From Psococerastis gibbosa (lineage: Eukaryota > Arthropoda > Insecta > Psocodea > Psocidae), in assembly GCA_963971405.1 (NCBI GenBank), contig OZ020489.1, positions 44,284,510 to 44,348,509 of the forward strand: 64,000 bases of DNA, read 5' to 3'. Numbering within the stretch: the first letter of the stretch is position 1; each line of letters starts with the position of its first letter. Under the pieces are notes generated by a model, which was not told where the DNA came from, made no database searches, and worked only from the letters and a program-made list of their open reading frames with translations. This document shows positions 1-64,000 of this stretch, piece after piece. The position numbers and the translations under genes are program-made.

Positions 1-289
1 GTCCCAACAGTGAACTCATTTCCACAATCTCCCTGGCTTGTCCCGCATTAGCCACCTCCACCAATATGCGACCGGAACGTTGTTTTTTGACAGACTTAGG
101 CTGCCCTGTCAGTGACCCCATAATTGCCCTTTCAATTAAAAAGGGGGAAACTGTTGTCAAATTTTTTCCCTCATCCGCGTGGGTTAATATGAAAACCGTG
201 CTAAAATATTGGCTTTGTTGCTCAGATAGAGGTTCTGATAGGGCTTCCCCTGATAAGGGGGTTCCTCGTTTCCTCTTTTTAGTACGCAT
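1..289 (-). CDS. LINE ORF1 protein, N-terminal part, runs off the left edge
   Basis: Read on the minus strand, an ATG at 289 opens a frame of 96 codons with no stop before the window edge. It starts MRTKKRKRGTPLSGEALSEP and later has the stretches SPFLIERAI, PKSVKKQRSGRILVEV and AGQAREIVEM. That order (a 'SPFLI..' segment, then 'G.PKSVKKLRSG.LLVEV' followed by an 'A..Q...' helix) is typical of the gag-like ORF1 of arthropod Jockey/lian-type non-LTR retrotransposons, where it is an RNA-binding protein. The family call is from pattern memory. The visible part has no disruption, so this may be a fairly young LINE whose body lies left of the window. The 5' UTR would lie at 290 and above. Confidence 0.6.
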   Translation of the reverse strand, partial: MRTKKRKRGTPLSGEALSEPLSEQQSQYFSTVFILTHADEGKNLTTVSPFLIERAIMGSLTGQPKSVKKQRSGRILVEVANAGQAREIVEMSSLLG

Positions 290-594
290 ATTATTGTATA
301 ATGTATAACACTAAGACTAATAAGAATTAATACTTAGCAGATAATAAGGAAGTTGTACAGGAAAGTTGAGAAAAGAAAAATCACTATTCTACACAAGTTG
401 ATAGCTGAAAAGGCAAGTTCACACGCGAGATCGAACTTCTATGTTAACTCGACCACGGTGTGGCCAACCATTGGATACGGTACCCTACAGGCTGAAGTTT
501 TTTATACGTTATTACACAGTCTTGGAACTTCATCGCCCTGGCATCCTCAGTGACAATTATACTTTTAACAAATAATGTTCAATAAATGTGGTTG

Positions 595-960
595 ATTGGT
601 GTAACGGTCGCATAATGTACGTCAAAATGACGAGGAACACTTCTTCTGTTTTATAGCATCTCATTACGGCTCAAAGATAGAAATTGTATTCTTTCCATCG
701 TTTTCTGTTAATAATAATTGTCCGTTTTTTGTTGTTGCACTAATCAAATTTCTTATGGCATTTCAATCGTAGAGTTGTTATAAAATAGAGATGTTATAAA
801 GTAGAAGAAATGTTAATGCTAATTTTAGTACATAGTATTGTACTATTGTAGTATGTGGTCGTGGCTAACACAAATTGGCCACAGTCTTCAGTCTTCTTTC
901 AACGTGACATCCTCATTGACCGTTGTTTGTGGCTGAACGGTGCTAGTGACTTCAACACAA
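595..960. repeat. Dispersed foldback repeat, family D
   Basis: The arm at about 600-655 (TAATGTACGTC then GAGGAACACTTCTTCT) returns inverted at about 785-880 (AGAAGAAATGTTAATGCT, GTACATAGTATTG). Related arms recur at 14352-14610, 16630-16760, 22880-22990 and 52625-52950. Flanking phrases such as TGACATCCTCA and TGGCCACAGTCTTC are also shared. No coding capacity is seen. It is probably a non-autonomous DNA element. Confidence 0.5.
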
Positions 961-1004
961 TATACATCAAACTGTCAAAGCGAAGAAGAATATACATAAT
1001 TTCT

Positions 1005-1205
1005 ATTACATTGTAGTATTATATGGTACATATAACACTGACATTAAATTAACTTTGGTTGAAGAGGTAACCTCCTCGTTATAACCGAAATTAGAGGATA
1101 TGGAAAAAACTGGGCTTGGCGGGATTCGAACCCACGATCTACGCCTAACCGGGGCGTCGTCTTAACTGTCAGTGTTATATGTACCATATAATACTACAAT
1201 GTAAT
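1005..1205 (-). repeat. tRNA-derived SINE (family A) on the minus strand between 39-nt inverted repeats
   Basis: On the minus strand, 1166 to 1085 reads a tRNA-like head (B box GGTTCGAATCCC), then a body and a tail with CCAAAGTTAATTTAATGTC. The 39 nt at 1005-1043 return as an exact inverted repeat at 1167-1205, directly against the truncated head. The head lacks its first 16 or so nucleotides. Body and tail are also found at 1900-2095 and 7605-7710. Confidence 0.6.
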
Positions 1206-1262
1206 GAATAAAGCATTGCCTTTATGCAATTAAGTCAGCTCACAGACCTACTGGACTTGTCG

Positions 1263-1334
1263 GGGCTTGTGGTCCAGCGGTTAAGACGACGCCCCGGTTA
1301 GGCGTAGATCGTGGGTTCGAATCCCGCCAAGCCC
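1263..1334 (+). tRNA. tRNA-like gene or SINE head with complete cloverleaf
   Basis: 72 nt fold as a full tRNA: acceptor GGGCTTG/CAAGCCC (7 bp), D stem GTC/GAC, anticodon stem ACGCC/GGCGT around the loop CCGGTTA, and T stem GTGGG/CCCGC around TTCGAAT. A box TGGTCCAGCGG and B box GGTTCGAATCC match the pol III consensus, and a T6 run follows at 1337. Against a working tRNA, position 33 is C instead of the near-universal U, and the anticodon would be GGT (Thr), which eukaryotic genomes normally do not use. The same head occurs in family A SINEs, so a SINE or pseudo-tRNA is more likely. Confidence 0.5.
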
Positions 1335-1365
1335 AGTTTTTTCCATATCCTCTAGTTTCGGTTAC
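1263..1365 (+). repeat. SINE family A copy, head-to-head with the copy at 1085-1166
   Basis: 1280-1362 is the reverse complement of 1085-1166 with about one mismatch over 82 nt. The pair forms an inverted duplication separated by about 110 bp. The copy ends shortly after the tRNA-like head and T run, inside the CCTCTAGTTTCGG segment. Confidence 0.6.
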
Positions 1366-1899
1366 ATAATTTCTAGTTTATGACACCATATTTATCGCTC
1401 CATGATTGATATTTCTCGAGAGATTTGACTTTGCGCAAAAAGGGAATATGGTGCTGGCAGACAGTGTTACGGACAGTGTTTCATCGTCTACTACAGTGAA
1501 TGCAATATATTTAACGTTCACCTCATATTTATTTTTTGCTTTCCTATACATATTTTAAGTCCAAAAATTGGAAGTTTGATGGGCCAACCAAAAAGGTCTT
1601 AATAAAAATACGAAACACCAACACAAAATTGTCTCCAATATTCTCTCTCAGACAAGTTTCGGAGAAATAAGCGATTTCCTCAAAATTTGTTCCGTCCCTC
1701 TTCGCAGCTTCTTCCTTCATCATTAAACCCCCATTACTTACAAATTGGATTTGCCCCAACTTTTCCTCGTAATATTTAATAACTTTCTTAATCTTTCCAA
1801 AACTTGCTGAAATCTCTGTTAAATCTCCTTGTGTTGAGTTTTAAAGAACTAAAAAATGGTCTTTGACACGACAACCTATTAAGGACTGATAAAGGTTCC

Positions 1900-2095
1900 T
1901 CCTTTTAGGCCACTGCCCTATTTAGTATGTTTTGGTGTGTAATATGCCTTACAGTCTTGGGTTCGAATCCTACCAAGTCCAAATTATTTGGCAAGATCCT
2001 CTAATATTGTTTATAGGGAGGAGCTTGCCTCTTCAAAGTCTTCAATCTACCTAAGTTAGTTTAATGTCAGTATTACAAGGTATATATAATAATAA
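1900..2095 (+). repeat. SINE family A copy, diverged
   Basis: GGGTTCGAATCCTACCAAG (B box and 3' acceptor) is followed by CCTCTAAT, GGAGGAGCTTGCCTCTTC and TTAGTTTAATGTCAGTATTA, the same order as the other family A copies. The 5' head is degraded. An AT-rich (TAA)n stretch follows. Confidence 0.5.
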
Positions 2096-2405
2096 TAATT
2101 CGTATATTTATTTTAAAAAACATATTTAACATTTCTACAGATATTTTAACCTCAGCCGCAGGTGTGCGGGGTACCTACTAAATCTACTAAATCTAAATCT
2201 AATAATACAAAATTATCATAATAATTACACCGCTATAATTCAGTAATAATAATATGTACTTATACCTATATTGTAAAGTTGGTAGTAGTGCTTCTGGTAT
2301 AATTTAATTTGACTTATATACACTACACTAAAGTTATACCAGCATTAAGGATATATTATAAAACCTTTATAAGACTATACCTGTATAATTATATACATCC
2401 ATATA

Positions 2406-2815
2406 TTGCAACATACGGCTGGGAAATTAATCTGGAATCACACTCTCAATGACGCAAACAAACTGAGAGTATCGGAAAGAAAAATAATAGAGGGGATCTA
2501 TGGACCCTTAGGGTTCTTATATGCGAATACGGAGAGTGGCGTTCTTAAAAGCGCAACGCTTAAGTTGGCTGGGACACGTCGTAAGAATGTCAGACCATCA
2601 TCGCATGCCAAAAAAAGATGTACAAAGCAAGCATGACAGGAAGACGACTGGCCGGACCGTCCTCGAAAACGCTGGAAGAATGAGTTGGAAGCTGACCTTC
2701 GCGAGTTGGGAGTCCGTAGGTGGCGGAGCGCTGTTCATAAACGAGATGTATGGAGGAGTGTTATCGAGCGGGTTAAAGCCCATCAAGGGCTGTGGAGCCA
2801 GATGAAGAAGAAGAT
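2406..2815 (+). mobile_element. LINE relic: C-terminal end of a non-LTR reverse transcriptase
   Basis: Coding pieces are spread over three plus frames. They include NKLRVSERKIIEGIYGP, then RLSWLGHVVRM, then EADLRELGVRRWRSAVHKRD and WRSVIERVKAHQGL, and the element ends in a GAAGAAGAAG tail. This order is the familiar C-terminus of arthropod LINE polymerases (zinc-knuckle/endonuclease-like tail after the RT). The frame changes at least twice, so it is dead. Related relics lie at 25020-25165, 30460-30600 and 35790-35960, all on the minus strand. Confidence 0.75.
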
Positions 2816-3278
2816 ATGCGGTACCAGCATTAAATGCTACAAAATTTTGTTTATTCTGTTGGACATGCGGTCATTCTTACAGCCTAACCTACCCTTACAA
2901 TTCACTTGCCTAGCCATCTTAGAAGTTGCGTGTGCAAAACCAATAAGCAAAAACCCCAAGCAGCCAGCCCACATGCCCATTATACGTTATAAGACATTAT
3001 ATTAACGAGACATCATCATAATCTCATGAATGGCTGTTTAGAACGTAAACAGCTCGTAATAGTAAAACTGTTAACATGTGTCCGACACCCCCAGTAAATT
3101 CCCATTGTCGCATCCGCTGGAACGGAATCTGGTACACATAACATAAGCCATGTGCCCATCCGGCCCATCCAAGGTCACTGAACTCTGTCAATTCCTTCAG
3201 ATTTGTGATTATGCAAACGTGCAAGTTGAAACGTTGATATGAATACGTTACAATACTGGGACTTACCATGGGCCTCGT

Positions 3279-3430
3279 CAGGGACGGATCCAGCCCATTT
3301 GGGGGTGGGGGGGGGGGCAAAATAGGAAAAACAAAACATTTGTAAGAGCGATTAAATCCGAGCGCAATAAATTAAGTTACAATACATTTACTAAATTTTT
3401 GGGGGGAGGTGCAGATTAATGTATAGTAGG
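3279..3430 (+). repeat. hAT-like miniature element end with poly-G tract (GGGACGGATCCAGCCC family)
   Basis: CAGGGACGGATCCAGCCC is followed by a long G run and a conserved AGCGCAATAAATTAAGTTAC-like tail with TTTACTAAAT and a second G run. The same order recurs at 19938-20070 and 63204-63365. The CAG start and CAGGG.CGGATCC end are hAT-like. Target duplications were not resolved here. Confidence 0.45.
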
Positions 3431-3659
3431 GCTTGGTGAACACAGACTCTACATCAGAAGATTTTTATGATCTGGCTTGTATAGGGGGAAAACCGTGCAC
3501 TATAGGCATCCGATATTAAACCACGGGACAATTATTTAGCATTGAACTATAATATTACGGGACCTATACACTAATTGAAAAGTAGGAAACCATGTACGGG
3601 TTCACTCGTACCAGTTCTTTTCTTAATTTGTGGTATGTTTTTGAATAAGTGCATTTAAG

Positions 3660-3775
3660 CCTTGTGCCCCCTGCTGTGAAATGAAATGAAATAAAATAAA
3701 ATGAAAACTACTTTATTGCAAATGACTATAAAGTCTTGTTTTCATGCTAACCTTATAGTAGAAGTAGTGTTCGTC
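3660..3775 (-). mobile_element. LINE 3' end with (ATTTC)n tail
   Basis: On the minus strand, AAGGTTAGCATGAAAACAAG leads to an AATAAAGTAG poly-A signal and a tail of ATTTT/ATTTC repeats. The same sequence ends the LINE fragment at 53500-53830, where the coding tail is still readable. Confidence 0.5.
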
Positions 3776-3844
3776 GGGTTAACAACGACTTAGGCCTCAT
3801 ATTTAGGCCCATAGAGCGACCCCGACTTGACTGCCCTATGCCAG

Positions 3845-4015
3845 CCCACAGAACAGTGGACCTCCTGATTATAGTGGATTCCGAACCACTTGGGAAACAT
3901 AGTGAAGTCACACGATTAGTTCGGAGGTGACCAGGACAAGTCCTACCATGTTTCCCTACCGGCACTGTGCACACGACCAAGTTATCTGCATCTTTGAACC
4001 TGCTCTGGCCCGCTG
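3845..4015. repeat. Dispersed repeat family E, copy 1
   Basis: GTGGACCTCCTGATTATAGT, GGATTCCGA.CCACTTGGG and a later CCATGTTTCCCTACCGGCACTGT segment recur in the same order at 19305-19510. It has no readable protein and its class is unknown. Confidence 0.5.
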
Positions 4016-4235
4016 GATTCAACTTGGTATGGCGGCCGGCATGCTAACCTTATACTGTGTATTATTACTTTGTTCCCCAACGCTTTCTTTCCTTAATAAA
4101 GGCCTAAGATCTTGCGGGCATGAACCCTTTCCGGTTACGCCTTTCTTCACTCTGGTAGCTTAACTAAGTCCTTGCTGTATTTTGCATCGCTATGGTTCGG
4201 ATATGCCTTACCACACAATCGTCAACTCCCGTCAG

Positions 4236-4660
4236 CAGCCCTATTACGGCGATTTGGGATTAACGTAACACTGGGGTTTACTTTTTAATACCGCATTAGT
4301 AAGGTGTCACTTGACGGTGTTAAAATAAACCCCAAGGTGTTAGCAATTGATTCAATAGTTTTAAACAAAAGAGTGCTAAATTGGCGGGAAAGTAAAACTA
4401 ATAAATTATTGGAATACTAGAGGATGGTTGCATTATTTAAATTTGAAGGACTAATAAAAATTAAAATGTACAAGGTAGAAATTTGGAAAATGTTTAAGAA
4501 TTAATGAAGTAATCTAAGGGAGAAAAAAATTGAATACTCACCCAAAATATATTTTATTTATTTATATAATTTATCAATTTGAATTTTCCGCGCATTTAGT
4601 CTAAAACAATTGAATAAACCCCAGTGTTACGTTAATAATTAACGTCATAATAGGGTTGCA
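4236..4660. mobile_element. Foldback/MITE, about 425 bp
   Basis: Terminal inverted repeats of about 45 bp. The left end reads CCCTATTACGGCGA then ATTAACGTAACACTGGGGTT; the right end is the inverse, with AACCCCAGTGTTACGTTAAT then GTCATAATAGGG. The interior is AT-rich and non-coding. The target duplication is not clear, so the superfamily is left open. Confidence 0.55.
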
Positions 4661-6990
4661 GGTCGGTTAGTGTTTTCTTTCTGACAGGTTTAGGCAGTAG
4701 TCTACAACGTGCACGCGGCCATTGAGAACGTTGGACTTAGCCGAAAAACAGGGGGCACATTGCACAGCTTTCTATAATTGCTGGGACTGCAGGTTGCTAC
4801 AAGTCGATATATCCCAACCAAAAACTGTGTTTCCACAATGGCTTGCCGGATATCATAATTGGACTTGATGTAGGTGGTCTGTCCATTAGAATAGATGAAT
4901 GCAGCTCATAAAGCTTCTCATTATACTTCAATGTTCCCCTGTAATTGCTGACAATAGCGTATACCATTCAGCTCAACATTGCCTGAATCAATACAGAACA
5001 CTTCTTAAATCTTAAGAGCAAACATGGAATACCCCCTACGCGTTTTTTGTACCGCACCGATCGCTTTCTGCATAAAAGCGAGGTCCTGAGGCGAATGGGT
5101 ACACACATTCGCATATAAGAAGAGTAAAGGTGAGGTGAATGAGCCTGTCCTTATGGTGCCTCAAGTTAATAAACAGATCCACTCCTCTCGCTGTCAATAA
5201 TAAGCAGGAGCTGGAAAACAAAACAACAAGGACCGATCCCACCATAGCTTGAAAAGTCTCCTTAAGGAATACTGGACTGCAGCACTGTCATCTAGTAATG
5301 CATGGACGGGCCGTACTAATGTCTCTACCGAGACTTTTCAAGTGACCGTGGATGCTACCGAGGGTACGTCCCTAGCAAAGGACAAGGATGAACCACCGTA
5401 GAGTGTATAGACTCGACTGACCTATGCTGTTGCTGGCATGATCGCCAATCACTCGGGCGAACCGAGTTCAAGTTGCAGTAGGGGAAATTTTTTTCGTGTG
5501 AAGCCTTGGAGGCTATAACGGTTTACGGTTGTAATTATAAACTAAGTAGCCTAGGCAAGCCTATTTAGGCACCTAATTCGTAGTTAATTTTTGGTCGCCA
5601 ACATGTCCATAAGATAACAAATATCTAACTCTGAAGCTTGCTGGGAATTAGTCCCATATTACCCTTCCTTACATCTTCTTTTACTATTTTTATAATTAAA
5701 TAGCCTACACTAGCCTTTTTCAATACGGTACAACTGCACTTTCCCAGAATAGGCTAGCAATAATAGACACCACTTTTAGGTAGGTACTTTCCCACTTAAG
5801 TTGCCTACTTATTGAAATTCTAAAATGCATACACAAGTGTCCCAGCTTATAGTCCTATAAATTGCCCATACTGAGCTTACAATAATACCCCGTTGCACGC
5901 ACTTGGCCGCCTCTTGTACTGCTGGAGGCATAATAGGGGGCTCCCCATACAAAAACCCGGTTTTCATTATATACCGTGGCGGGAACCCTAGTCATTTTAT
6001 AATTCCTCCTGAATAATTGAACTTAAATTATACCAACGGGGAGCAGCACGCTTAGAAAACTATGGTTATTATATGGGTTTTTATGGAGTTGGGGGATAAA
6101 TTAGAGTGTTGTGTGGGGGCAGACTACAAGCAGGTCGTGAGAGAGGCGGACAAAGTTTGCAGTGGCGCTGGTGTAGCTGTGTATTGTCCAGTTTTTCGTG
6201 AAGTTTTGGTGGTGTTTTGTGTAAATTTATAAAAGTGAGTGACATCTTGACGTAAGAAGAACCCGATTGAGGGGTTAAAGTAAGGGAGATGGCGAGGAAT
6301 ACAGTGATAGTAAAGTAAGTTATATTAAAAATATAGACTACAATTTGTGGGGTCACTTCGAAACTATAGGTACCGTACTGTATTAAGCCTGGACAGGTTT
6401 CCCATAAATTAAGACGCAATAAATTTATAAGAAAACGTATCTTTTAGCTTTGCCATATTAATCTTCGACTGATATATTTATTTATAAATAGTTAGACACA
6501 AAAAACCATTTTTTTTTCAAAACTTATATAGGCGAACAACAAGTAGCCTAGCCTAAATCTTATTTCTGCTTAGAGCTTTTAGGCTAATTTGTTATTCAAA
6601 TTCGATATGGACAGTAGTAACAGTTTGTACTCTATTTTTGTTTTGTATTTTAGGGTTTCTCTTATGTGAAAATAGGTTTGTTTGTATTGTTTATAGCTGG
6701 AGCATGGTGGCCATTTTGAATACCTGTGGGTACTGAGTACACATGGGCGTAACCGCGCTACCTACTTCTTTGTTTTTCTCACGTTTGTGGCCTTAATCTT
6801 GAACGGGATATGAGCAATTATAATGATTATAATTATTTTCAAGATAGATTTTTTTTTGGGGAGGGGTCAGTGGTCAATGGGGGGGGGGGGCGGAGGGGGG
6901 GGGGAGGTTAAATTGAAATGGAAGTTGCCACATCTAGGCTACATAATTATTTTTGTACCCCACAGGGCTCAGCCTAGGGGCATAGTCTGT
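4661..6990. other. No recognised gene; AT-rich intergenic sequence
   Basis: No convincing coding exon was found. Small items only: an inverted repeat CTTGAAAAGTCTC/GAGACTTTTCAAG near 5248/5330, and a G-rich tract at 6879-6905. The short open frames have no family signature. Confidence 0.5.
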
Positions 6991-7493
6991 AACTACACTG
7001 AAAAAAATATTTCTTACACACGCTGTGTAATCCGGGACTTGTTTGGTTGTAACACAATAAAGTAAAGTTTACTCAACTTTGTTTTAAACTAAGAGTAGCA
7101 ATTGCTTTCCATTAACAAAATGAAATGTGTAAAGTCATTTGTGTAAATATAACGCCAATGATTAGGGTTATGTCTACTGATCGCTGTTGTTGGTTACGCA
7201 CTGAACCTGAGCTGATTTGACATAAACTATTTAAGTAATAACTAAACAATCACTGTGTAGATTTTAACCTATTCTCGCACGTGCAATATTGTTACACAAC
7301 TATAGTGTAATTTCTACCAAACTTGTATGTGTAATTTCTAACCTTATTGTTGTAACAATTACTCTACGGATTTAACACAACTCATTTAGTAGGATTTACA
7401 CCCTATTCGTGCCGTCCAAAAGTTACACGAAATTTCGTGTTGCAATAAGCCCTGTCGGGTTATATTTACTAAAATTTTTTTTGAGTGTAACTA
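6990..7493. mobile_element. MITE, about 500 bp
   Basis: The left end TAACTACACTGAAAAAAATA is matched by the inverted right end AAATTTTTTTTGAGTGTAAC at 7473-7491. The interior contains many short TGTAA/TTACA phrases and no coding potential. Confidence 0.45.
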
Positions 7494-7604
7494 AGAATAT
7501 CTTTGGTTTTTCCCCCTTAATCTTGAGGGGGGGGGGGAGTAACCGACCTTTCCAAACCCCGAAATGACGCCCTTAATTTTATTGTTTTATTACACCTGAC
7601 TGAC

Positions 7605-7710
7605 AGGAATGAATAATACTGACATTAAACTATCTTTGGTTGTAAGAGTAAGAGGCAACCTCCTCAACTCCTCATGTAATAGACCTAACCGAAATTAGAG
7701 GATTTAAAAA
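7605..7710 (-). repeat. SINE family A body, headless copy
   Basis: On the minus strand it reads CCTCTAATTTCGGTTAGG, GAGGTTGCCTCTTAC and ACAACCAAAGATAGTTTAAT, matching the body and tail of the SINE at 1005-1166. The tRNA-like head is absent. Confidence 0.5.
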
Positions 7711-7947
7711 TAGTTAATATAAGTAATAATAGGTTTTGTAACATTTAAAATTATTGCATAGTATGCTTGAATTAATACATTTTAAGCAGGATGTTTAATG
7801 TTATTGGCTCATATGATAATGAACTAGAACTACCTTTCTTCACGTGTGAATCTTAGGAGGTATATCTTTCCCACGCCGCGCAGTTAGGCCTACGATACTA
7901 CGGTACCGGTACACCTATATTATATTGAACTTAGCCTACTGTAGACC

Positions 7948-8911
7948 CAGGGACGGATCCAGCCCAATTGGGGGGAGTATACTTAATAATTTTACTTACG
8001 ACTCATACAACAGACTCACTACATCAATTATATAACTATAAATTTAATGGGGTAGTCGAAAGAATAATTATGATACCTACTGTAATTTTTATTTTATTTA
8101 TGTTCCATACGTACGGTATAAAGTTTTGAACTACAAGGAATTTTTTATCGGTGTAATTGGTTGAAGCTGTACCTGTACATACTGTATGTAAAATATATAA
8201 AAAGTACAATGTTATAAACAGGCATACAGCAACGGACCTCATATTTCGTGTAGGAAATTCTTGCGTCCAGCCAAGCAGATTATTCAAATATTGTGCCTAA
8301 CCATTCAAAACATTGGGGTTTGACGTCATTTCTCGATAAATTCTTATACGAAAGAGGTCCACTGTCGAGTTATCATCCGGCTACATACATGTACATGCCT
8401 TCATTATTATAATCTGTTGAATGTCATTGATGCATTGAATGCTGGACGGTTGCTTGTTGCTGATAAGCGATGGGTCACACAGAAGATATTAATTTTAAGA
8501 ATTTATGTGCATGAGATATTAATTGTGAATCAGACCCTGATGAGTCATACTTTCCTAGATTATTGTGACAATTTGGGACTAATTGAGTCACTGTAGATTA
8601 CAAACCAAATGATCTTTTTACATTACATATCACTCTTTGGTTTTCCAACTCTTTTAACTGCAAAAATTCATTTTTTTTATTACAACAAAAAATTTAGTAT
8701 TCCCTTATTATTTAATATTTCTTACATCTGGGGGGGGGGGGGGTCAGGTGGGTTATGACCCCATAAATAAGTAAATTCATGCATATGATGGTAAAAAATA
8801 ACAATAATAATACTAATTAAATAAAACTCAACTTTTCAACAAAAAAATTACCTATTAAACTTACTTACAACTTGTGAAGCCCCCCTAAATTTTCTGCTGG
8901 ATCCGCCCTTG
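7948..8911. mobile_element. hAT-like element candidate
   Basis: CAGGGACGGATCCAGCCC at 7948 is inverted as GCTGGATCCGCCCTTG, ending at 8911. A 13-nt G tract lies at about 8731. No transposase is readable, and the 8-bp flanks match poorly, so the outer limits are tentative. Confidence 0.4.
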
Positions 8912-10471
8912 TGTTTAAGCTGAGTGTGGTGGAATCCTTAATGTAGTAATTAATACGATGCCACGGTAAGGTCAAGTGCCCACCAGATTCAGGTTTTTCT
9001 TGATACCTTATTTCGTCGGATATAAAGTCATTAACGTCTTCAACGAAAAGTCAATTTAGTGTTAAAATTGATGATACACTGTATGCTATATAGGTACTGA
9101 TGCTGTACGCTAAATGAGTAGGTAGTAAGTCGCAAGTGGTATCTATCTATACCAGGCTGCAGACAGGGGGTTCTCAATTGGTGAGCCATGGCTCTCTTGG
9201 GACATATGCCTCTTCCAGGGCCATTGCGGAAAAAAAAAGTTATTGATATTTTGAAGAAAATAGTTGCTTTATTTCACAATTTAAAGCTTTGTCGACGTCG
9301 ATGGCGTCATGGAAGCCATGAAGGTTCTACTGCAGTACCCTTTCAGTTAAGTGTTAACTCTGCGAGCAAGGGTACCTATAATATAATATGTGAAAAATAA
9401 ATATCGCAATAGAATGTCGAATTTAGACGGCGAGCTTCGTCTGAAATTGTCGACAATAATGCCAAGCTTTGAGTTAGAGATGACTTTGAATGAATTTTTC
9501 GCTAAATAAACTGTTTTGGTAGGTACATATAACTTTGCCTTTTTCTTCATAACATAAATCACCTTCCTATATAAATACATGCAGTCAACCAATTAATGCT
9601 ACGTTAAAAAAACTTTTAGGGAGCCACCGAAACGTTTTCTTGAGAACTATTTGGAGTATTTGGAACAACAATAAATTATTGTAATAAATTCGAATTGTAT
9701 ATACACTCTTTTCCGAGGTTAAGACAGGCAAACGGACGGACGGACGGACCTAGTATTTTATTACCTATGATTATTTGGGGGGGGGGGGGGTATGCCAAAT
9801 TTTGATTTTGATTACTTCATTGATTAAGTAGGCTACTTTTTTTATTGCTCGGACTTCGTGAATTAGTAAATGTAGCCAAATCAATTTATTTACCTCAGCA
9901 GCTCTTGTACTCTCTTGTAAATGACAACATTTTTTTTCTTTTTTTTCTGGGAATCATGCTTTGTATACCGTATTCACTTTAATGTATGTTCATCGGGTCA
10001 GTCAACAAAAAATTGAAAAATAGTGGCAATTTCAAAAGCGCAGCAATTTGGCAAGAGGCCCTGCTGACCGGCCTGTACTTCATTACGAAGTGTTGTCAGC
10101 TATATGGGTCAGCACTCAGCTCAATGCCTCCTTACAGCTATCTAGTATAGTTTCGAAACATTGGGGAATATTAATGTGGGTTCCTAATGCTGAGATCCTG
10201 GATGGATACAGAAGCCGAGTTGCTGCTGACGGTTAAGAAACGGAAACTAATTATGTGATGAGGAACGAAAAGTATTGCCAGACCGTACTTTATTGCCGAA
10301 GGCTTTCATATATTTATAATTATATATTATTTATATTATATATATTAAATTTATAATTATATTGTATATGTGTACGGTAACAATACAGTAGGAGATCACG
10401 CTATCAACTTCTTGCCGCGGGCTGTTGAATTCAACAAACTCGACCGCTCTACACTCAAATGTTGACCCAAA
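8912..10471. other. No recognised gene
   Basis: AT-rich sequence with a GGAC tetranucleotide run near 9733, poly-G at 9777 and scattered short frames without family features. Nothing coding can be supported. Confidence 0.5.
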
Positions 10472-10732
10472 CAAAGCTGTGCCCAGGTTTTTTATGGGGG
10501 GGGGGGCTAGGGTCCAAATTTATTATTACAGTCCATTCTATCCATCAGTGTTCAAATTCAAATAAATTATTCCAATTCTTCAAACAATATAGGTTTACAT
10601 AAAATGATGAATTAATTGTAATTGTACTTAAAGATAAAATTAAGTTTAAATTTGTGCGAAGCCCTTTTATTATTTTTTTTTTTGGGGGGGGGGGTCCGGA
10701 TCCCATGGAGCACCCTCCTGGGCGCGGCCATG
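10472..10732. mobile_element. hAT-type MITE (family H) with 8-bp target duplication
   Basis: The left end CAAAGCTGTGCCCAGG pairs with the inverted right end CCTGGGCGCGGCCATG. The flanking octamers GACCCAAA and TACCCAAG agree at 6 of 8 positions, as expected for an old hAT insertion. Poly-G runs lie just inside both ends. A better-preserved sibling is at 60466-60719. Confidence 0.6.
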
Positions 10733-11607
10733 TACCCAAGCATTTATTAGGTCTGGCAAATTATATTTACAATATATTACAACGGCTAACATAATAGGGC
10801 TGCTTTTACATGCATCTATTAATTTACCTTTATTTTTCCAGGGGGAAGAGCACCCCTTGATAAGTTGCGCCCTTGGGCTAGTGGTAAAGGGTGATTCCCA
10901 CATTCAATTACATACAGGAACTTCGACCTTTGAAATTATTATATTTATTTTTAATTCCAATTAATTGTACAATTCAAATTATTGCATTTACAAGAATTAA
11001 TATTGATAAAAGAAACTGAAATAAAAGAAATAATGTAAATTACCTGACCTTCAAAACATCTGCTCATTGGTGGAAACCAATTTAGAACCAACAACCTTTT
11101 GGGGGAAATTCAGACTCCGGACACTAAACATGTGCTGACTGCATATTTTACCGTAAACGCTCGTGTCGATCCACAAGTGGGGGGGGGGGGGGAGGAAAAG
11201 CCTGACAAATTATGGCGAAGTGCGGTGGTGGGGGAACCGATAGGCTTTTGTTGGAGTGCGTGACTTGCGAAGGAATAACGATTGTTTCAAAATGCTATCG
11301 GTTTAGGGGAGCGGGACATGAAATGACCATCTCGTAGATTGATCGTTTGAAACCATATATCCTAGTTTGTGGACTGAGATTCTTCAGGTACATCGTTGCA
11401 TGTGACCCACTAAGGTTGGCTTAGAATAATAGAACAAAAAGTACGTCAATATATATATTTTAAAGTTTTATCTAAAATATATAATGTATTTTTGAATTTC
11501 TGGGACCTCTCGTGCCCGCCTCCTGAAGCCAACCATTGAAAAAAAAACTCAGGATTAAAAAAAAACATATTTGGCGCGCTCTCCTATACAGGTAGAACTC
11601 TATTTCA

Positions 11608-11885
11608 CAGGCGCGGATCTACGGGGGGGCTATGGGGGCTATAGCCCCCCATTAGGTTCCTCAAAATACGTAAAACCCCACTATTTCAGTCCTATTTTTC
11701 ACAAATTTTCTCCCGGGTGAGACCCCCCGGGCCCTCCTTGTGCTCGATTGTATTATTTACCTGTAATATAGAACCCTTATTGCACTGAAAATGCGTAAAA
11801 CTCCCAATATTTCAGCCCTATTTTTCAAAAACTTGTTTTAATTAATCTTAGCCCCCTCTTTGGTCTCATTCTAGATCCGCGCCTG
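11608..11885. mobile_element. hAT-type MITE
   Basis: Ends are CAGGCGCGGATCTA and its inverse TAGATCCGCGCCTG. The flanking octamers CTATTTCA and ATAGTTCA agree at 6 of 8. The interior has a GGGGGGCTA/TAGCCCCCC hairpin and two diverged copies of AAAACCC..TATTTCAG.CCTATTTTTCA. Non-coding. Confidence 0.65.
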
Positions 11886-12219
11886 ATAGTTCAGTATATA
11901 AATTAAGATATCCTCTTCTTTGTGACATTTGCATCATCCCTTCGGTTGGAGCATTTTCAAACCGTTAATAAGATGTTTGATTTCGGGCTGCCAATTTCCT
12001 ACGGGACGTACACTGTTCATAGTAACTAGCTTTAGTAAATCATTGCTTTATTTTTTATTTGTACGTGCATTAAATTGAAATTCCAAGAAGTCACGATTAA
12101 CTTAATTTTTATCTAGACTATTTTCTGTAAATTAAAAAAAAAAAATCTTATTATTACCCGCATTACTTGTATCAAAGTTCCCGATAGACTTGTATTGACG
12201 TAGGTATTATACTATATGT

Positions 12220-12720
12220 ACGGTATATTGACCGAGGCCGAGCTGCAGGCTACCGGCAGGGTCCCCAGGTTGCGGATAGGGGGACGCCCACTAGATGTAG
12301 TGGGTAGTTGCGAATAAGGTTTACCAAATAAGCAATCCCTGACAATGCAGCGGCCAGCTTACCAGGTGTGGGGGGCAGTCGGGGGCAGAAGCCTGACTGT
12401 CCAGAAGCACCCACAGAACCAATGACGAGCTGGTGTCAGGGCGAGTACACGCCGCCCTAAAAGCGTGCTCCACGGGTGGATGTGCCCGTTAGCCTAGTAA
12501 GGCAAGCATCTACGAGAAGGTACTCCGATGTCAAACCAAGGCGTCAGGCCTGGCCAGCCGGCTGAAAAGGTGGCCAATCACTATGCATGGATTGAAACAG
12601 AAGCGAGTATACGGTTAGGGCGTCCCCCTTAGAGGACACCGAAAACCGTATTGCGTGGAAGAAGAAGATCCAAGTCGCCGACCCCTTCGAAGGGATAAGG
12701 CGCGGATAAAACATAAAACA
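12220..12720 (+). mobile_element. Possible 5' region of a non-LTR retrotransposon
   Basis: A sharply bounded GC-rich island in AT-rich surroundings: ACCGGCAGGGTCCCCAGG, GCGGATAGGGGGACGCC, then GTATACGGTTAGGGCGTCC and GTGGAAGAAGAAGATCC. This resembles 5' leaders seen ahead of endonuclease-bearing LINEs, but no endonuclease frame follows. The identification is from memory and weak. Confidence 0.35.
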
Positions 12721-13044
12721 AACGGTATATTAGAAAATAGGCTTATGCATGTCAAACCCAATGTGTCAAATATTCGTTTAGTATTCGATTGAACTACATA
12801 CTGTATATCTACATTCTACCTACGCCATAGTATGTAGATTACTAGGGCTACTGCGAGGTCGATTTGTTGCACATGTCATACAGTCTAAAAATACATTATC
12901 ATAATATAGGCAAATTCAGCGCGCAACCGACTATTCAAAGATTTTAAGAATTCATGACTTTGGCGCCACTAACATTTGCAACCAAATCGTAGCCAATACG
13001 TTTAAATTACTCACGACCGTGCGGTGGATAAAAATATAGTTTTG

Positions 13045-13430
13045 CAAATGTGAGAAGAACTAAATAGAAGGGGGCCCAGATCAGATTTGAAGGACTCCTT
13101 AACACCATATGGTAGGAGGCACCAAATCACAAAATCTAGTTTTCAGCATTTTGCATTTTGCATTTTGCAAATGTATCCGTGAGAAGAACCAAATGTAAGG
13201 GGGCCAGAACAGATTTGAAGGACTCCTTAACACCATTGTAGGAGGCACCATCGAGAGCACCAAGGAAGGCAAGATAATATTATGAGATGCTGAACCTCCT
13301 ACTAACACAAGAGAACGGCCCAGGACAGAGAAGAATGGGGAAGAATTTGGAAAGATTTGCTCTTGTGATAATTTCCAATCTTTGCTAGAAGAGGCATTCG
13401 AATTCGAAGAAGAAGAAGAAGAAGAAGATG
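13045..13430 (+). mobile_element. LINE C-terminal relic with internal tandem duplication
   Basis: The segment GATTTGAAGGACTCCTTAAC plus about 55 flanking bases occurs twice (about 13051-13127 and 13180-13252). Downstream, QDREEWGRIWKDLL can be read, followed by a GAA trinucleotide run. Together with FEGLLNTIVGGTIE this resembles the C-terminal end of CR1/R4-like LINE polymerases. Frames are interrupted. Confidence 0.45.
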
Positions 13431-13789
13431 ATATATTTCTGTCGGTCTTTCTGCTGACTTCTTAGAATACGAGTTGATTCACGACAAAAATAACAAATTC
13501 ATTGTAGGAGTCCACTAGGTCCCCATCATTGCATTCAGCCATTTTCAGACGCCGGCGCCATTACAAATTGCAAGCCTAGGAATACACCTTCTGTGGCAGA
13601 GAAGCCTTAAGAAAAAGTTAGATATTTTTTTAGTTTTCTAGGTAGGCAATTTGGCTTACACAAAATTAGAAAAAAAATAATCTCCCGGCGTGCTTTTTCG
13701 AACCTGAGGAATTAGAATAAGTCGCCGCCTCATAGGACCGCACAGCTCGTCTAACCACTGACCAAAAATTAAAAACCATGAAATACATG

Positions 13790-13995
13790 GTTTCTTCGAT
13801 TTCACCCCGCGTGTTTGGGAATAAACACTGTGTTTCTTCAACTTCACCCGAATGCTTACGCGTTTGGGAATAAACACTGTGTTTTTTCGATTCCAACCCA
13901 ATGCAGGCACATGCTTGCGCGTTGGGGAATAAACATAGCGTTTCTTCAAGTTCCCCGCACGCACGCACGTGCTTGAGTGTTTTGGAATACAAATA
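13790..13995. repeat. Minisatellite, about 55-bp unit, four copies
   Basis: GTTTGGGAATAAACACTGTG starts units at about 13811 and 13862, with diverged starts near 13921 and 13979. Each unit continues TTTCTTC.A.TTC.ACCC and a CGCGT-rich spacer. Unit lengths are about 52-58 bp. Confidence 0.65.
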
Positions 13996-14351
13996 GTATT
14001 TGAGTAACTAACTTCATTGTGTATTTAACAGAGCTCTGTTTACAGGCCGGAAACGTTGAACCTTTCTGAGTCGGCCGGAAGCCCTCTGTTAGACAAATCT
14101 GACCAACCTGTCTCCATACTACCATACAGGCGGTAAGCAGTGTACGCAGCATGGCTATGGTCCACGATATAACCAGTTAAGATCTTGGATTTTAGTATGG
14201 GGATAATCGTAAGTTGACCATGTCCAAGACTAACATGAAACAGTGAAACAGCCTCATTTTATGACCCACTGTTCTCTTAAGAGACAATGGGACACTCCCA
14301 AAGTTTTTTATACAATTCAATTTCACAGGAAATATCGATTGTAGATTAATA

Positions 14352-14610
14352 AATTTAATGTAATAAAGTAGAAGAAGTGTTCCTCTACATTTTTATACAT
14401 ACTATGCACACTAACACCGTAGTAGGGCCGCAGTTTCGGTACTCCTTCGAACTGACATCCTCAATGTCAAGATGAAGAACTGTGGCCAATCGAGGTGTAA
14501 GTCACAGCTACATAATGTACATCAAAATTTAGAGGAACATTTGTTCTACTCTGTGACTTATACTAGCTCTATTATCGATATTTCTTGTGAGTTCGGATAT
14601 TATAAAAAGA
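14352..14610. repeat. Foldback repeat, family D copy
   Basis: AAGTAGAAGAAGTGTTCCTC is inverted as TAGAGGAACATTTGTTCTAC about 170 bp later. The middle has TGACATCCTCAATG and ACTGTGGCCAAT, as in the copy at 595-960. Confidence 0.5.
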
Positions 14611-15004
14611 CGGACTGTGTGGGTTATCGATTGGCTGTTAACTGCTTTACTGGACTGGCTTCTTGCCTGGTCATCTTACAATGGTCTTTGCTACAACTCT
14701 AAGATCCTAACGCACGATTTATGTGTGTATGCAGGAACTGAGCATTTTAAGCAGCTTTTAAATTTAAATATTTATACCTATAGCATCTGAATCAGCTGCA
14801 GATAACCTGTTACTTTGAACTAGGCTCCCATGCGTTTGTGAGGTACTAAGTGGGAGCTTCGTTCAAATTTTGAAAGACGGCAGCGCTGAAGCCACACCCG
14901 CATATCTCTTCTTAAATTTAAGAAAGAAAGAAATAGAGAAAATTACCGCAAGAAAAACCCGATAACGTGCATTAAACAGATTTTATGGAAGAGTGCTAAA
15001 TAAT

Positions 15005-15180
15005 ATCGGCTTCGGTGGCATGGTGCTTGTGTACTTGTGCGTGTATCTACACATCATGTGATCGGAGGCGTGTCGTAACTCAACAAGGCTACTATCCGAG
15101 TGAAGCGACTGAAGAGGTCAATCGGATGTGCCTTCCATAAATTGTTTGTATGCGAATAACACTTTTTTTTTAAAACAAAA
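15005..15180 (+). repeat. SINE-like repeat, family B copy 1
   Basis: GGCTTCGGTGGCATGGTGCT, CTTGTGTACTTGTGCG, GATCGGAGGCGTGTCGTAAC, GCGACTGAAGAGGTCAATCG and AAATTGTTTGTATGCGA occur in fixed order. The same order is found at 21815-22005 and, inverted, at 39100-39275 and 54120-54350. The head has a weak A-box (TGGTAGCGTGC), but no clear B box was found. Confidence 0.55.
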
Positions 15181-15845
15181 AAATTAAAAAGTCGGGTGAA
15201 TTGGCGGCTTTTTGACAAAGATTGCATGCTTTATGGCTGTTTTTATTTCAACTTTCATATCATTTTGAAATCTCTCCCATACGCAACGAAATCAGTTCCT
15301 GCATAGCCTTTTTCGGGGCCATGCAAAAAGCAAAAAATCGTGGGTTAAAATGTCCAATTTTGGAATTCTTACCAGTAGGTCCATCTCACTGAGCCGCTCC
15401 CAAATATTTGGAGGAAACCAAAAGAAAAAAATTGTCGAAAACACCCGGTTTACAAATTTGTAAACAAATTTACAAATTATAGCTCCATTAACATTGGGAT
15501 ATTGAATAATAATAGGGAATAATATCCCCTTTGGGCGGGAAAAAGTCTCATATGGTACTTTATTATCTTATTTATCTATATTTTATTTGTCTATCTTATT
15601 ACCTAATTATCTAGAAACAGGATCAACATATTGCAATAATATTATAAGGTCCGTGTGAAACACATACCTACCAATCAAAATGCTTTCTTCGTGCTTTAAT
15701 TCAAATTAGCCCTAAGTCTTATGCTTTGAGGTAGGTATGTAACGCTGCTGCCGCCGACCCTCCCTGAGGATAAAGGCGATGTAAAAGCAAAAGTAAAAGT
15801 AAGTATGTTAATTGTCAGAAATTGTAATTTTTTCGTTGTTGGTAT

Positions 15846-15986
15846 GGCGCGGTTTCTACATACGTCAATCGTCAACGAAAAATATGGTTTTGACGTGGTA
15901 GCAGAATTTTTAGTATGTCTTTAATGTCTGCTAAACCTTCAATTTCATAATTTTCATTGACGATTGACGTATGCGGAAACCCCGCC
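15846..15986. mobile_element. MITE-2, 141 bp with about 35-bp inverted ends
   Basis: GGCGCGGTTTCTACATACGT then CAATCGTCAACGAAAA is inverted at the right end as TTTTCATTGACGATTGACGT then ATGCGGAAACCCCGCC. TAT flanks both sides. The interior carries TTTTGACGTGGTAGCAGA, shared with the Harbinger-like family at 17636 and with 60808-60895. Confidence 0.6.
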
Positions 15987-17635
15987 TATTGAATTGAATA
16001 GAATGGAAAAGGCAATTTAGGCAAGAAGAAAGCATTTTGTAAGTTTTAGTAAATTCTCGAACCATGTTGAACCTTTTCACAATGTTGGCCTATTGATCAT
16101 GTAATAGTCGGCCTAAACAACACGGTGTTTTAACACGTCGCCTTATGTTTCACCATATGGGATTATTTCGCACCAATAAGCATAGCACAATTATAAGAAA
16201 CAAATAGGCTAACTGTAATTAGTGATAATGTTTTGAGTGGCTCGTAGAAATGGACCCATCGTGAATGGACTTGAGATTTCTGAAATTGGAATCTTTCACT
16301 TATACACAATTACCGTATTTATCAAGGGCCTTTTTTTCGGAAATAATGAGTTACCATTTACCAGATTAATTAAGTTATCGGTACGTACATAGTATATACT
16401 GTATATATATACTGTGTGTATATATAATAGCCTACCTATTATACAGCGAGTGCTCACATACCTGTGGTAAACCCAGAGAAAATATAAATCAAAACAGAAA
16501 AGTAAGTAGAAAACACATACGTAAAACACAATGTATATAATGTTTATTTATTTAGTTTTCTACTTGGATGAAACAAGAGCAAATCGACGTACCCTCCCCC
16601 TCCCCCCCTTCGCGTTTTTTCTAGATAATTTTCACAAGAAAAATCGATCGTAGAACGGTCAAAAATACTTAATAAATAAGCAGAAATGCTCCTCTACATT
16701 TCGATTTATGGCATGCTTTTCGAAAACTTCAATTGGACATATTTCTTACTCTCCTTACTCGGGACTAAGACACCAATCGTTTAATGTTCAAATCAAATTC
16801 AATATTTTATTGTGACCAATCTTGTGTTAAATAGTTAGAACGAGGTACATACCTATATAATAGGTAGCCTACTTTATCATGTTATATCGAAATTCTCAGA
16901 AACATTTCTTCTGTTTGTCTTTCTGATACTTTTGGCAACTCTACGATTGATTTCAAGACATATTCTATTTTTACAATTATAAGCCCCCCCTCCAATTATC
17001 TCTGAATTTATCATGAGTTTATATACAGTTGAATGGTTCATGTCCACAGCTCCATTGGGCATGACTATACAAGACTAAAACATATCCGGCACGGTAACTC
17101 ATATTTGGCGGAAAATGTCCGACGATATAATACAATGATATCTAATAGAATAAGATTGATTGGAAACATACACTGCCTATACGCACTGGTTAATATTTCT
17201 TTTGTTTCTTTTATTTTCAATTATTATGCTGTTTTTTTTTTTTTTTTTGAGAAGCACAACGCTATTATAAAAATATCAAGATTGTCATGTCATTCACGTG
17301 ATGTATATTGTATATTTGTAGTATTAAAATATGGCTTATTGTACAAGAGTATGTAGCTTCTGTATGTTATACTATTGTATTGCTAACTATAAACTAAGTA
17401 GGACTGCTTCATTATCATATTTTAGGTTTTCGTATTATTCAGTAGGTACAGAACTGGAATAGTGCAAAAGATACGGAGTCACATTATCAAGTCAGCAGTA
17501 GGACTGCCAACAATGGTATTCGGCAGATATTATACTCTGGGTATGGGGGTTTACCTGGCCAGTCACCAGATTGCCAGATTGGCCTGGCTATTACTGGCCT
17601 CAAAAATATAAATTATACAATATAAATACACTTAA
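15987..17635. other. No recognised gene; one family D arm
   Basis: AT-rich sequence with a family D repeat arm near 16630-16760. Short frames have no family signature. Confidence 0.45.
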
Positions 17636-18019
17636 GGCGCCCATTCCATTGACCGGCTAGGGCTATTTCCAAAACGGTGACGTGGTAGCAGACACTCAAG
17701 ACTTAGGTACCGTCTCCATCGACCTCGCATTGCAGATTGCAAGTGACATTGACGGTAATGTTTGTTTTTCTTTTTATAGAAATCTATTAAAATGTTTGTA
17801 ATTAACATATCCCATGAAGCCATTTTTTAATTTTAGTTTGTTTGTTTGTGATTTTATTGTATGATCATTGATCAATTTTAACTATGGCATATAGAGGAAA
17901 ATAAACATTTCCGTCAATTCTGCAATGCGAGGTCGATGGAAACGTCACGTAAGTCTTGAGTGTCTGCTACCACGTCACCGTTTTGGAAATAGCCCTAGCC
18001 GGTCAATGAAATGGGCACC
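17636..18019 (-). mobile_element. PIF/Harbinger-like MITE-1, copy 1
   Basis: 384 bp bounded by GGCGCCCATTCC...GGGCACC with arms of about 120 bp. TAA lies on both sides (17633-17635 and 18020-18022), matching the 3-bp TWA duplication of PIF/Harbinger transposons. On the minus strand an ATG opens MASWDMLITNILIDFYKKK and stays open through the arm. The interior between the arms is AT-rich. Orientation is opposite to the other four copies. Confidence 0.7.
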
Positions 18020-18151
18020 TAAATAATTAGATTACTCGTGACTTCGTGGTATTTCATTTTAATAAACAAAAAATAACAAAAACTTAGAGTTTTAGAAAAA
18101 CTTGTTATAACAACCCGAATTAGTAAAACCCAAATAATCGTTAAGAAATTA
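18020..18151. repeat. 132-bp segment identical to 51827-51958
   Basis: The segment from TAAATAATTAGATTACTCG to TCGTTAAGAAATTA appears identical in both places. Here it lies exactly between MITE-1 copy 1 and a (TATTA)n stretch before copy 2. At 51827 it runs into the perfect hairpin. Confidence 0.8.
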
Positions 18152-18166
18152 TATTATATTATATTA

Positions 18167-18549
18167 GGTGCCCATTCCATTGACGGGCTAGGGCTATTTC
18201 CAAAACGGTGACGTGGTAGCAGACATTCAAGACTTAGGTGGCGTTTCCACCGACCTCGCATTGCAGAATTGACGGAAATGTCCATTTTCCTCTATGCCAT
18301 AGTTAAAATTGATCAATGATCATACAGTAAAATCACAAACAAACAAACTAAAAATAAAAAATGGCGTCATGGGATATGTTAAGTACAAACATTTTAATAG
18401 ATTTCTATAAAAAGAAAAATTCTAATTTCCGTCAATGTCACTTGCGTTCTGCAATGCGAGGTCAGTGGAAACGCTACCTAAGTCTTGAATGTCTGCTACC
18501 ACGTCACCGTTTTGGGAAATAGCCCTAGCCGGTCAATGGAATGGGCGCC
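18167..18549 (+). mobile_element. PIF/Harbinger-like MITE-1, copy 2
   Basis: 383 bp, GGTGCCCATTCC...GAATGGGCGCC, flanked by TTA and TAA. The small frame starting at 18361 (MASWDMLSTNILIDFYKKKN) is open for 55 codons, its second half being encoded by the right inverted-repeat arm (SAMRGQWKRYLSLECLLPRH). It lies inverted to copy 1, 147 bp away. Confidence 0.75.
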
Positions 18550-19304
18550 TAAATACACTTAACATAGCGTCGCCCTCTAAGCCTCTAAATCGCCTCTAAG
18601 TCGCCGTTACAAGTCTTTTATCACTTCAGTCTAAACGACAGGTAACTAGCGCTCTGATTGGCTAATAATTACACACAATGAGGTTCTGTAGGGACAGTTT
18701 TGGTCACTAGGTTCGCTGACGACTAACCGATATCCATATTATTCAAAATGGCCACCGTTTGCATGCGAAAACTAAGCTCTTAGTATCTAATTAATTCTTT
18801 TAATATTTTTTATAATATTTTTACTATGCCTGGACCTGATTTCGCTGTATATAATTTAATATATATATTCTCCATGATTTATAGAAAAATATCACTTTAA
18901 AATAATACGTAACTAAAAATCATTTTAAAATAGTATTGAGGCTTATGGAAAAGTCAACGCTTTGATATCATTGCAACTGGTGCTGCCATCTACAAAATGA
19001 CGCCACAAATGAACCCCATTGCGCAGGCCATAGGTATACGCTGGTGCACGTGTATTACCTTTAGACCTGGCTGTTCCCATTGAATCAATATTATGCGCAA
19101 TTGAGGACAATTGTCAGCGTAACATCTAACTATTTTTAAAAGGGATTGGATAGGTTTGAAGACTGTTTGTTTCCAACGCCTGCGTTCAGCATTTCTGTTT
19201 TAAGCAACCCTGTCAGCCTGGCGGGGGGAGTGAGTCTGTTTGTTAACTTGAGGCACCCTAAGGGCAGACTCTTTCGCCTCGGGGGAAATGGGAGTTGACT
19301 GACA
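18550..19304. other. No recognised gene
   Basis: Unique-looking AT-rich sequence. Nothing coding can be supported. Confidence 0.45.
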
Positions 19305-19510
19305 GGGTGGACCTCCTGATTATAGTGGATTCCGATCCACTTGGGGAACATGGTAAAGTCACACGATTAAATCCAGAACTGGACACGCATGTAGGCTGAC
19401 TGGTATAGTCTCAGCGCGTTATCATGTCCCACCATGTTCCCCTGCCAACGCTGTCCACACCACCAAGTTTGCTGCAGTTTGAAACATGCTCTGCTCTCAT
19501 GGTAAGGCTG
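19305..19510. repeat. Dispersed repeat family E, copy 2
   Basis: GTGGACCTCCTGATTATAGT and GGATTCCGATCCACTTGGGG, then CCACCATGTTCCCCTGCCAA, parallel 3845-4015 with about 20-25% divergence by eye. Confidence 0.5.
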
Positions 19511-19937
19511 TTGGAAAACTAAACAACCCACAGCAGACTCAGCAATGGCGATATGGCCCCATGTTGTCAAGTGCAGGGCTTTTGTGGGGCCCCATAGTTC
19601 CACCTTAGCATCAGTTATTCGCAATGAATGAATGAGGAGCCGTGTGGGCAAATTAACGTGTCACCCACACGTCGTCGTGTCATTGTGCAATGCAGCGGAA
19701 TACAGCAGACCCCAAATCAACCAGCAATGCTACTAACTTTAATTGCCGCTAATTTTTGACATAGGTCAGGCTGGTTTAACACAACTGGCTACATCAAAAT
19801 AGTTTAGCCAGCTTCCATGAGTTTGGCAAAAATTAATTTATTCCACTGACAAGAAATTTACGTTATTCCGTCTGAACATCTCACTGGACTGACTGCTTAA
19901 ATCGGGGTCACAGAAGACAATTAATTGGCTGCTTACT

Positions 19938-20070
19938 TAGGGACAGATCTAGCCCATTTTGGGGGGGGGGGGGAGTAGTCATGGGTTCAAATAGAACAAA
20001 CGTATGTGGAATCGATTAAACTGGACCGTAATAAATTAACTTATTTTAAATTTACTATATTGCGGGGCCC
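19938..20070 (+). repeat. Poly-G miniature element of the GGGACGGATCCAGCCC family
   Basis: TAGGGACAGATCTAGCCC, a 14-nt G run, then CGTAATAAATTAACTTA and TTTACTATATTGCGGGG, in the same order as at 3279 and 63204. Confidence 0.45.
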
Positions 20071-21194
20071 TGTGGCCCTGTATCCTTCTATGTGCTTACT
20101 TTACTTTGCTTGCCTGTAGTCCCTTAAGAGTCTCGACCGCTTCAACCATGTTGTTTCGCCGCTCCTCTCTCGACGCTAGTTGCGGACTTTAAGGGCAAAT
20201 GGAGCGACCCAGGTTCCATTTTTTGTTGTTGCGTAAAGTCAATATTTATATGATGCAATATTGGTCGTATATAGCCATATTCGAGGTGTCATCAACAAGA
20301 AAAAGTGGGTGTGTGTACTGTGTACTTATGTTCGCGCGTGAGAAGTTATACTTCTTTGCCATCATTAAAAATAAAAATAATACGTTCGGATTGAACTAAA
20401 ACACATTTGACGTTCAATTGTAATTTTTATCACAAACTTTTCATTAAATTTATTTCTTTATTTTGTAAAAATTAAGTAAGCAGGTTAGCTTAGGTACTAA
20501 TAAATATTTAACAGTAATAATTTAATAATATTTAGTGTTAATAATGATATTAAATACAAATATTTTGATTTATATCAGGAAATAACACGTACGGATAGAA
20601 CTAAAACACAGATACAAAACGGCGAATTCTTTGAACTTTTTCTGTGAAATGCGCGCGCATCCTCAAAATTCACTCTCGATCGTAAAGAAGTATAAATTCA
20701 AAAATATTCCCCTACGATTTGATTTAAAGTATATGACCAGTACCAACACCGGTTGACCACTGAAGTTGTCGGGTCACTGCGTTTTTTTGAAATTTCTAAC
20801 TTACTGTAAACAAATGAAAATACACTTCATCAAGATTATGAAGTTGAGGGAATCTACTGTAGCCTGGATCAGAGACCTCATTCTATAAAAGAATAAACAA
20901 ATTTATTTTCCAATGATTATTTTGTACACAATTGTTCATAGTTTTTATTTTTTTTAATTATTTGGGTGTGTTTCTACAAAATATCAATTCATGTCAGTTA
21001 GTAGTTATGAAGATTCTTCACGCAGGCCGATAAGATTTAACTTCGATGCTACGGAACAACCAACTAAAAGGTAATTTTATAAATATGTAAATGTTATGGA
21101 TAATTGTTAGGAGGGGGGGGGGGGGTGAGGGTAGAGGAATTTTTACTATCCGTCTGAGCCGAGGATATAAAATAGAATAGATCGTGCCAAATCA

Positions 21195-21815
21195 TAAGCA
21201 TATGGCTGGTACCGGTGAAACGCATGGGGAAATGCAGGGCAATGTCAGAGGAAATGACAAAGGTTGGCAAAGGGAAATGACTGAGTTTGTCGGGTTCCAA
21301 CATAAGAAAAAGCAAATGTACCTGTACAATCCAGCATGCAGTGGTGACAACAGTACGTATGTTTCTATGCACTTAATCTGATAATCTTAAGGCTGAGTGC
21401 TCAAAATGTTTTGTAAACAAGAAATTTTGCTGATTTTTTGACGAAAATAATTTATTGCTCATTCCACAGATACAAAGATAACAAAGTAAACAGATAAAAA
21501 GCTCATAAAAAATCCAAGTTATCGCAGAAAGTTTATATTTTTTGAACTGAAATATTATTACCTTAAAAAAATTGGATAAAGAGCCTTACACCCATTTTGT
21601 AGCACAGTTGTAAATCTGTAAGGGAAATTGACAGCTTTCACAGAAAGCTCGTATTTTTTAAGATTTTTTCATCTGTTCCCTTTTATATCTTTGTGGCTGT
21701 GGAACGAGCAATTAATTAATTTTGTCCAAAAAGTACGTTAATTTCTTGTTTACAAAACATTTTGAACACTCAGCCTTAATAGCTTCACTGTGACTGTAGT
21801 TACGAGGTAGTCTGG
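21195..21815. repeat. Dispersed repeat (family F) interrupted by a TTAA element
   Basis: GGTGAAACGCATGGGGAAAT, AATGTCAGAGGAAATGACAA, GGTTCCAACATAA and TGTACAATCCAGCA match 51262-51475 in order. After the insertion at 21391-21775 the match resumes with TAGCTTCACTGTGACTGTAG. Confidence 0.6.
21391..21775. mobile_element. TTAA-targeting MITE (piggyBac-like), 385 bp
   Basis: Ends GGCTGAGTG...CACTCAGCC with imperfect arms of about 105 bp (AAAATGTTTTGTAAACAAGA, then TTGCTCATTCCACAG). TTAA occurs on both sides (21387-21390, 21776-21779). The related copy at 51262-51475 has a single TTTA at this point, so it is the unoccupied site. TTAA duplication is the hallmark of piggyBac. No transposase is present, so the superfamily is inferred. 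Confidence 0.7.
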
Positions 21816-22005
21816 TTCGGTGGCAAGTTGGTAGCGTGCTTGTACTTGTGCCAGTCTCTACACACCATGCGATCAGAGACGTGTCGTAACTCGACACAAG
21901 GACCTAATAGGTTACTTAGGGAGGCGACTGAAGAGGATAATACATCATGCAACCATTATAATAATAAATAACAATAATAAAAATTCTTTATTTAAAAAAA
22001 AATAC
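21815..22005 (+). repeat. SINE-like repeat, family B copy 2
   Basis: GGTTCGGTGGCAAGTTGGTA, GCGTGCTTGTACTTGTG, GATCAGAGACGTGTCGTAAC and GGCGACTGAAGAGGATAAT, followed by an AT-rich (AATAA)n tail. Confidence 0.55.
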
Positions 22006-22077
22006 AATTATTTTACAAAATACAATTAGGGCTCACATGCCTTCATAGAGGAATTTTTTGTATGCGATTAACCCCTT

Positions 22078-22445
22078 TTGCTTTCATATTTATATATACG
22101 TGGTATAGGGAAAGCTTCGTGATGGTCGAAATTTTTGATTTCGGGATTTCAGTGGATTTACACGTTTTGAGGTCCCAGAAACCCCAAAAAGTGGTTTTAC
22201 GAAATTTCTGTCTGTCAATTTGCGGACGAACTATACTCGGTGGATTTTGATTAAATTTCGCGAATAGGTTAATAAAAATCATAGGCTACCTCGGGGTATT
22301 TTTTTATATTTTAGGGGGTTTTAAACTAAAAAAACCTCTTAACAAAATTATTTCTCAAAAACGGCTCCAACGATTTTCTGTAATTTCACATATGTTGTAG
22401 CTGTCGTTAGTGTAAACAAGATAAAACAAGCCTGATAGTTTCCTT
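22078..22445 (+). repeat. Dispersed element family G (GGAAAGCTT..GTGATGGTCGAAA)
   Basis: TGCTTTCATATTTATATATA, GGGAAAGCTTCGTGATGGTC, GGATTTACACGTTTTGAGGT, TCTGTCTGTC and AAACGGCTCCAACGATTT occur in the order seen at 54603-55000 and, on the minus strand, at 62745-62945. Non-coding. Confidence 0.6.
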
Positions 22446-22879
22446 AAAAAATAAAAATGACTCAATTTTGAAGAAAAATGACTAAAAAATAATCTTTCTG
22501 TGGAACGCTTCTCTCGATGCTTTCTAACTTCAGGTATGTTTTAAGTGTTAAAATTAAGTTCAAAAGCTGTGTCGAATCGGTGTTAGGCCAGCAGGATGAC
22601 TATCCGAGGCTCAGTCAATCATCATAATCGGGTGGTTCTCACTATAAACCTAATACAGCTATTATTAAGCTATTAAGATTGCCACTCGGCACCCAACTCA
22701 GGCATTTCATAGATTACCGTTGTTGTGACCCTATCAAGTGTGAAGTTGTGCAGACTTCTGCACCTCCGATTCTGTTGCTAAATTGTATTGTTTACAGTTT
22801 CAGATTGTTTTTATTGTGACATTTCTCCTTGCGCTTCTCCTGTCGGCTATACTTAGCTTACGGTCAGTTGCGATATTCG

Positions 22880-22990
22880 ATTTCCGTTGGTGTTAACTAC
22901 GACCACATCATATCCTGTATCAAAATGTAGAAGAACATTTCTTTTAATAGGTGTGACATTTTTTTATAGCTCTGCTATTGGTATTTCATG
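22880..22990. repeat. Family D arm
   Basis: GGTGTTAACTACGACCACAT, AAATGTAGAAGAACATTTCT and TTTTTATAGCTCTGCTATTG match the family D arms at 600-655 and 14540-14590. Confidence 0.4.
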
Positions 22991-23381
22991 GGGGTATTGG
23001 ATTTTTTCAAAAACTTGTAGGGGGGGGGGTGTCCGGTTTGCTTACAAGCCCCTAATTTATTGTATTCGTTGTAAGGTCGTCAAAGGCGCCTAAAGCGGAC
23101 GCCGACCCTAATGAAGTTACTGTAAAAAATCTTCATTTCGGATTCCAGCGCTGGGTGAGTAAAACAAAAATAATAATAATGCTGGTAATATACTCTTGGA
23201 TAATAATAATTAAAGCTGTTGTAACGATTTCAAAAATGAATAATTGTGTTTCCCAGCTCTAAATTAACAATTTCTTTGTATATTGTACCTTCTTTTTAAG
23301 TTATGTTTAACTTGGCAACTAAAATGAATTTATAGGCCTACAATTCTATAACAGGTCAAAGACAACCACCTATACCTACTA

Positions 23382-23521
23382 CCCGACCACGATAGGATGG
23401 CTCTTGGAACACTTATAAAAGTCGAATAAACTCGGTGTTCCGCTTATGCTACATGCTATATGCTTATGCTTAAATTTTCGAATAAACAAAGTGTTCCAAG
23501 TGTCATCCTATCGTGGTCGGG
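23382..23521. mobile_element. Foldback/MITE, 140 bp
   Basis: CCCGACCACGATAGGATGGC then CTTGGAACAC is inverted at the right end as GTGTTCCAAGTGTCATCCTA then TCGTGGTCGGG. A (TC)GAATAAAC phrase is repeated inside. It abuts a SINE at 23535. Confidence 0.65.
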
Positions 23522-23534
23522 TTGTATATACTGT

Positions 23535-23690
23535 CAGGACATGTAGAGTAATGGTACAGACTCCGACATTCACCCGAAAGGTTGTTGGTTCGAGTCCCCC
23601 ACTTTCCCACATTGTCTGGCCATGCATTCGGAGGGCATGTAAAGCAGGCGGTCCCGGGTCTTCCTAGTTGAGTGTACAAAATAAGTCAAT
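23535..23690 (+). repeat. tRNA-derived SINE, family C copy 1
   Basis: TGTCAGGAC, then TTCACCCGAAAGGTTGTTGG, TTCGAGTCCC (B box), TCTGGCCATGC, TTCGGAGGGCATGTAAA and GCAGGCGGTCCCGGG, followed by TTAGTTGAGTGT-like and AT-rich tail. A second copy is at 27895-28100. Confidence 0.6.
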
Positions 23691-23999
23691 ATTAATTTAT
23701 TAATTTATATAACAGTATTTATTAAGGATTTATTAATGTCAATGTAAGTTCACCAAAATTGTTATCATTTCCTTCTAACTTTTATATGGTATGTCCCGAA
23801 AACCTCACACTGGCATGGGAGCCCTAATTTTGTATTTTGATATTCTTTGGAATAGTAAGAAATTATTTATTAGGCCATTTTATCTGTATTTAATTTTATC
23901 ATTTTTATATTATCTCCATGTTTTCCCTGGGCCTAACACTAATGACAGTTAAATTTTATGTTTCCCCCCCCCCCCTTTCAATCGTTTGGTTTCTTTCTT

Positions 24000-25019
24000 T
24001 TGTTGGTATGCAATTTGCAGAGTTTGTACAATTTTCCACACTGGAGTTTCTCCAAATAATTGTGAAACGAGTGATGTAAGAATTTGTGTGTGAATGTCCT
24101 AGTAATTGACAACATAAGCACGCGCCAAGGTGAAATGTAGACTTGCCTATATGTTTAACGAGACCGCGCAAAAATAGTCTTGTCTTGCCAGAATTGGTGA
24201 AGTAAGATTTCCAGAGACCAAGCCCAGTTTGAAAATTCAGTAGTCTACGTATCTTCAAGACACCGGTCGCTCATCGTTAATGCGGGCTTTGCCTACACAA
24301 AGATTATATACAGGATGTTAAAGACCATCTCCGGGGCACATCCTTTATCTTGGTTATTATGAAGAATTTTGAAATGCGGGAAAAAATTTGATAACCAAGG
24401 CGCGATCAAACTATTATGAGGAGCTTGGTTACAAACGTGGCCAATTCCATTTTTTCACAAAATGGGGTTTTGATCCGACCTTGCAGAAAATTTTAATGTC
24501 CACCTGCACCTGTCCACCTTGTAAAATAATGTGAGAAAAGCAGCTATATTGCGCACAGAAGCGCTGAGAGGTCTAGGGTTAGTTATAAATTTAATCCAAT
24601 TTTCAACAGAAAATCCGCTCTCATGAAAAATTCTACAACTTGGAATTGTCCGTGTTTGTAAACAGCCTCCTCAATTTAGTTGCATAAAATTGTTTTTGAA
24701 GGGTCCGAAAGGGTAGTTTTAGTGCATAAGGGGCCAGCTGAGCTTCTTAGTAATAGCTTACGGTCTCAGACTCTCCCTAATCTGTGCCTCCTCGCGGTAA
24801 AGACGGATTGCCATGATGATCGCCTATCTTCAGTGGAAGAGGTTTTCGAAGAGGAAGAAAGGTCCAGGTGCATTGTATTAATGGTAATAACTGAACCTTT
24901 AAAGTTAGGCACATAGTTTTCACATCAAATGAAAGCTCTGCAAAAATGCTTTCATTTGATGTGCAAGACTGGAAAATTCCGAGATACCTACTATGCTTTC
25001 CTAAAACTCTTTTGCCTCT
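24000..25019. other. No recognised gene
   Basis: No family signature on either strand. The short inverted phrase ACATCAAATGAAAGC/GCTTTCATTTGATGTG lies near 24922/24948. Confidence 0.45.
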
Positions 25020-25165
25020 TCTTCTTCAGGCTCTACAGCCCTTAATGACCTTTGGCCTGTGCAAAAACACTCCTCCAGTCATCTCGGTTTAGTACAACGC
25101 TCCACCATCTACGGACCCCCAACTCGTGAAGGTCAGTTTCCAACTCATCCTTCCAGCGTTTTGGA
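25020..25165 (-). mobile_element. LINE C-terminal relic
   Basis: On the minus strand KRWKDELETDLHELGVRRWW can be read, then NRDDWRSVFAQAKGH, a stop and a GAAGAAGAAG tail. It is close to the plus-strand relic at 2685-2815 and so the same LINE family. Only the last 50 or so codons remain. Confidence 0.65.
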
Positions 25166-25574
25166 GAAAAAACCCTCCTTCCGGTCCTCCAAAGGCTGCT
25201 ACCAGAAGAAAGTATGTTCCCGACTTCGTTATCAAATTTTATACCGCATTTTAAAATTCCTCCTAATAGCCGAGACTGTAATTGAGGTACCTGAGTGGTG
25301 CCCCCCCCCCCCCCCCCGCAGGTGGTGGCGGAAATCGTCCCCCGGCTCTATGGTCAGTACGGAGTGTGCACGTGGGCACTGCTTTGAATGCTTGCTGCTT
25401 GGTTCCACGCGGTGGTGCCCCCAGAAGCTCTTACTCGTAATTATTACCGGTACATAGGTCTACCGGAAGTACAGGAAAGTATTGTCAAGCGGCGCGGGGC
25501 CTATACTGCGGCGCCATCTCTCCGTGAAGGCCGCAGTCAATCATCCAGTTGACTGGCTGACCTGTTGATAATAT

Positions 25575-26060
25575 TGTACTAATGGAGGTGTCAGTTGGTA
25601 AACCTTAAGTGACCGGTAAGGTGTCCCGAAGACATGTCTATTTTTCGACACTCCATTCGAAGTCGAGTCGCTAGGTTGTTTTACCAGGGACAATTGAGGT
25701 GGGTACTGCATAATCTAGAGAAGTAGGCCTAGTAACTAGTTGGAAATTTACTCGAAGTCAAATCGATCGACTGCTTTAGCAGGGGAATGGATGATTATAC
25801 TGTATCATGTGTTGAAGTAGAAGAAAATTAGGGGCACTGGTGCACGTTAAAAGGGATTATAATATTGTAATCTAATGAAGGTATCCGTTGGTGAACCAAT
25901 TGCATACAGTTAGTAAGGTGTCGCGAATAAATTTCCATTTTTTTACACTCCATTTGAAGTGGAGACGCTGCAGGCAGTATTACCAGCAGCAACTATTGGG
26001 GTTAGTACTGTTCGATGGTGAAGTAGGTGTAAATCGGGGGTACTGGCGCACTCATCCAAG
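25575..26060. repeat. Two-unit tandem repeat, about 300-bp period
   Basis: AGGTGTCAGTTGGTAAACC, TAAGGTGTCCCGAAGACATG, TTTTCGACACTCCATTCGAA and TTTTACCAG (25582-25740) recur, diverged, as AGGTATCCGTTGGTGAACC, TAAGGTGTCGCGAATAAATT, TTTACACTCCATTTGAAG and TATTACCAG at 25880-26040. Non-coding. Confidence 0.5.
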
Positions 26061-26745
26061 AATTATATTGAGACCATATACTGCAGTGTGGCAGTATATG
26101 AAAAGTAGGTGGACTTTACAGCAGATAATTGATTTATGTAGCTTATATTGTTGCGTCACAATTCACGACGCTCAAAGGGCCTTGTGCTTTGAGAAGAGTA
26201 TGATACTTAAATTGCAGCTTCTAGTGTAGCTTGAATAAATTATTTATTTACGCTAAGGCTATAAAGCCTTATGGTAGCAACAGCGTATATATATATGCAT
26301 AGTTCAGACGGTTCTGTTGACATCTAGTACATAGCACATCATGAGTCTCAACAAGGAGCATATTAGATTCTATTCGCACAAGCTGTGCGCTATGTGGCCA
26401 AGAATCGATTCATTATCTAGATTGTAATTAATAATAGAAGGAAAGTGCCTCAGTAGGCCTAGGCTAAGAGCTATTTCCTAAGGAACTGGTTTCCATTCCC
26501 ATACAGGTGATCGCGACTATAATAACATTGCACTTGACATGCCCACATGCCTCAAGTTCAGGTTGAAGATTATTCTACAGGTACACCTTTACATACCTGA
26601 ACTGTCAGTAAATTGTGCGTCTACCGCTCATTGACCAATTTGACGTTGAATCGCTTTATGTGCGTGCCGTAGCTGGCGAACAGGACTGAAAGGGTCCTGC
26701 TGCTATTGCCCTAGGCTTTCGGTGAATTAAGGTCGCATGAGGTAA

Positions 26746-27130
26746 GGTGCCCATTCCATTGACCGGCTAGGGCTATTTCCAAAAACGGTGACGTGGTAGC
26801 AGACATTCAAGACTTAGGTGGCGTCTCCACCAACCTCGCATTGCAGAATTGACGGAAATGTTTATTTACCTCTATGCCATAGTTAAAATTGATCAATGAT
26901 CAAACAGTAAAATGACAAACAAACAAACTAAAATTAAAAAATGGCGTCATGGGATATGTTAAGTACAAACATTTTAATAGATTTCTATAAAAAAGAAAAA
27001 TTCTAATTTCCGTCAATGTCATTTGCATTCTGCAATGCGAGATCGGTGGAAACGCAACCTAAGTCTTGAATGTCTGCTACCACGTCACTGTTTTTGTAAA
27101 TAGCCCTAGCCGGTCAATGGAATGAGCGCC
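26746..27130 (+). mobile_element. PIF/Harbinger-like MITE-1, copy 3
   Basis: 385 bp, GGTGCCCATTCC...GAATGAGCGCC, flanked by TAA and TAC (one change from a perfect duplication). The small frame is broken here by one extra A after the IDFYKK stretch. Confidence 0.7.
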
Positions 27131-27894
27131 TACCAGCATATTACGCAACTTAAACCCTTCTTATAGGGGACCGGGTTTGAGTCGGGATAAGCGAAGTGTT
27201 TTCTGTGCAGGGCAATCTTTAGTCCTGGGGTTGGGAAACTGTCCCCGAAGGCGGAGTAACTCAATGAACAGTCAGAGGCATAAGGATGCAGTAGGCAACG
27301 GGAAATGCATTATAATTTCTAGTATGATCACGATGACTACAATTTCCATGATGATCACCAATCTTTGATAGAAAAGACGCTTCAAGTAGAACAAGATAGT
27401 GAATCGCTAAAGAGGCGTGGTTGTAAATTTTCTCGGGAGGGGGTAGATTTTGTATTTTACTTCATTATGACAATTTATTATTGCAATTTTGGCAATATGT
27501 ACAAGCACAATAGCATTTTGCGTTTTTTTAATGAAGAGGGAATTTGTGTGTTTTGGCGCCATTGTAGTCTATCCTATATTTCTTCTCTGTTTCTGATATT
27601 CATTTAGTTTGGTTGTTAGACACTTGGAATCCGATTTCGTGGTTGTTACCTCTGCTGTGCCAAAGATTGAAAGTAGACACTACGATTCGCGAGATTAACA
27701 TTGAATACCTACATACGGGGCACTGATAAATAGAGACCATTAGTGTGTATTATATCTTACAACACGAGCAGCCACTGTACTGTACGGTATATGAGATAGG
27801 TCAAACATGATAGGCCACAGGGAGCAGCAGCTAAACTTGATAGGTACACTATGGCTTACTTTTTGTACAATAAATTCCTGCTATCAAATGTACT
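27131..27894. other. No recognised gene; may hold the b561 gene's first exon
   Basis: The cytochrome b561 gene needs an upstream exon ending in split-codon phase 2, but no convincing ATG exon with a GTAAGT-like donor could be singled out here. Short open frames lack family features. Confidence 0.35.
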
Positions 27895-28100
27895 GTATGT
27901 CAGGACTAGTGGTACGGAATATGACTTTCACCCGAAAGGTTGTTGGTTCGAGTCCCACATTACCTACATTTTCTGGCCATGCTTCGGATGGCATGTAAAA
28001 CAGGCGGTCCCGGGCCTTTCTAGTTGAGTGTAAGAGAGGGCTTTATAACCCTAACTCCGCTAGGTTGGCTTAGTAATAGAACAAAAGAAGTCCTTATTAA
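27895..28100 (+). repeat. tRNA-derived SINE, family C copy 2
   Basis: TATGTCAGGACTAGTGGTAC, TTTCACCCGAAAGGTTGTTG, GTTCGAGTCCC (B box), CAGGCGGTCCCGGGCC, TAGTTGAGTGTAAG and a tail GCTAGGTTGGCTTAGTAATA. It ends about 100 bp before the b561 exon at 28198. A tail-only relative is at 11412-11450. Confidence 0.65.
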
Positions 28101-28197
28101 TTTATTTATTTTATGTATTGTTGCTTGAGAGCAATAGGTCTACTCCACACTTACAATTTATTGTACGCAGCATTAAAAAAATTATTTTTGCTTCCAG

Positions 28198-28430
28198 AAA
28201 GAAAAACTACGATGACGATGACGAAAATGAGGGTTGGGGCTGCGGGACGTGGTGCGAATACCTGTTGGTGGTCGTCCTCGGCTGTCTTCTCCTCGTGGCA
28301 GCTCTCACTCTCGTCCTCTTCTGGATGATCTACTACAAGAACGGCTTCTCGTGGCGGGAGAACCCGGAGAAACAGTTCAACCTCCATCCCGTCCTCATGG
28401 TCGGTGGCTACATTTTCTTCTCTGGATTCT
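28198..28430 (+). CDS. b561 coding exon (helix 1 and start of helix 2)
   Basis: Acceptor TTTTTGCTTCCAG at 28185-28197 and donor GTAAGT at 28431. The exon encodes KKNYDDDDENEGWGCG, a hydrophobic helix (EYLLVVVLGCLLLVAALTLV) and the HPVLM heme block. It begins one base short of a codon and ends with one base of the next. Confidence 0.85.
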
Positions 28431-31400
28431 GTAAGTTCTTCAGGATTGCTTCAACTCTTTCTTTTATACATTCGGTCATAGCTCTATAGACAACTTACGG
28501 ATTATCATACTCAACAATTCACCGTCAGACCAGCGGTCGGCAACCTTTTTCTCCAGTGGGCCAAATTTTTAATTCTGTTCCTTCCTGCGGGCCGCACTTA
28601 TTAAGTACATATAGGTACCTATTACGGAAACTCTAAAAAGTAGGCATTTTCTGTTCTTAAGTAGGCTATATTTTCCAATAATTAATCAAAACCTCAACAA
28701 AAATTCAAAGTAAAAAATCACATTAACATTTAATGCGATTTTTGACTTTCTGTATCATTTGCTATTTCGGGCATGTTGGCCGGGCTTCGTTTGGCTGCAC
28801 GCAATGCGCAAAATATCATCCAAAGAGGTATCTGTGAGGCGGTTACGATACTTGTTCTTGGCATATTTCAACTTAGAAAGTGATGCTTCGCACAGGTATC
28901 TGGAGGAAAACAAAGTTAGTAGGATGAGGGAACAATTCTTAAGATCCCCACGATCTGACGATCTGACGAAGACAGCTTTGGAATCCCAGACGCCCAAGAT
29001 TGACATGGAACTTACCCCAACTTCTTGAAGTATCTAAACTGTCTTTCTCTCCCAACGCTTTGCCTACCTTCTGGTATTTTCCCCATCTAACAGCTTTTAG
29101 AGGCGTGTTTTTAAATCTTTCTTTATCCTGTTGTCGTAATCTCCTATGTTCTACCAGAGTTAAACTTACAACTGAACAAGATCTGTCGCTCATACCATGC
29201 CTATCAATCGATCACCCCCCCCCCCCCCTCTGAACCATTCGATCATTGCCTGATGCTACCCTAAGGGCATGATTGCAGATTCTTCTCCCTTGACGAATTC
29301 TTCTATCTTCGTACACTACTACATCTGTACTGACTTCTTCACTATTGTTGCCGTAACTACGTGCTGAAGCTCAGTTCCACGCAAACAAAGCTGCTCAAAG
29401 CACTACTCATGTCTTTTATCAATCAATTGCAACTCAATGACCCTTAGATTCATCAATCGTACTATTGCCCCCAGGGATGTATGCCTCAGATTCATAGTTC
29501 TTGACGTCTTCCTCTGGTCTTTCAGCCCTACTACTTGCTACACCGAATCAGTCGCTCCTGCCTGCCGCCGTATCTACGTGAAGCTGTTCCAAGCAGTGCC
29601 TAATAATCAATCCTGTCTTTACCTGTCTTTACCCCTTGCGACTCCATCACCAGCAGACCGATCTACCGTACTAATGCCCCCAGGGATATGTCCTGATATC
29701 CTTCTTTCTTGACGTCTTCTTCTTTATTCTTTCAGCACTGTTACTGTACAGAATCTGTCGCTGCTGCCGCCGCATCTACGTGAAGCTATTCCACGCTCTG
29801 CTGCACGCATTCGCCATTCCCTGCGTGATCATGGGGTTCTTGGCGGTGTGGGACTCACGCAATCTCACTGCTCAAAGCCAACAGAGGATCATCCCTCATT
29901 TCTACTCACTGCACAGCTGGCTGGGGATCGTCACAACTGGACTGTTTGTGATGCAGGTATAACTTTCAATGATTTACATCAAACTATATTTTAGATCAAG
30001 CGTAACGGTACAATTAGACCAGATATAGGGTCCATTGGATGTAACAGTCCAGCAGTTGGTGGTAGGCACGCTATGAAATCACCTGCGGAAAAGTTCTTCG
30101 CCGGCTTCTCGTTGCAGCCAGTGCCGGGGTTCATGTTATCATCTAATCATGGTTTTAGTTCTGGGTCCTTCAGGAGCCGTAAGAGCAGTATCAGATGCTG
30201 GCCTTAATGAGCACCATGTCCAAACCAAGCCAAATACTGAAGGGTTAAGCTTCTCCTGTCGTCACTTACCGGATACTGGTTGATCTGACATTACCTACAG
30301 TACACATTCTGGGTGGATTGAAGGCAGCATTCGCAGCTTTGACCACGGGGAAAATGACACCTATCTACGGGTAGCTAGACAGTTTATATTTTCCCTAACT
30401 TGTCAAGGCGACTCTGAACCCTAAACTGGCTATCACCCAGTGGACCCATTCTTTTTCTTCTACGGCACTACAGCTCAGGAGGAAATTTGGCAAATCGCAC
30501 CACCTCTCTGTAGGCGTTCCGGTCTTCCCCTGTCATGGCACCACTGACATCTTTCGCAGGTCCCTTTCCACTTCGTCTCTTCATGCAATCACCTGCCTTC
30601 ACCATTGGACCAATTTAATAGACGAAAATCAAACCGGTAATTGTATTCTCTTTACAGTTCATAGTGGGGCTATTCAGCTTCCTGATCCTGCTGTGCTGTG
30701 AGGGCGCCACAGCGGCGTTCAGGGCCGCTCTGGTCCCCGTTCACTCCACGTTCGGTATCACGACGTTCATGCTGGCCGTGGCCACCTGTCTGACGGGGCT
30801 CACTCAGAAGACCATGTTTGACATGCAAGCGTACGTATCTTACAACAAACCTAATCTACCTGTAATCAGCCACTTAGTCTTTTTTGTAGCGTTATTCTAC
30901 TGGATTATGTATTTTAGAATCGACTGGAATATATCCCGGGACATCGCTCGAAGGCATCAGACGATTAGCCTATTTTATTGTACTACACCGAGTGATTACT
31001 GAGCTCTTGAGTGTTATTTTATATTACTGTTCAGGATTCACTGGCCCTAAAACTTGTTGCAACACCAAATTTACAGCAATGCTCACATTTTCAACGGGGG
31101 ACTAAAACTCATCTCAAACCCCATTGCACACAGTGGATATTGATAACACCACAAAGAATTGTTTGCAACTAAGAATTCTTACGTTCTAGCTTCTTCAGCC
31201 CCAGGAGTTAAAGACTACGGCAATCTTCTTTAATCTGTTGAAACTATTTTTGGGCCTTACTCGCCTGCTTCAGGTTACCTTTATTGCTCCAATTATTTGT
31301 ATGGCTCTTATAATCAGGGGCGTAAAGTTAGGGGGGGGGGCACGGCCCAACTTGCCCCCCCAGCCTCGAGCATTGTAAGGCGTGGTTCAGACTTCATGGT

Positions 31401-34400
31401 CCCCTTTGCAGCAATTTGAATATAAGCATTCCTTTTTTAGCTTTCTAAAATCTACAGCTATAGCCTACTTTACAACTATTAAAATGCGTAAAACCCTACT
31501 ATTTTGCTCTTATATTTTCAATTTTTCCTTAAATCCTGCCTGATGATGTCATAAGGTCTACTTAGTTTTGCCCCCGCCATCATTCTAAAACTTTACGCCT
31601 CTGCTTAAAATACTTTCTTGTCTTATATTGTGATTGACCCACTTCAGCGAGCTGACCATGTGTAATGGAGATAGTGTGAGCTTTGACGTACTTCGTTGTC
31701 TTGTCTATAAGGCCTAAAGAGCCTACTCAGCTTTTATTTCATATTTTTAGCGGATTCTTCAGGATTCAAGGTCCTGAGGCCTTCGTCGTTAACGCACTGG
31801 CTATGACCCTAGCGGCAGCAGGGATCGTCCTCACATACGCAGTCGTCCGAGACCGAATCCGACCTACCGATCACGTGGTCACCCTTAACACCAGCATTTA
31901 GTTCTAACACCCTCAGCAAGAGCTCCCCTGTGTCTACCCTTTCATAACAAAGGCCCCATTGCATTATTGAGTCTGCAAGTATGCATAAAACAAATCGGGG
32001 GAGGGAACTCTTATTAAACATTCTTCCACCTGTATTTCTGATCTCGATGTTTGACATTGCCATAATGGATTTAGCGCTACCGTTGATATCTCATATTTTT
32101 AGTAACAATTTCCAATAGCCTTATTGTTAGTAAAAACAGTATTTTGAAATAAAAATAGTGGCATTGACATCAAATATACGTGTTAATCTGAATAGATTCT
32201 TATACGTGAATGTGAAATGTGTTGGACAAAATATGATGATTGGGACCGATGTCAGTGTCAAAGTTGCTTGGGATTCCTATGTCCTCTCGAAGCAAGATGT
32301 TCAGGAATTGTATATAAAAATTTCGAAACAATAAACAGTCTAATTACTTTTTAAAATCCATCGTTGCGAATTACCATTAAATTTGAAACTTTTTATTGAA
32401 AACTTTTAATGTTCCACTCTGTGGTGACAACTTCGCAACTTTTAAAACAACTATTAACTTCAAAATCTCACTCATCACTCCCTGCCCTTCACCATCCCCA
32501 CCCCCCGCTTTTCGTCATATAACTCGCCTTTTCCAGCCATTCAAGGTGCCATGAATAATGTCCAGTCGGTAGATCGGTTCGGTCCAATTTTCCCAACTTT
32601 TTATTGCGTCAGGTACAAAATTGTTATCTATTGTGCCGTTTAACATACCACGCTTGGGGTGACGGTATGCATAATTATTAATAAACTCGCAAATTGTAAC
32701 AATATAAGCATAAAACATTAATTCGTTGCCAGTCAACTGTAAATGACAGAAAAATCATGAATCTATATACTGACAAATCTGGATATAACAGGCGTTGTAT
32801 TGCATTCTTATAGTTTGGCATTCTCTGAAATACAGCATTAGGTTATTTCTAGTTGGCTATTTGTAAATAGTCAAACCCAAAAATTGTCTGTCGCAGCGTC
32901 GGCATTATATATTGTAGTTCTGTTGATTTCGACACATCGCGTTTGTTGTAAATTATCTGCTGCTGCCAAACTAATCCATAATTGTCATAGTATGTAGCCT
33001 ATTTATTATTTAGTAATTTGTTGCTTACCATAACGCATTTGCTAATTATTTTTAATATAGCCTACACGTGGTGGATGCTGGTGAAGGAATTCGTTTCATG
33101 TTAATAATATTGCTTGTAATAAAAAATAAGCCTATATTATATAGTTTATGAGGATGCACCTATTAAGTTCGATATTATAATGACTATGCGCACTATGTAT
33201 ATTAGTGTCACCGTTGTCAAAATTATAATATAGACCTACTTAGGCTACTTTAATTTAATACACCAGGAATGGAAAGAATCACTATTGGCGTATCCTTTTT
33301 AGATTTAGGGCGACTGTGTGGAAATGTGTACGAAAGTGCGTCAGCCGGGCCATGCCCCTGTGTTCCCTTTTCCATTATCCTATTTGGATGGACATACAAG
33401 CATTTACGATCACTCGATCAAATTTGCAAACTAACTTAACTATTTAAGATTTCCAACTCCCCGCGTTCTCACTAATCAATAGATTTACTTATTTAATTAG
33501 GCCCAGTTCGGCTGCTTCCAGCAATATTTCCCGGCTGTTGCGTGATGAACTTTCTGACGTCAGTGAGGACTTGCTTATTTTGCTCAGTGGCCTACACAAG
33601 CGGTCGAGCGTGTTATTACCGTACATGTACGTTTGAATACAGACTATCCATGAGTGTGGTAGAGCAACCCATGGTCCCCCCCCCCCCATTAACACAAGGC
33701 ACAAAATAAACCCGCACCTGGGTTATATTTATCCTAAACAGTGGAACCACAGCACTCCGACAAACGTTTAGCAGAGTGGCTTCGGACTATCGAAGTTATC
33801 TGGTAGTATAAAGGTCTGCCACAGAGCCCCTATATATAGTCCGGATGTTTTTTTAAAGAAAGAGTAGGCCTAGATACCTTGTAGTTCGACAAATTACGAA
33901 TTAAAGTGAAAGGATTCTGTAAGAAGCATTAATCATAGAGAGGTACCTACCTACTAGACCGCTATGATGTGCAGTCAAATTGAAACTGCGACTACTAGCG
34001 TTGAGCACAGTAGTGGTTACAACCTGTCCAACCATGCATTAAAATAATGAGGATTTGCCGAAATAAATTTTATGCAGAGTGAATGGGGCACGGGTAAACC
34101 GAGGTTCTACTGCATTAGGCCTTCTCTAAATAGGAGAATCGGTATTGAATGGTAACAAAATTTGCTTGCAAAATTTGCTTTGCAAAATTTGCATAGCCTA
34201 CCCTTGGTCTATAATTATATACGAAAAGGTGAATAATGCAATAAATTACCTACACACCAAAATGTATGTAAAAGTGGAGAGACATAAATATTCCAGATAC
34301 CGCAAGGAAAATGTAAACAAATCAATCTCTTGACGGTTCCTCATTGTGATTTATATTTTAAACCTGTCCATTATATTTTCAGAGAATACGAAAACCTGCC

Positions 34401-34536
34401 ACAAGAAGCTATCATCATAAACTCGCTGGCGATGGTCCTGGTCGGTCTGGGCATACTCATCTCCTTCGCTGTCCGTCGCTCTAACCTTCGTGGGCCCTCA
34501 GCGGATGACAACGACTTCGGGACTGATCGTTTATAG
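28198..34536 (+). CDS. Cytochrome b561 family transmembrane ferric/ascorbate reductase (exons 28198-28430, 29736-29956, 30658-30830, then 31763-31901 or 34383-34536)
   Basis: Cytochrome b561 proteins are six-helix diheme proteins that move electrons from cytosolic ascorbate across a membrane to ferric iron or monodehydroascorbate. The joined exons give about 254-259 residues, the usual family length. A cytosolic acidic leader (NYDDDDENEG) precedes the first helix. The family blocks follow in order: FNLHPVLMVGGYIFFSGF, LLLYRICR, LFHALLHAF, HFYSLHSWLGI, LVPVHSTFGI, CLTGLTQK, and a last helix. The heme histidines of HPVLM, HALLH, LHSW and VPVH are all present. Splice sites are GTAAGT, GTATAA and GTACGT donors with pyrimidine-rich AG acceptors, and phases match throughout. 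The first exon enters with one base of a split codon, so a short upstream exon with the start codon is missing. Closest remembered relatives are CYB561/CYB561A3; which paralogue is uncertain. Confidence 0.85.
28532..29006 (-). mobile_element. hAT transposon relic with transposase C-terminus, in b561 intron 1
   Basis: The end at 28532 reads CAGCGGTCGGCAACCTTTTT then TGGGCCAAATTTTT and GCGGGCCGCA, the typical terminus of the hAT group that includes vertebrate Charlie-type elements. On the minus strand SRYLCEASLSKLKYAKNKYR then NRLTDTSLDDILRIACSQTK can be read, the dimerisation domain at the C-terminus of hAT transposases. Upstream coding and the other end are missing or degraded, so it is inactive. 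Confidence 0.75.
29284..29605 (+). pseudogene. Two decayed tandem copies of the 5' part of b561 exon 2
   Basis: 29461-29600 repeats the intron end, acceptor and first 60 or so bases of the true exon (29660-29800): TTGACGTCTTC, a TTTCAG acceptor at 29525, then CGAATCAGTCGCTCCTG and ATCTACGTGAAGCTGTTCC. It is 8 bases longer than the original before ACGTGAAGC, so it would shift frame. A third, older copy is at about 29284-29390 (CTTGACGAATTCTTC, CTACGTGCTGAAGCTCAG, TTCCACGC). The period is about 215 bp. These are host-gene duplicates in decay. Confidence 0.65.
29736..29956 (+). CDS. b561 coding exon (helices 2-4)
   Basis: Acceptor TTATTCTTTCAG, donor GTATAA at 29957. It encodes LLLYRICRCCRRIYVKLFHA, then an IPCVIMGFLAVWD helix and HFYSLHSWLGIVTTGLFVMQ. 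The HALLH and SLHSW histidines lie here. It starts by completing a Ser codon and ends in phase 0. Confidence 0.88.
30460..30600 (-). mobile_element. LINE C-terminal relic in b561 intron 2
   Basis: On the minus strand DEVERDLRKMSVVPW and, in another frame, GAMTGEDRNAYREVVRFAKF can be read, ending in an AGAAGAAAAAG tail. The pattern is the same LINE polymerase tail as at 2685-2815. The frame change shows it is dead. Confidence 0.5.
30658..30830 (+). CDS. b561 coding exon (helices 4-5)
   Basis: Acceptor ATTCTCTTTACAG, donor GTACGT at 30831. It encodes FIVGLFSFLILLCCEGATAA then LVPVHSTFGITTFMLAVATC and LTGLTQKTMFDMQA. The fourth heme His is in PVHS. It ends with two bases (GC) of an Ala codon, which both alternative last exons complete. 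Confidence 0.88.
31315..31603. mobile_element. hAT-type MITE in b561 intron 3
   Basis: Ends CAGGGGCGTAAAGTTAG and the inverse CTAAAACTTTACGCCTCTG. The flanking octamers CTTATAAT (31307-31314) and CTTAAAAT (31604-31611) match at 7 of 8. A G tract and a C tract lie just inside the left end. Non-coding, 289 bp. Confidence 0.75.
31751..31901 (+). CDS. b561 alternative last exon A
   Basis: Two usable acceptors lie 12 bases apart (after ATATTTTTAG at 31750 and after CGGATTCTTCAG at 31762), both in phase with exon 3. From the inner one it encodes IQGPEAFVVNALAM, the last helix (TLAAAGIVLTYAVV) and the tail RDRIRPTDHVVTLNTSI, then a stop. With the outer acceptor GFFR is added, giving a loop close in length to that of exon B. 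An AATAAA lies near 32149. It is about 40-45% identical by eye to exon B across the helix, so the duplication is old. Confidence 0.75.
31902..34382. other. b561 3' UTR of form A, then intron before exon B
   Basis: No other coding exon is recognised. AATAAA-like signals occur near 32149 and 32330. The rest is AT-rich without a known element. Confidence 0.45.
34383..34536 (+). CDS. b561 alternative last exon B
   Basis: Acceptor TTATATTTTCAG, in phase with exon 3. It encodes EYENLPQEAIIINSLAMVLV then GLGILISFAVRRSNLRGPSA and an acidic end DDNDFGTDRL, then a stop. Its loop length matches the family pattern. It lies 2.5 kb beyond exon A, so use of B needs skipping of A and its poly-A signal. A possible poly-A signal is AAATAAAATG near 36168. 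Confidence 0.78.
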
Positions 34537-35789
34537 AAGTGGGCCAACAATCCTTCCCCCAGTGCGGAAGGATTGTTGTCCTCGGAAAAATTTTAAACGA
34601 AAAAACCCCTCACACAAGCGAAATATTGAACGCGGGGAAAATTCAGAATAATATAGACTCGGTAGATAAGTAAGTGATCCAATTTTTCAGTAGTTGGTGT
34701 CCGCGTATACTGCCCTTGTTTTTTACCGCTGCTTTTACTCTATTGTAGATTTACCGTTTCCGGAAGTGTTTACTATTACTAAGAAATTTTTATTTAAAAT
34801 TATTGTAATTTAAATTGAATTACACTGACGTTACAAACAACGTGGGGCTACTTCTTCATGTTAGAGCCCGTTCCCACTTGTAGGCTTTCGGACCCAGATT
34901 TTTATTGGAAGTTCAGAGCATTTTATATGAAGCTATTCGCAGTCGTTATACACTGACTTGTAATATCGGATGTTTTGATTTTGATTTTGACGTCCGGTAA
35001 TAATCGCGTCGATTTTGCTCAACTATGAAGTGTAATAATGCTGTTAACATTTTCCCGAGTTCGGGGTTGATGAGATGAGAGTGTGGAAAATTACCATTTC
35101 AGCTTCAGATGCAGCCAACCAAATAGTGTGAACCGAGGTGCCAACACCCGATTCAAGATCTGGACCTAACAGCCGACAAATGGAACGGGCTTTTTCAGCT
35201 CTACTATAGCATTATCAGTTTTTTTTTAGGTCAGTCTGTAAAAGTTTGATAGGCAAACTGGCTTTTACCATACATAAACTGATAGTTTATTGATGATTGA
35301 TAGTTTTTTTTTAAAATAGGGCAATATCTGTTTGATCTAATAAGCTTAGCTTTTGATGTTGACGTTCTGTACATTGCTGTAGTGTTCAGTAAATGTATAT
35401 AATTGTAGACCACGCTCAATAAGTTTTACATTCACAATGTCCTATTTAAAATCTGAGCTGGTATCGTTCAAATGGAAAAAATTCAAATTAAGTAGGATTT
35501 TAAAGGTAGTATTATTGTACTATATAGATTCATTTAGCATAAAAACTTAAAGTTTCCTGGAAAGAATATCAAAACACTATATGAGAATGTAATTTGCCAT
35601 ATTTGGCTACTCTTAATGCTTAAGTTGGAAGTACAACCAGTGAAAGTATGATATGTACATCTAGAATTTTTCGTCGCTCAACTGAAACTTTCTGTCTTTC
35701 TCTGCAAAATCCGTTATCCAATGAGACATTTGCTACAAAAGTTAACAAGAAAATTCTTTGACAGAGATTAGTGGTAATCTTTTCTTATT

Positions 35790-35960
35790 CCTTGGGGCCA
35801 CAGCTCGGGGTGACACTCTCGCACCAACCTCTCTCTCCAGACGTCCATGGTCCGTGGCCTTCTTCTGCCAAGTCATTACTGAAACCATTCGCAAGTCAAT
35901 TTCCACCTTGTCTTTCCATCGGTTTCGTGGTCAACTTTCTGCCCTCCATTCGCAGGAAGA
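35790..35960 (-). mobile_element. LINE C-terminal relic
   Basis: On the minus strand RWKDKVEIDLRMVSVMTWQK then KATDHGRLEREVG can be read, a diverged version of the LINE polymerase tail at 2685-2815. It lies downstream of exon B of the b561 gene, possibly in its 3' UTR. Confidence 0.5.
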
Positions 35961-36199
35961 TCTGGAAATATTGCTATGATATTCAATTAACAACCTGCTC
36001 AAGTTAAAGAAATGATTGAAGCTTCCTTAAAATGTCAAAGTAGACTCCCAGAGATTTACCTAATCACTGTCACCTAAAACTGATCCGGAGGATTTCTTGT
36101 TGTATCTTCTCTATTTTTATTAACTTGTTATTCTGTTACGGTATCTATAGCTCATTTTTAAACAAGTAAATAAAATGAGTTTCCCTATGTTGGGTGCCA

Positions 36200-38025
36200 T
36201 TGTAAAAAATAATTTCTTGCATGTGTAGTCACCGATTTGAACTGCCATGTCAAAGCCCACGTTATTGCCAATTTGTATTAATATTTGGACCAATGTTGTT
36301 TAAACAGCTTTTGTGTACAGTTTTCGTATTCACATAGCATGATGATCTATTTAGGTAGATTTTAATAGAATTTTAATATAGAATCCCTATCGTTATAACT
36401 GATCAAAGATCCCTTTCATTCGCATGATATTATTAATGTAGAGCTCAGATCTACAGAAGAACCCTTTTATTCGCAAATGATATTATATTATAATGTATAG
36501 AACGCATATTAAAAGAAATTTTTATTTCTTGCTAAATATAAATTCAGGGGCTGGGAATGCACAATTATTGTTTGATTATGACTCAAAACTTATCTTATCT
36601 TGTTGTTTTATTGATGATTGGTTTTTCATATGGTAGGTCTATAACATTTTTTTAAACCTTGAACTTCTATAGGCTAGTAGGCCTATATTCAACAAAAAAT
36701 TGCCTTGCATCCAAACAAAACAATTCAGTATTAAAATAAGATCTGAAACGTATAAATTATTTAAACAATGTATATTTGAAGTCTCTTTTTGATCGTTTTA
36801 GACTATCAAACTTCGCTAATAATCGGACCTAATATTAATATTATTAATATAATCGCGATTAGTCATGACGTATCTACTGTATATGGAGCATAAGGTACAA
36901 TTTACTAGCAATAGCCTACAAAATGCTAATATTGAAGATGCACATATTCTAAATAGCCTATGGGATTAAACAAAAAAATGCCAAAAATGAACACCTGCTG
37001 CCTAATACTTACTGTGCATTCAGTCTTGTCGGGAAGTTGGAATAATATCTCAGCAACCCTACAATTATGTAGCCTAACTTTTGTAACGAAACAACCCTAT
37101 AACGTCTCAATATTATAAGTAGAAAATAAACGGGGGGGTTTTAAATGACCGTAGGTATCAAATATACGGTACCTACTGTCTAGCTCTAGATTCCGTTTCA
37201 GGTTGTGCATGTGCAAGTACGTTTTTCGCCAGAATATAGGTCAGCATTGTACCAATAATTAACTTTTATTTACTTGTAAAGTAGGCTACAGTACAACATA
37301 TTATTTACTCCGGGATAATAGAATTGTGTAAATATATTTCAATGATATACGGTAGGTATTGATATACAGTATACTGTCTGCTTCATCCTCAAAAATTGTC
37401 TTTAATTTCTATAAAGATGAACTTTTCACATTTGAATGAGCATCATTGTTTGTTAGAGTAGCATACCATACAGGTGATGCTTGAAAATACCTATACAGCA
37501 GTAGATACAATTTTTTGATTGTTTAATTTTTTTATTTAAACTGAAATAGCTTTTTCTTTCGCATATATAGGCTACACTGTAAATTGGAATAATATTTAGT
37601 TATTTTAGCGTAAAAAATATTATTTTATTAAAATTATGAAAAATCGCAACGTTTACACTACTACAGAGCTGTTGATAGCAAAATTGTTTCAAATAAATTT
37701 TGTTAATAAAAGATTTTGCCAGTTTTCAAATGATTGTTAAGGACCTGTGTTCAATTTTATTATTATTATTAGTTTATATAGTGCTGTATTTCAAAATATA
37801 TGAGTGTTTCGATGTAGAGTACATTTATTATTGAATTAAATTAAAGTCGATTTACTTTAAAAGACGACTTTTATCTCACCTCACATTGTATGCGTAGGTA
37901 CCGTGTCATCTACCTATAAAAGTTGAAATTTTAAACTCTATACATGATCGATCTGCATCGCGTTCGGTGAAGTTAGTTCAGTATGCTGGACGTGTTTCTC
38001 CTACTTAATTCACAGATGTAGGCCT
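36200..38025. other. No recognised gene
   Basis: AT-rich intergenic DNA between the b561 and bHLH genes. No coding or element signature was found on either strand. Confidence 0.5.
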
Positions 38026-38400
38026 CAGTGGCGTAAAGAACACCTCCGCGACCCCCGCGGCGGGGGGGGGGGGGCAGCTTTGCTGAGGGGCGCACTTCGG
38101 CTCCCAAGAATAATAAGATAATTTAGAAATCTACGTTTATTTTAATGAAGATATTAAATTTCAATTTGTTGTCCATGTCCATATAAATATAATTATGAAA
38201 TTTAGGAACATTTTTAAAGCATTTCTTCCGGGGGAGACCCCCGGGCCCCCTGCTTGCTGCACTATGAATAAGCTCTCCTTTGTAAGCTTGGTAAAAATTT
38301 ATACTTTGTTGCTGTTAAAATGAGTGAAAACCCCACAATATTACACTTACATTTTCAAATTATTCTCCCGGGGAAAAAATTTCATGCAACCATCCTGCCG
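38026..38400. repeat. hAT-like poly-G element remnant
   Basis: Starts CAGTGGCGTAAAGAACACC with a CCCGCGGCGGGG hairpin and a 14-nt G run, then GGGGGAGACCCCCGGGCCCC and CTCCCGGGGAAAA modules that also occur in the hAT element at 11608. The right end was not resolved. Confidence 0.4.
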
Positions 38401-39099
38401 CGTACAAGTGCAAGAACCCTCGTAAAATATAGTGAATGTTCTCGGAACACTTAAACATGCTGCGAGAAGTTATCCATATAAAGATTTCAGCACAATGCGG
38501 CTGGCGCTAATTTCCAAAAAATTGCTACCTTGAGACAAGTGTGAAAGTAGCCACAAGAACCACAAAAAAGGGCTCCCATCCACAAACTGCAAACATGTTA
38601 CAGTAGATGAAAATAAAAATTAAACTGACAATGTTGAAGAATGAGGTACTTAGACCTATGCTTAGTTATTTCGTATTACTTATACGAGTAGGTACATTAC
38701 CTTTATTAAGTTACAATGAGTTCGCAAGGAAATTTTTACTCTAGTTAAGAACACTATCCCACCCCCCCTACAAGAAAAAATCCTGGCTACGGACTTAGAT
38801 TGGCCTACCTAGCTCGATAAGGGCAGGTCCCCCACTTCCAAGTGTGGCACTGGGTAGGTACCACAGTAGGCCTACGCTATTTTATTGCGTAATGTGTTGA
38901 AGAACTACAATTATTATACTTACACTAAAAATAATTACTGAAACAGACTATTGTGTGCTTTTGGTATGATGTTTAGGTTATCATTCCGCCCTTGGCGATG
39001 CTTCAGAAACAACCATAACTGCTGTCTACTAATACTGTATTATAGTAGGTACATATTGTAGTTTACCTATTAACGATAAGTAAGCCATTTTTCTTTTAT

Positions 39100-39275
39100 T
39101 TTTTTTTTAAAAAGATTAATCGCTTACAAACAATTTAATGAATGTATCCAATTTACCTTTTCAGTCGCCTCTGTACGTTATTACCTGTGATGAGTACGAC
39201 ACGACTGCATGGCGTGTAAAGACTCGCTCAAGTGCAAGCACGTTACCACCTGGCCATCGAAGTCGTATTTAAATA
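39100..39275 (-). repeat. SINE-like repeat, family B copy 3
   Basis: On the minus strand CGACTTCGATGGCCAGGTGG, TAACGTGCTTGCACTTG, TGCAGTCGTGTCGTACTC and AAATTGTTTGTAAGCGATTA follow the family order, with a T/A-rich end at 39100. It ends about 340 bp upstream of the bHLH gene's uORF. Confidence 0.55.
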
Positions 39276-39604
39276 GTGGCTTTTATTTTAAAAGATGAGA
39301 ACATATGTAAGCATTTTAAAATAATTTTGATATTCTGTTTTACCCCCAAATTGAATGAAAAAATGAAAAAAAAAACAATTATTAAGACAAACTCTCTTAA
39401 CATAACTTTCAAAAGTCAAAACATTATGGCGCCTTTTTGAAAGTCGGCTTTGAACCTTTTTTTTGCTGTAAGAGAAACAAATTTAGTAACAGTTAAATTA
39501 AATTTTACACTTTAAACTGAAATGTAGTATAAGTAAAAAGTTAAATATGTTTTTTTCAGTAACTTTTGCGACAAAAGTTGCTAACTTGACTGTTTGTTTA
39601 CATT

Positions 39605-39640
39605 GCAGCCAAAATGGCCGCCCAATCAAGTAAAATATAA
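39605..39640 (+). promoter_or_regulatory. Upstream ORF / YY1-like site before the bHLH gene
   Basis: GCCAAAATGGCCGCC combines a strong start context with a motif resembling the YY1 site (CCAAnATGGC) found at some animal promoters. If transcribed, the ATG at 39614 opens a complete 8-codon frame (MAAQSSKI, stop ending at 39640), 31 bp before the main ATG at 39672. It is in a different frame and ends before it. This is inference from sequence only. Confidence 0.4.
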
Positions 39641-39671
39641 TTCAATTTTTTAGTTTATTAATTAAATAACA

Positions 39672-39706
39672 ATGTCAGGCAAAGCTAAAAGACCTAAAAA
39701 GCAATC
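39672..39706 (+). CDS. USF3: USF3-like exon 1 (start codon)
   Basis: ATG at 39672 (context ACAATGT) encodes MSGKAKRPKKQ plus two bases of a Ser codon. The donor GTAAGT is at 39707. It was chosen as the start because it is the nearest upstream ATG with a donor whose phase fits exon 2. It carries a basic patch. Confidence 0.6.
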
Positions 39707-42700
39707 GTAAGTAGCCTTCATCTACTATTTGAAACGTATAATAGTAAAAGTTAGGTTGAAATTCTGGGGCGGCTGGCATAAGTATTTCAAACACTGCCGA
39801 CCCTATTAGTAGGATATACTAGATGGAGGTTTCATAAAATTTTAATTTTGTGTTGGGCTACTCACCAATTTAAATAAATGCAGTTTTTTCATGACAAATG
39901 CTGCCACTTCAGCAGCTTGACAGCTTAAAAATTAGCCAATAGTATAAAATAGGGTTGCCAGATTTACAAAACATAAAAACTGGACAGGGAGTCATTGGGC
40001 TATCGCTATTCTATCTAGTGTAAATTTTTCTAAGAAAAAGTGATGTTATCTAGTCTTAAATTTAGTGAATTTTGAGGAACTTTCTATCATAATAGCTATT
40101 ATCAGATTTTTAAAATTGTTTCGTTCTACCCTCTAGATTTTTTTTTTGTGCACTTGAGCCAAAAACATTTATATTTTCCCCGGATGGAGGTGCGAAAAAC
40201 CGGACACCTGGCAACTCTTGCATATAACTTAAAACTCCTAGTTGTTGTAGCTTTTCCCATAAACTCTCCCTAAGCTTTGGTTAGCATGAAGTTAAGTTTA
40301 TTCCACTTTGGTGGGTCTATGCCTTTCATTGCATTGTAATAATTCTGTTGTTTCAGACCGAGGCCTAGGTCTAAACCATCACCAGATAAATGTCCAAAGG
40401 TTTGGGAAAAAAACAGGCGGGAGAAAATGAAAGAGATGTTTGAGGAACTTAGTCGTCTGCTGCCTATGCATGACCCCGCAAAGCCTTCGTCAAGAATAAA
40501 AATAGTGCAAGATGCGCTCTGTTACATAAGGGAGCTTCAAGCCCAGAATGAGGACCTTCTTAATGGTGGATTCGATGAAGTCCATCGTAAGTCATAGAAT
40601 CAGCCGCACGAGTTTACAGCTTACATCTTTAAGCTATTCTCAACTAAGCCAGAATAATTTGCACATTTTTACAGGAGAGCAACTTATAATTGCATCACTT
40701 TGTAGGAAATAGTCAACGACGATAGCCTGCGTTGCATAATATTAAGTAATAGTAAAACCTTTGTTCCTTTAAAGGGGTCGTTACAACCATCCATGGAACA
40801 GTCTAATGATAATGATTCTCTCCATTGCATACTACAATAAGATCCAAGTTAGCGGCAAGTATGATCGCCATCCTCTCGGGTAAATCAGGTTCGAGCCTCC
40901 CTCAGGCTAGAAAATGTTGAACGTTGCTGAAAATAGAATGAAAGGAAGGAAATTGTCTTTATTTTCCATTTTGGCGAATTTTGTGCCAAGCTTCTCAAGC
41001 AGTTCTTGCTAGGGAAAGGCTTGTCTTGTGTTGTAAATATATCACTTTGGGGGAGGGTGGGAAACATTGGCCGCCATCAGTCTTTATAGTCTCCTATCGC
41101 GTGGTCACAACCGCACACCTGTTGTCGCTTTATTTATTTACTTAATTACAGTGTTACCTCAACAAATAAGGCTTAGACTCTTCAACAACTTACTGCGTTC
41201 CTTAAAATATTCCAATATTACTGAATCGAAATTCAGAAATGGGGTGAAAGCATTGCAGGGTGGTGTTCTTACTCCGTGAACGAGTTCATGGAGTGTGAAA
41301 ACTACAATAGGTATACAATTGTATGCTGTTCTAGATTTTTTTGTTTATGATGGTGCAAAACGCTTGTTTTTTTTTTATAACTTAAATGGCTAATGGATAG
41401 TAAATGAAAATGAATGATGGCCTATTATATATTATAATATTGACTATTAGCTATGTAATTCTTTCAGGAAAAAAATTGGAAAGCTGGAAGAGGCGAGTCA
41501 AGGAGCTGTTGAGTCGCGTCGATCAGCTGACTGACATCCTTCGGGCTGCCAATATTCCCGTTCCCCCTCTGGCCCTGGATGGCGTCCCCACATGGACCAA
41601 AACTCAGCCTAAACACTGGACCGACAAGCTTTCTATTCCTGGAGATAAAGTGGAAGAGGTAAGTAATTATATATTAGCCACCAAATACGTTCGGCAACCT
41701 TAAATTTCATCATATTACCTTCAAGTGTTATACAACACATGCAACAAACACCATAAACACGCTCCAATCAGTGCTTGTGTTCAAAAGAGTCCCCGTATAA
41801 TAGAATTAAAAAAGCATGCGTCAACTGGTATCATCAATTATTTAATACAATTATATTAATAACAGTCATCGTCTACATAATCGACTCCTGTTACCTGGGG
41901 GTCTCCAATCCGGATTTCTGACCATTATGGTTCCAGTCCCACTCTTGACATTCTTCAATCCAGTTTCTGTGGCCCTTGCTTGGTCTTCCTCATCTTCGTG
42001 TATCCCCCATCTCTCCTCCCTACCTCTTATTTCCTCAACCATTTTCCAACCGCTTCTTTCCTGATCTTATCCCTTGTAATTAATCTGGTATAATCCGAAA
42101 TTATGCAACTTCTCCATAGTCGTACTTTGCTTTGTCATGCTAACGTGAACTATAAGCAGTGCCATGTGTTCTCCGTATTCTAGGCATTACACCCCTAAAT
42201 TTCCAACGTATTTCAGTATTACTGTATTTTAATCCCTTGTACTATACTTCCAGGTATTGGAGCAAATTGCTGAGGCTAAACGAAGGAGGAAGCAATCGGA
42301 GAGTGCCAAAAATCAATTGAATAAGAGACAAAAGAACGATGGGGACAAAGGAAATACTACCACCAAGGTAAGCAACAGCAGCAAAGAAAATCAGCCTTCG
42401 CCGAAGGCCAACAACGCTACGCAAACAACAAAAAACGAAAAGAAACATGTCAAAGTATCGAAAACTATCGTACCTCCGTGTAAAACAGGTAGTGTTCCAC
42501 CACTTCCGCCTTCTTGTATAGTTACAAGTGCGCCACCCACTGCTAGTCTACTGCAGGGTAGTATTATGACCAGCATACCGCAGGGTAGTATTATGACCCC
42601 CTTACCGCAGCCTAGCACTTTTCTGCTAACTAGTCAAGGTAGTCTCTTGCCAGTTCTCACCCCGAATGCGAATTTGCTTACACCTGTTGTTATAAATAAA

Positions 42701-45700
42701 CCGCCCATGCTCGTCGTTCAGCAACCTACTGTTGCCAAATCTTTACCACTTATCTTAGCTAGGCCGCCACTTAATAAGCGTAGAATTCAGCGTGAATCCA
42801 CCGTAATGACTTTTTCAAATCGATTACCAATTCCAGCGCTTTCGAGTCATTCACATACGCGGCGAAGTGGTAAATGTATAGCTCATAAAACGCAGGGAAA
42901 GGCAGCCGCTGCAATTATTATTAATGCACCAGCTGTTACTTCTTCGCCAGCATGCAAATCTGTTAGTTTAATTAATGAAACGGGCAAAGAAGGGGCAATA
43001 AGTAAGGTAGAAGAAGTTGTCAATGTTGTGGTGCCTACTGAAAACAAAGAAAATAAAGCGGGCGAGGAGAACTTAAAGGAATCAGGAGACGCAACATCAA
43101 TTACTGCATCAAAGACGGCGATATCTGAGGAAGCGCTACCTATACCTTCTTCTGCTGACGCAAATTCGGTAGGAAATAAATTAGAAGACGTATTAATGTC
43201 TAAAAATGACTTGCCAATTGATAAAGATAGTGAGTCAATGCCTCGTGACATCCAGGGCGTTTCAAGGTCATCCCAAAATATATGCTCATTAACTGTATCC
43301 GCAATTGTTGATAAGAATGCGAAAACATCAGATGTTTCAGACGTAACTAATGCAGAACCGATAAATACGAGTACTAGTAGTGTCCACTCGTCCAGTGATA
43401 ATTTAATTGAACGTTCTGTTTCTGACAACATCCATATCGAGCCTAAAAAAATGGAGGGTAATAATAGTGATGCAGATACAGATGCTTTGTTGCAAAGTAA
43501 TCTTCGAGTTTCAAAAGCTCCTTCGCCAAGTTCTTTGACTCACGGGTTGGAGCAATCATCTTCACGAGCAGTAATGAATAAGGTAGAACAGAATCAGTCT
43601 AATTCATCTTCTGAGTCGAGAATATTATCATCGGGTAATATGGTGACAACAGTGCTAAGTAACAATAATCCTATCGAAACTTCCAGCGCTGATTCTATTC
43701 AGCAGACTTCAGCATGCCCACTAATGTCTCATAGAGTTGCAGATCCCAAAGGCACGGCCGTTACCAATGATTCGATTGTTCCAGTTTATCCAAAATCGTT
43801 GTTTTGCCTGGATAACAAAGCATTAGCTATGACACAAGCTACAACTTCTAAGACTTTCGGGCCACCACATCCAGTAGCACAATCTAAATCATTTGTAAAT
43901 TCTGCAACTCTCCCATTTAGTTCTGTTCCTCCGATGTCCCAAAAAGCGTCAGAGAGTTCTCTAAAGCTTGTATTACCAATAATTTCAAGCAACAGCTTAA
44001 TTTCTTCTCCAAAACACACAGGCTATAACCAATGTAATTCGTCCGATGCAATAGTGTCTTCAAATGTTATGAAGTCCGTGGTTCCGTGTTCTAGTAATGC
44101 AACGCAGACCTCCTCTTCTATTACTCCAATGATGCCAAGCCCGTATGCGCCAATAACATCAGCAACTCCGGCTCATTCGTCCACTCAATCAGCAGCTATC
44201 CCTCCAATTCCTTTATTTAGTTCCCAAGGCATCAATGTAGAGTGCCTGACTCCTCAATTACCATTCAATTCAATTATTTCTTCTAGTGCTATAAAATCTA
44301 TTCAGTCGAGCCAGCCGCTGATTTGCCCAACCTCTGCTGGTTTAACTTCTGCTTGCTCACAATCGTTGGCACTTCCAATGCATAATTTTTCTTTTGCTCA
44401 AACATCAGTCAGCTCGAAAGTACCCTGTGATTCACTGACTTTTACAAATCAAGCGCTAAATTTTACCACTACAGCAACTATCCCCATTAATAGTAAAGTA
44501 TCTGCTGCTCATTCATATAACTTTATGAATCCCGAAACTTCAGTTTACTTTAGTACTACATCACCAGCTTGTTCTTCCTCTCAGTCTATAATTTACTCCA
44601 ACATCTCAGAAACAATATCAGCGAATTACCGAACACCCAGTGCGATTCCCCCTCTTAATAGTTCAGATCTGCCAAAATCGTCAATTCCCTCTACTGTCCC
44701 GACATCTCTTTTGTCTCTCAATGGATTGAATGTTACTTATAAAATGACGGAATCTAGTCGTCTTAATTCTCAGACAGGGCTAGGGACAGGACCGACATTT
44801 TCTAATACCCAGACTTTGCCAGACTCCGTGAAGACTACCCGCCATTCTGCGTTTGGAGATCATGCAAGTCCCTCCAGTCAAGCATTATTTAACTATGCAA
44901 ACGCGTATAAAACAGCCCCTACCATTCAATCTTCGACATCGCAAATGATGCACGTTAATCCTACAATTTCTTCCCAGTCATCACAAACATATCAATCCGA
45001 AAACCTTGCTAATACAGACTATAAATCGTACATTGGCAAGATGTCAGTTGCCACAGTTTCTTCCTCTCAACCATTACTTTATCCCAAGGAAACTAATACC
45101 ATAATCGCTACTTCTTCCCAGCCTGGCAATCCTATGCCTGTAACAGGCACTCCACGTAGCATGAAGATACCGGACGATAAATCAAAGATTTTTATCTCGC
45201 CTGCTTATTCAACATCTTTGCACTCTGTAACTATGATACCAAGCGCCTACGATAGTGAGGGCGCCAAGAAAATTGCAAATCCAGCCAATTCTTTACCTCA
45301 CAGTGGAACTTGTTCCATGTTACCAGACATCGTTCCTGTAACAACTCAAGTCCCTACATCATTAGTGGAAAGTCAAAACTCTCCTCCCAAAGGAGATCGT
45401 ATGAAAGAATCTTCAGCTACAGACAGACTGCTAAGCTACGGCTTAAATCATTCTAGTACTCCTTCAAACGAAATGTCCACCTTTGCTAGTAAGGCAAACT
45501 CGACTCCAGACATGTTTCCTAACCCAAGTTTGCCGCATTCGTTTTCTAATCCCGCGTCCAAAAGCATGCCTCCTCCTGCTGTGGACTGTACCAGGCCCAC
45601 AACGCAATTTACAGCAGCATCCTGGTCAAATATGACCCAGAGTGGAACATCTACTTCTGTCCCGACTACGGAAGTTTCTTGGCCTCATATTAGCGCGTTA

Positions 45701-48700
45701 AGAACCCCTAATATTCCCCCAGTTTCTGGGAGTGAAAATTCTTGGCTACTCAAGTCCGTGAACGCTTCGTTCAATGATGGAACTAAATCATTAGCTCCTC
45801 CATTATCAACTACCTCTTCATCTTGGAGACCTAACGAATTATTTTGGGGCTCTGAAAATTGGGTAGTGAATAGTTCTTGCAAAGAATTGGCACCCCCGCT
45901 TCCTAAGAAATCCAAACAGGCAGAGAAAATCAGTGCTGGTGGGACCAAGCCATCTACTGTAGCAAATATTGGAGTACCCAATGACGCCATTCAATGGCCA
46001 ATGAGCTCCTCTTCAGTTGAAATAGCAGGCAGTCATATAGGAATGTACCCCTTCTCATCCAGTAGCGGACTGTATTCTACCCCTTTGTCGTTGCCAGTTT
46101 CTGAAGGAACGTGGGCAGCAAGCGTACCGGTAGCTAAACCGTTTATTCCAGATAGTATTATACCTGTTCCTACAATTAATTCCAATAAATCTAAGTTAAA
46201 TTCGTCTCCCATTTCAACCAAAACACAAGTCAAGGAATCGACTTATTACACTCCCGCAATACCATATTTACCACCGGTTACAAATTACTGCTCTCAGGAG
46301 TTCTCCAAAGATCATTTCTATTCAAATAATTCTACATTTTTTGATCCTCGTGCGGTCTCTGTGCCGTCCTCAAATCAATCTAATTATTCAAAGTCCAATG
46401 CCAAACAGTCAGTGCGTACGTCAGCTTCTAAATCTTTTTCAAGCAATTCCAATCCCGTTTCTGTTATAGCATCTACAAAAAGTGCAGATATTATTAGACA
46501 AACTTCCAGCTCCTCTAAAGACAGATCAAGTTTTATAGGGTCTACATCCACACCAACATATATACTATCCTCCTGTTCCAAAGTGTCTGCCAACGATACG
46601 TTTTATCCGGCATGTCACTATACTGTTGCCGATTCGAATTTATATAATCCCTTCACAGAAAATAGTTACACATCTTCCCTTCTAAAGCAGACATTGCCAG
46701 AAAATCCCCCATATGGTGTTAATTTTTCGAATGCTTATCCTAACGATGGAAATTCCAAGGCATCCTACCATATGAATGTCACCAAATCTTTGCTGAATAA
46801 CTCTCCTTATGCACTGCCTCCTTTTAAAACATCCACGAATGAGAGTTATTACACAGGCGTGCCAACATACTCGAATAGTGCCCCGACTATTACTCCTAGT
46901 GAACAAACTGTGTATGCTAATAGTCTTCCGAAGTCAGTTAGCTCAGAGTTGAGACCAGGTGTTTGCCAATCTTCTTCGTCAACAACGTTAACGTCATTGA
47001 AAGTGCCAGGGAACGAAAAAGCAGTAGTTGAAAAAGGGTTAACTCAAGTTTCGGGTGTCAAAAGTGCCCAGTCAAATTATCCAGTTAAGACACAACTAGC
47101 TACACTTCCAGTTGCCAATTCTGCCTCCGCTGAGGAAAAACTGCATTCTGTACCTTCATCGAAGTGTGGCACGTTGGCATCAGGTTCAGCTGCTGTTAAA
47201 ACCAATATATCTGTGCCACCGTGGAATCCTCAGTACTTAAGTCAAGTCCCACCAATCAGTAATGCTTCGGACAATTCAGGACATTGGGGACAGGCAGATT
47301 ATGGTTTATGTTCGACTGAGAACAAGGACAGTCGATCTAAGCAGCCCATTAACTGGATGACAGAGCCGGAAGCTCGAAGTGATATCATTTGTCAACCAAA
47401 TGATCCTTTCCAGTCTAGGTGTCAGACCACGTTTGATAAAAAGGATTCGCAGAACATTTTTGACTATTGTGTATCCGAAGACGATATCGGAAAGGGCAAA
47501 AGTAGCAAAAAGGATAATGAACCGGCTAGTCAAGATTTCTTCAGTTGGACTCCGGTTAAAGTTGATCCTCTGGTAGTGTCGGGAACACTACCAACGCTTG
47601 TCGGTGATCTCGCGCTGGGAGGTGATCCACTTCCTAGTAAGAGGGGCAAAAGTGCAATATTTCTTCCAGATAGGTATTCCAGTCCGCGTTGCAGTAAAGA
47701 AAACAAGACTATTGTTAATCCTCAAGAGCCCTTCACTAATTTGTCCAAGAATATCTTCGATTTCGCTCAGAGTGACATTCCAAAGTCGTCATCTACAGAG
47801 ACAATAGTTCTTAAAAACATTTTCGAACTGCCTGCGCCACTAGTTGGGAAACAGAAGCCATCTCAAGCGCAAAATTCGTTCTTATCTGTTAGCCAATTAG
47901 TGGATTCACACAATTTGGAGCCCAATGTGGAGAAAAACGAATATTCTTACTATACGCAAAAGCCAGGAAAGGCAAAGCGAAGTAGTGGTTGGAAATGTAA
48001 CGAGAAAAAGTGTCAGCAGACTGCTAAGAATGGCAGCAGCTATTCTGCCGAGGCATTGCTGCGGTCGCAAGACGTAATACCTACCGAGCCTGACTTTAAT
48101 GTTTCCAGTTCTGCTGCGTTTCCCATTGATTTTCCACCTGAAGCTTCACTTATCGACACTTCTGAAGTAACACCTGGGCAGTTGCACAGTAAGCCAAAGT
48201 CGTATAGCCAGAGGATCCGGAAACAAGACTGCTGGAAGGGTCAAGATTTACGGCAAGGCCCAGCAATAAATCTACCGCCCATAACTTCAGTGCAGCAGTA
48301 CCCGGGGAAACCTGTAGATTCGATGTCATTGCCGTTTCCGTATTTACCAGACCCACGGCTATCAGCACCACCTCTACCTCCTTGCGGCGCCCCTATGGCA
48401 TTTCCCCGTTTTCCTACCAACCCTTCAACTGCTCCTTTGCTCGCACCTCCAGGGTTTCAGCAACGAAAACCAGAACCTAGTGGCGTTCATTTCTCGGGCA
48501 TTTTCCCCTCATCTCCTGGACGACCGCCAGGGCAAACTGATGGCTCCTCCTCAAGGTATCCAGGTCCAAAGAAACCTTACAGCTATCCGCGTTCTAACAA
48601 AGCTGTGTTCCCTCCGTTTAGTCCTTCCTTTTCCAGTGACGGGTCTAGAAAGTCCGCCGTTAAAACGCAAACCACTCCTGTGTCTTTTCCAGCTCCTGCT

Positions 48701-48796
48701 CAGCCTGCCGGACCTAGTGGAAGCTCGTTAGCCAATTTTAATCTATCTACAATTTTCCCTGAGATGAATAAGAAGGGAAATTACCCGTATCCTTGA
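39672..48796 (+). CDS. USF3: USF3-like basic helix-loop-helix transcription factor (exons 39672-39706, 40357-40586, 41468-41658, 42254-48796)
   Basis: The four exons join in phase to about 2332 residues, near the roughly 2245 of human USF3. The bHLH spans residues 29-80: basic WEKNRREKMKEMFEELSRLL, loop MHDPAKPSSR, helix 2 VQDALCYIRELQAQNEDLLN, then GGFDE. Human USF3 as I recall it has the same layout ('YITELKRQNDELLLNGG'), followed by a helix and an 'LKAND...TIHW' segment, parallel here to ILRAANIP and TKTQPKHW. The remaining 2180 residues, in one exon, are Ser/Thr/Pro/Asn-rich, with more ordered C-terminal islands such as YSAEALLRSQ and ANFNLSTIFPEM. It is presumably nuclear. The basic region keeps Glu29 and Arg32/33, but Lys30 replaces the usual Arg and the usual E-box His is absent. 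Orthology is inferred; another long bHLH protein is possible. Confidence 0.65.
40357..40586 (+). CDS. USF3: USF3-like exon 2 (bHLH)
   Basis: Acceptor TTCTGTTGTTTCAG, donor GTAAGT at 40587. It encodes PRPRSKPSPDKCPKVWEKNR and the complete helix-loop-helix, ending DLLNGGFDEVH plus one base. Confidence 0.75.
41468..41658 (+). CDS. USF3: USF3-like exon 3 (helix after the bHLH)
   Basis: Acceptor AATTCTTTCAG, donor GTAAGT at 41659. It encodes KLESWKRRVKELLSRVDQLT, a likely coiled-coil continuation of helix 2, then ILRAANIPVPPLALDGVPTW and a GDKVEE end in phase 0. Confidence 0.75.
42254..48796 (+). CDS. USF3: USF3-like exon 4, very long disordered tail
   Basis: Acceptor CTATACTTCCAG, open for 2180 codons to TGA at 48796. 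It begins VLEQIAEAKRRRKQ with a basic stretch that could be a nuclear signal. The body is low-complexity S/T/P/N/Q sequence. Local internal repeats (GSIMTSIPQ, GSIMTPLPQ) occur near 42555-42610. Near the end are ordered islands: NIFDYC/NIFDFA/NIFELP (47455-47830), YSAEALL (about 48045), a Pro-rich PPLPPCGAP block and a YPYP end. An uninterrupted frame of this length in AT-rich DNA is strong evidence of selection. Confidence 0.85.
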   Translation, partial: VLEQIAEAKRRRKQSESAKNQLNKRQKNDGDKGNTTTKVSNSSKENQPSPKANNATQTTKNEKKHVKVSKTIVPPCKTGSVPPLPPSCIVTSAPPTASLLQGSIMTSIPQGSIMTPLPQPSTFLLTSQGSLLPVLTPNANLLTPVVINKPPMLVVQQPTVAKSLPLILARPPLNKRRIQRESTVMTFSNRLPIPALSSHSHTRRSGKCIAHKTQGKAAAAIIINAPAVTSSPACKSVSLINETGKEGAISKVEEVVNVVVPTENKENKAGEENLKESGDATSITASKTAISEEALPIPSSADANSVGNKLEDVLMSKNDLPIDKDSESMPRDIQGVSRSSQNICSLTVSAIVDKNAKTSDVSDVTNAEPINTSTSSVHSSSDNLIERSVSDNIHIEPKKMEGNNSDADTDALLQSNLRVSKAPSPSSLTHGLEQSSSRAVMNKVEQNQSNSSSESRILSSGNMVTTVLSNNNPIETSSADSIQQTSACPLMSHRVADPKGTAVTNDSIVPVYPKSLFCLDNKALAMTQATTSKTFGPPHPVAQSKSFVNSATLPFSSVPPMSQKASESSLKLVLPIISSNSLISSPKHTGYNQCNSSDAIVSSNVMKSVVPCSSNATQTSSSITPMMPSPYAPITSATPAHSSTQSAAIPPIPLFSSQGINVECLTPQLPFNSIISSSAIKSIQSSQPLICPTSAGLTSACSQSLALPMHNFSFAQTSVSSKVPCDSLTFTNQALNFTTTATIPINSKVSAAHSYNFMNPETSVYFSTTSPACSSSQSIIYSNISETISANYRTPSAIPPLNSSDLPKSSIPSTVPTSLLSLNGLNVTYKMTESSRLNSQTGLGTGPTFSNTQTLPDSVKTTRHSAFGDHASPSSQALFNYANAYKTAPTIQSSTSQMMHVNPTISSQSSQTYQSENLANTDYKSYIGKMSVATVSSSQPLLYPKETNTIIATSSQPGNPMPVTGTPRSMKIPDDKSKIFISPAYSTSLHSVTMIPSAYDSEGAKKIANPANSLPHSGTCSMLPDIVPVTTQVPTSLVESQNSPPKGDRMKESSATDRLLSYGLNHSSTPSNEMSTFASKANSTPDMFPNPSLPHSFSNPASKSMPPPAVDCTRPTTQFTAASWSNMTQSGTSTSVPTTEVSWPHISALRTPNIPPVSGSENSWLLKSVNASFNDGTKSLAPPLSTTSSSWRPNELFWGSENWVVNSSCKELAPPLPKKSKQAEKISAGGTKPSTVANIGVPNDAIQWPMSSSSVEIAGSHIGMYPFSSSSGLYSTPLSLPVSEGTWAASVPVAKPFIPDSIIPVPTINSNKSKLNSSPISTKTQVKESTYYTPAIPYLPPVTNYCSQEFSKDHFYSNNSTFFDPRAVSVPSSNQSNYSKSNAKQSVRTSASKSFSSNSNPVSVIASTKSADIIRQTSSSSKDRSSFIGSTSTPTYILSSCSKVSANDTFYPACHYTVADSNLYNPFTENSYTSSLLKQTLPENPPYGVNFSNAYPNDGNSKASYHMNVTKSLLNNSPYALPPFKTSTNESYYTGVPTYSNSAPTITPSEQTVYANSLPKSVSSELRPGVCQSSSSTTLTSLKVPGNEKAVVEKGLTQVSGVKSAQSNYPVKTQLATLPVANSASAEEKLHSVPSSKCGTLASGSAAVKTNISVPPWNPQYLSQVPPISNASDNSGHWGQADYGLCSTENKDSRSKQPINWMTEPEARSDIICQPNDPFQSRCQTTFDKKDSQNIFDYCVSEDDIGKGKSSKKDNEPASQDFFSWTPVKVDPLVVSGTLPTLVGDLALGGDPLPSKRGKSAIFLPDRYSSPRCSKENKTIVNPQEPFTNLSKNIFDFAQSDIPKSSSTETIVLKNIFELPAPLVGKQKPSQAQNSFLSVSQLVDSHNLEPNVEKNEYSYYTQKPGKAKRSSGWKCNEKKCQQTAKNGSSYSAEALLRSQDVIPTEPDFNVSSSAAFPIDFPPEASLIDTSEVTPGQLHSKPKSYSQRIRKQDCWKGQDLRQGPAINLPPITSVQQYPGKPVDSMSLPFPYLPDPRLSAPPLPPCGAPMAFPRFPTNPSTAPLLAPPGFQQRKPEPSGVHFSGIFPSSPGRPPGQTDGSSSRYPGPKKPYSYPRSNKAVFPPFSPSFSSDGSRKSAVKTQTTPVSFPAPAQPAGPSGSSLANFNLSTIFPEMNKKGNYPYP

Positions 48797-49540
48797 CGGC
48801 AGGATCCTAGTCGTCCAGTAGGCCAACCGCATTCCAAGAAACGATAAAATTGAATTCGACTTCTAAGATTAAACCTAAAGCTGGCCATTCACGAGGGCTC
48901 CAAACAGACTCGCGCCAAGCCAAATGGCGCGCCCTGTTCCATTTGGCGTTAGCGCCATTTAGAGGGGTCATCACGACTACGCTGAACCAGTCGCTCCAAA
49001 TCTTTCAAATTGTACAGTGTAAAAGTACCTCTTCCATATCGTCACACTGTACAAAATACAAAATAACACTACGTACAGTAGTTATATACGTGCTGTAGAA
49101 TAATAATATTGCTAAAGTAATTTAAGAGCAATGTTTTCGTAGAAGTGACTGTCAAATTTGGTTGGATTCATGCCAATGTATTACCAGTAACAATCGTTGA
49201 ATTCATCGCGATCTTTCCCTGTATATGATCTCTCGGTCCTCATTGGGGATCACGTGGATGCATCAGACCAATTTTGATCTTCAATGAACTCATTTCACAC
49301 TATGCAATATATTCGTAAGCTAAGTGTTGCTATGCAGGGTGATACAGAGCAATCGTACCACCCCCTTAACTGCGTTATTATGGGGAATATTGAGGTGGCA
49401 TTGCAGGATTTGGACTGTGCAAGTAGTAGTGTATCATAATCCATAATGGCGCAAAAGACACGATTTGAGATGCAACTCTAAATTTACAGTGTACCTTAAG
49501 TCTCAGGCCCAAAACTGATATGTCAAATGAAAAGTGTTAA
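48797..49540 (+). other. 3' UTR of the USF3-like gene
   Basis: No canonical AATAAA was found between the stop and the miniature element at 49541. The UTR may extend further, or use a variant signal such as AATAATA near 49100. Confidence 0.4.
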
Positions 49541-49924
49541 GGCGCCCATTCCACCGACCGGCTAGGGCTATTTACAAAAACAGTGACGTGGTAGCAGACA
49601 TTCAAGACTTAGGCGGGGTTTCCACCAACCTCGCATTGCAGAATTGACGGAAATGTTTATTTTCCTCTAATAGTTAGTTAAAATTGATCAATGATCATAC
49701 AGTAAAATCACAAACAAACAAACTAAAATTAAAAAATGGCGTCATGGGATATGTTAAGTAAAAACATTTTAATAGATTTCTATAAAAATAAAAATCCTAA
49801 TTTCCGTCAATGTCATTTGCATTCTGCAATGCGAGGTCGGTGGAAGCGGCACCTAAGTCTTGAATGTCTGCTACCACGTCACCGTTTTTGTAAATAGCCC
49901 TAGCCGTTCGGTGGAATGGGCGCC
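49541..49924 (+). mobile_element. PIF/Harbinger-like MITE-1, copy 4
   Basis: 384 bp with GGCGCCCATTCC at both ends and perfect TAA duplications (49538-49540, 49925-49927). The internal frame MASWDMLSKNILIDFYKNKN is open for about 55 codons to a TAG in the right arm. It is 744 bp past the bHLH stop codon. Confidence 0.78.
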
Positions 49925-50820
49925 TAAAAAGAGCTTTTATTTCAGGCCCATGCTTACTTTTGACAATTCCGAAATGCCATCTATGCCGCCGCCCCAAAGG
50001 GTGGTACCTTGATTACACCTGTGCAGACCTATGTATACGACCATATAAAAGTTTGACCCCTATTTTACAATACGTTTTTTTTACCGCACCTCAATATTCC
50101 TCATAATAACTAAGTTAAGGGAGCAGTACAACTGCTCTAGATCACCCTATAAGTCTTTAATAATGAGTTTGATTTTGTTGTCTAATATCCCCACCTATGC
50201 AGTATTTGTATATGCCTGTAGGAATAATAATAATAATACTGTTAAATTATGTAGAGCTGTGCAGTGCATTGGTAGACGTCACATAATGTCTAATAATGTA
50301 CATTATTTGTTTATTGACGATATTGTTGTTTGTTAACCATTGACAAAATATACAATGGATTGTTGATTTTTATGCATATGCTGATATGATTCTTTCCGGT
50401 CTTTACTCCTTATAGAGGTTTTCTATATTCCTTTAAACATCTCTCTGTGCCGACTCTAAGTAATGGAGGATCATAGAAATAGGTATCGTGATTAATTTAT
50501 AAGGTACAGTTGTATGACTTTCAGTGGACTGTATATACAATGCAATAATAATTGTTGCTGGACTTACCCACACTCTGGTGTACCCAAAAGAGAAGACAAG
50601 TCATGAAGTCTTGAAGTCTTCTTTCTTGCTAACCGGGGTAGGGGCGCACCAGAGGGGATTCACGTATATTAAGATATATTAACAATAATAAGTAACTAAG
50701 CAGTTATTTATAAGGAATTGAATTATGATAGTAACATTGTTCGATCTCGACTGATTCCTACATGGTCCTCTTATCAGGACCCAGTTGAAACAAGTTTAAT
50801 TCAATTTTGAACAATAGTAA
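49925..50820. other. No recognised gene
   Basis: AT-rich spacer between two MITE-1 copies in the same orientation. Nothing coding is seen. Confidence 0.45.
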
Positions 50821-51200
50821 GGCGCCCATTCCACCGACCGGCTAGGGCTATTTACAAAAACGGTAACGTGGTAGAAGATATTCAAGACTTAGGTGGGGTT
50901 TCCACCGACCTCGCATTGCAGAATTGACGGAAATGTTTATTTTCCTCTATGCCATAGTTAAAATTGATCAATGATCATACAGTAAAATCACAAACAAACT
51001 AAAATTAAAAAATGGCGTCATGGGATATGTTAAGTACAAACATTTTAATAGATTTCTATAAAAAGAAAAATTCTAATTTCCGCCAATGTCATTTGCATTC
51101 TGCAATGTGAGGTCGGTGGAAACGCCACCTTAGTCTTGAATGTCTGCTACCACGTCACCGTTTTTGTAAATAGCCCTAGCCGGTCGGTGGAATGGGCGCC
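50821..51200 (+). mobile_element. PIF/Harbinger-like MITE-1, copy 5
   Basis: 380 bp with intact GGCGCCCATTCC ends, flanked by TAA and TCA. The small frame is cut by a CGA-to-TGA change after the HSAM stretch. Confidence 0.72.
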
Positions 51201-51261
51201 TCAATGGTGTAACCGATGATAATTAAATAGAATTAATAGATGGCGCCTAATCATAACTCAT

Positions 51262-51475
51262 AAGCTAAGTAGAGCTGATAGAGGTGAAACGTAAGGAAAA
51301 ATGCCGGGAAATGTCAAAGAAAATGGCAAAGGTGGCCCAAAAGGTTCCAACATAAATAATAGCAAATTGCGGCGAATAAAGAACTAATGTACAATCCGAT
51401 AACAGTATTGACGCAGTAAGTTCTGCGCACTTTGACCTGGCAATCTTTATAGCTTCATTATGACTGTAGTTAGCT
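51262..51475. repeat. Dispersed repeat family F, unoccupied-site copy
   Basis: GGTGAAACGTAAGGAAAAAT, GTTCCAACATAAATAA, TGTACAATCCGATAACAG and AATCTTTATAGCTTCATTAT match 21195-21815 without the 385-bp insertion. GATGGCGCCTAATCATAAC just before it (51239) recurs at about 62640. Confidence 0.6.
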
Positions 51476-51868
51476 TATGGCGAGAACCTCCAAGCATAAT
51501 CTGAGTCAGGACTTTTTGCCGCTTCATTGTTTACGCTGCGGATGCCCATCTTACCCGCCTGTGTGTCTATTATACAAGAAGCCCCCTGCTACATTTACTC
51601 TTAAGCGGTGTACAAACTGCTGCAACCGGAAATTGTCACAAGACAAGCCGGCTATTTAGCGTTGCTAAATTATACCAAAACTAGCACCAGCGCCACCTTC
51701 TTGTATTACCTCATTTATACTATTCTACAATGAATGCAAACGTGTTCATATTGATGCTAGAACCAAAAAGTCAATTAGAAATTTAGTGCCTGGTTTTTTG
51801 AAATTACAGCTAGACTCACACAACTATAAATAATTAGATTACTCGTGACTTCGTGGTATTTCATTTTA

Positions 51869-52117
51869 ATAAACAAAAAATAACAAAAACTTAGAGTTTT
51901 AGAAAAACTTGTTATAACAACCCGAATTAGTAAAACCCAAATAATCGTTAAGAAATTAACTTTGTCTAAGAAACCCACTTGTGTTGCAAACACAAGTTGA
52001 AACACAAGTGGGTTTCTTAGACAAAGTTAATTTCTTAACGATTATTTGGGTTTTACTAATTCGGGTTGTTATAACAAGTTTTTCTAAAACTCTAAGTTTT
52101 TGTTATTTTTTGTTTAT
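51869..52117. repeat. Perfect hairpin: 117-bp arms, 15-nt loop
   Basis: 51869-51985 and 52001-52117 are exact reverse complements by direct reading, around the loop GCAAACACAAGTTGA. The left arm extends outward into the 132-bp segment also found at 18020-18151; the right arm stops at TGTTTAT. No coding meaning; the open frames on the two arms are mirror images. Confidence 0.85.
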
Positions 52118-52624
52118 CACACAACTACTGTGCACAGATTTTTTTTGTGTGTGTAGGGCATGTTGTTTTAAATGTAGGGTAAAGTAGGTAGGGCATGTGG
52201 GGAAACACCCAATTAGGCTTGGTGTAGCCCTGATTATGGAAAATTATGTTTAAAAAACAGGAAAATAAAGACTTATCATTATTTATTATTATTACTTGTA
52301 CTACTAGTATAATACTTGTATTATCAGAAACCAACTAAATAACTAGTCCTTCGTTTTATACTGAAAACACAGTAATGCATAGGGCCTATGCCAAAACAAA
52401 AAAAAAAAAAAAAAAAAAAAAGTTATATATATTTATAACGTACATAATTTTTATTTATAATTAATTATAATTTATTTACTCTAGACATACTGCGAATTTT
52501 TTTTTGTTTTGTCTTAATAACGGCATTCAAGTTCCAATGGTCCATACTGTCTATAAATAAAACTCAAGAGAAAATGGAGCCCTGCATTTTCTGTTTTCTT
52601 TTTTCTTCAAAATTTTCACGAAAT

Positions 52625-52950
52625 TTCAATCATTAATGAGGTATTATAAAGTAGGCTATAGAAGAAATGTTTCTCTTAATTTTGAGATAAATAGTATGTG
52701 GCCGTCACTAACACCAATTGGTCCCAGACTTGGAACTTGATCGGCCTGACATTCTCTGTGACCGTTATTTTTTTTTACGAATAAACTGCAATAACTGGGC
52801 GATCGGTCTAAACAAAACGTACAAAATGTTCATCAAAGCGGAAGAGAGGAATATTGCTCTTGTTGATGACACCTTACGATCGATATTTCATGAGAAATTC
52901 GACTTTGCTCAAAAAATGGATAGTCCATCTGACATTACAATAATATTATT
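52625..52950. repeat. Family D copy
   Basis: AGAAGAAATGTTTCTCTTAA, AATAGTATGTGGCCGTCACT, AACACCAATTGG and TGACATTCTCTGTGACCGTT match the 785-960 copy. The remainder is AT-rich. Confidence 0.45.
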
Positions 52951-53499
52951 GTGGAAATATAAATAAAAGCATGTAATTTGCATTAGTATTTTTAAGGGTT
53001 TTTTTTGAAATAAATGTAAGCCGTTAAACCTTGGCCTCCCAGCGACCCAATCGTGCAAACTGCTGTCAACCCACACCGACTACAAGAAACAATGACAAAA
53101 ATGAGACATTGACATAATGAAACAGGCGTTAGCTTAAGTGACTTAACCAAGTTCGGGATGGAGTCGATTCACAGTTGCGTATTTAGACTCATAATATTAC
53201 CGTACGCACATGAATCTTAAAATGTGTAGGCTATTCGCGAGATCTCTTTGCTTACCATATTGCTATTAACTACTAACTATAGACTTAACAACATTCATTC
53301 ATCATTCACACATCACTTAAATTCATAGCTAACGAAATAAATTAAAACAGCCCTATAAACATCCAGAACTTGACTGACTCGTCTATGTCAGAGGACATGT
53401 CCATGATCTCGGAATAAAGAAGTCGGCGATAGTCGGACCCTAGAACAAACAAAATTGAATAGTTATTGCTAAATAGGGCCCAATATCGCTGAAGCTTAA

Positions 53500-53830
53500 A
53501 ACATGAAATGAAATGAAAAAACGACTTTATTGCAAAGAAAACAAAAGGCGAACAAGTCTTGTTTTCATGCTAACCTTAAAAAGTAAAACATTGTAGCCTA
53601 TTATTGATGAATTAAAATTAAATGGAGAAAAAAAAAATAGGAATAGTGAAAAAAGAAGGATAAAATGTATACGGGGGGGGGGGGGGGGGGTTCCATTGTC
53701 ATCACCATTACAGGACCGGGGAGAGTCTCCGTTATCTAAGATATAGTGTTTAATTATTTTCTTAAAGCTACTGAGTGAACTAGCTGCCCTGATCTCCAAT
53801 GGTAGGTGGTTCCAGTGGCGAATCCAGTAT
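53500..53830 (-). mobile_element. LINE 3' end with readable polymerase tail
   Basis: On the minus strand IRHWNHLPLEIRAASSLSSF then KKIIKHYIL can be read, matching the 'WNSLP..IR.A.SLS.FK..LK..L' end of Jockey/CR1-like LINE polymerases. A C tract, AAGGTTAGCATGAAAACAAG, an AATAAAGTCG signal and a (CATTT)n tail follow. Only the last 40 or so codons are preserved. Confidence 0.65.
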
Positions 53831-54119
53831 AATACCGTAGATTGCCCATGTCTATGTGTTATTTTACCTGTTATAATTAATAAGTACCATTGCCAGGAGA
53901 CCGAGCATAGAGCATGGTTAGTTCAGCTCCTTAAACAGTCTCGCTAAGTTGTTTGTACTATAAATGAAGTTGTGATTTTCTTTTAATAATCTTAGGCAGC
54001 AGATTGTCGTATTTCTTCCCCCAACAGTGTGGGTGACAATATTAATATGGCATAAATTCAAAGTGACTTCAAGTTTTCTAGACGACGTTTAAAGGGAGCA
54101 CTAATTAATACTTTATCCA

Positions 54120-54350
54120 TTTTTTTTTTTTTTTTAAATAAAAAAAGTTGAATCGCATTTAAACAATTTAATGAATGTATCCGATTAACCTCTTCAATCG
54201 CCTCACAAAGTCACCTATAGTAGGTACTTGTGTCGAGTTACGACACGTCTCCGACCGCATGAAGTGTACAGACTCAATACAGTACAACTACAACTAATAC
54301 AAGTACAAGCACGCTACCACATTGCCATCGAAGTCGCTTAAAATGAAGTC
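54120..54350 (-). repeat. SINE-like repeat, family B copy 4
   Basis: On the minus strand GACTTCGATGGCAATGTGGT, AGCGTGCTTGTACTTGT, GGTCGGAGACGTGTCGTAAC, TCGACACAAGTACC, AAATTGTTTAAATGCGATTC and an A/T tail. It is the most complete copy of the four. Confidence 0.6.
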
Positions 54351-54454
54351 GCTTACAATGAAGTTCACGCTGAAATGAACTTAAATAGACATTTTAGACA
54401 TCTGTCTTGATATAACAAAATCCTCATGCATGGTCATATTATACAAATCACGAG

Positions 54455-56185
54455 CAGGGGAGTAGCTAAGGCATGATTTTTTTTTTGGGGGGGGGAGGTG
54501 TGTCCATTTTGCCGACTCAAAAAACTTAAAATAGACCTACCAAAATAATAACTGGGAGGATTGGGTAAGCGTTTTATTACATTGTATTACAATTACATTA
54601 TTGCTTTCCAATTTATACGTAGTATAAGGAAAGCTTTGTGATGGTCGAAATTTTCGATTCCGAGACTTCAACGGATTTACACGTTTTGAGGTCCCAGGAA
54701 CCCAAAAAAGTGGTTTTTACGAAATGTCTGTCTGTCGCTCTGTCTGTCTGTCTGTCTGTCTGTTCATCAATTTCCGGGCAAACGACTCAGTCGATTTTGA
54801 TGAAATTTGGCATGTAGGTTTTTTGTAGGTATTTTTTTTATTTTGGGTCAACTCAATTTGGGGGGGTTTTATCCTCAAAAAACTCCAAAAAAACGTCTAA
54901 AAAAATTATTTCTCCAAAACGGCTCCAACGATTTCTTTTAAATTCACATATGTTGTAGTCGTTATTAATATTGACAAAATGCGTGGGTTGCTTGCCCCTT
55001 GATTGTTTGCTTCTGGGGGTAAAAAAATAAAAATAACGAAATTTTAATGAAAAATTACTAAAAATAATTTTTCTGCGAAATCTTTCTATCGATGATTTCT
55101 ACCTTCAGGCATGTTTTAGGTGTTAAATTGAGTAACGGAATCGGACAGGTTGCTTTCCAAAAAAACTATTTGGTTTTGTGCAAAAAATTATTTTTTGAAA
55201 AAATGATGGAAAATTCGCGCTCAAATGCATTGCGTGTCCTGCCATTATTGCTGTGTGATAATGTGTTGGTCTGACCTATCTAGAATTTATCTCACCTCCA
55301 GTGACGTCAGGTGGACAATCCCCCCCCCCCCCCGAGATATCGGAAATCTAACCATAGGAAAATTAAATTATTTACCATGAAATTACTCATTTTCTCTATC
55401 TACTAATGTTGATAAATTGGAAAGCATGTTCGAGTAAACTCGAACCGGTTCTTACATAGGTGCTCGGCAAATTCATGTTTTTACCCAGGGTGGGTCCAGG
55501 ACAGATTTTCGGAGGGGGCTACTCCGGGAAAAGTGGGTGTTGCCTACCAGGCCAAATTAATTCTTAGCGATTGTGCAATTGGTGTGTTTGTTAGCGAAAC
55601 TAGGCACATTAATGTTTAGTGCATTGTTTGAAAAGCCCATGCGCCTGATTGCAGATTGGTAGCGGAGGGGGGTCCGGGGAAAAATTTGAAACTATAGTTG
55701 CGAAATAGTGGGGTTTTACGCATTTTAATAGCGTTAAAAAATTTCATAAGCATAAGATTACCCAAGCGTGAATCTGTCATTGTCGTTCTTAAATAGCTTT
55801 TTACCATTTTTAACTGGCTAAACGCTCTTTCATTTCTGATGGTGACGATAGACAATAAATGCTGATTTTACATGTGTTTGTCGTCTGCCAACAAAGCTCT
55901 TGTTTATTTTTAGTTTACGTAGCTGTATGAGTTGTATATACTTGTGTCAATTAAAATGTGAATGTCTCGCGCCTTTTTCTAAGTTTGACAAACCGAGTTG
56001 GCAAGTTGGTTACATGGGAATAAAACATTAGTACAATCTTATTTTAAGCCAACTTTATTTGGTTTTTTTCTTTGTATGGAACTCTGTTTTTGCCAACTGA
56101 GTGAAGGCAAATTACAACTTTCGCCCAAAACCAAATTACTAACTTAAATTAAACCCCCCCCCCCCCACTTATAGCTACACCCCTG
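54455..56185. mobile_element. hAT-like element, 1731 bp, just downstream of the acyltransferase
   Basis: Ends CAGGGGAGTAGCTAAG and the inverse CTTATAGCTACACCCCTG. The flanking octamers ATCACGAG (54447-54454) and ACCACGAG (56186-56193) match at 7 of 8. Long G or C tracts lie near each end. No transposase was read. A family G element is nested at 54603-55426. The element lies 43 bp past the acyltransferase stop and carries an AATAAA (56059-56054, minus). Confidence 0.7.
54603..55426 (+). repeat. Family G element nested in the hAT element
   Basis: GCTTTCCAATTTATACGTAG at the left and TAAATTGGAAAGC near 55414 form inverted ends. Inside are AAGGAAAGCTTTGTGATGGT, a (TCTG)n run at 54728-54763 and AAAACGGCTCCAACGATTTC. 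Copies at 22078 and 62745 share the first 350 and 200 bases. Confidence 0.6.
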
Positions 56186-56228
56186 ACCACGAGCGTTGGA
56201 TAAAATTATAAGTAACGCTTATCTAATC

Positions 56229-56380
56229 TCAATCTGCACTTACGCCGTCTGTGTATGGACAGTTGATCCTGGAGAAATATTCGGAGAGATAGGATGTAAT
56301 GATAATTCCACATCCGATTGGGAACGTGATCCAGACTCCAGTGTTGCCTAGCGAAAATGAAGGTACTATGGCTAGCGTAA
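56229..56380 (-). CDS. SOAT1: SOAT exon f (C-terminal)
   Basis: Acceptor GTAATTTTCAG. Encodes TLAIVPSFSLGNTGVWITFP, CGIIITSYLSEYFSRINCPY and TDG, then VSAD and TGA at 56231-56229. The GTA AGT inside the last codons is also a perfect donor, so a further exon with the usual family end is possible but was not found. Confidence 0.78.
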
Positions 56381-59300
56381 CTGAAAATTACAAAATTACA
56401 TCATACATTAAATTCAAATTATCTAGAATATCATAATTTGGGTTCACTGAGACTCACGTGACCATTGAAACTTAGAAACCAGTTATTATTATAAGAACTC
56501 ATTCCTTTACAGCTAAAAACTGATTTAATTTTAAAATGGTATTTAGAAATCACTTCATTATTCTAAGATGGGATTTATACCTAAGTAGTTGAATGGATTT
56601 TTTTTCAATAGTACCCATAAAGTTTTTGACTCAAGACAATTAATTCAGTGTTTGTCTACCCATCCGTTGTTAATAATCATTGCAACGAAGAAGACCTTGT
56701 CATGGACAACCACTAAGCGCCGTAGCAAATTTAATTTACGAACCGAATGTGGGGTGGTCTCAAACCGTATGATAAGTTGTGATTAAGCCGTGCTTATTGG
56801 TAATTGAAGACATTGTCTTGTTATAATTAACCTTTCGCAGAGTAAAAATTTTTTCACAACCACAGTTATTTGTTTCTTTCTTGTTAGTCTCTGCATCGAC
56901 CTACATGGGAAGCAAAGTAATACAATTACGATACCTTCGAAACCTCATTACTATGTGATAATGCCATGCTTCTCTCCATATGCTGCTAACATCCAGAAAA
57001 ACATTTCCGCTTAAAACTTTTACTCTTGTTAAACATTTCACAGGCGTCATCATTGTCTAGAAGTCTGTCAGGGCCAACTAATCGCTCCAGGATAAAGCTG
57101 CAGTCCTACGGTACTGATAAATTACCCAATACTCACAACCAACCATGCCGAAAGCGACACTCATCACAGGATAGAAAAACTTCAAGATGACGCTAAAGAC
57201 AAATTCGTGGGCTATCCCCGAGACGAAAAACACGGCTATATTGGCCAGGAATCGGTTGTCAGTGAATTTTCGGACATCCCTGTAGACATGCACGAATAAC
57301 CAGTCTTGAAAGATGGTGTTCCACGTTCTGAAGTACTCGCCATACGTTTTGACTGTCCACCAATCCTGAAAATCGCATGAGACAAAACTCAAAAGAGTAT
57401 TCTAGAGTTTCAAGAGCATGCCAGGAGCTACAGTCTTTCATTCTTTCCTGAAGCATAATTCCCAAAACATGAATGTTGCAAGCCTCCCACCGTAAGGTGG
57501 GAGTAATTTGGGCTGAGTGTTCTGCTCACGGAACATGCTGGGACCAAGCATCCAGGGTCAACTTGGGTTGTGCACAACGGACCCAGATCGTTGATAGATT
57601 ATTCGCATGCTTTCCTTGTAAAACAGCCTATCGGCAAGCCCCAAGAGTACGGCTTGGGCGTTGAAGTAAAATGAGCCGTAGATAATGAGGATGAAGATGA
57701 GTCCACTAGAGGAGGTCAGAAGGGGCGTGGACATGGACTTATGCTTACCTTGTAAAACAGACGATCGGCAAACCCCGTTAGTTCAGCCTGGATATTGAAG
57801 TAACAATGGAAATAGCCGTAGAAGATGAGGATAAAGACAACGCCACTAGGGACAATGGTGGCAATGAAGGATGCCAGCAGGGGCCAAGCGTCCAGCCATA
57901 TGGATCGGAATTGGTAGAAGCCAGGGTGATGCATCCGGGATATGATGAAGGTTGTCATCACTCCACACCAGAGCAACTCCAGACAGTTCGTCACTATAGC
58001 AATACCGCTTCGTTTGTCTGTTCTGAAATACAGACGTAATGGTTATATGCTTCAATGCTACCTCCTCTGCTCCCTTTAGACTAATGAGTTGTGGGGTAGA
58101 TTTGTGCTGATTGCGCGTCTATTCGTTGTGCGATTTGTTCTACTGTGAGTTTCATTTCAAGCTAGAGTCTGGATGGATCTCCACTCTCCAAGAAGAGATA
58201 TTTCGAGCAGCTGCATCCGCTTTCCAGTGTTCCTTCGTGGAACCACCTTATCACCATGATGACATGTTCATCCTTCGCAATACATACTCTCAACAAGAAT
58301 ACTACACCCGGATCACTTCGCGAGAGTCTGGGCGGACATTATTCACGATCACTACATTCACTTACGTACCTGCCCCAAAGCATTGAAAATTCATTGGAGT
58401 GGTTGTCGTTAAGATTACCGGCACGTGTTAACTTACCGGGGATACTCATCGCGGTAGATGCCTGTAGGACAAGCAATGAAATACAAGAAGTGGCCGAAAC
58501 CGGGCATGCCTCCTCTCTGCTGCACGACTCGGCTAATGCAAACCCTCATGCACGAGCAGCCCTTGGTGGCGAATCGGACAAGCTCCATAGCGACGGAAAT
58601 AGTGCAGATGGGGCCGATATCGTATAGGATGGTCAAGAGACTGGGGACGATAAGGAATGAGATGTCCAGCACGACGATTTCAGTGCCGAAGAACAGGTCG
58701 TACAGCCATCTACTCTGGCGCGAAACTGAAAATTGTAAAAGTTTAGTACCGGTTAATTTGGTTATAAAAGGCGATAATCGTGCAGGCAGGTCAGGAAACT
58801 GGAAACAGTCAGCAATAAAATGTCCAGCAGGACGATTTCAGTGCCGAAGAACAGGTTGCACTGTTATTACTACGGGCTGCGACCCTGCATGCATGATGAC
58901 ACAAAGAATTAAGCTAACAAGGGTGCTGATTATGGAACAGGCTAATCAGGAGGAAGATCGTACTGGCTGAGCCCCTTTCGAAAGGGTTGGTCAAGGCACT
59001 GTTGACGGTCAGTAACAAAATTTCCTGCAGGACTAGGATGATTTCAGAGCCAAAATTTGTTCAAACCACTAGGAGCAAAATATCCAGCCGGGCGAATTGT
59101 GCGATTCAAAACTGAGGATGGAAGACATTGAAAACTAGCTACTGTATTCTTCTGTCCTCTGCCCTAAGAAGGAAGTTACACTATTTACGACATTTTCTTC
59201 GAGTTTTTCACCTTGTCGGACTCACGGCCACTGCGATTTACCTTTGTTGCGCTGACTCGCCCAAATACACAATGAAAAGTAACTGGTCAAAACAAAAACG

Positions 59301-60204
59301 ACCATTACAAGCCAAATCAGTATGGTCATCGGGACATCCTGCCAGTTTCTCCAAATCACATGTTGACCAATATCTATCCTGAAACCAAAGCAGACGCCAT
59401 CATAACAATAAATTAGAAGAAAATGCATAGGCGTTAAAGAGGGATGGTACAGACGGGCTCTTGCCACTCATGGCATACCTATGCCATATCCAATTGGAAT
59501 GGGATAAAATATGGGGTGTATTCGTCGGATGGAAGTTTCTGATACAAACTAACTAATTGGCTTCTTCCTACCCTAGCCGCTAGGCCCAAGCACTTGCTAT
59601 AAAACGCATGAAAAATACTATGAAATGTGCCTTATTAGTTAGCTTTTTCCTATTCGAGCAGCACGGCTCAGGGCACTGAGTGCAAACACTTCGTTTTACA
59701 CGTTGAAATGTCCCTTGTTAATTGGCTTCTTCCTACAGGAGCAATACGGTTCCAGACACTGACTGTAAAACACGTCGTTTTACATGTTGAAATGTCCCTT
59801 ATTTAAGCCCGGTCCCGCCAACGCAACGCTTGGAAAGAATCCGTACGGAATACTGAATGGCACCGCTATGTAGCTCTGGGCACTGAGTGTAAAGCACGTC
59901 GTAGTACAAGTGGAAATGTCCCTTTTTCACGTTGACGTTTTCCACGCGGTTTCCACACAGTGACGGGGCTGTGCTGGTTTCGGGTATTATACTGCTTATC
60001 TTCGTAGTATGACAATAATATACAATACATAAATGAATACAAGCCCCAACTTACGGCGCATTATCTGCAATATCCACAATCACTGAGCTTAGCAGAGAAA
60101 ACAGCGAGAATATAATGCAAATCCGGTAAAAGACAGCTCCATGCTTCGTCTTGAACAATTCGGTCAGCACTGACTCCCTGGCGACAAATTGCTTATTTGC
60201 TATC
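56229..60204 (-). CDS. SOAT1: Sterol/acyl-CoA O-acyltransferase (SOAT/ACAT, MBOAT family), partial (exons 60204-60055, 59378-59242, 58725-58437, 58022-57749, 57365-57137, 56380-56229)
   Basis: SOAT enzymes esterify cholesterol or other sterols with fatty acyl-CoA in the ER membrane. Six exons join in phase to 409 residues, covering all but the cytosolic N-terminus of the roughly 550-residue family. Recognisable blocks in order: KQFVARESVLTELFKTKH, SSVIVDIADNA, VIWRNWQDVPM, AMELVRF, FLYFIACPTGIYRDEYPR, FNIQAELTGFADRLFYK, DWWTVKTYGEYFRTWN, IFQDWLFVHVYRD, SGIAHEFVFS, FFYPVM, FSLGNTGVW and EYFSRINCP. The catalytic His (HEF) and the Asn of RTWN are present. The FYxDWWN motif reads FYKDWWT. Many hydrophobic helices fit a polytopic protein. 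The N-terminal exon(s) are not found up to 64000. Which SOAT paralogue is uncertain; the symbol marks the family. Confidence 0.88.
57137..57365 (-). CDS. SOAT1: SOAT exon e (catalytic)
   Basis: Acceptor GCGATTTTCAG, donor GTGAGT at 57136. It encodes DWWTVKTYGEYFRTWNTIFQ, DWLFVHVYRDVRKFTDNRFL, the catalytic SGIAHEFVFS and FFYPVMSVAFGMVG. Without splicing the frame runs on to a stop ending at 57078. Confidence 0.88.
57490..57715 (-). pseudogene. Decayed tandem copy of SOAT exon d
   Basis: On the minus strand SSGLIFILIIYGSFYFNAQA then LGLADRLFYK can be read, against SGVVFILIFYGYFHCYFNIQ and FADRLFYK in the real exon 100 bp upstream. Two residues (HC) are missing. The donor position reads GAAAGC instead of GTAAGC, so it cannot splice normally. 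A second fragment (GACCCTGGATGCTTGGTCCC, about 57540-57560) resembles the LDAWPLL part of the exon. Confidence 0.7.
57749..58022 (-). CDS. SOAT1: SOAT exon d
   Basis: Acceptor TGTATTTCAG, donor GTAAGC. It encodes TDKRSGIAIVTNCLELLWCG, MHHPGFYQFRSIWLDAWPLL, SGVVFILIFYGYFHCYFNIQ and FADRLFYK. It ends in phase 0 at the start of the FYxDWW motif. A decayed copy lies downstream at 57560-57715. Confidence 0.87.
58437..58725 (-). CDS. SOAT1: SOAT exon c
   Basis: Acceptor AAAATTTTCAG, donor GTAAGT. It encodes SRQSRWLYDLFFGTEIVVLD, hydrophobic helices, MELVRFATKGCSCM and FLYFIACPTGIYRDEYPR. Fragments of its 5' half recur in the preceding intron. Confidence 0.86.
58785..59110 (-). pseudogene. Decayed repeats of the 5' half of SOAT exon c in the preceding intron
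   Basis: On the plus strand ATGTCCAGCAGGACGATTTC then AGTGCCGAAGAACAGGTTGC (58820-58860) nearly repeats 58662-58700 of the exon. Weaker copies are at about 58988-59060 (AGGATGATTTCAGAGCCAA) and 59073-59100 (ATATCCAGCCGGGCGA). Each is preceded by a GTCAG.AA.AAA segment, giving an irregular tandem array that fades with distance from the exon. Confidence 0.65.
59242..59378 (-). CDS. SOAT1: SOAT exon b
   Basis: Acceptor TTTGGTTTCAG, donor GTAAAT. It encodes IDIGQHVIWRNWQDVPMTIL then IWLVMVVFVLTSYFSLCIWA and SQRNK. Phases 1/1 fit both neighbours. Confidence 0.82.
59545..59930. repeat. Tandem repeat in SOAT intron, about 105-bp unit, 3-4 copies
   Basis: AATTGGCTTCTTCCTAC, a CAGGCACTGACTGTAAAACA-like segment, CGTCGTTTTACA and GTTGAAATGTCCCTT repeat in order (ends of units near 59635, 59722, 59802 and 59920). 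Units are diverged. Confidence 0.55.
60055..60204 (-). CDS. SOAT1: SOAT exon a (start of membrane domain)
   Basis: Acceptor ACGTTTTTTAG, donor GTAAGT below 60055. It encodes ANKQFVARESVLTELFKTKH then GAVFYRICIIFSLFSLLSSV and IVDIADNA. It starts with the third base of a split codon, so at least one upstream exon exists. Confidence 0.85.
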
Positions 60205-60465
60205 CTAAAAAACGTTAAAGTTATAATTCCTACCTATTGTATAATCATTTGCTACATTGCAAAAGGCATTGAATACCTATGTTGGGAAGTTTGGCAAAGA
60301 GAAATTTGATAGGAAAATATTTAATTGTAGACGTTTAATTTCATGCATTTATTATAAGCCTGCGTTTCCATGAAATCGGACCAAACGTCTTGTCAAAGTT
60401 AGTCCCTGAACAACAGAGAGAATCAAGCCAAAAGAAAATTTCTGTGAGGTACGCGTGGCCTGACT

Positions 60466-60719
60466 CAAAGGCCGTGCCAAGGTTTTTGTTTAGGGTGGGA
60501 GGGGAGGTCCAAATTTGTTTACGTATTTTATTAATGAAAGTCTATTCTATCCACAATTCAAATGCAAATAAATTTATTCCAATTCTTCAAATAATACAGA
60601 TTTACATAAAATAATAAATTGTATCACTAAAATATAAAATTAAATTTAAACTTTTGTAAAGCCCATTTATTTCGGAGGGGGTCCGGACCCCTTGGACCAC
60701 CCCCCTGGGCACGGCCTTG
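60466..60719. mobile_element. hAT-type MITE (family H), well preserved
   Basis: CAAAGGCCGTGCCAAGG...CCTGGGCACGGCCTTG, with flanking octamers GCCTGACT (60458-60465) and GCCTGATT (60720-60727), 7 of 8 matching. The interior (AATTCAAAT.CAAATAAATT, TTCCAATTCTTCAAA, TTTACATAAAAT) matches 10472-10732. Confidence 0.72.
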
Positions 60720-60741
60720 GCCTGATTCACTCTACTTTAGG

Positions 60742-60998
60742 CAAGACCGTAGCCAGAAAGTTCTTTCAGGAGGGTTCCATCTGACGTTACCATCGCAGAG
60801 GAGAGTTTTGACGTGGTAGCAGACATTTTTAGTATGTCTTTAATGTCTGCTAAAACGTCAATACCACATTTACCATTGACGTATGTGGAAACCCTGGCAA
60901 AATATATTTAAAACTCAATTCTATCTAGTGTACATTGCAAATATTTCGGGAGGGGTCCGGACCCCCTGAACCCCCCCCCCCCTCTGACTACGGCCTTG
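60742..60998. mobile_element. hAT-like MITE with a nested MITE-2 fragment
   Basis: CAAGACCGTAGCCAGAAAG and the inverse CTGACTACGGCCTTG form the ends, with GGTCCGGACCCCC and a C tract inside the right end. Inside, 60808-60895 carries TTTTGACGTGGTAGCAGACA, TTAATGTCTGCTAAAACGTC and ATTGACGTATGTGGAAACC, as in MITE-2 at 15846. Confidence 0.5.
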
Positions 60999-61506
60999 AC
61001 TTAGATAAGTCTGTAACCCATCACGGCAAAATCCTAGCGGTGCCCCTCTGAACACTAAAACCTACATAATATACTTTTTCATGTAATAAAGATTTACTTT
61101 ACTTTACATTACCTGGCCTACGTCAGCAATTACTATTGCTACCAAGCCCTATAGGCTACTTACTTCGGTCCCTTGCTCTTAACTCTCGCATCCCCCCTTT
61201 GGTCAGAAAATATTTTCACAGCAGCGGCATAAATTTCTTTTGCTAAAACAAATAAAGTCGGTTTTGCAATGTAACATCAATTTATTAGAGTACATTTTAT
61301 ACAGTAAGCAGCATGTAAATTGATGCATTAATAAGTCCATACTTTTAGTCAATTTCAGCACACGACAGTTCTTCATAATGTATACATATTATGTCGATTC
61401 GAGACAGGCCAAATTGGTCTACACAATGGTCCCTAACATACCATACTACCTATTTTGTATAATTTATGAGAAAATAAACAACGACCAGTGGACTTACTAT
61501 TCCGTT

Positions 61507-61778
61507 TAGGCGACATTTCCACCGGCGATTTTACTTCATTTGTGATTTGAGATTTTTTGTTTGTTTTGTTTTAAGGAGACTATTATGTAGATACTTAACT
61601 TATCTATTATAAATTAAGTTATAAGATGGTAGCAGGCATCAATAATAAGTCTCTACCATATTATAACTTAATTTATAATAGATAAGTTAAGTATCTACAT
61701 AATAGTCTCCTTAAAACAAAACAAACAAAAAATCTCAAATCACAAATGAAGTAAAATCGCCGGTGGAATTGCCTCCTA
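61507..61778. mobile_element. Long foldback element 1, about 115-bp arms
   Basis: Arms run from TAGGCGACATTTCCACCGGC inward through TTTGTGATTTGAGATTTTTT and TTAAGGAGACTATTATGTAG to TTAAGTTATAA, then inverted. They are near-perfect except the outer 14 bp. The loop is about 25 nt. Non-coding. Confidence 0.75.
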
Positions 61779-61875
61779 AGTATTAACTTATTCTTGGGGT
61801 TAAAAATAGAAACAAAACAATTATGAATAAATTAACACTTTCCATTTTAAAATTGTCTTGTTCACATCCCAGGTT

Positions 61876-62050
61876 CAGTAGCCTGATCGAGGCGATTATA
61901 ATACCGGGGTTAAATAAATACCCTAGGATTATAACTGTAAACAAACAAATTTTGAATAGCACTTTCCATTATAAAATTATCTTTTTTACATTTTTATTAC
62001 CAGGGGATTAAATAAATACCGGTATTATAATCGCCTCGATCAGGCTACTG
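61876..62050. mobile_element. Foldback element 2, exact 30-bp inverted ends
   Basis: CAGTAGCCTGATCGAGGCGA then TTATAATACC is exactly inverted at 62021-62050. Inside, GG.TTAAATAAATACC and AACACTTTCCATTTTAAAAT-like phrases are repeated. Confidence 0.65.
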
Positions 62051-62090
62051 ATAAAAAAATAATCGCCATAGTCGGCCCGCTGAGGCGTGT

Positions 62091-62264
62091 ATTAACTTGT
62101 CAATATTCCGTCATTTGTGATTAAAAAAATGTTGAGATTTTAGTTTTAAGGAGACTATTATGCAGATACTTAACTTATCTACATAATAGTCTCCTTAAAA
62201 CGAAAATCTCAACTTTTTAATAATCACAAATGACGGAATATTGACAAGTGGAATACACGCCTCA
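62091..62264. mobile_element. Foldback element 3, about 80-bp arms
   Basis: TGAGGCGTGTATT, CTTGTCAATATTCCGTCATT, TGTTGAGATTTT and TTAAGGAGACTATTATGCAG, then the inverse. It shares the inner core AAGGAGACTATTATG.AGATA/CTTAACTTATCT with foldback 1 but has different outer ends. Confidence 0.7.
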
Positions 62265-62744
62265 ACTTTGAAAATCTTAATATTTATATGGTATGGTGCA
62301 GTTGAATGCATTGCATATATGCATACTATAGCTCAAGTTTTGTGCCAAATACTGATTTATTCGTAAGCATAGCCACATATGCTAATGGAAAAGGGATATA
62401 TGGGGAATAACTGAAAAAGATATTACCTATATATACAGTATATTGGAAATAAAGTTGATATTTTTGTTGATCATTTAAACCGTTTTTCCTTGTCCGGTAT
62501 AATCCCGGATAAGGGACAATACATTTTTAAAATTCGTATTTAATAATTATTCGTAATATTCCTATAATGATTTGTCTACTTTTAAATGCAGTCTGTACCT
62601 TGTTACTCATAGGGGGTGTTCGAAGAACAAAATTCAATAGATGGCACCTAACCATAACCTAAGTAGAACTGAGACTTAAGACAAATGGTCAAGTCGGGGT
62701 AAAACCCCCGAAATTACGCTACCACTGGTCAATATTTTTGTTTC

Positions 62745-62945
62745 CATGCCGAAATGCATCATATTCCATCAAGTAGCTTGGCAGGAAATCGATGTTCAGA
62801 CAGATAGACAGACCGACTGACAGACAGACCGACCGACAGACATTTCGTAAATACTACTTTCTTCATTCAAATGTTTATATCCGTTGAAATCAAAAATGAA
62901 GACCATCACAAAGCTTTCCTTATACTAACGTATACATAGGAAAGC
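62745..62945 (-). repeat. Family G element, 5' part
   Basis: On the minus strand GCTTTCCTATGTATACGTTA, GTATAAGGAAAGCTTTGTGA, TTTACGAAATGTCTGTCGGT and (TCTG)n repeats match 54603 and 22078. Confidence 0.55.
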
Positions 62946-63203
62946 AAACATAATAGGTTCTATCGAGTCTTAGACAGATTTTAATTTCATATCCAGTACA
63001 GTATCTCCCTTAGCATTCCTTTTAGCCCCAGCCTATGCTTACGGGTTTCACCACCGTCGTTGCCGAGGCAGCACTCTATGATGGCCGAAGGCATTTCAGC
63101 AGGCTATTCTGTACGTTTCAGGTAGTACCCTGTAACGAAAAAAAAACAGCCAAGTGTTACAAACTAGAATTCTACCTTAGTATTCGATAGATGGCAAAAT
63201 AGT

Positions 63204-63365
63204 CAGGGACGGATCCAGCCCTATTTGGGAGCTCTGGGTCAAAATTGAGCAAACATATATAACATCGATTAAATTAGAGCGTAATAAATTAACTTACATC
63301 AGATTTACTAAATGTTTGGGGGGGGGGGGCGGGGACAACTACCCCCTGCCCCCCCCCCTCCTGTG
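63204..63365 (+). repeat. Poly-G miniature element of the GGGACGGATCCAGCCC family
   Basis: CAGGGACGGATCCAGCCC, GAGCGTAATAAATTAACTTA, TTTACTAAATGTTT, a 13-nt G run and a C tract, in the same order as at 3279. Confidence 0.5.
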
Positions 63366-63540
63366 TTCGTCCATGAAGGTAATATTTTCTTTAAATTACG
63401 CATAAAAAATTATGAGTGACTGTCATGTTTACATTTCATGAGGCAACATCTAATAATTAATTATTGAACTCTGACGTATAGTTGCAAGCAATAATTAATT
63501 AGTTATGTTTTTGTATTATTAGATATTTGGCGGTATATTG

Positions 63541-64000
63541 TGTTGGTAAAAAGTAACACGGTTGCCAACTTTGGGGTTTTCTAATGTTAATGTGACGGGC
63601 GTGAAGCCAATACTTTATTTTTTGTATTAATAAATAAATGGAACGTACAATTACGTAAAGGTGTTTTTTATAATAAAGATAGGATCCCATAAAAGGTTAT
63701 GGGCCCAGTGCGACGAATGTGACACTTGTGAAAAGCGTCTAAAATTAAAGAGAAAAGTGGTGAGTAAATCAAAATGGCCGACTCCGGCTTTTCAGTCAAA
63801 TTAACAGGGAATAATTATGAGAAATGGAAATTCGTACTAAAATGTTTCTTGCAAGGAAAAGGCTTAGAAAGTGTAGCAAATGGAAAACTAAGTAAAAGCG
63901 ATCAGGAATATTCTAAGAACGACGGAAAGGCCAAATACTTAATTGCCTCTTCGGTTGATGAAAAGTTGCTAACGATTATTGAAGGTTGCAAAACAAGCAA
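63541..64000 (+). mobile_element. Ty1/copia-like LTR retroelement, left part, runs off the right edge
   Basis: GGTTATGGGCCCAG at about 63695-63708 is complementary to the anticodon stem-loop of initiator tRNA-Met, the primer-binding site known for arthropod copia elements. The short LTR probably lies just before it (about 63541-63690, starting TGTTGG; limits tentative). A gag-like frame starts at 63774 with SVKLTGNNYEKWKF, the usual beginning of copia Gag, and is open to the window edge. The visible part looks whole. Age cannot be judged because the second LTR is outside. Confidence 0.65.

What the first reader, a model, noticed from the sequence alone, without database searches (positions are those of the whole stretch)
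31751..34536. Cytochrome b561 gene has two alternative last exons encoding different final helices and tails
Both exons have good acceptors, complete the same split Ala codon of exon 3, encode the conserved EA..(I/V)N.LAM..L helix and end in their own stop. The tails differ: basic RDRIRPTDHVV versus Ser/acidic SADDNDFGTDRL. The cytosolic tail of b561 reductases can influence targeting, so a choice between lysosomal and other membranes is conceivable (inference). Form A also has two in-phase acceptors 12 bases apart.
Basis: partly seen in the sequence, partly recalled or inferred. Interest (0 to 1): 0.7.

Follow-up and report, generated by a model that had tools for sequence, protein, structure and literature searches.

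The report
Nemy gene with two last exons
An insect-type gene for a membrane electron carrier related to a fruit-fly memory gene carries two related but very different final exons, so it can probably make two proteins that differ in the last membrane helix and tail; this is a credible new example of a known kind of gene arrangement, still lacking RNA proof.

Summary
Three shared exons (28198-28430, 29736-29956, 30658-30830) end in a split Ala codon. It is completed in frame by exon A (31751-31901) or exon B (34383-34536), each with an AG acceptor, a sixth transmembrane helix, a cytosolic tail and a stop. Exon A is a true homologue: a helix-6 profile built without it finds it at E=3e-5 among 5,680 ORFs, against 0.48 for the best non-relative. 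A and B share 13 of 35 residues (0 of 20,000 permutations), with codon-position identities 20/21/11 of 35 and saturated dS, the pattern of selection on protein.

The gene does not look like the lysosomal type. It has the double-cysteine cytoplasmic loops of insect Nemy; the EDxxLL lysosomal signal sits in its C13 paralogue (CG1275 type) and in neither A nor B. Two other positions depart from the Nemy norm. The swap changes the luminal loop beside the ascorbate pocket, helix 6 and the tail.

Homologous alternative C-terminal exons are a known kind of event. I found none reported for cytochrome b561 in the searches named. Use of both exons in mRNA is untested. A 13-bp hairpin follows exon B's stop.

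The parts
28198..28430 (+). coding exon 1 of the part found (TM1 and start of TM2, heme His H1); true first exon(s) with ATG not located
   Evidence: donor TTCT|GTAAGT
29736..29956 (+). coding exon 2 (TM2-TM4, H2 and H3, Cys-rich loop RICRCCRR)
30658..30830 (+). coding exon 3 (TM4-TM5, second double-Cys loop LLCCEG, H4, Phe at H4+25); donor AAGC|GTACGT
   Evidence: H4+25 counted by eye from the sequence
31751..31901 (+). proximal alternative last exon A (luminal loop GFFRIQGP, TM6, tail ...NTSI); second in-phase acceptor at 31763
32148..32335 (+). candidate poly(A) signals AATAAA (32148, 32330) for the exon A form
   Evidence: consensus match only
34383..34536 (+). distal alternative last exon B (luminal loop EYENLPQ, TM6, tail ...TDRL)
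34545..34578 (+). perfect 13-bp hairpin with 8-nt loop, 8 nt after the exon B stop codon; single copy in the genome by the search
36169..36174 (+). first AATAAA downstream of exon B, candidate poly(A) signal
   Evidence: consensus match only
29273..29605 (+). two degraded partial copies of the exon 2 5' region in intron 1 (spacing about 205-210 nt); frame broken by indels; internal control for an unselected duplicate

Best explanation
This is a nemy-type (no extended memory) cytochrome b561 gene of an insect-like animal. Its terminal exon was duplicated long ago. The two copies, A (proximal) and B (distal), are used as alternative last exons, each with its own stop and its own candidate poly(A) signals. 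Exons 1-3 supply the redox core (four heme histidines, cytosolic ascorbate residues) to both forms. The choice swaps the luminal TM5-TM6 loop beside the ascorbate pocket, helix 6, and the cytosolic tail. Shown: anatomy, phase, homology, signature of selection on protein, Nemy-type cysteine loops. Inferred: that both are spliced in vivo, that the choice is made by splicing coupled to poly(A) use (skipping A's acceptor and poly(A) site gives B), and that the forms differ in membrane targeting or luminal partner.
For: Phase and frame agree for both. Held-out profile: exon A E=3.2e-5 of 5,680 ORFs. Codon-position identity 20/21/11 of 35, dN 0.56, dS not computable (saturated). Both TM6 are hydrophobic (mean 2.04 and 2.46). 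The basic residue that in Dcytb (Lys225) contacts the cytosolic heme propionate is Arg in both forms (paper passage; position read by eye for B, and extended by one residue for A). No other copy of exons 1-3 was found on C14 (7 of 7 candidates scored), so B is not visibly the tail of a second gene. AATAAA lies downstream of each (A: 32148, 32330; B: 36169). Exon 2 copies in the same gene have lost their frame.
Against: No transcript, protein or related genome could be examined. The exon 3 donor (C at -1, GTACGT) departs from the consensus (recalled). Exon A's codon score is matched by 275 of 5,617 stop-free non-coding stretches. None of the U-rich matches scanned lies within 600 nt downstream of exon A's AATAAA signals, so the known ELAV bypass route has no clear footprint. 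In Drosophila, nemy isoforms were told apart by isoform-specific forward primers with one common reverse primer, and a preprint shows nemy as a tandem-3'UTR polyadenylation case; neither points to alternative last exons there. Two residues of the core depart from the Nemy norm (H2+22 Arg, H4+21 Gln).
Confidence: 0.74

Rival explanations
1. Only one last exon (probably B, the more canonical) is used today; the other is a relic that was functional for a long time and is now silent.
For: B scores better against human Dcytb (118.6 v 110.4 bits) and against Dcytb helix 6 (11 v 8 of 39 identities). A's codon score is weaker.
Against: A still has an open frame, acceptor, helix, heme-side basic residue and stop after its synonymous sites became saturated relative to B. 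A neutral copy should have lost frame, as the exon 2 copies did.
Confidence: 0.15
2. Tandem gene duplication: one of the last exons belongs to a second, partial or differently started b561 gene.
For: Terminal homologous exons can be remnants of tandem gene copies, a caveat stated in PMC3228551 (passages).
Against: The whole-genome protein search found one copy each of exons 1, 2 and 3 on C14 and none between A and B. Both exons fit the same split codon.
Confidence: 0.06
3. Assembly artefact: two alleles or a foreign fragment placed in series.
For: Only one assembly is available.
Against: A and B share about half their bases (52 of 105), far beyond allelic difference, and both show homology to b561 helix 6.
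Confidence: 0.03
4. Chance open frame with a b561-like look (for exon A).
For: A short exon; the acceptor motif is common.
Against: E=3.2e-5 in a held-out profile search, next non-relative 0.48; 0 of 20,000 permutations reach 13 of 35 identities.
Confidence: 0.02

Closest known systems
Drosophila nemy (CG8776) isoforms
   Same: Same cytochrome b561 group by the double-Cys loops; one gene giving several isoforms with different, non-redundant roles (longest form tied to peptide amidation by PHM, shorter forms to tyramine beta-hydroxylase; PMC4523183, passages and the first part of Results seen).
   Different: The fly isoforms are separated by isoform-specific forward primers with one common reverse primer, so the difference appears to be at the 5' end; a preprint shows a tandem-3'UTR event for nemy (PMC13228862, passages). 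Duplicated last exons are not mentioned in what I saw.
Homologous duplicated C-terminal exons: human CapZ beta, tropomyosins; 77 of 236 human tandem-duplicated exon substitution events swap the C-terminal region (PMC3228551, PMC9741552, passages)
   Same: Two homologous 3' terminal exons giving proteins alike except at the C-terminus; [quoted passage not shown]
   Different: Here the host is a cytochrome b561; the duplicated unit carries a luminal loop and helix 6 of a redox protein; not demonstrated in RNA.
CG1275-type cytochrome b561 (own genome, C13, L005)
   Same: 40% identity over residues 44-152; shares the splice positions in TM4 and before helix 6, with helix 6 in a late exon of its own.
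   Different: Its other splice positions differ (one after TM1, none in TM2). One helix-6 exon only in the 10 kb read; carries EDEMLL; no double Cys.

Membership tests
Cytochrome b561 (PF03188) | Pfam domain over curated cut-off | tested here: met
   125.6 bits v cut-off 23 for both forms, model 1-136 of 137
Cytochrome b561 (PF03188) | four heme-binding histidines | tested here: met
   H63, H97, H137, H180 in the joined protein
Insect Nemy group (Holst et al. 2023, PMC10691727) | Cys-rich cytoplasmic loops, double Cys common in both core loops | tested here: met
   RICRCCRR and LLCCEG; criterion read; the C13 paralogue has no CC
Insect Nemy group (Holst et al. 2023, PMC10691727) | Lys H2-3, Arg H4-7, Phe H3+22 invariant; Val or Thr at H4-3 | tested here: met
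   K, R, F, V; criteria
Insect Nemy group (Holst et al. [quoted passage not shown]
   Arg in the window gene, His in C13; the paper records two exceptions in one passage and 'conserved' in another, so it is usual, not defining
Insect Nemy group (Holst et al. [quoted passage not shown]
   Gln in the window gene, Glu in C13; criterion
Insect Nemy group (Holst et al. 2023, PMC10691727) | placement in the Nemy clade of a tree | not testable with these tools
   no insect b561 sequences were available here
CG1275 / lysosomal b561 | EDxxLL between TM6 and C-terminus | tested here: not met
   absent in A and B, EDEMLL in C13; criterion read
Homologous alternative last exons | homologous, phase-compatible terminal exons each with stop | tested here: met
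Homologous alternative last exons | both present in mature mRNA, one per transcript | not testable with these tools
   no RNA data

The most novel reading that the evidence does not exclude
The exon choice is a functional switch of nemy. Swapping the luminal loop (GFFRIQGP, one positive charge, versus EYENLPQ, two negative), helix 6 and the tail assigns the same redox core to two vesicle populations or luminal monooxygenases (peptide amidation versus octopamine synthesis). This would do by 3' exon duplication what Drosophila does with 5' isoforms. Exon B's tail may be further extended by stop-codon readthrough promoted by the hairpin.
Probability: 0.15. Interest if true: 0.6.

Novelty: new member of a known kind. 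Interest (0 to 1): 0.42.

Why it matters
Nemy isoforms in Drosophila have opposite effects on synapses, but what part of the protein makes the difference is not stated in what I read. A gene in which the isoform difference is confined to one luminal loop, one helix and a short tail, on an unchanged redox core, would make that question directly testable by swapping one exon. It also adds a redox enzyme to the list of genes with homologous alternative C-terminal exons.

Tried and rejected
Lysosomal-targeting reading: not supported for this gene, because the EDxxLL signal is absent in both forms and present in the paralogue. Third copy of the last exon: a profile scan of the whole window and other loci showed nothing between exon A (3.2e-5) and chance level (0.48) beyond A, B and the C13 exon (six loci overlapping the window, L002, L004, L006, L007, L008 and L011, were dropped beforehand). 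Second gene between A and B: no copy of exons 1-3 there. ELAV-type U-rich bypass motif near exon A's poly(A) signals: the TTTTTT, TATTTAT and TTTATTT matches between 30831 and 34383 lie upstream of exon A or at 33000 and beyond. Rfam at gathering thresholds: only a tRNA at 1263-1335 in the window. Species naming: the mitochondrial contig C68 gives an insect-looking COX1 and COX2 (my reading from memory, no test); ARAGORN found no tRNA there with its bacterial code, and I did not go further. Codon-usage test: supportive but weak; trained on 22 of the 30 kinase loci fetched (127 matches), eight left out before the count (six with stops inside, two that I took for tandem copies); overlapping stretches are not independent. 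NCBIfam gave nothing for the b561 protein. Literature: searches returned no paper that I could see describing alternative last exons in a cytochrome b561; this covers listings and the passages opened only.

Full report
What is there. The window (C14:44284510-44348509 of a 409-Mb genome) holds a cytochrome b561 gene on the + strand. Three coding exons were placed by phase: 28198-28430, 29736-29956, 30658-30830 (the first exon with the ATG was not located). Exon 3 ends in the split codon GC|. Two later exons complete it to alanine. Exon A is 31751-31901, with an alternative in-phase acceptor at 31763; exon B is 34383-34536. The joined proteins give the same Pfam hit, PF03188 at 125.6 bits against a cut-off of 23. 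Their best solved relative is human Dcytb, 5zle: A 110.4 bits, B 118.6 bits.

Is exon A real? A profile of helix 6 was built from Dcytb, the Arabidopsis protein, the C13 paralogue and exon B, leaving A out. It was run over 5,680 stop-to-stop ORFs of the window and other loci (six loci overlapping the window were dropped first). The C13 exon and exon B came first by construction, then exon A at E=3.2e-5; the next sequence, not a relative, was at 0.48. A and B share 13 of 35 aligned residues against a permuted mean of 2.75, 0 of 20,000 permutations as high. Identity by codon position is 20, 21 and 11 of 35; dN is 0.56 and dS could not be computed (returned -1, which I take as saturation). This is the pattern of two sequences kept as protein while silent sites were randomised. 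Among the five helix-6 sequences, A and B are each other's closest by count (A-B 13 of 39; Dcytb-B 11 of 39, Dcytb-A 8 of 39, C13-A 9 of 38, C13-B 7 of 38; for comparison C13-Dcytb 14 of 38). That is weak support for a duplication inside this gene. Codon usage is compatible but not decisive: 275 of 5,617 and 55 of 5,280 overlapping stop-free non-coding stretches score as high as A and B.

An internal control. Intron 1 contains two degraded copies of the 5' part of exon 2, spaced about 205-210 bases. The better copy still matches well in DNA but has several small insertions that break the frame. Unselected duplicates in this gene therefore decay; exons A and B, far more diverged, kept frame, motif and stop.

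One gene, not two. A six-frame protein search of the whole genome found one copy each of exons 1, 2 and 3 on C14, one match to exon B and one weak match (E 0.79) over exon A; the only other matches were two stretches of a paralogue on C13 (7 of 7 candidates scored).

Which b561? Holst et al. 2023 (PMC10691727; abstract, sections 12, 19 and 21, and passages) sort insect proteins into CG1275, Nemy, CG8399 and a fourth group. [quoted passage not shown] CG1275 is marked by EDxxLL after TM6. The window protein has CC in both loops and no EDxxLL in either form; the C13 paralogue has EDEMLL and no CC. Position checks agree with Nemy (K H2-3, R H4-7, F H3+22, V H4-3, His at H3-5 as in two Nemy proteins). 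Two positions that are usual in CG1275 and Nemy are not met: H2+22 is Arg instead of His, and H4+21 is Gln instead of Glu. For the H2+22 His the paper gives 'all but two' in one passage and 'conserved' in another. In Dcytb that His is critical for ferric reduction, so this protein is less likely to be a ferric reductase (inference). No tree with insect sequences could be made here.

How it probably works. The redox core is shared. Phe at H4+25, whose Dcytb counterpart touches the luminal ascorbate, lies in exon 3 four residues before the split Ala (counted by eye). The swap therefore begins in the luminal TM5-TM6 loop next to that pocket, continues through helix 6, and ends with the tail (...NTSI or ...TDRL). 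The position of Dcytb Lys225, which contacts the heme propionate (passage), is Arg in both forms (read by eye: for B; one search extended by one residue for A). Exon A has AATAAA at 32148 and 32330, exon B at 36169. The natural reading is coupled splicing and polyadenylation: use of A's acceptor and poly(A) site gives form A, bypass gives form B. [quoted passage not shown] No such run lies within 600 nt downstream of A's AATAAA signals, so the regulator is unknown. The two acceptors of A are unresolved: 31751 gives a gap-free match to Dcytb, while 31763 has the CAG|G form that is commoner in general (recalled).

Known or new. Homologous terminal exons are a known kind. [quoted passage not shown] 77 of 236 human tandem-duplicated exon events swap the C-terminus (PMC9741552, passages). 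Drosophila nemy has isoforms with distinct roles, but its transcripts were separated by forward primers with a common reverse primer (PMC4523183), and a preprint shows nemy as a tandem-3'UTR case (PMC13228862, passages). I found no report of duplicated last exons in a cytochrome b561 in the searches (listings and passages only).

A further feature. Eight bases after exon B's UAG begins a perfect 13-bp stem with an 8-nt loop (34545-34578). The 67-nt stretch from the stop folds at -24.3 kcal/mol, z -4.31, 0 of 200 shuffles as low. It is the second-longest perfect stem of six such sites (stem at least 10, loop 3-12) in the window. Against this, 89 of 9,134 overlapping + strand windows of that size fold as well, five of them over the hairpin itself. 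The genome search found it only here. In-frame reading past the stop gives 19 residues, KWANNPSPSAEGLLSSEKF, then a stop. Stem-loops just after UAG promote readthrough in Drosophila dfr, but 1,012 fly genes also meet that study's stem-loop criteria (PMC13170385, passages). Another study found more TAG stops among fly readthrough candidates that have a predicted structure, which did not hold in Anopheles (PMC5100048, passages). This is a lead only.

Limits. Use of both exons is therefore inferred from sequence. On checking this report against the calls I mended several facts (the paralogue's splice positions, the H4+21 mismatch, the fly 3'UTR result); none of them required a change of the odds.

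Noticed in passing
window 34545-34578: Perfect 13-bp hairpin 8 nt after the exon B stop codon UAG, found only here in the genome; could promote stop readthrough adding a 19-residue tail.
   Followed up: partly
window 29273-29605: Two degraded tandem copies of the 5' part of exon 2 in intron 1, frame broken by small indels.
   Followed up: yes
L005, minus strand, 5206-5211 (donor) and 4201-4261 (possible exon), C13 CG1275-type paralogue: A GTAAGT donor (CCTCA|GTAAGT) overlaps the TAA stop; splicing to TATAG|GACTAGC about 0.9 kb on would replace the stop with tail TSSTAVRETASAAAVDSTL (read by eye). The paralogue may thus also have two C-termini.
   Followed up: no
window 30831-31002: Exon 3 stays open for about 56 codons past its donor and encodes a hydrophobic stretch; intron retention would give a third C-terminus; it is not in the helix-6 profile rows shown.
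   Followed up: no
window gene, H2+22 and H4+21: The metal/ascorbate-site His of Dcytb is Arg here, and the heme-propionate Glu is Gln; both are kept in the C13 paralogue.
   Followed up: partly
G000, e.g. C14:11085363-11086704: Besides the C68 mitochondrial contig, 42 of 43 COX1 matches lie on other contigs, apparently nuclear copies of mitochondrial DNA.
   Followed up: no
window 57081-57401 (-) and 42233-48793 (+): MBOAT acyltransferase exon (PF03062); a 2,187-codon open frame at 42233-48793 has no Pfam match at E 0.01.
   Followed up: no
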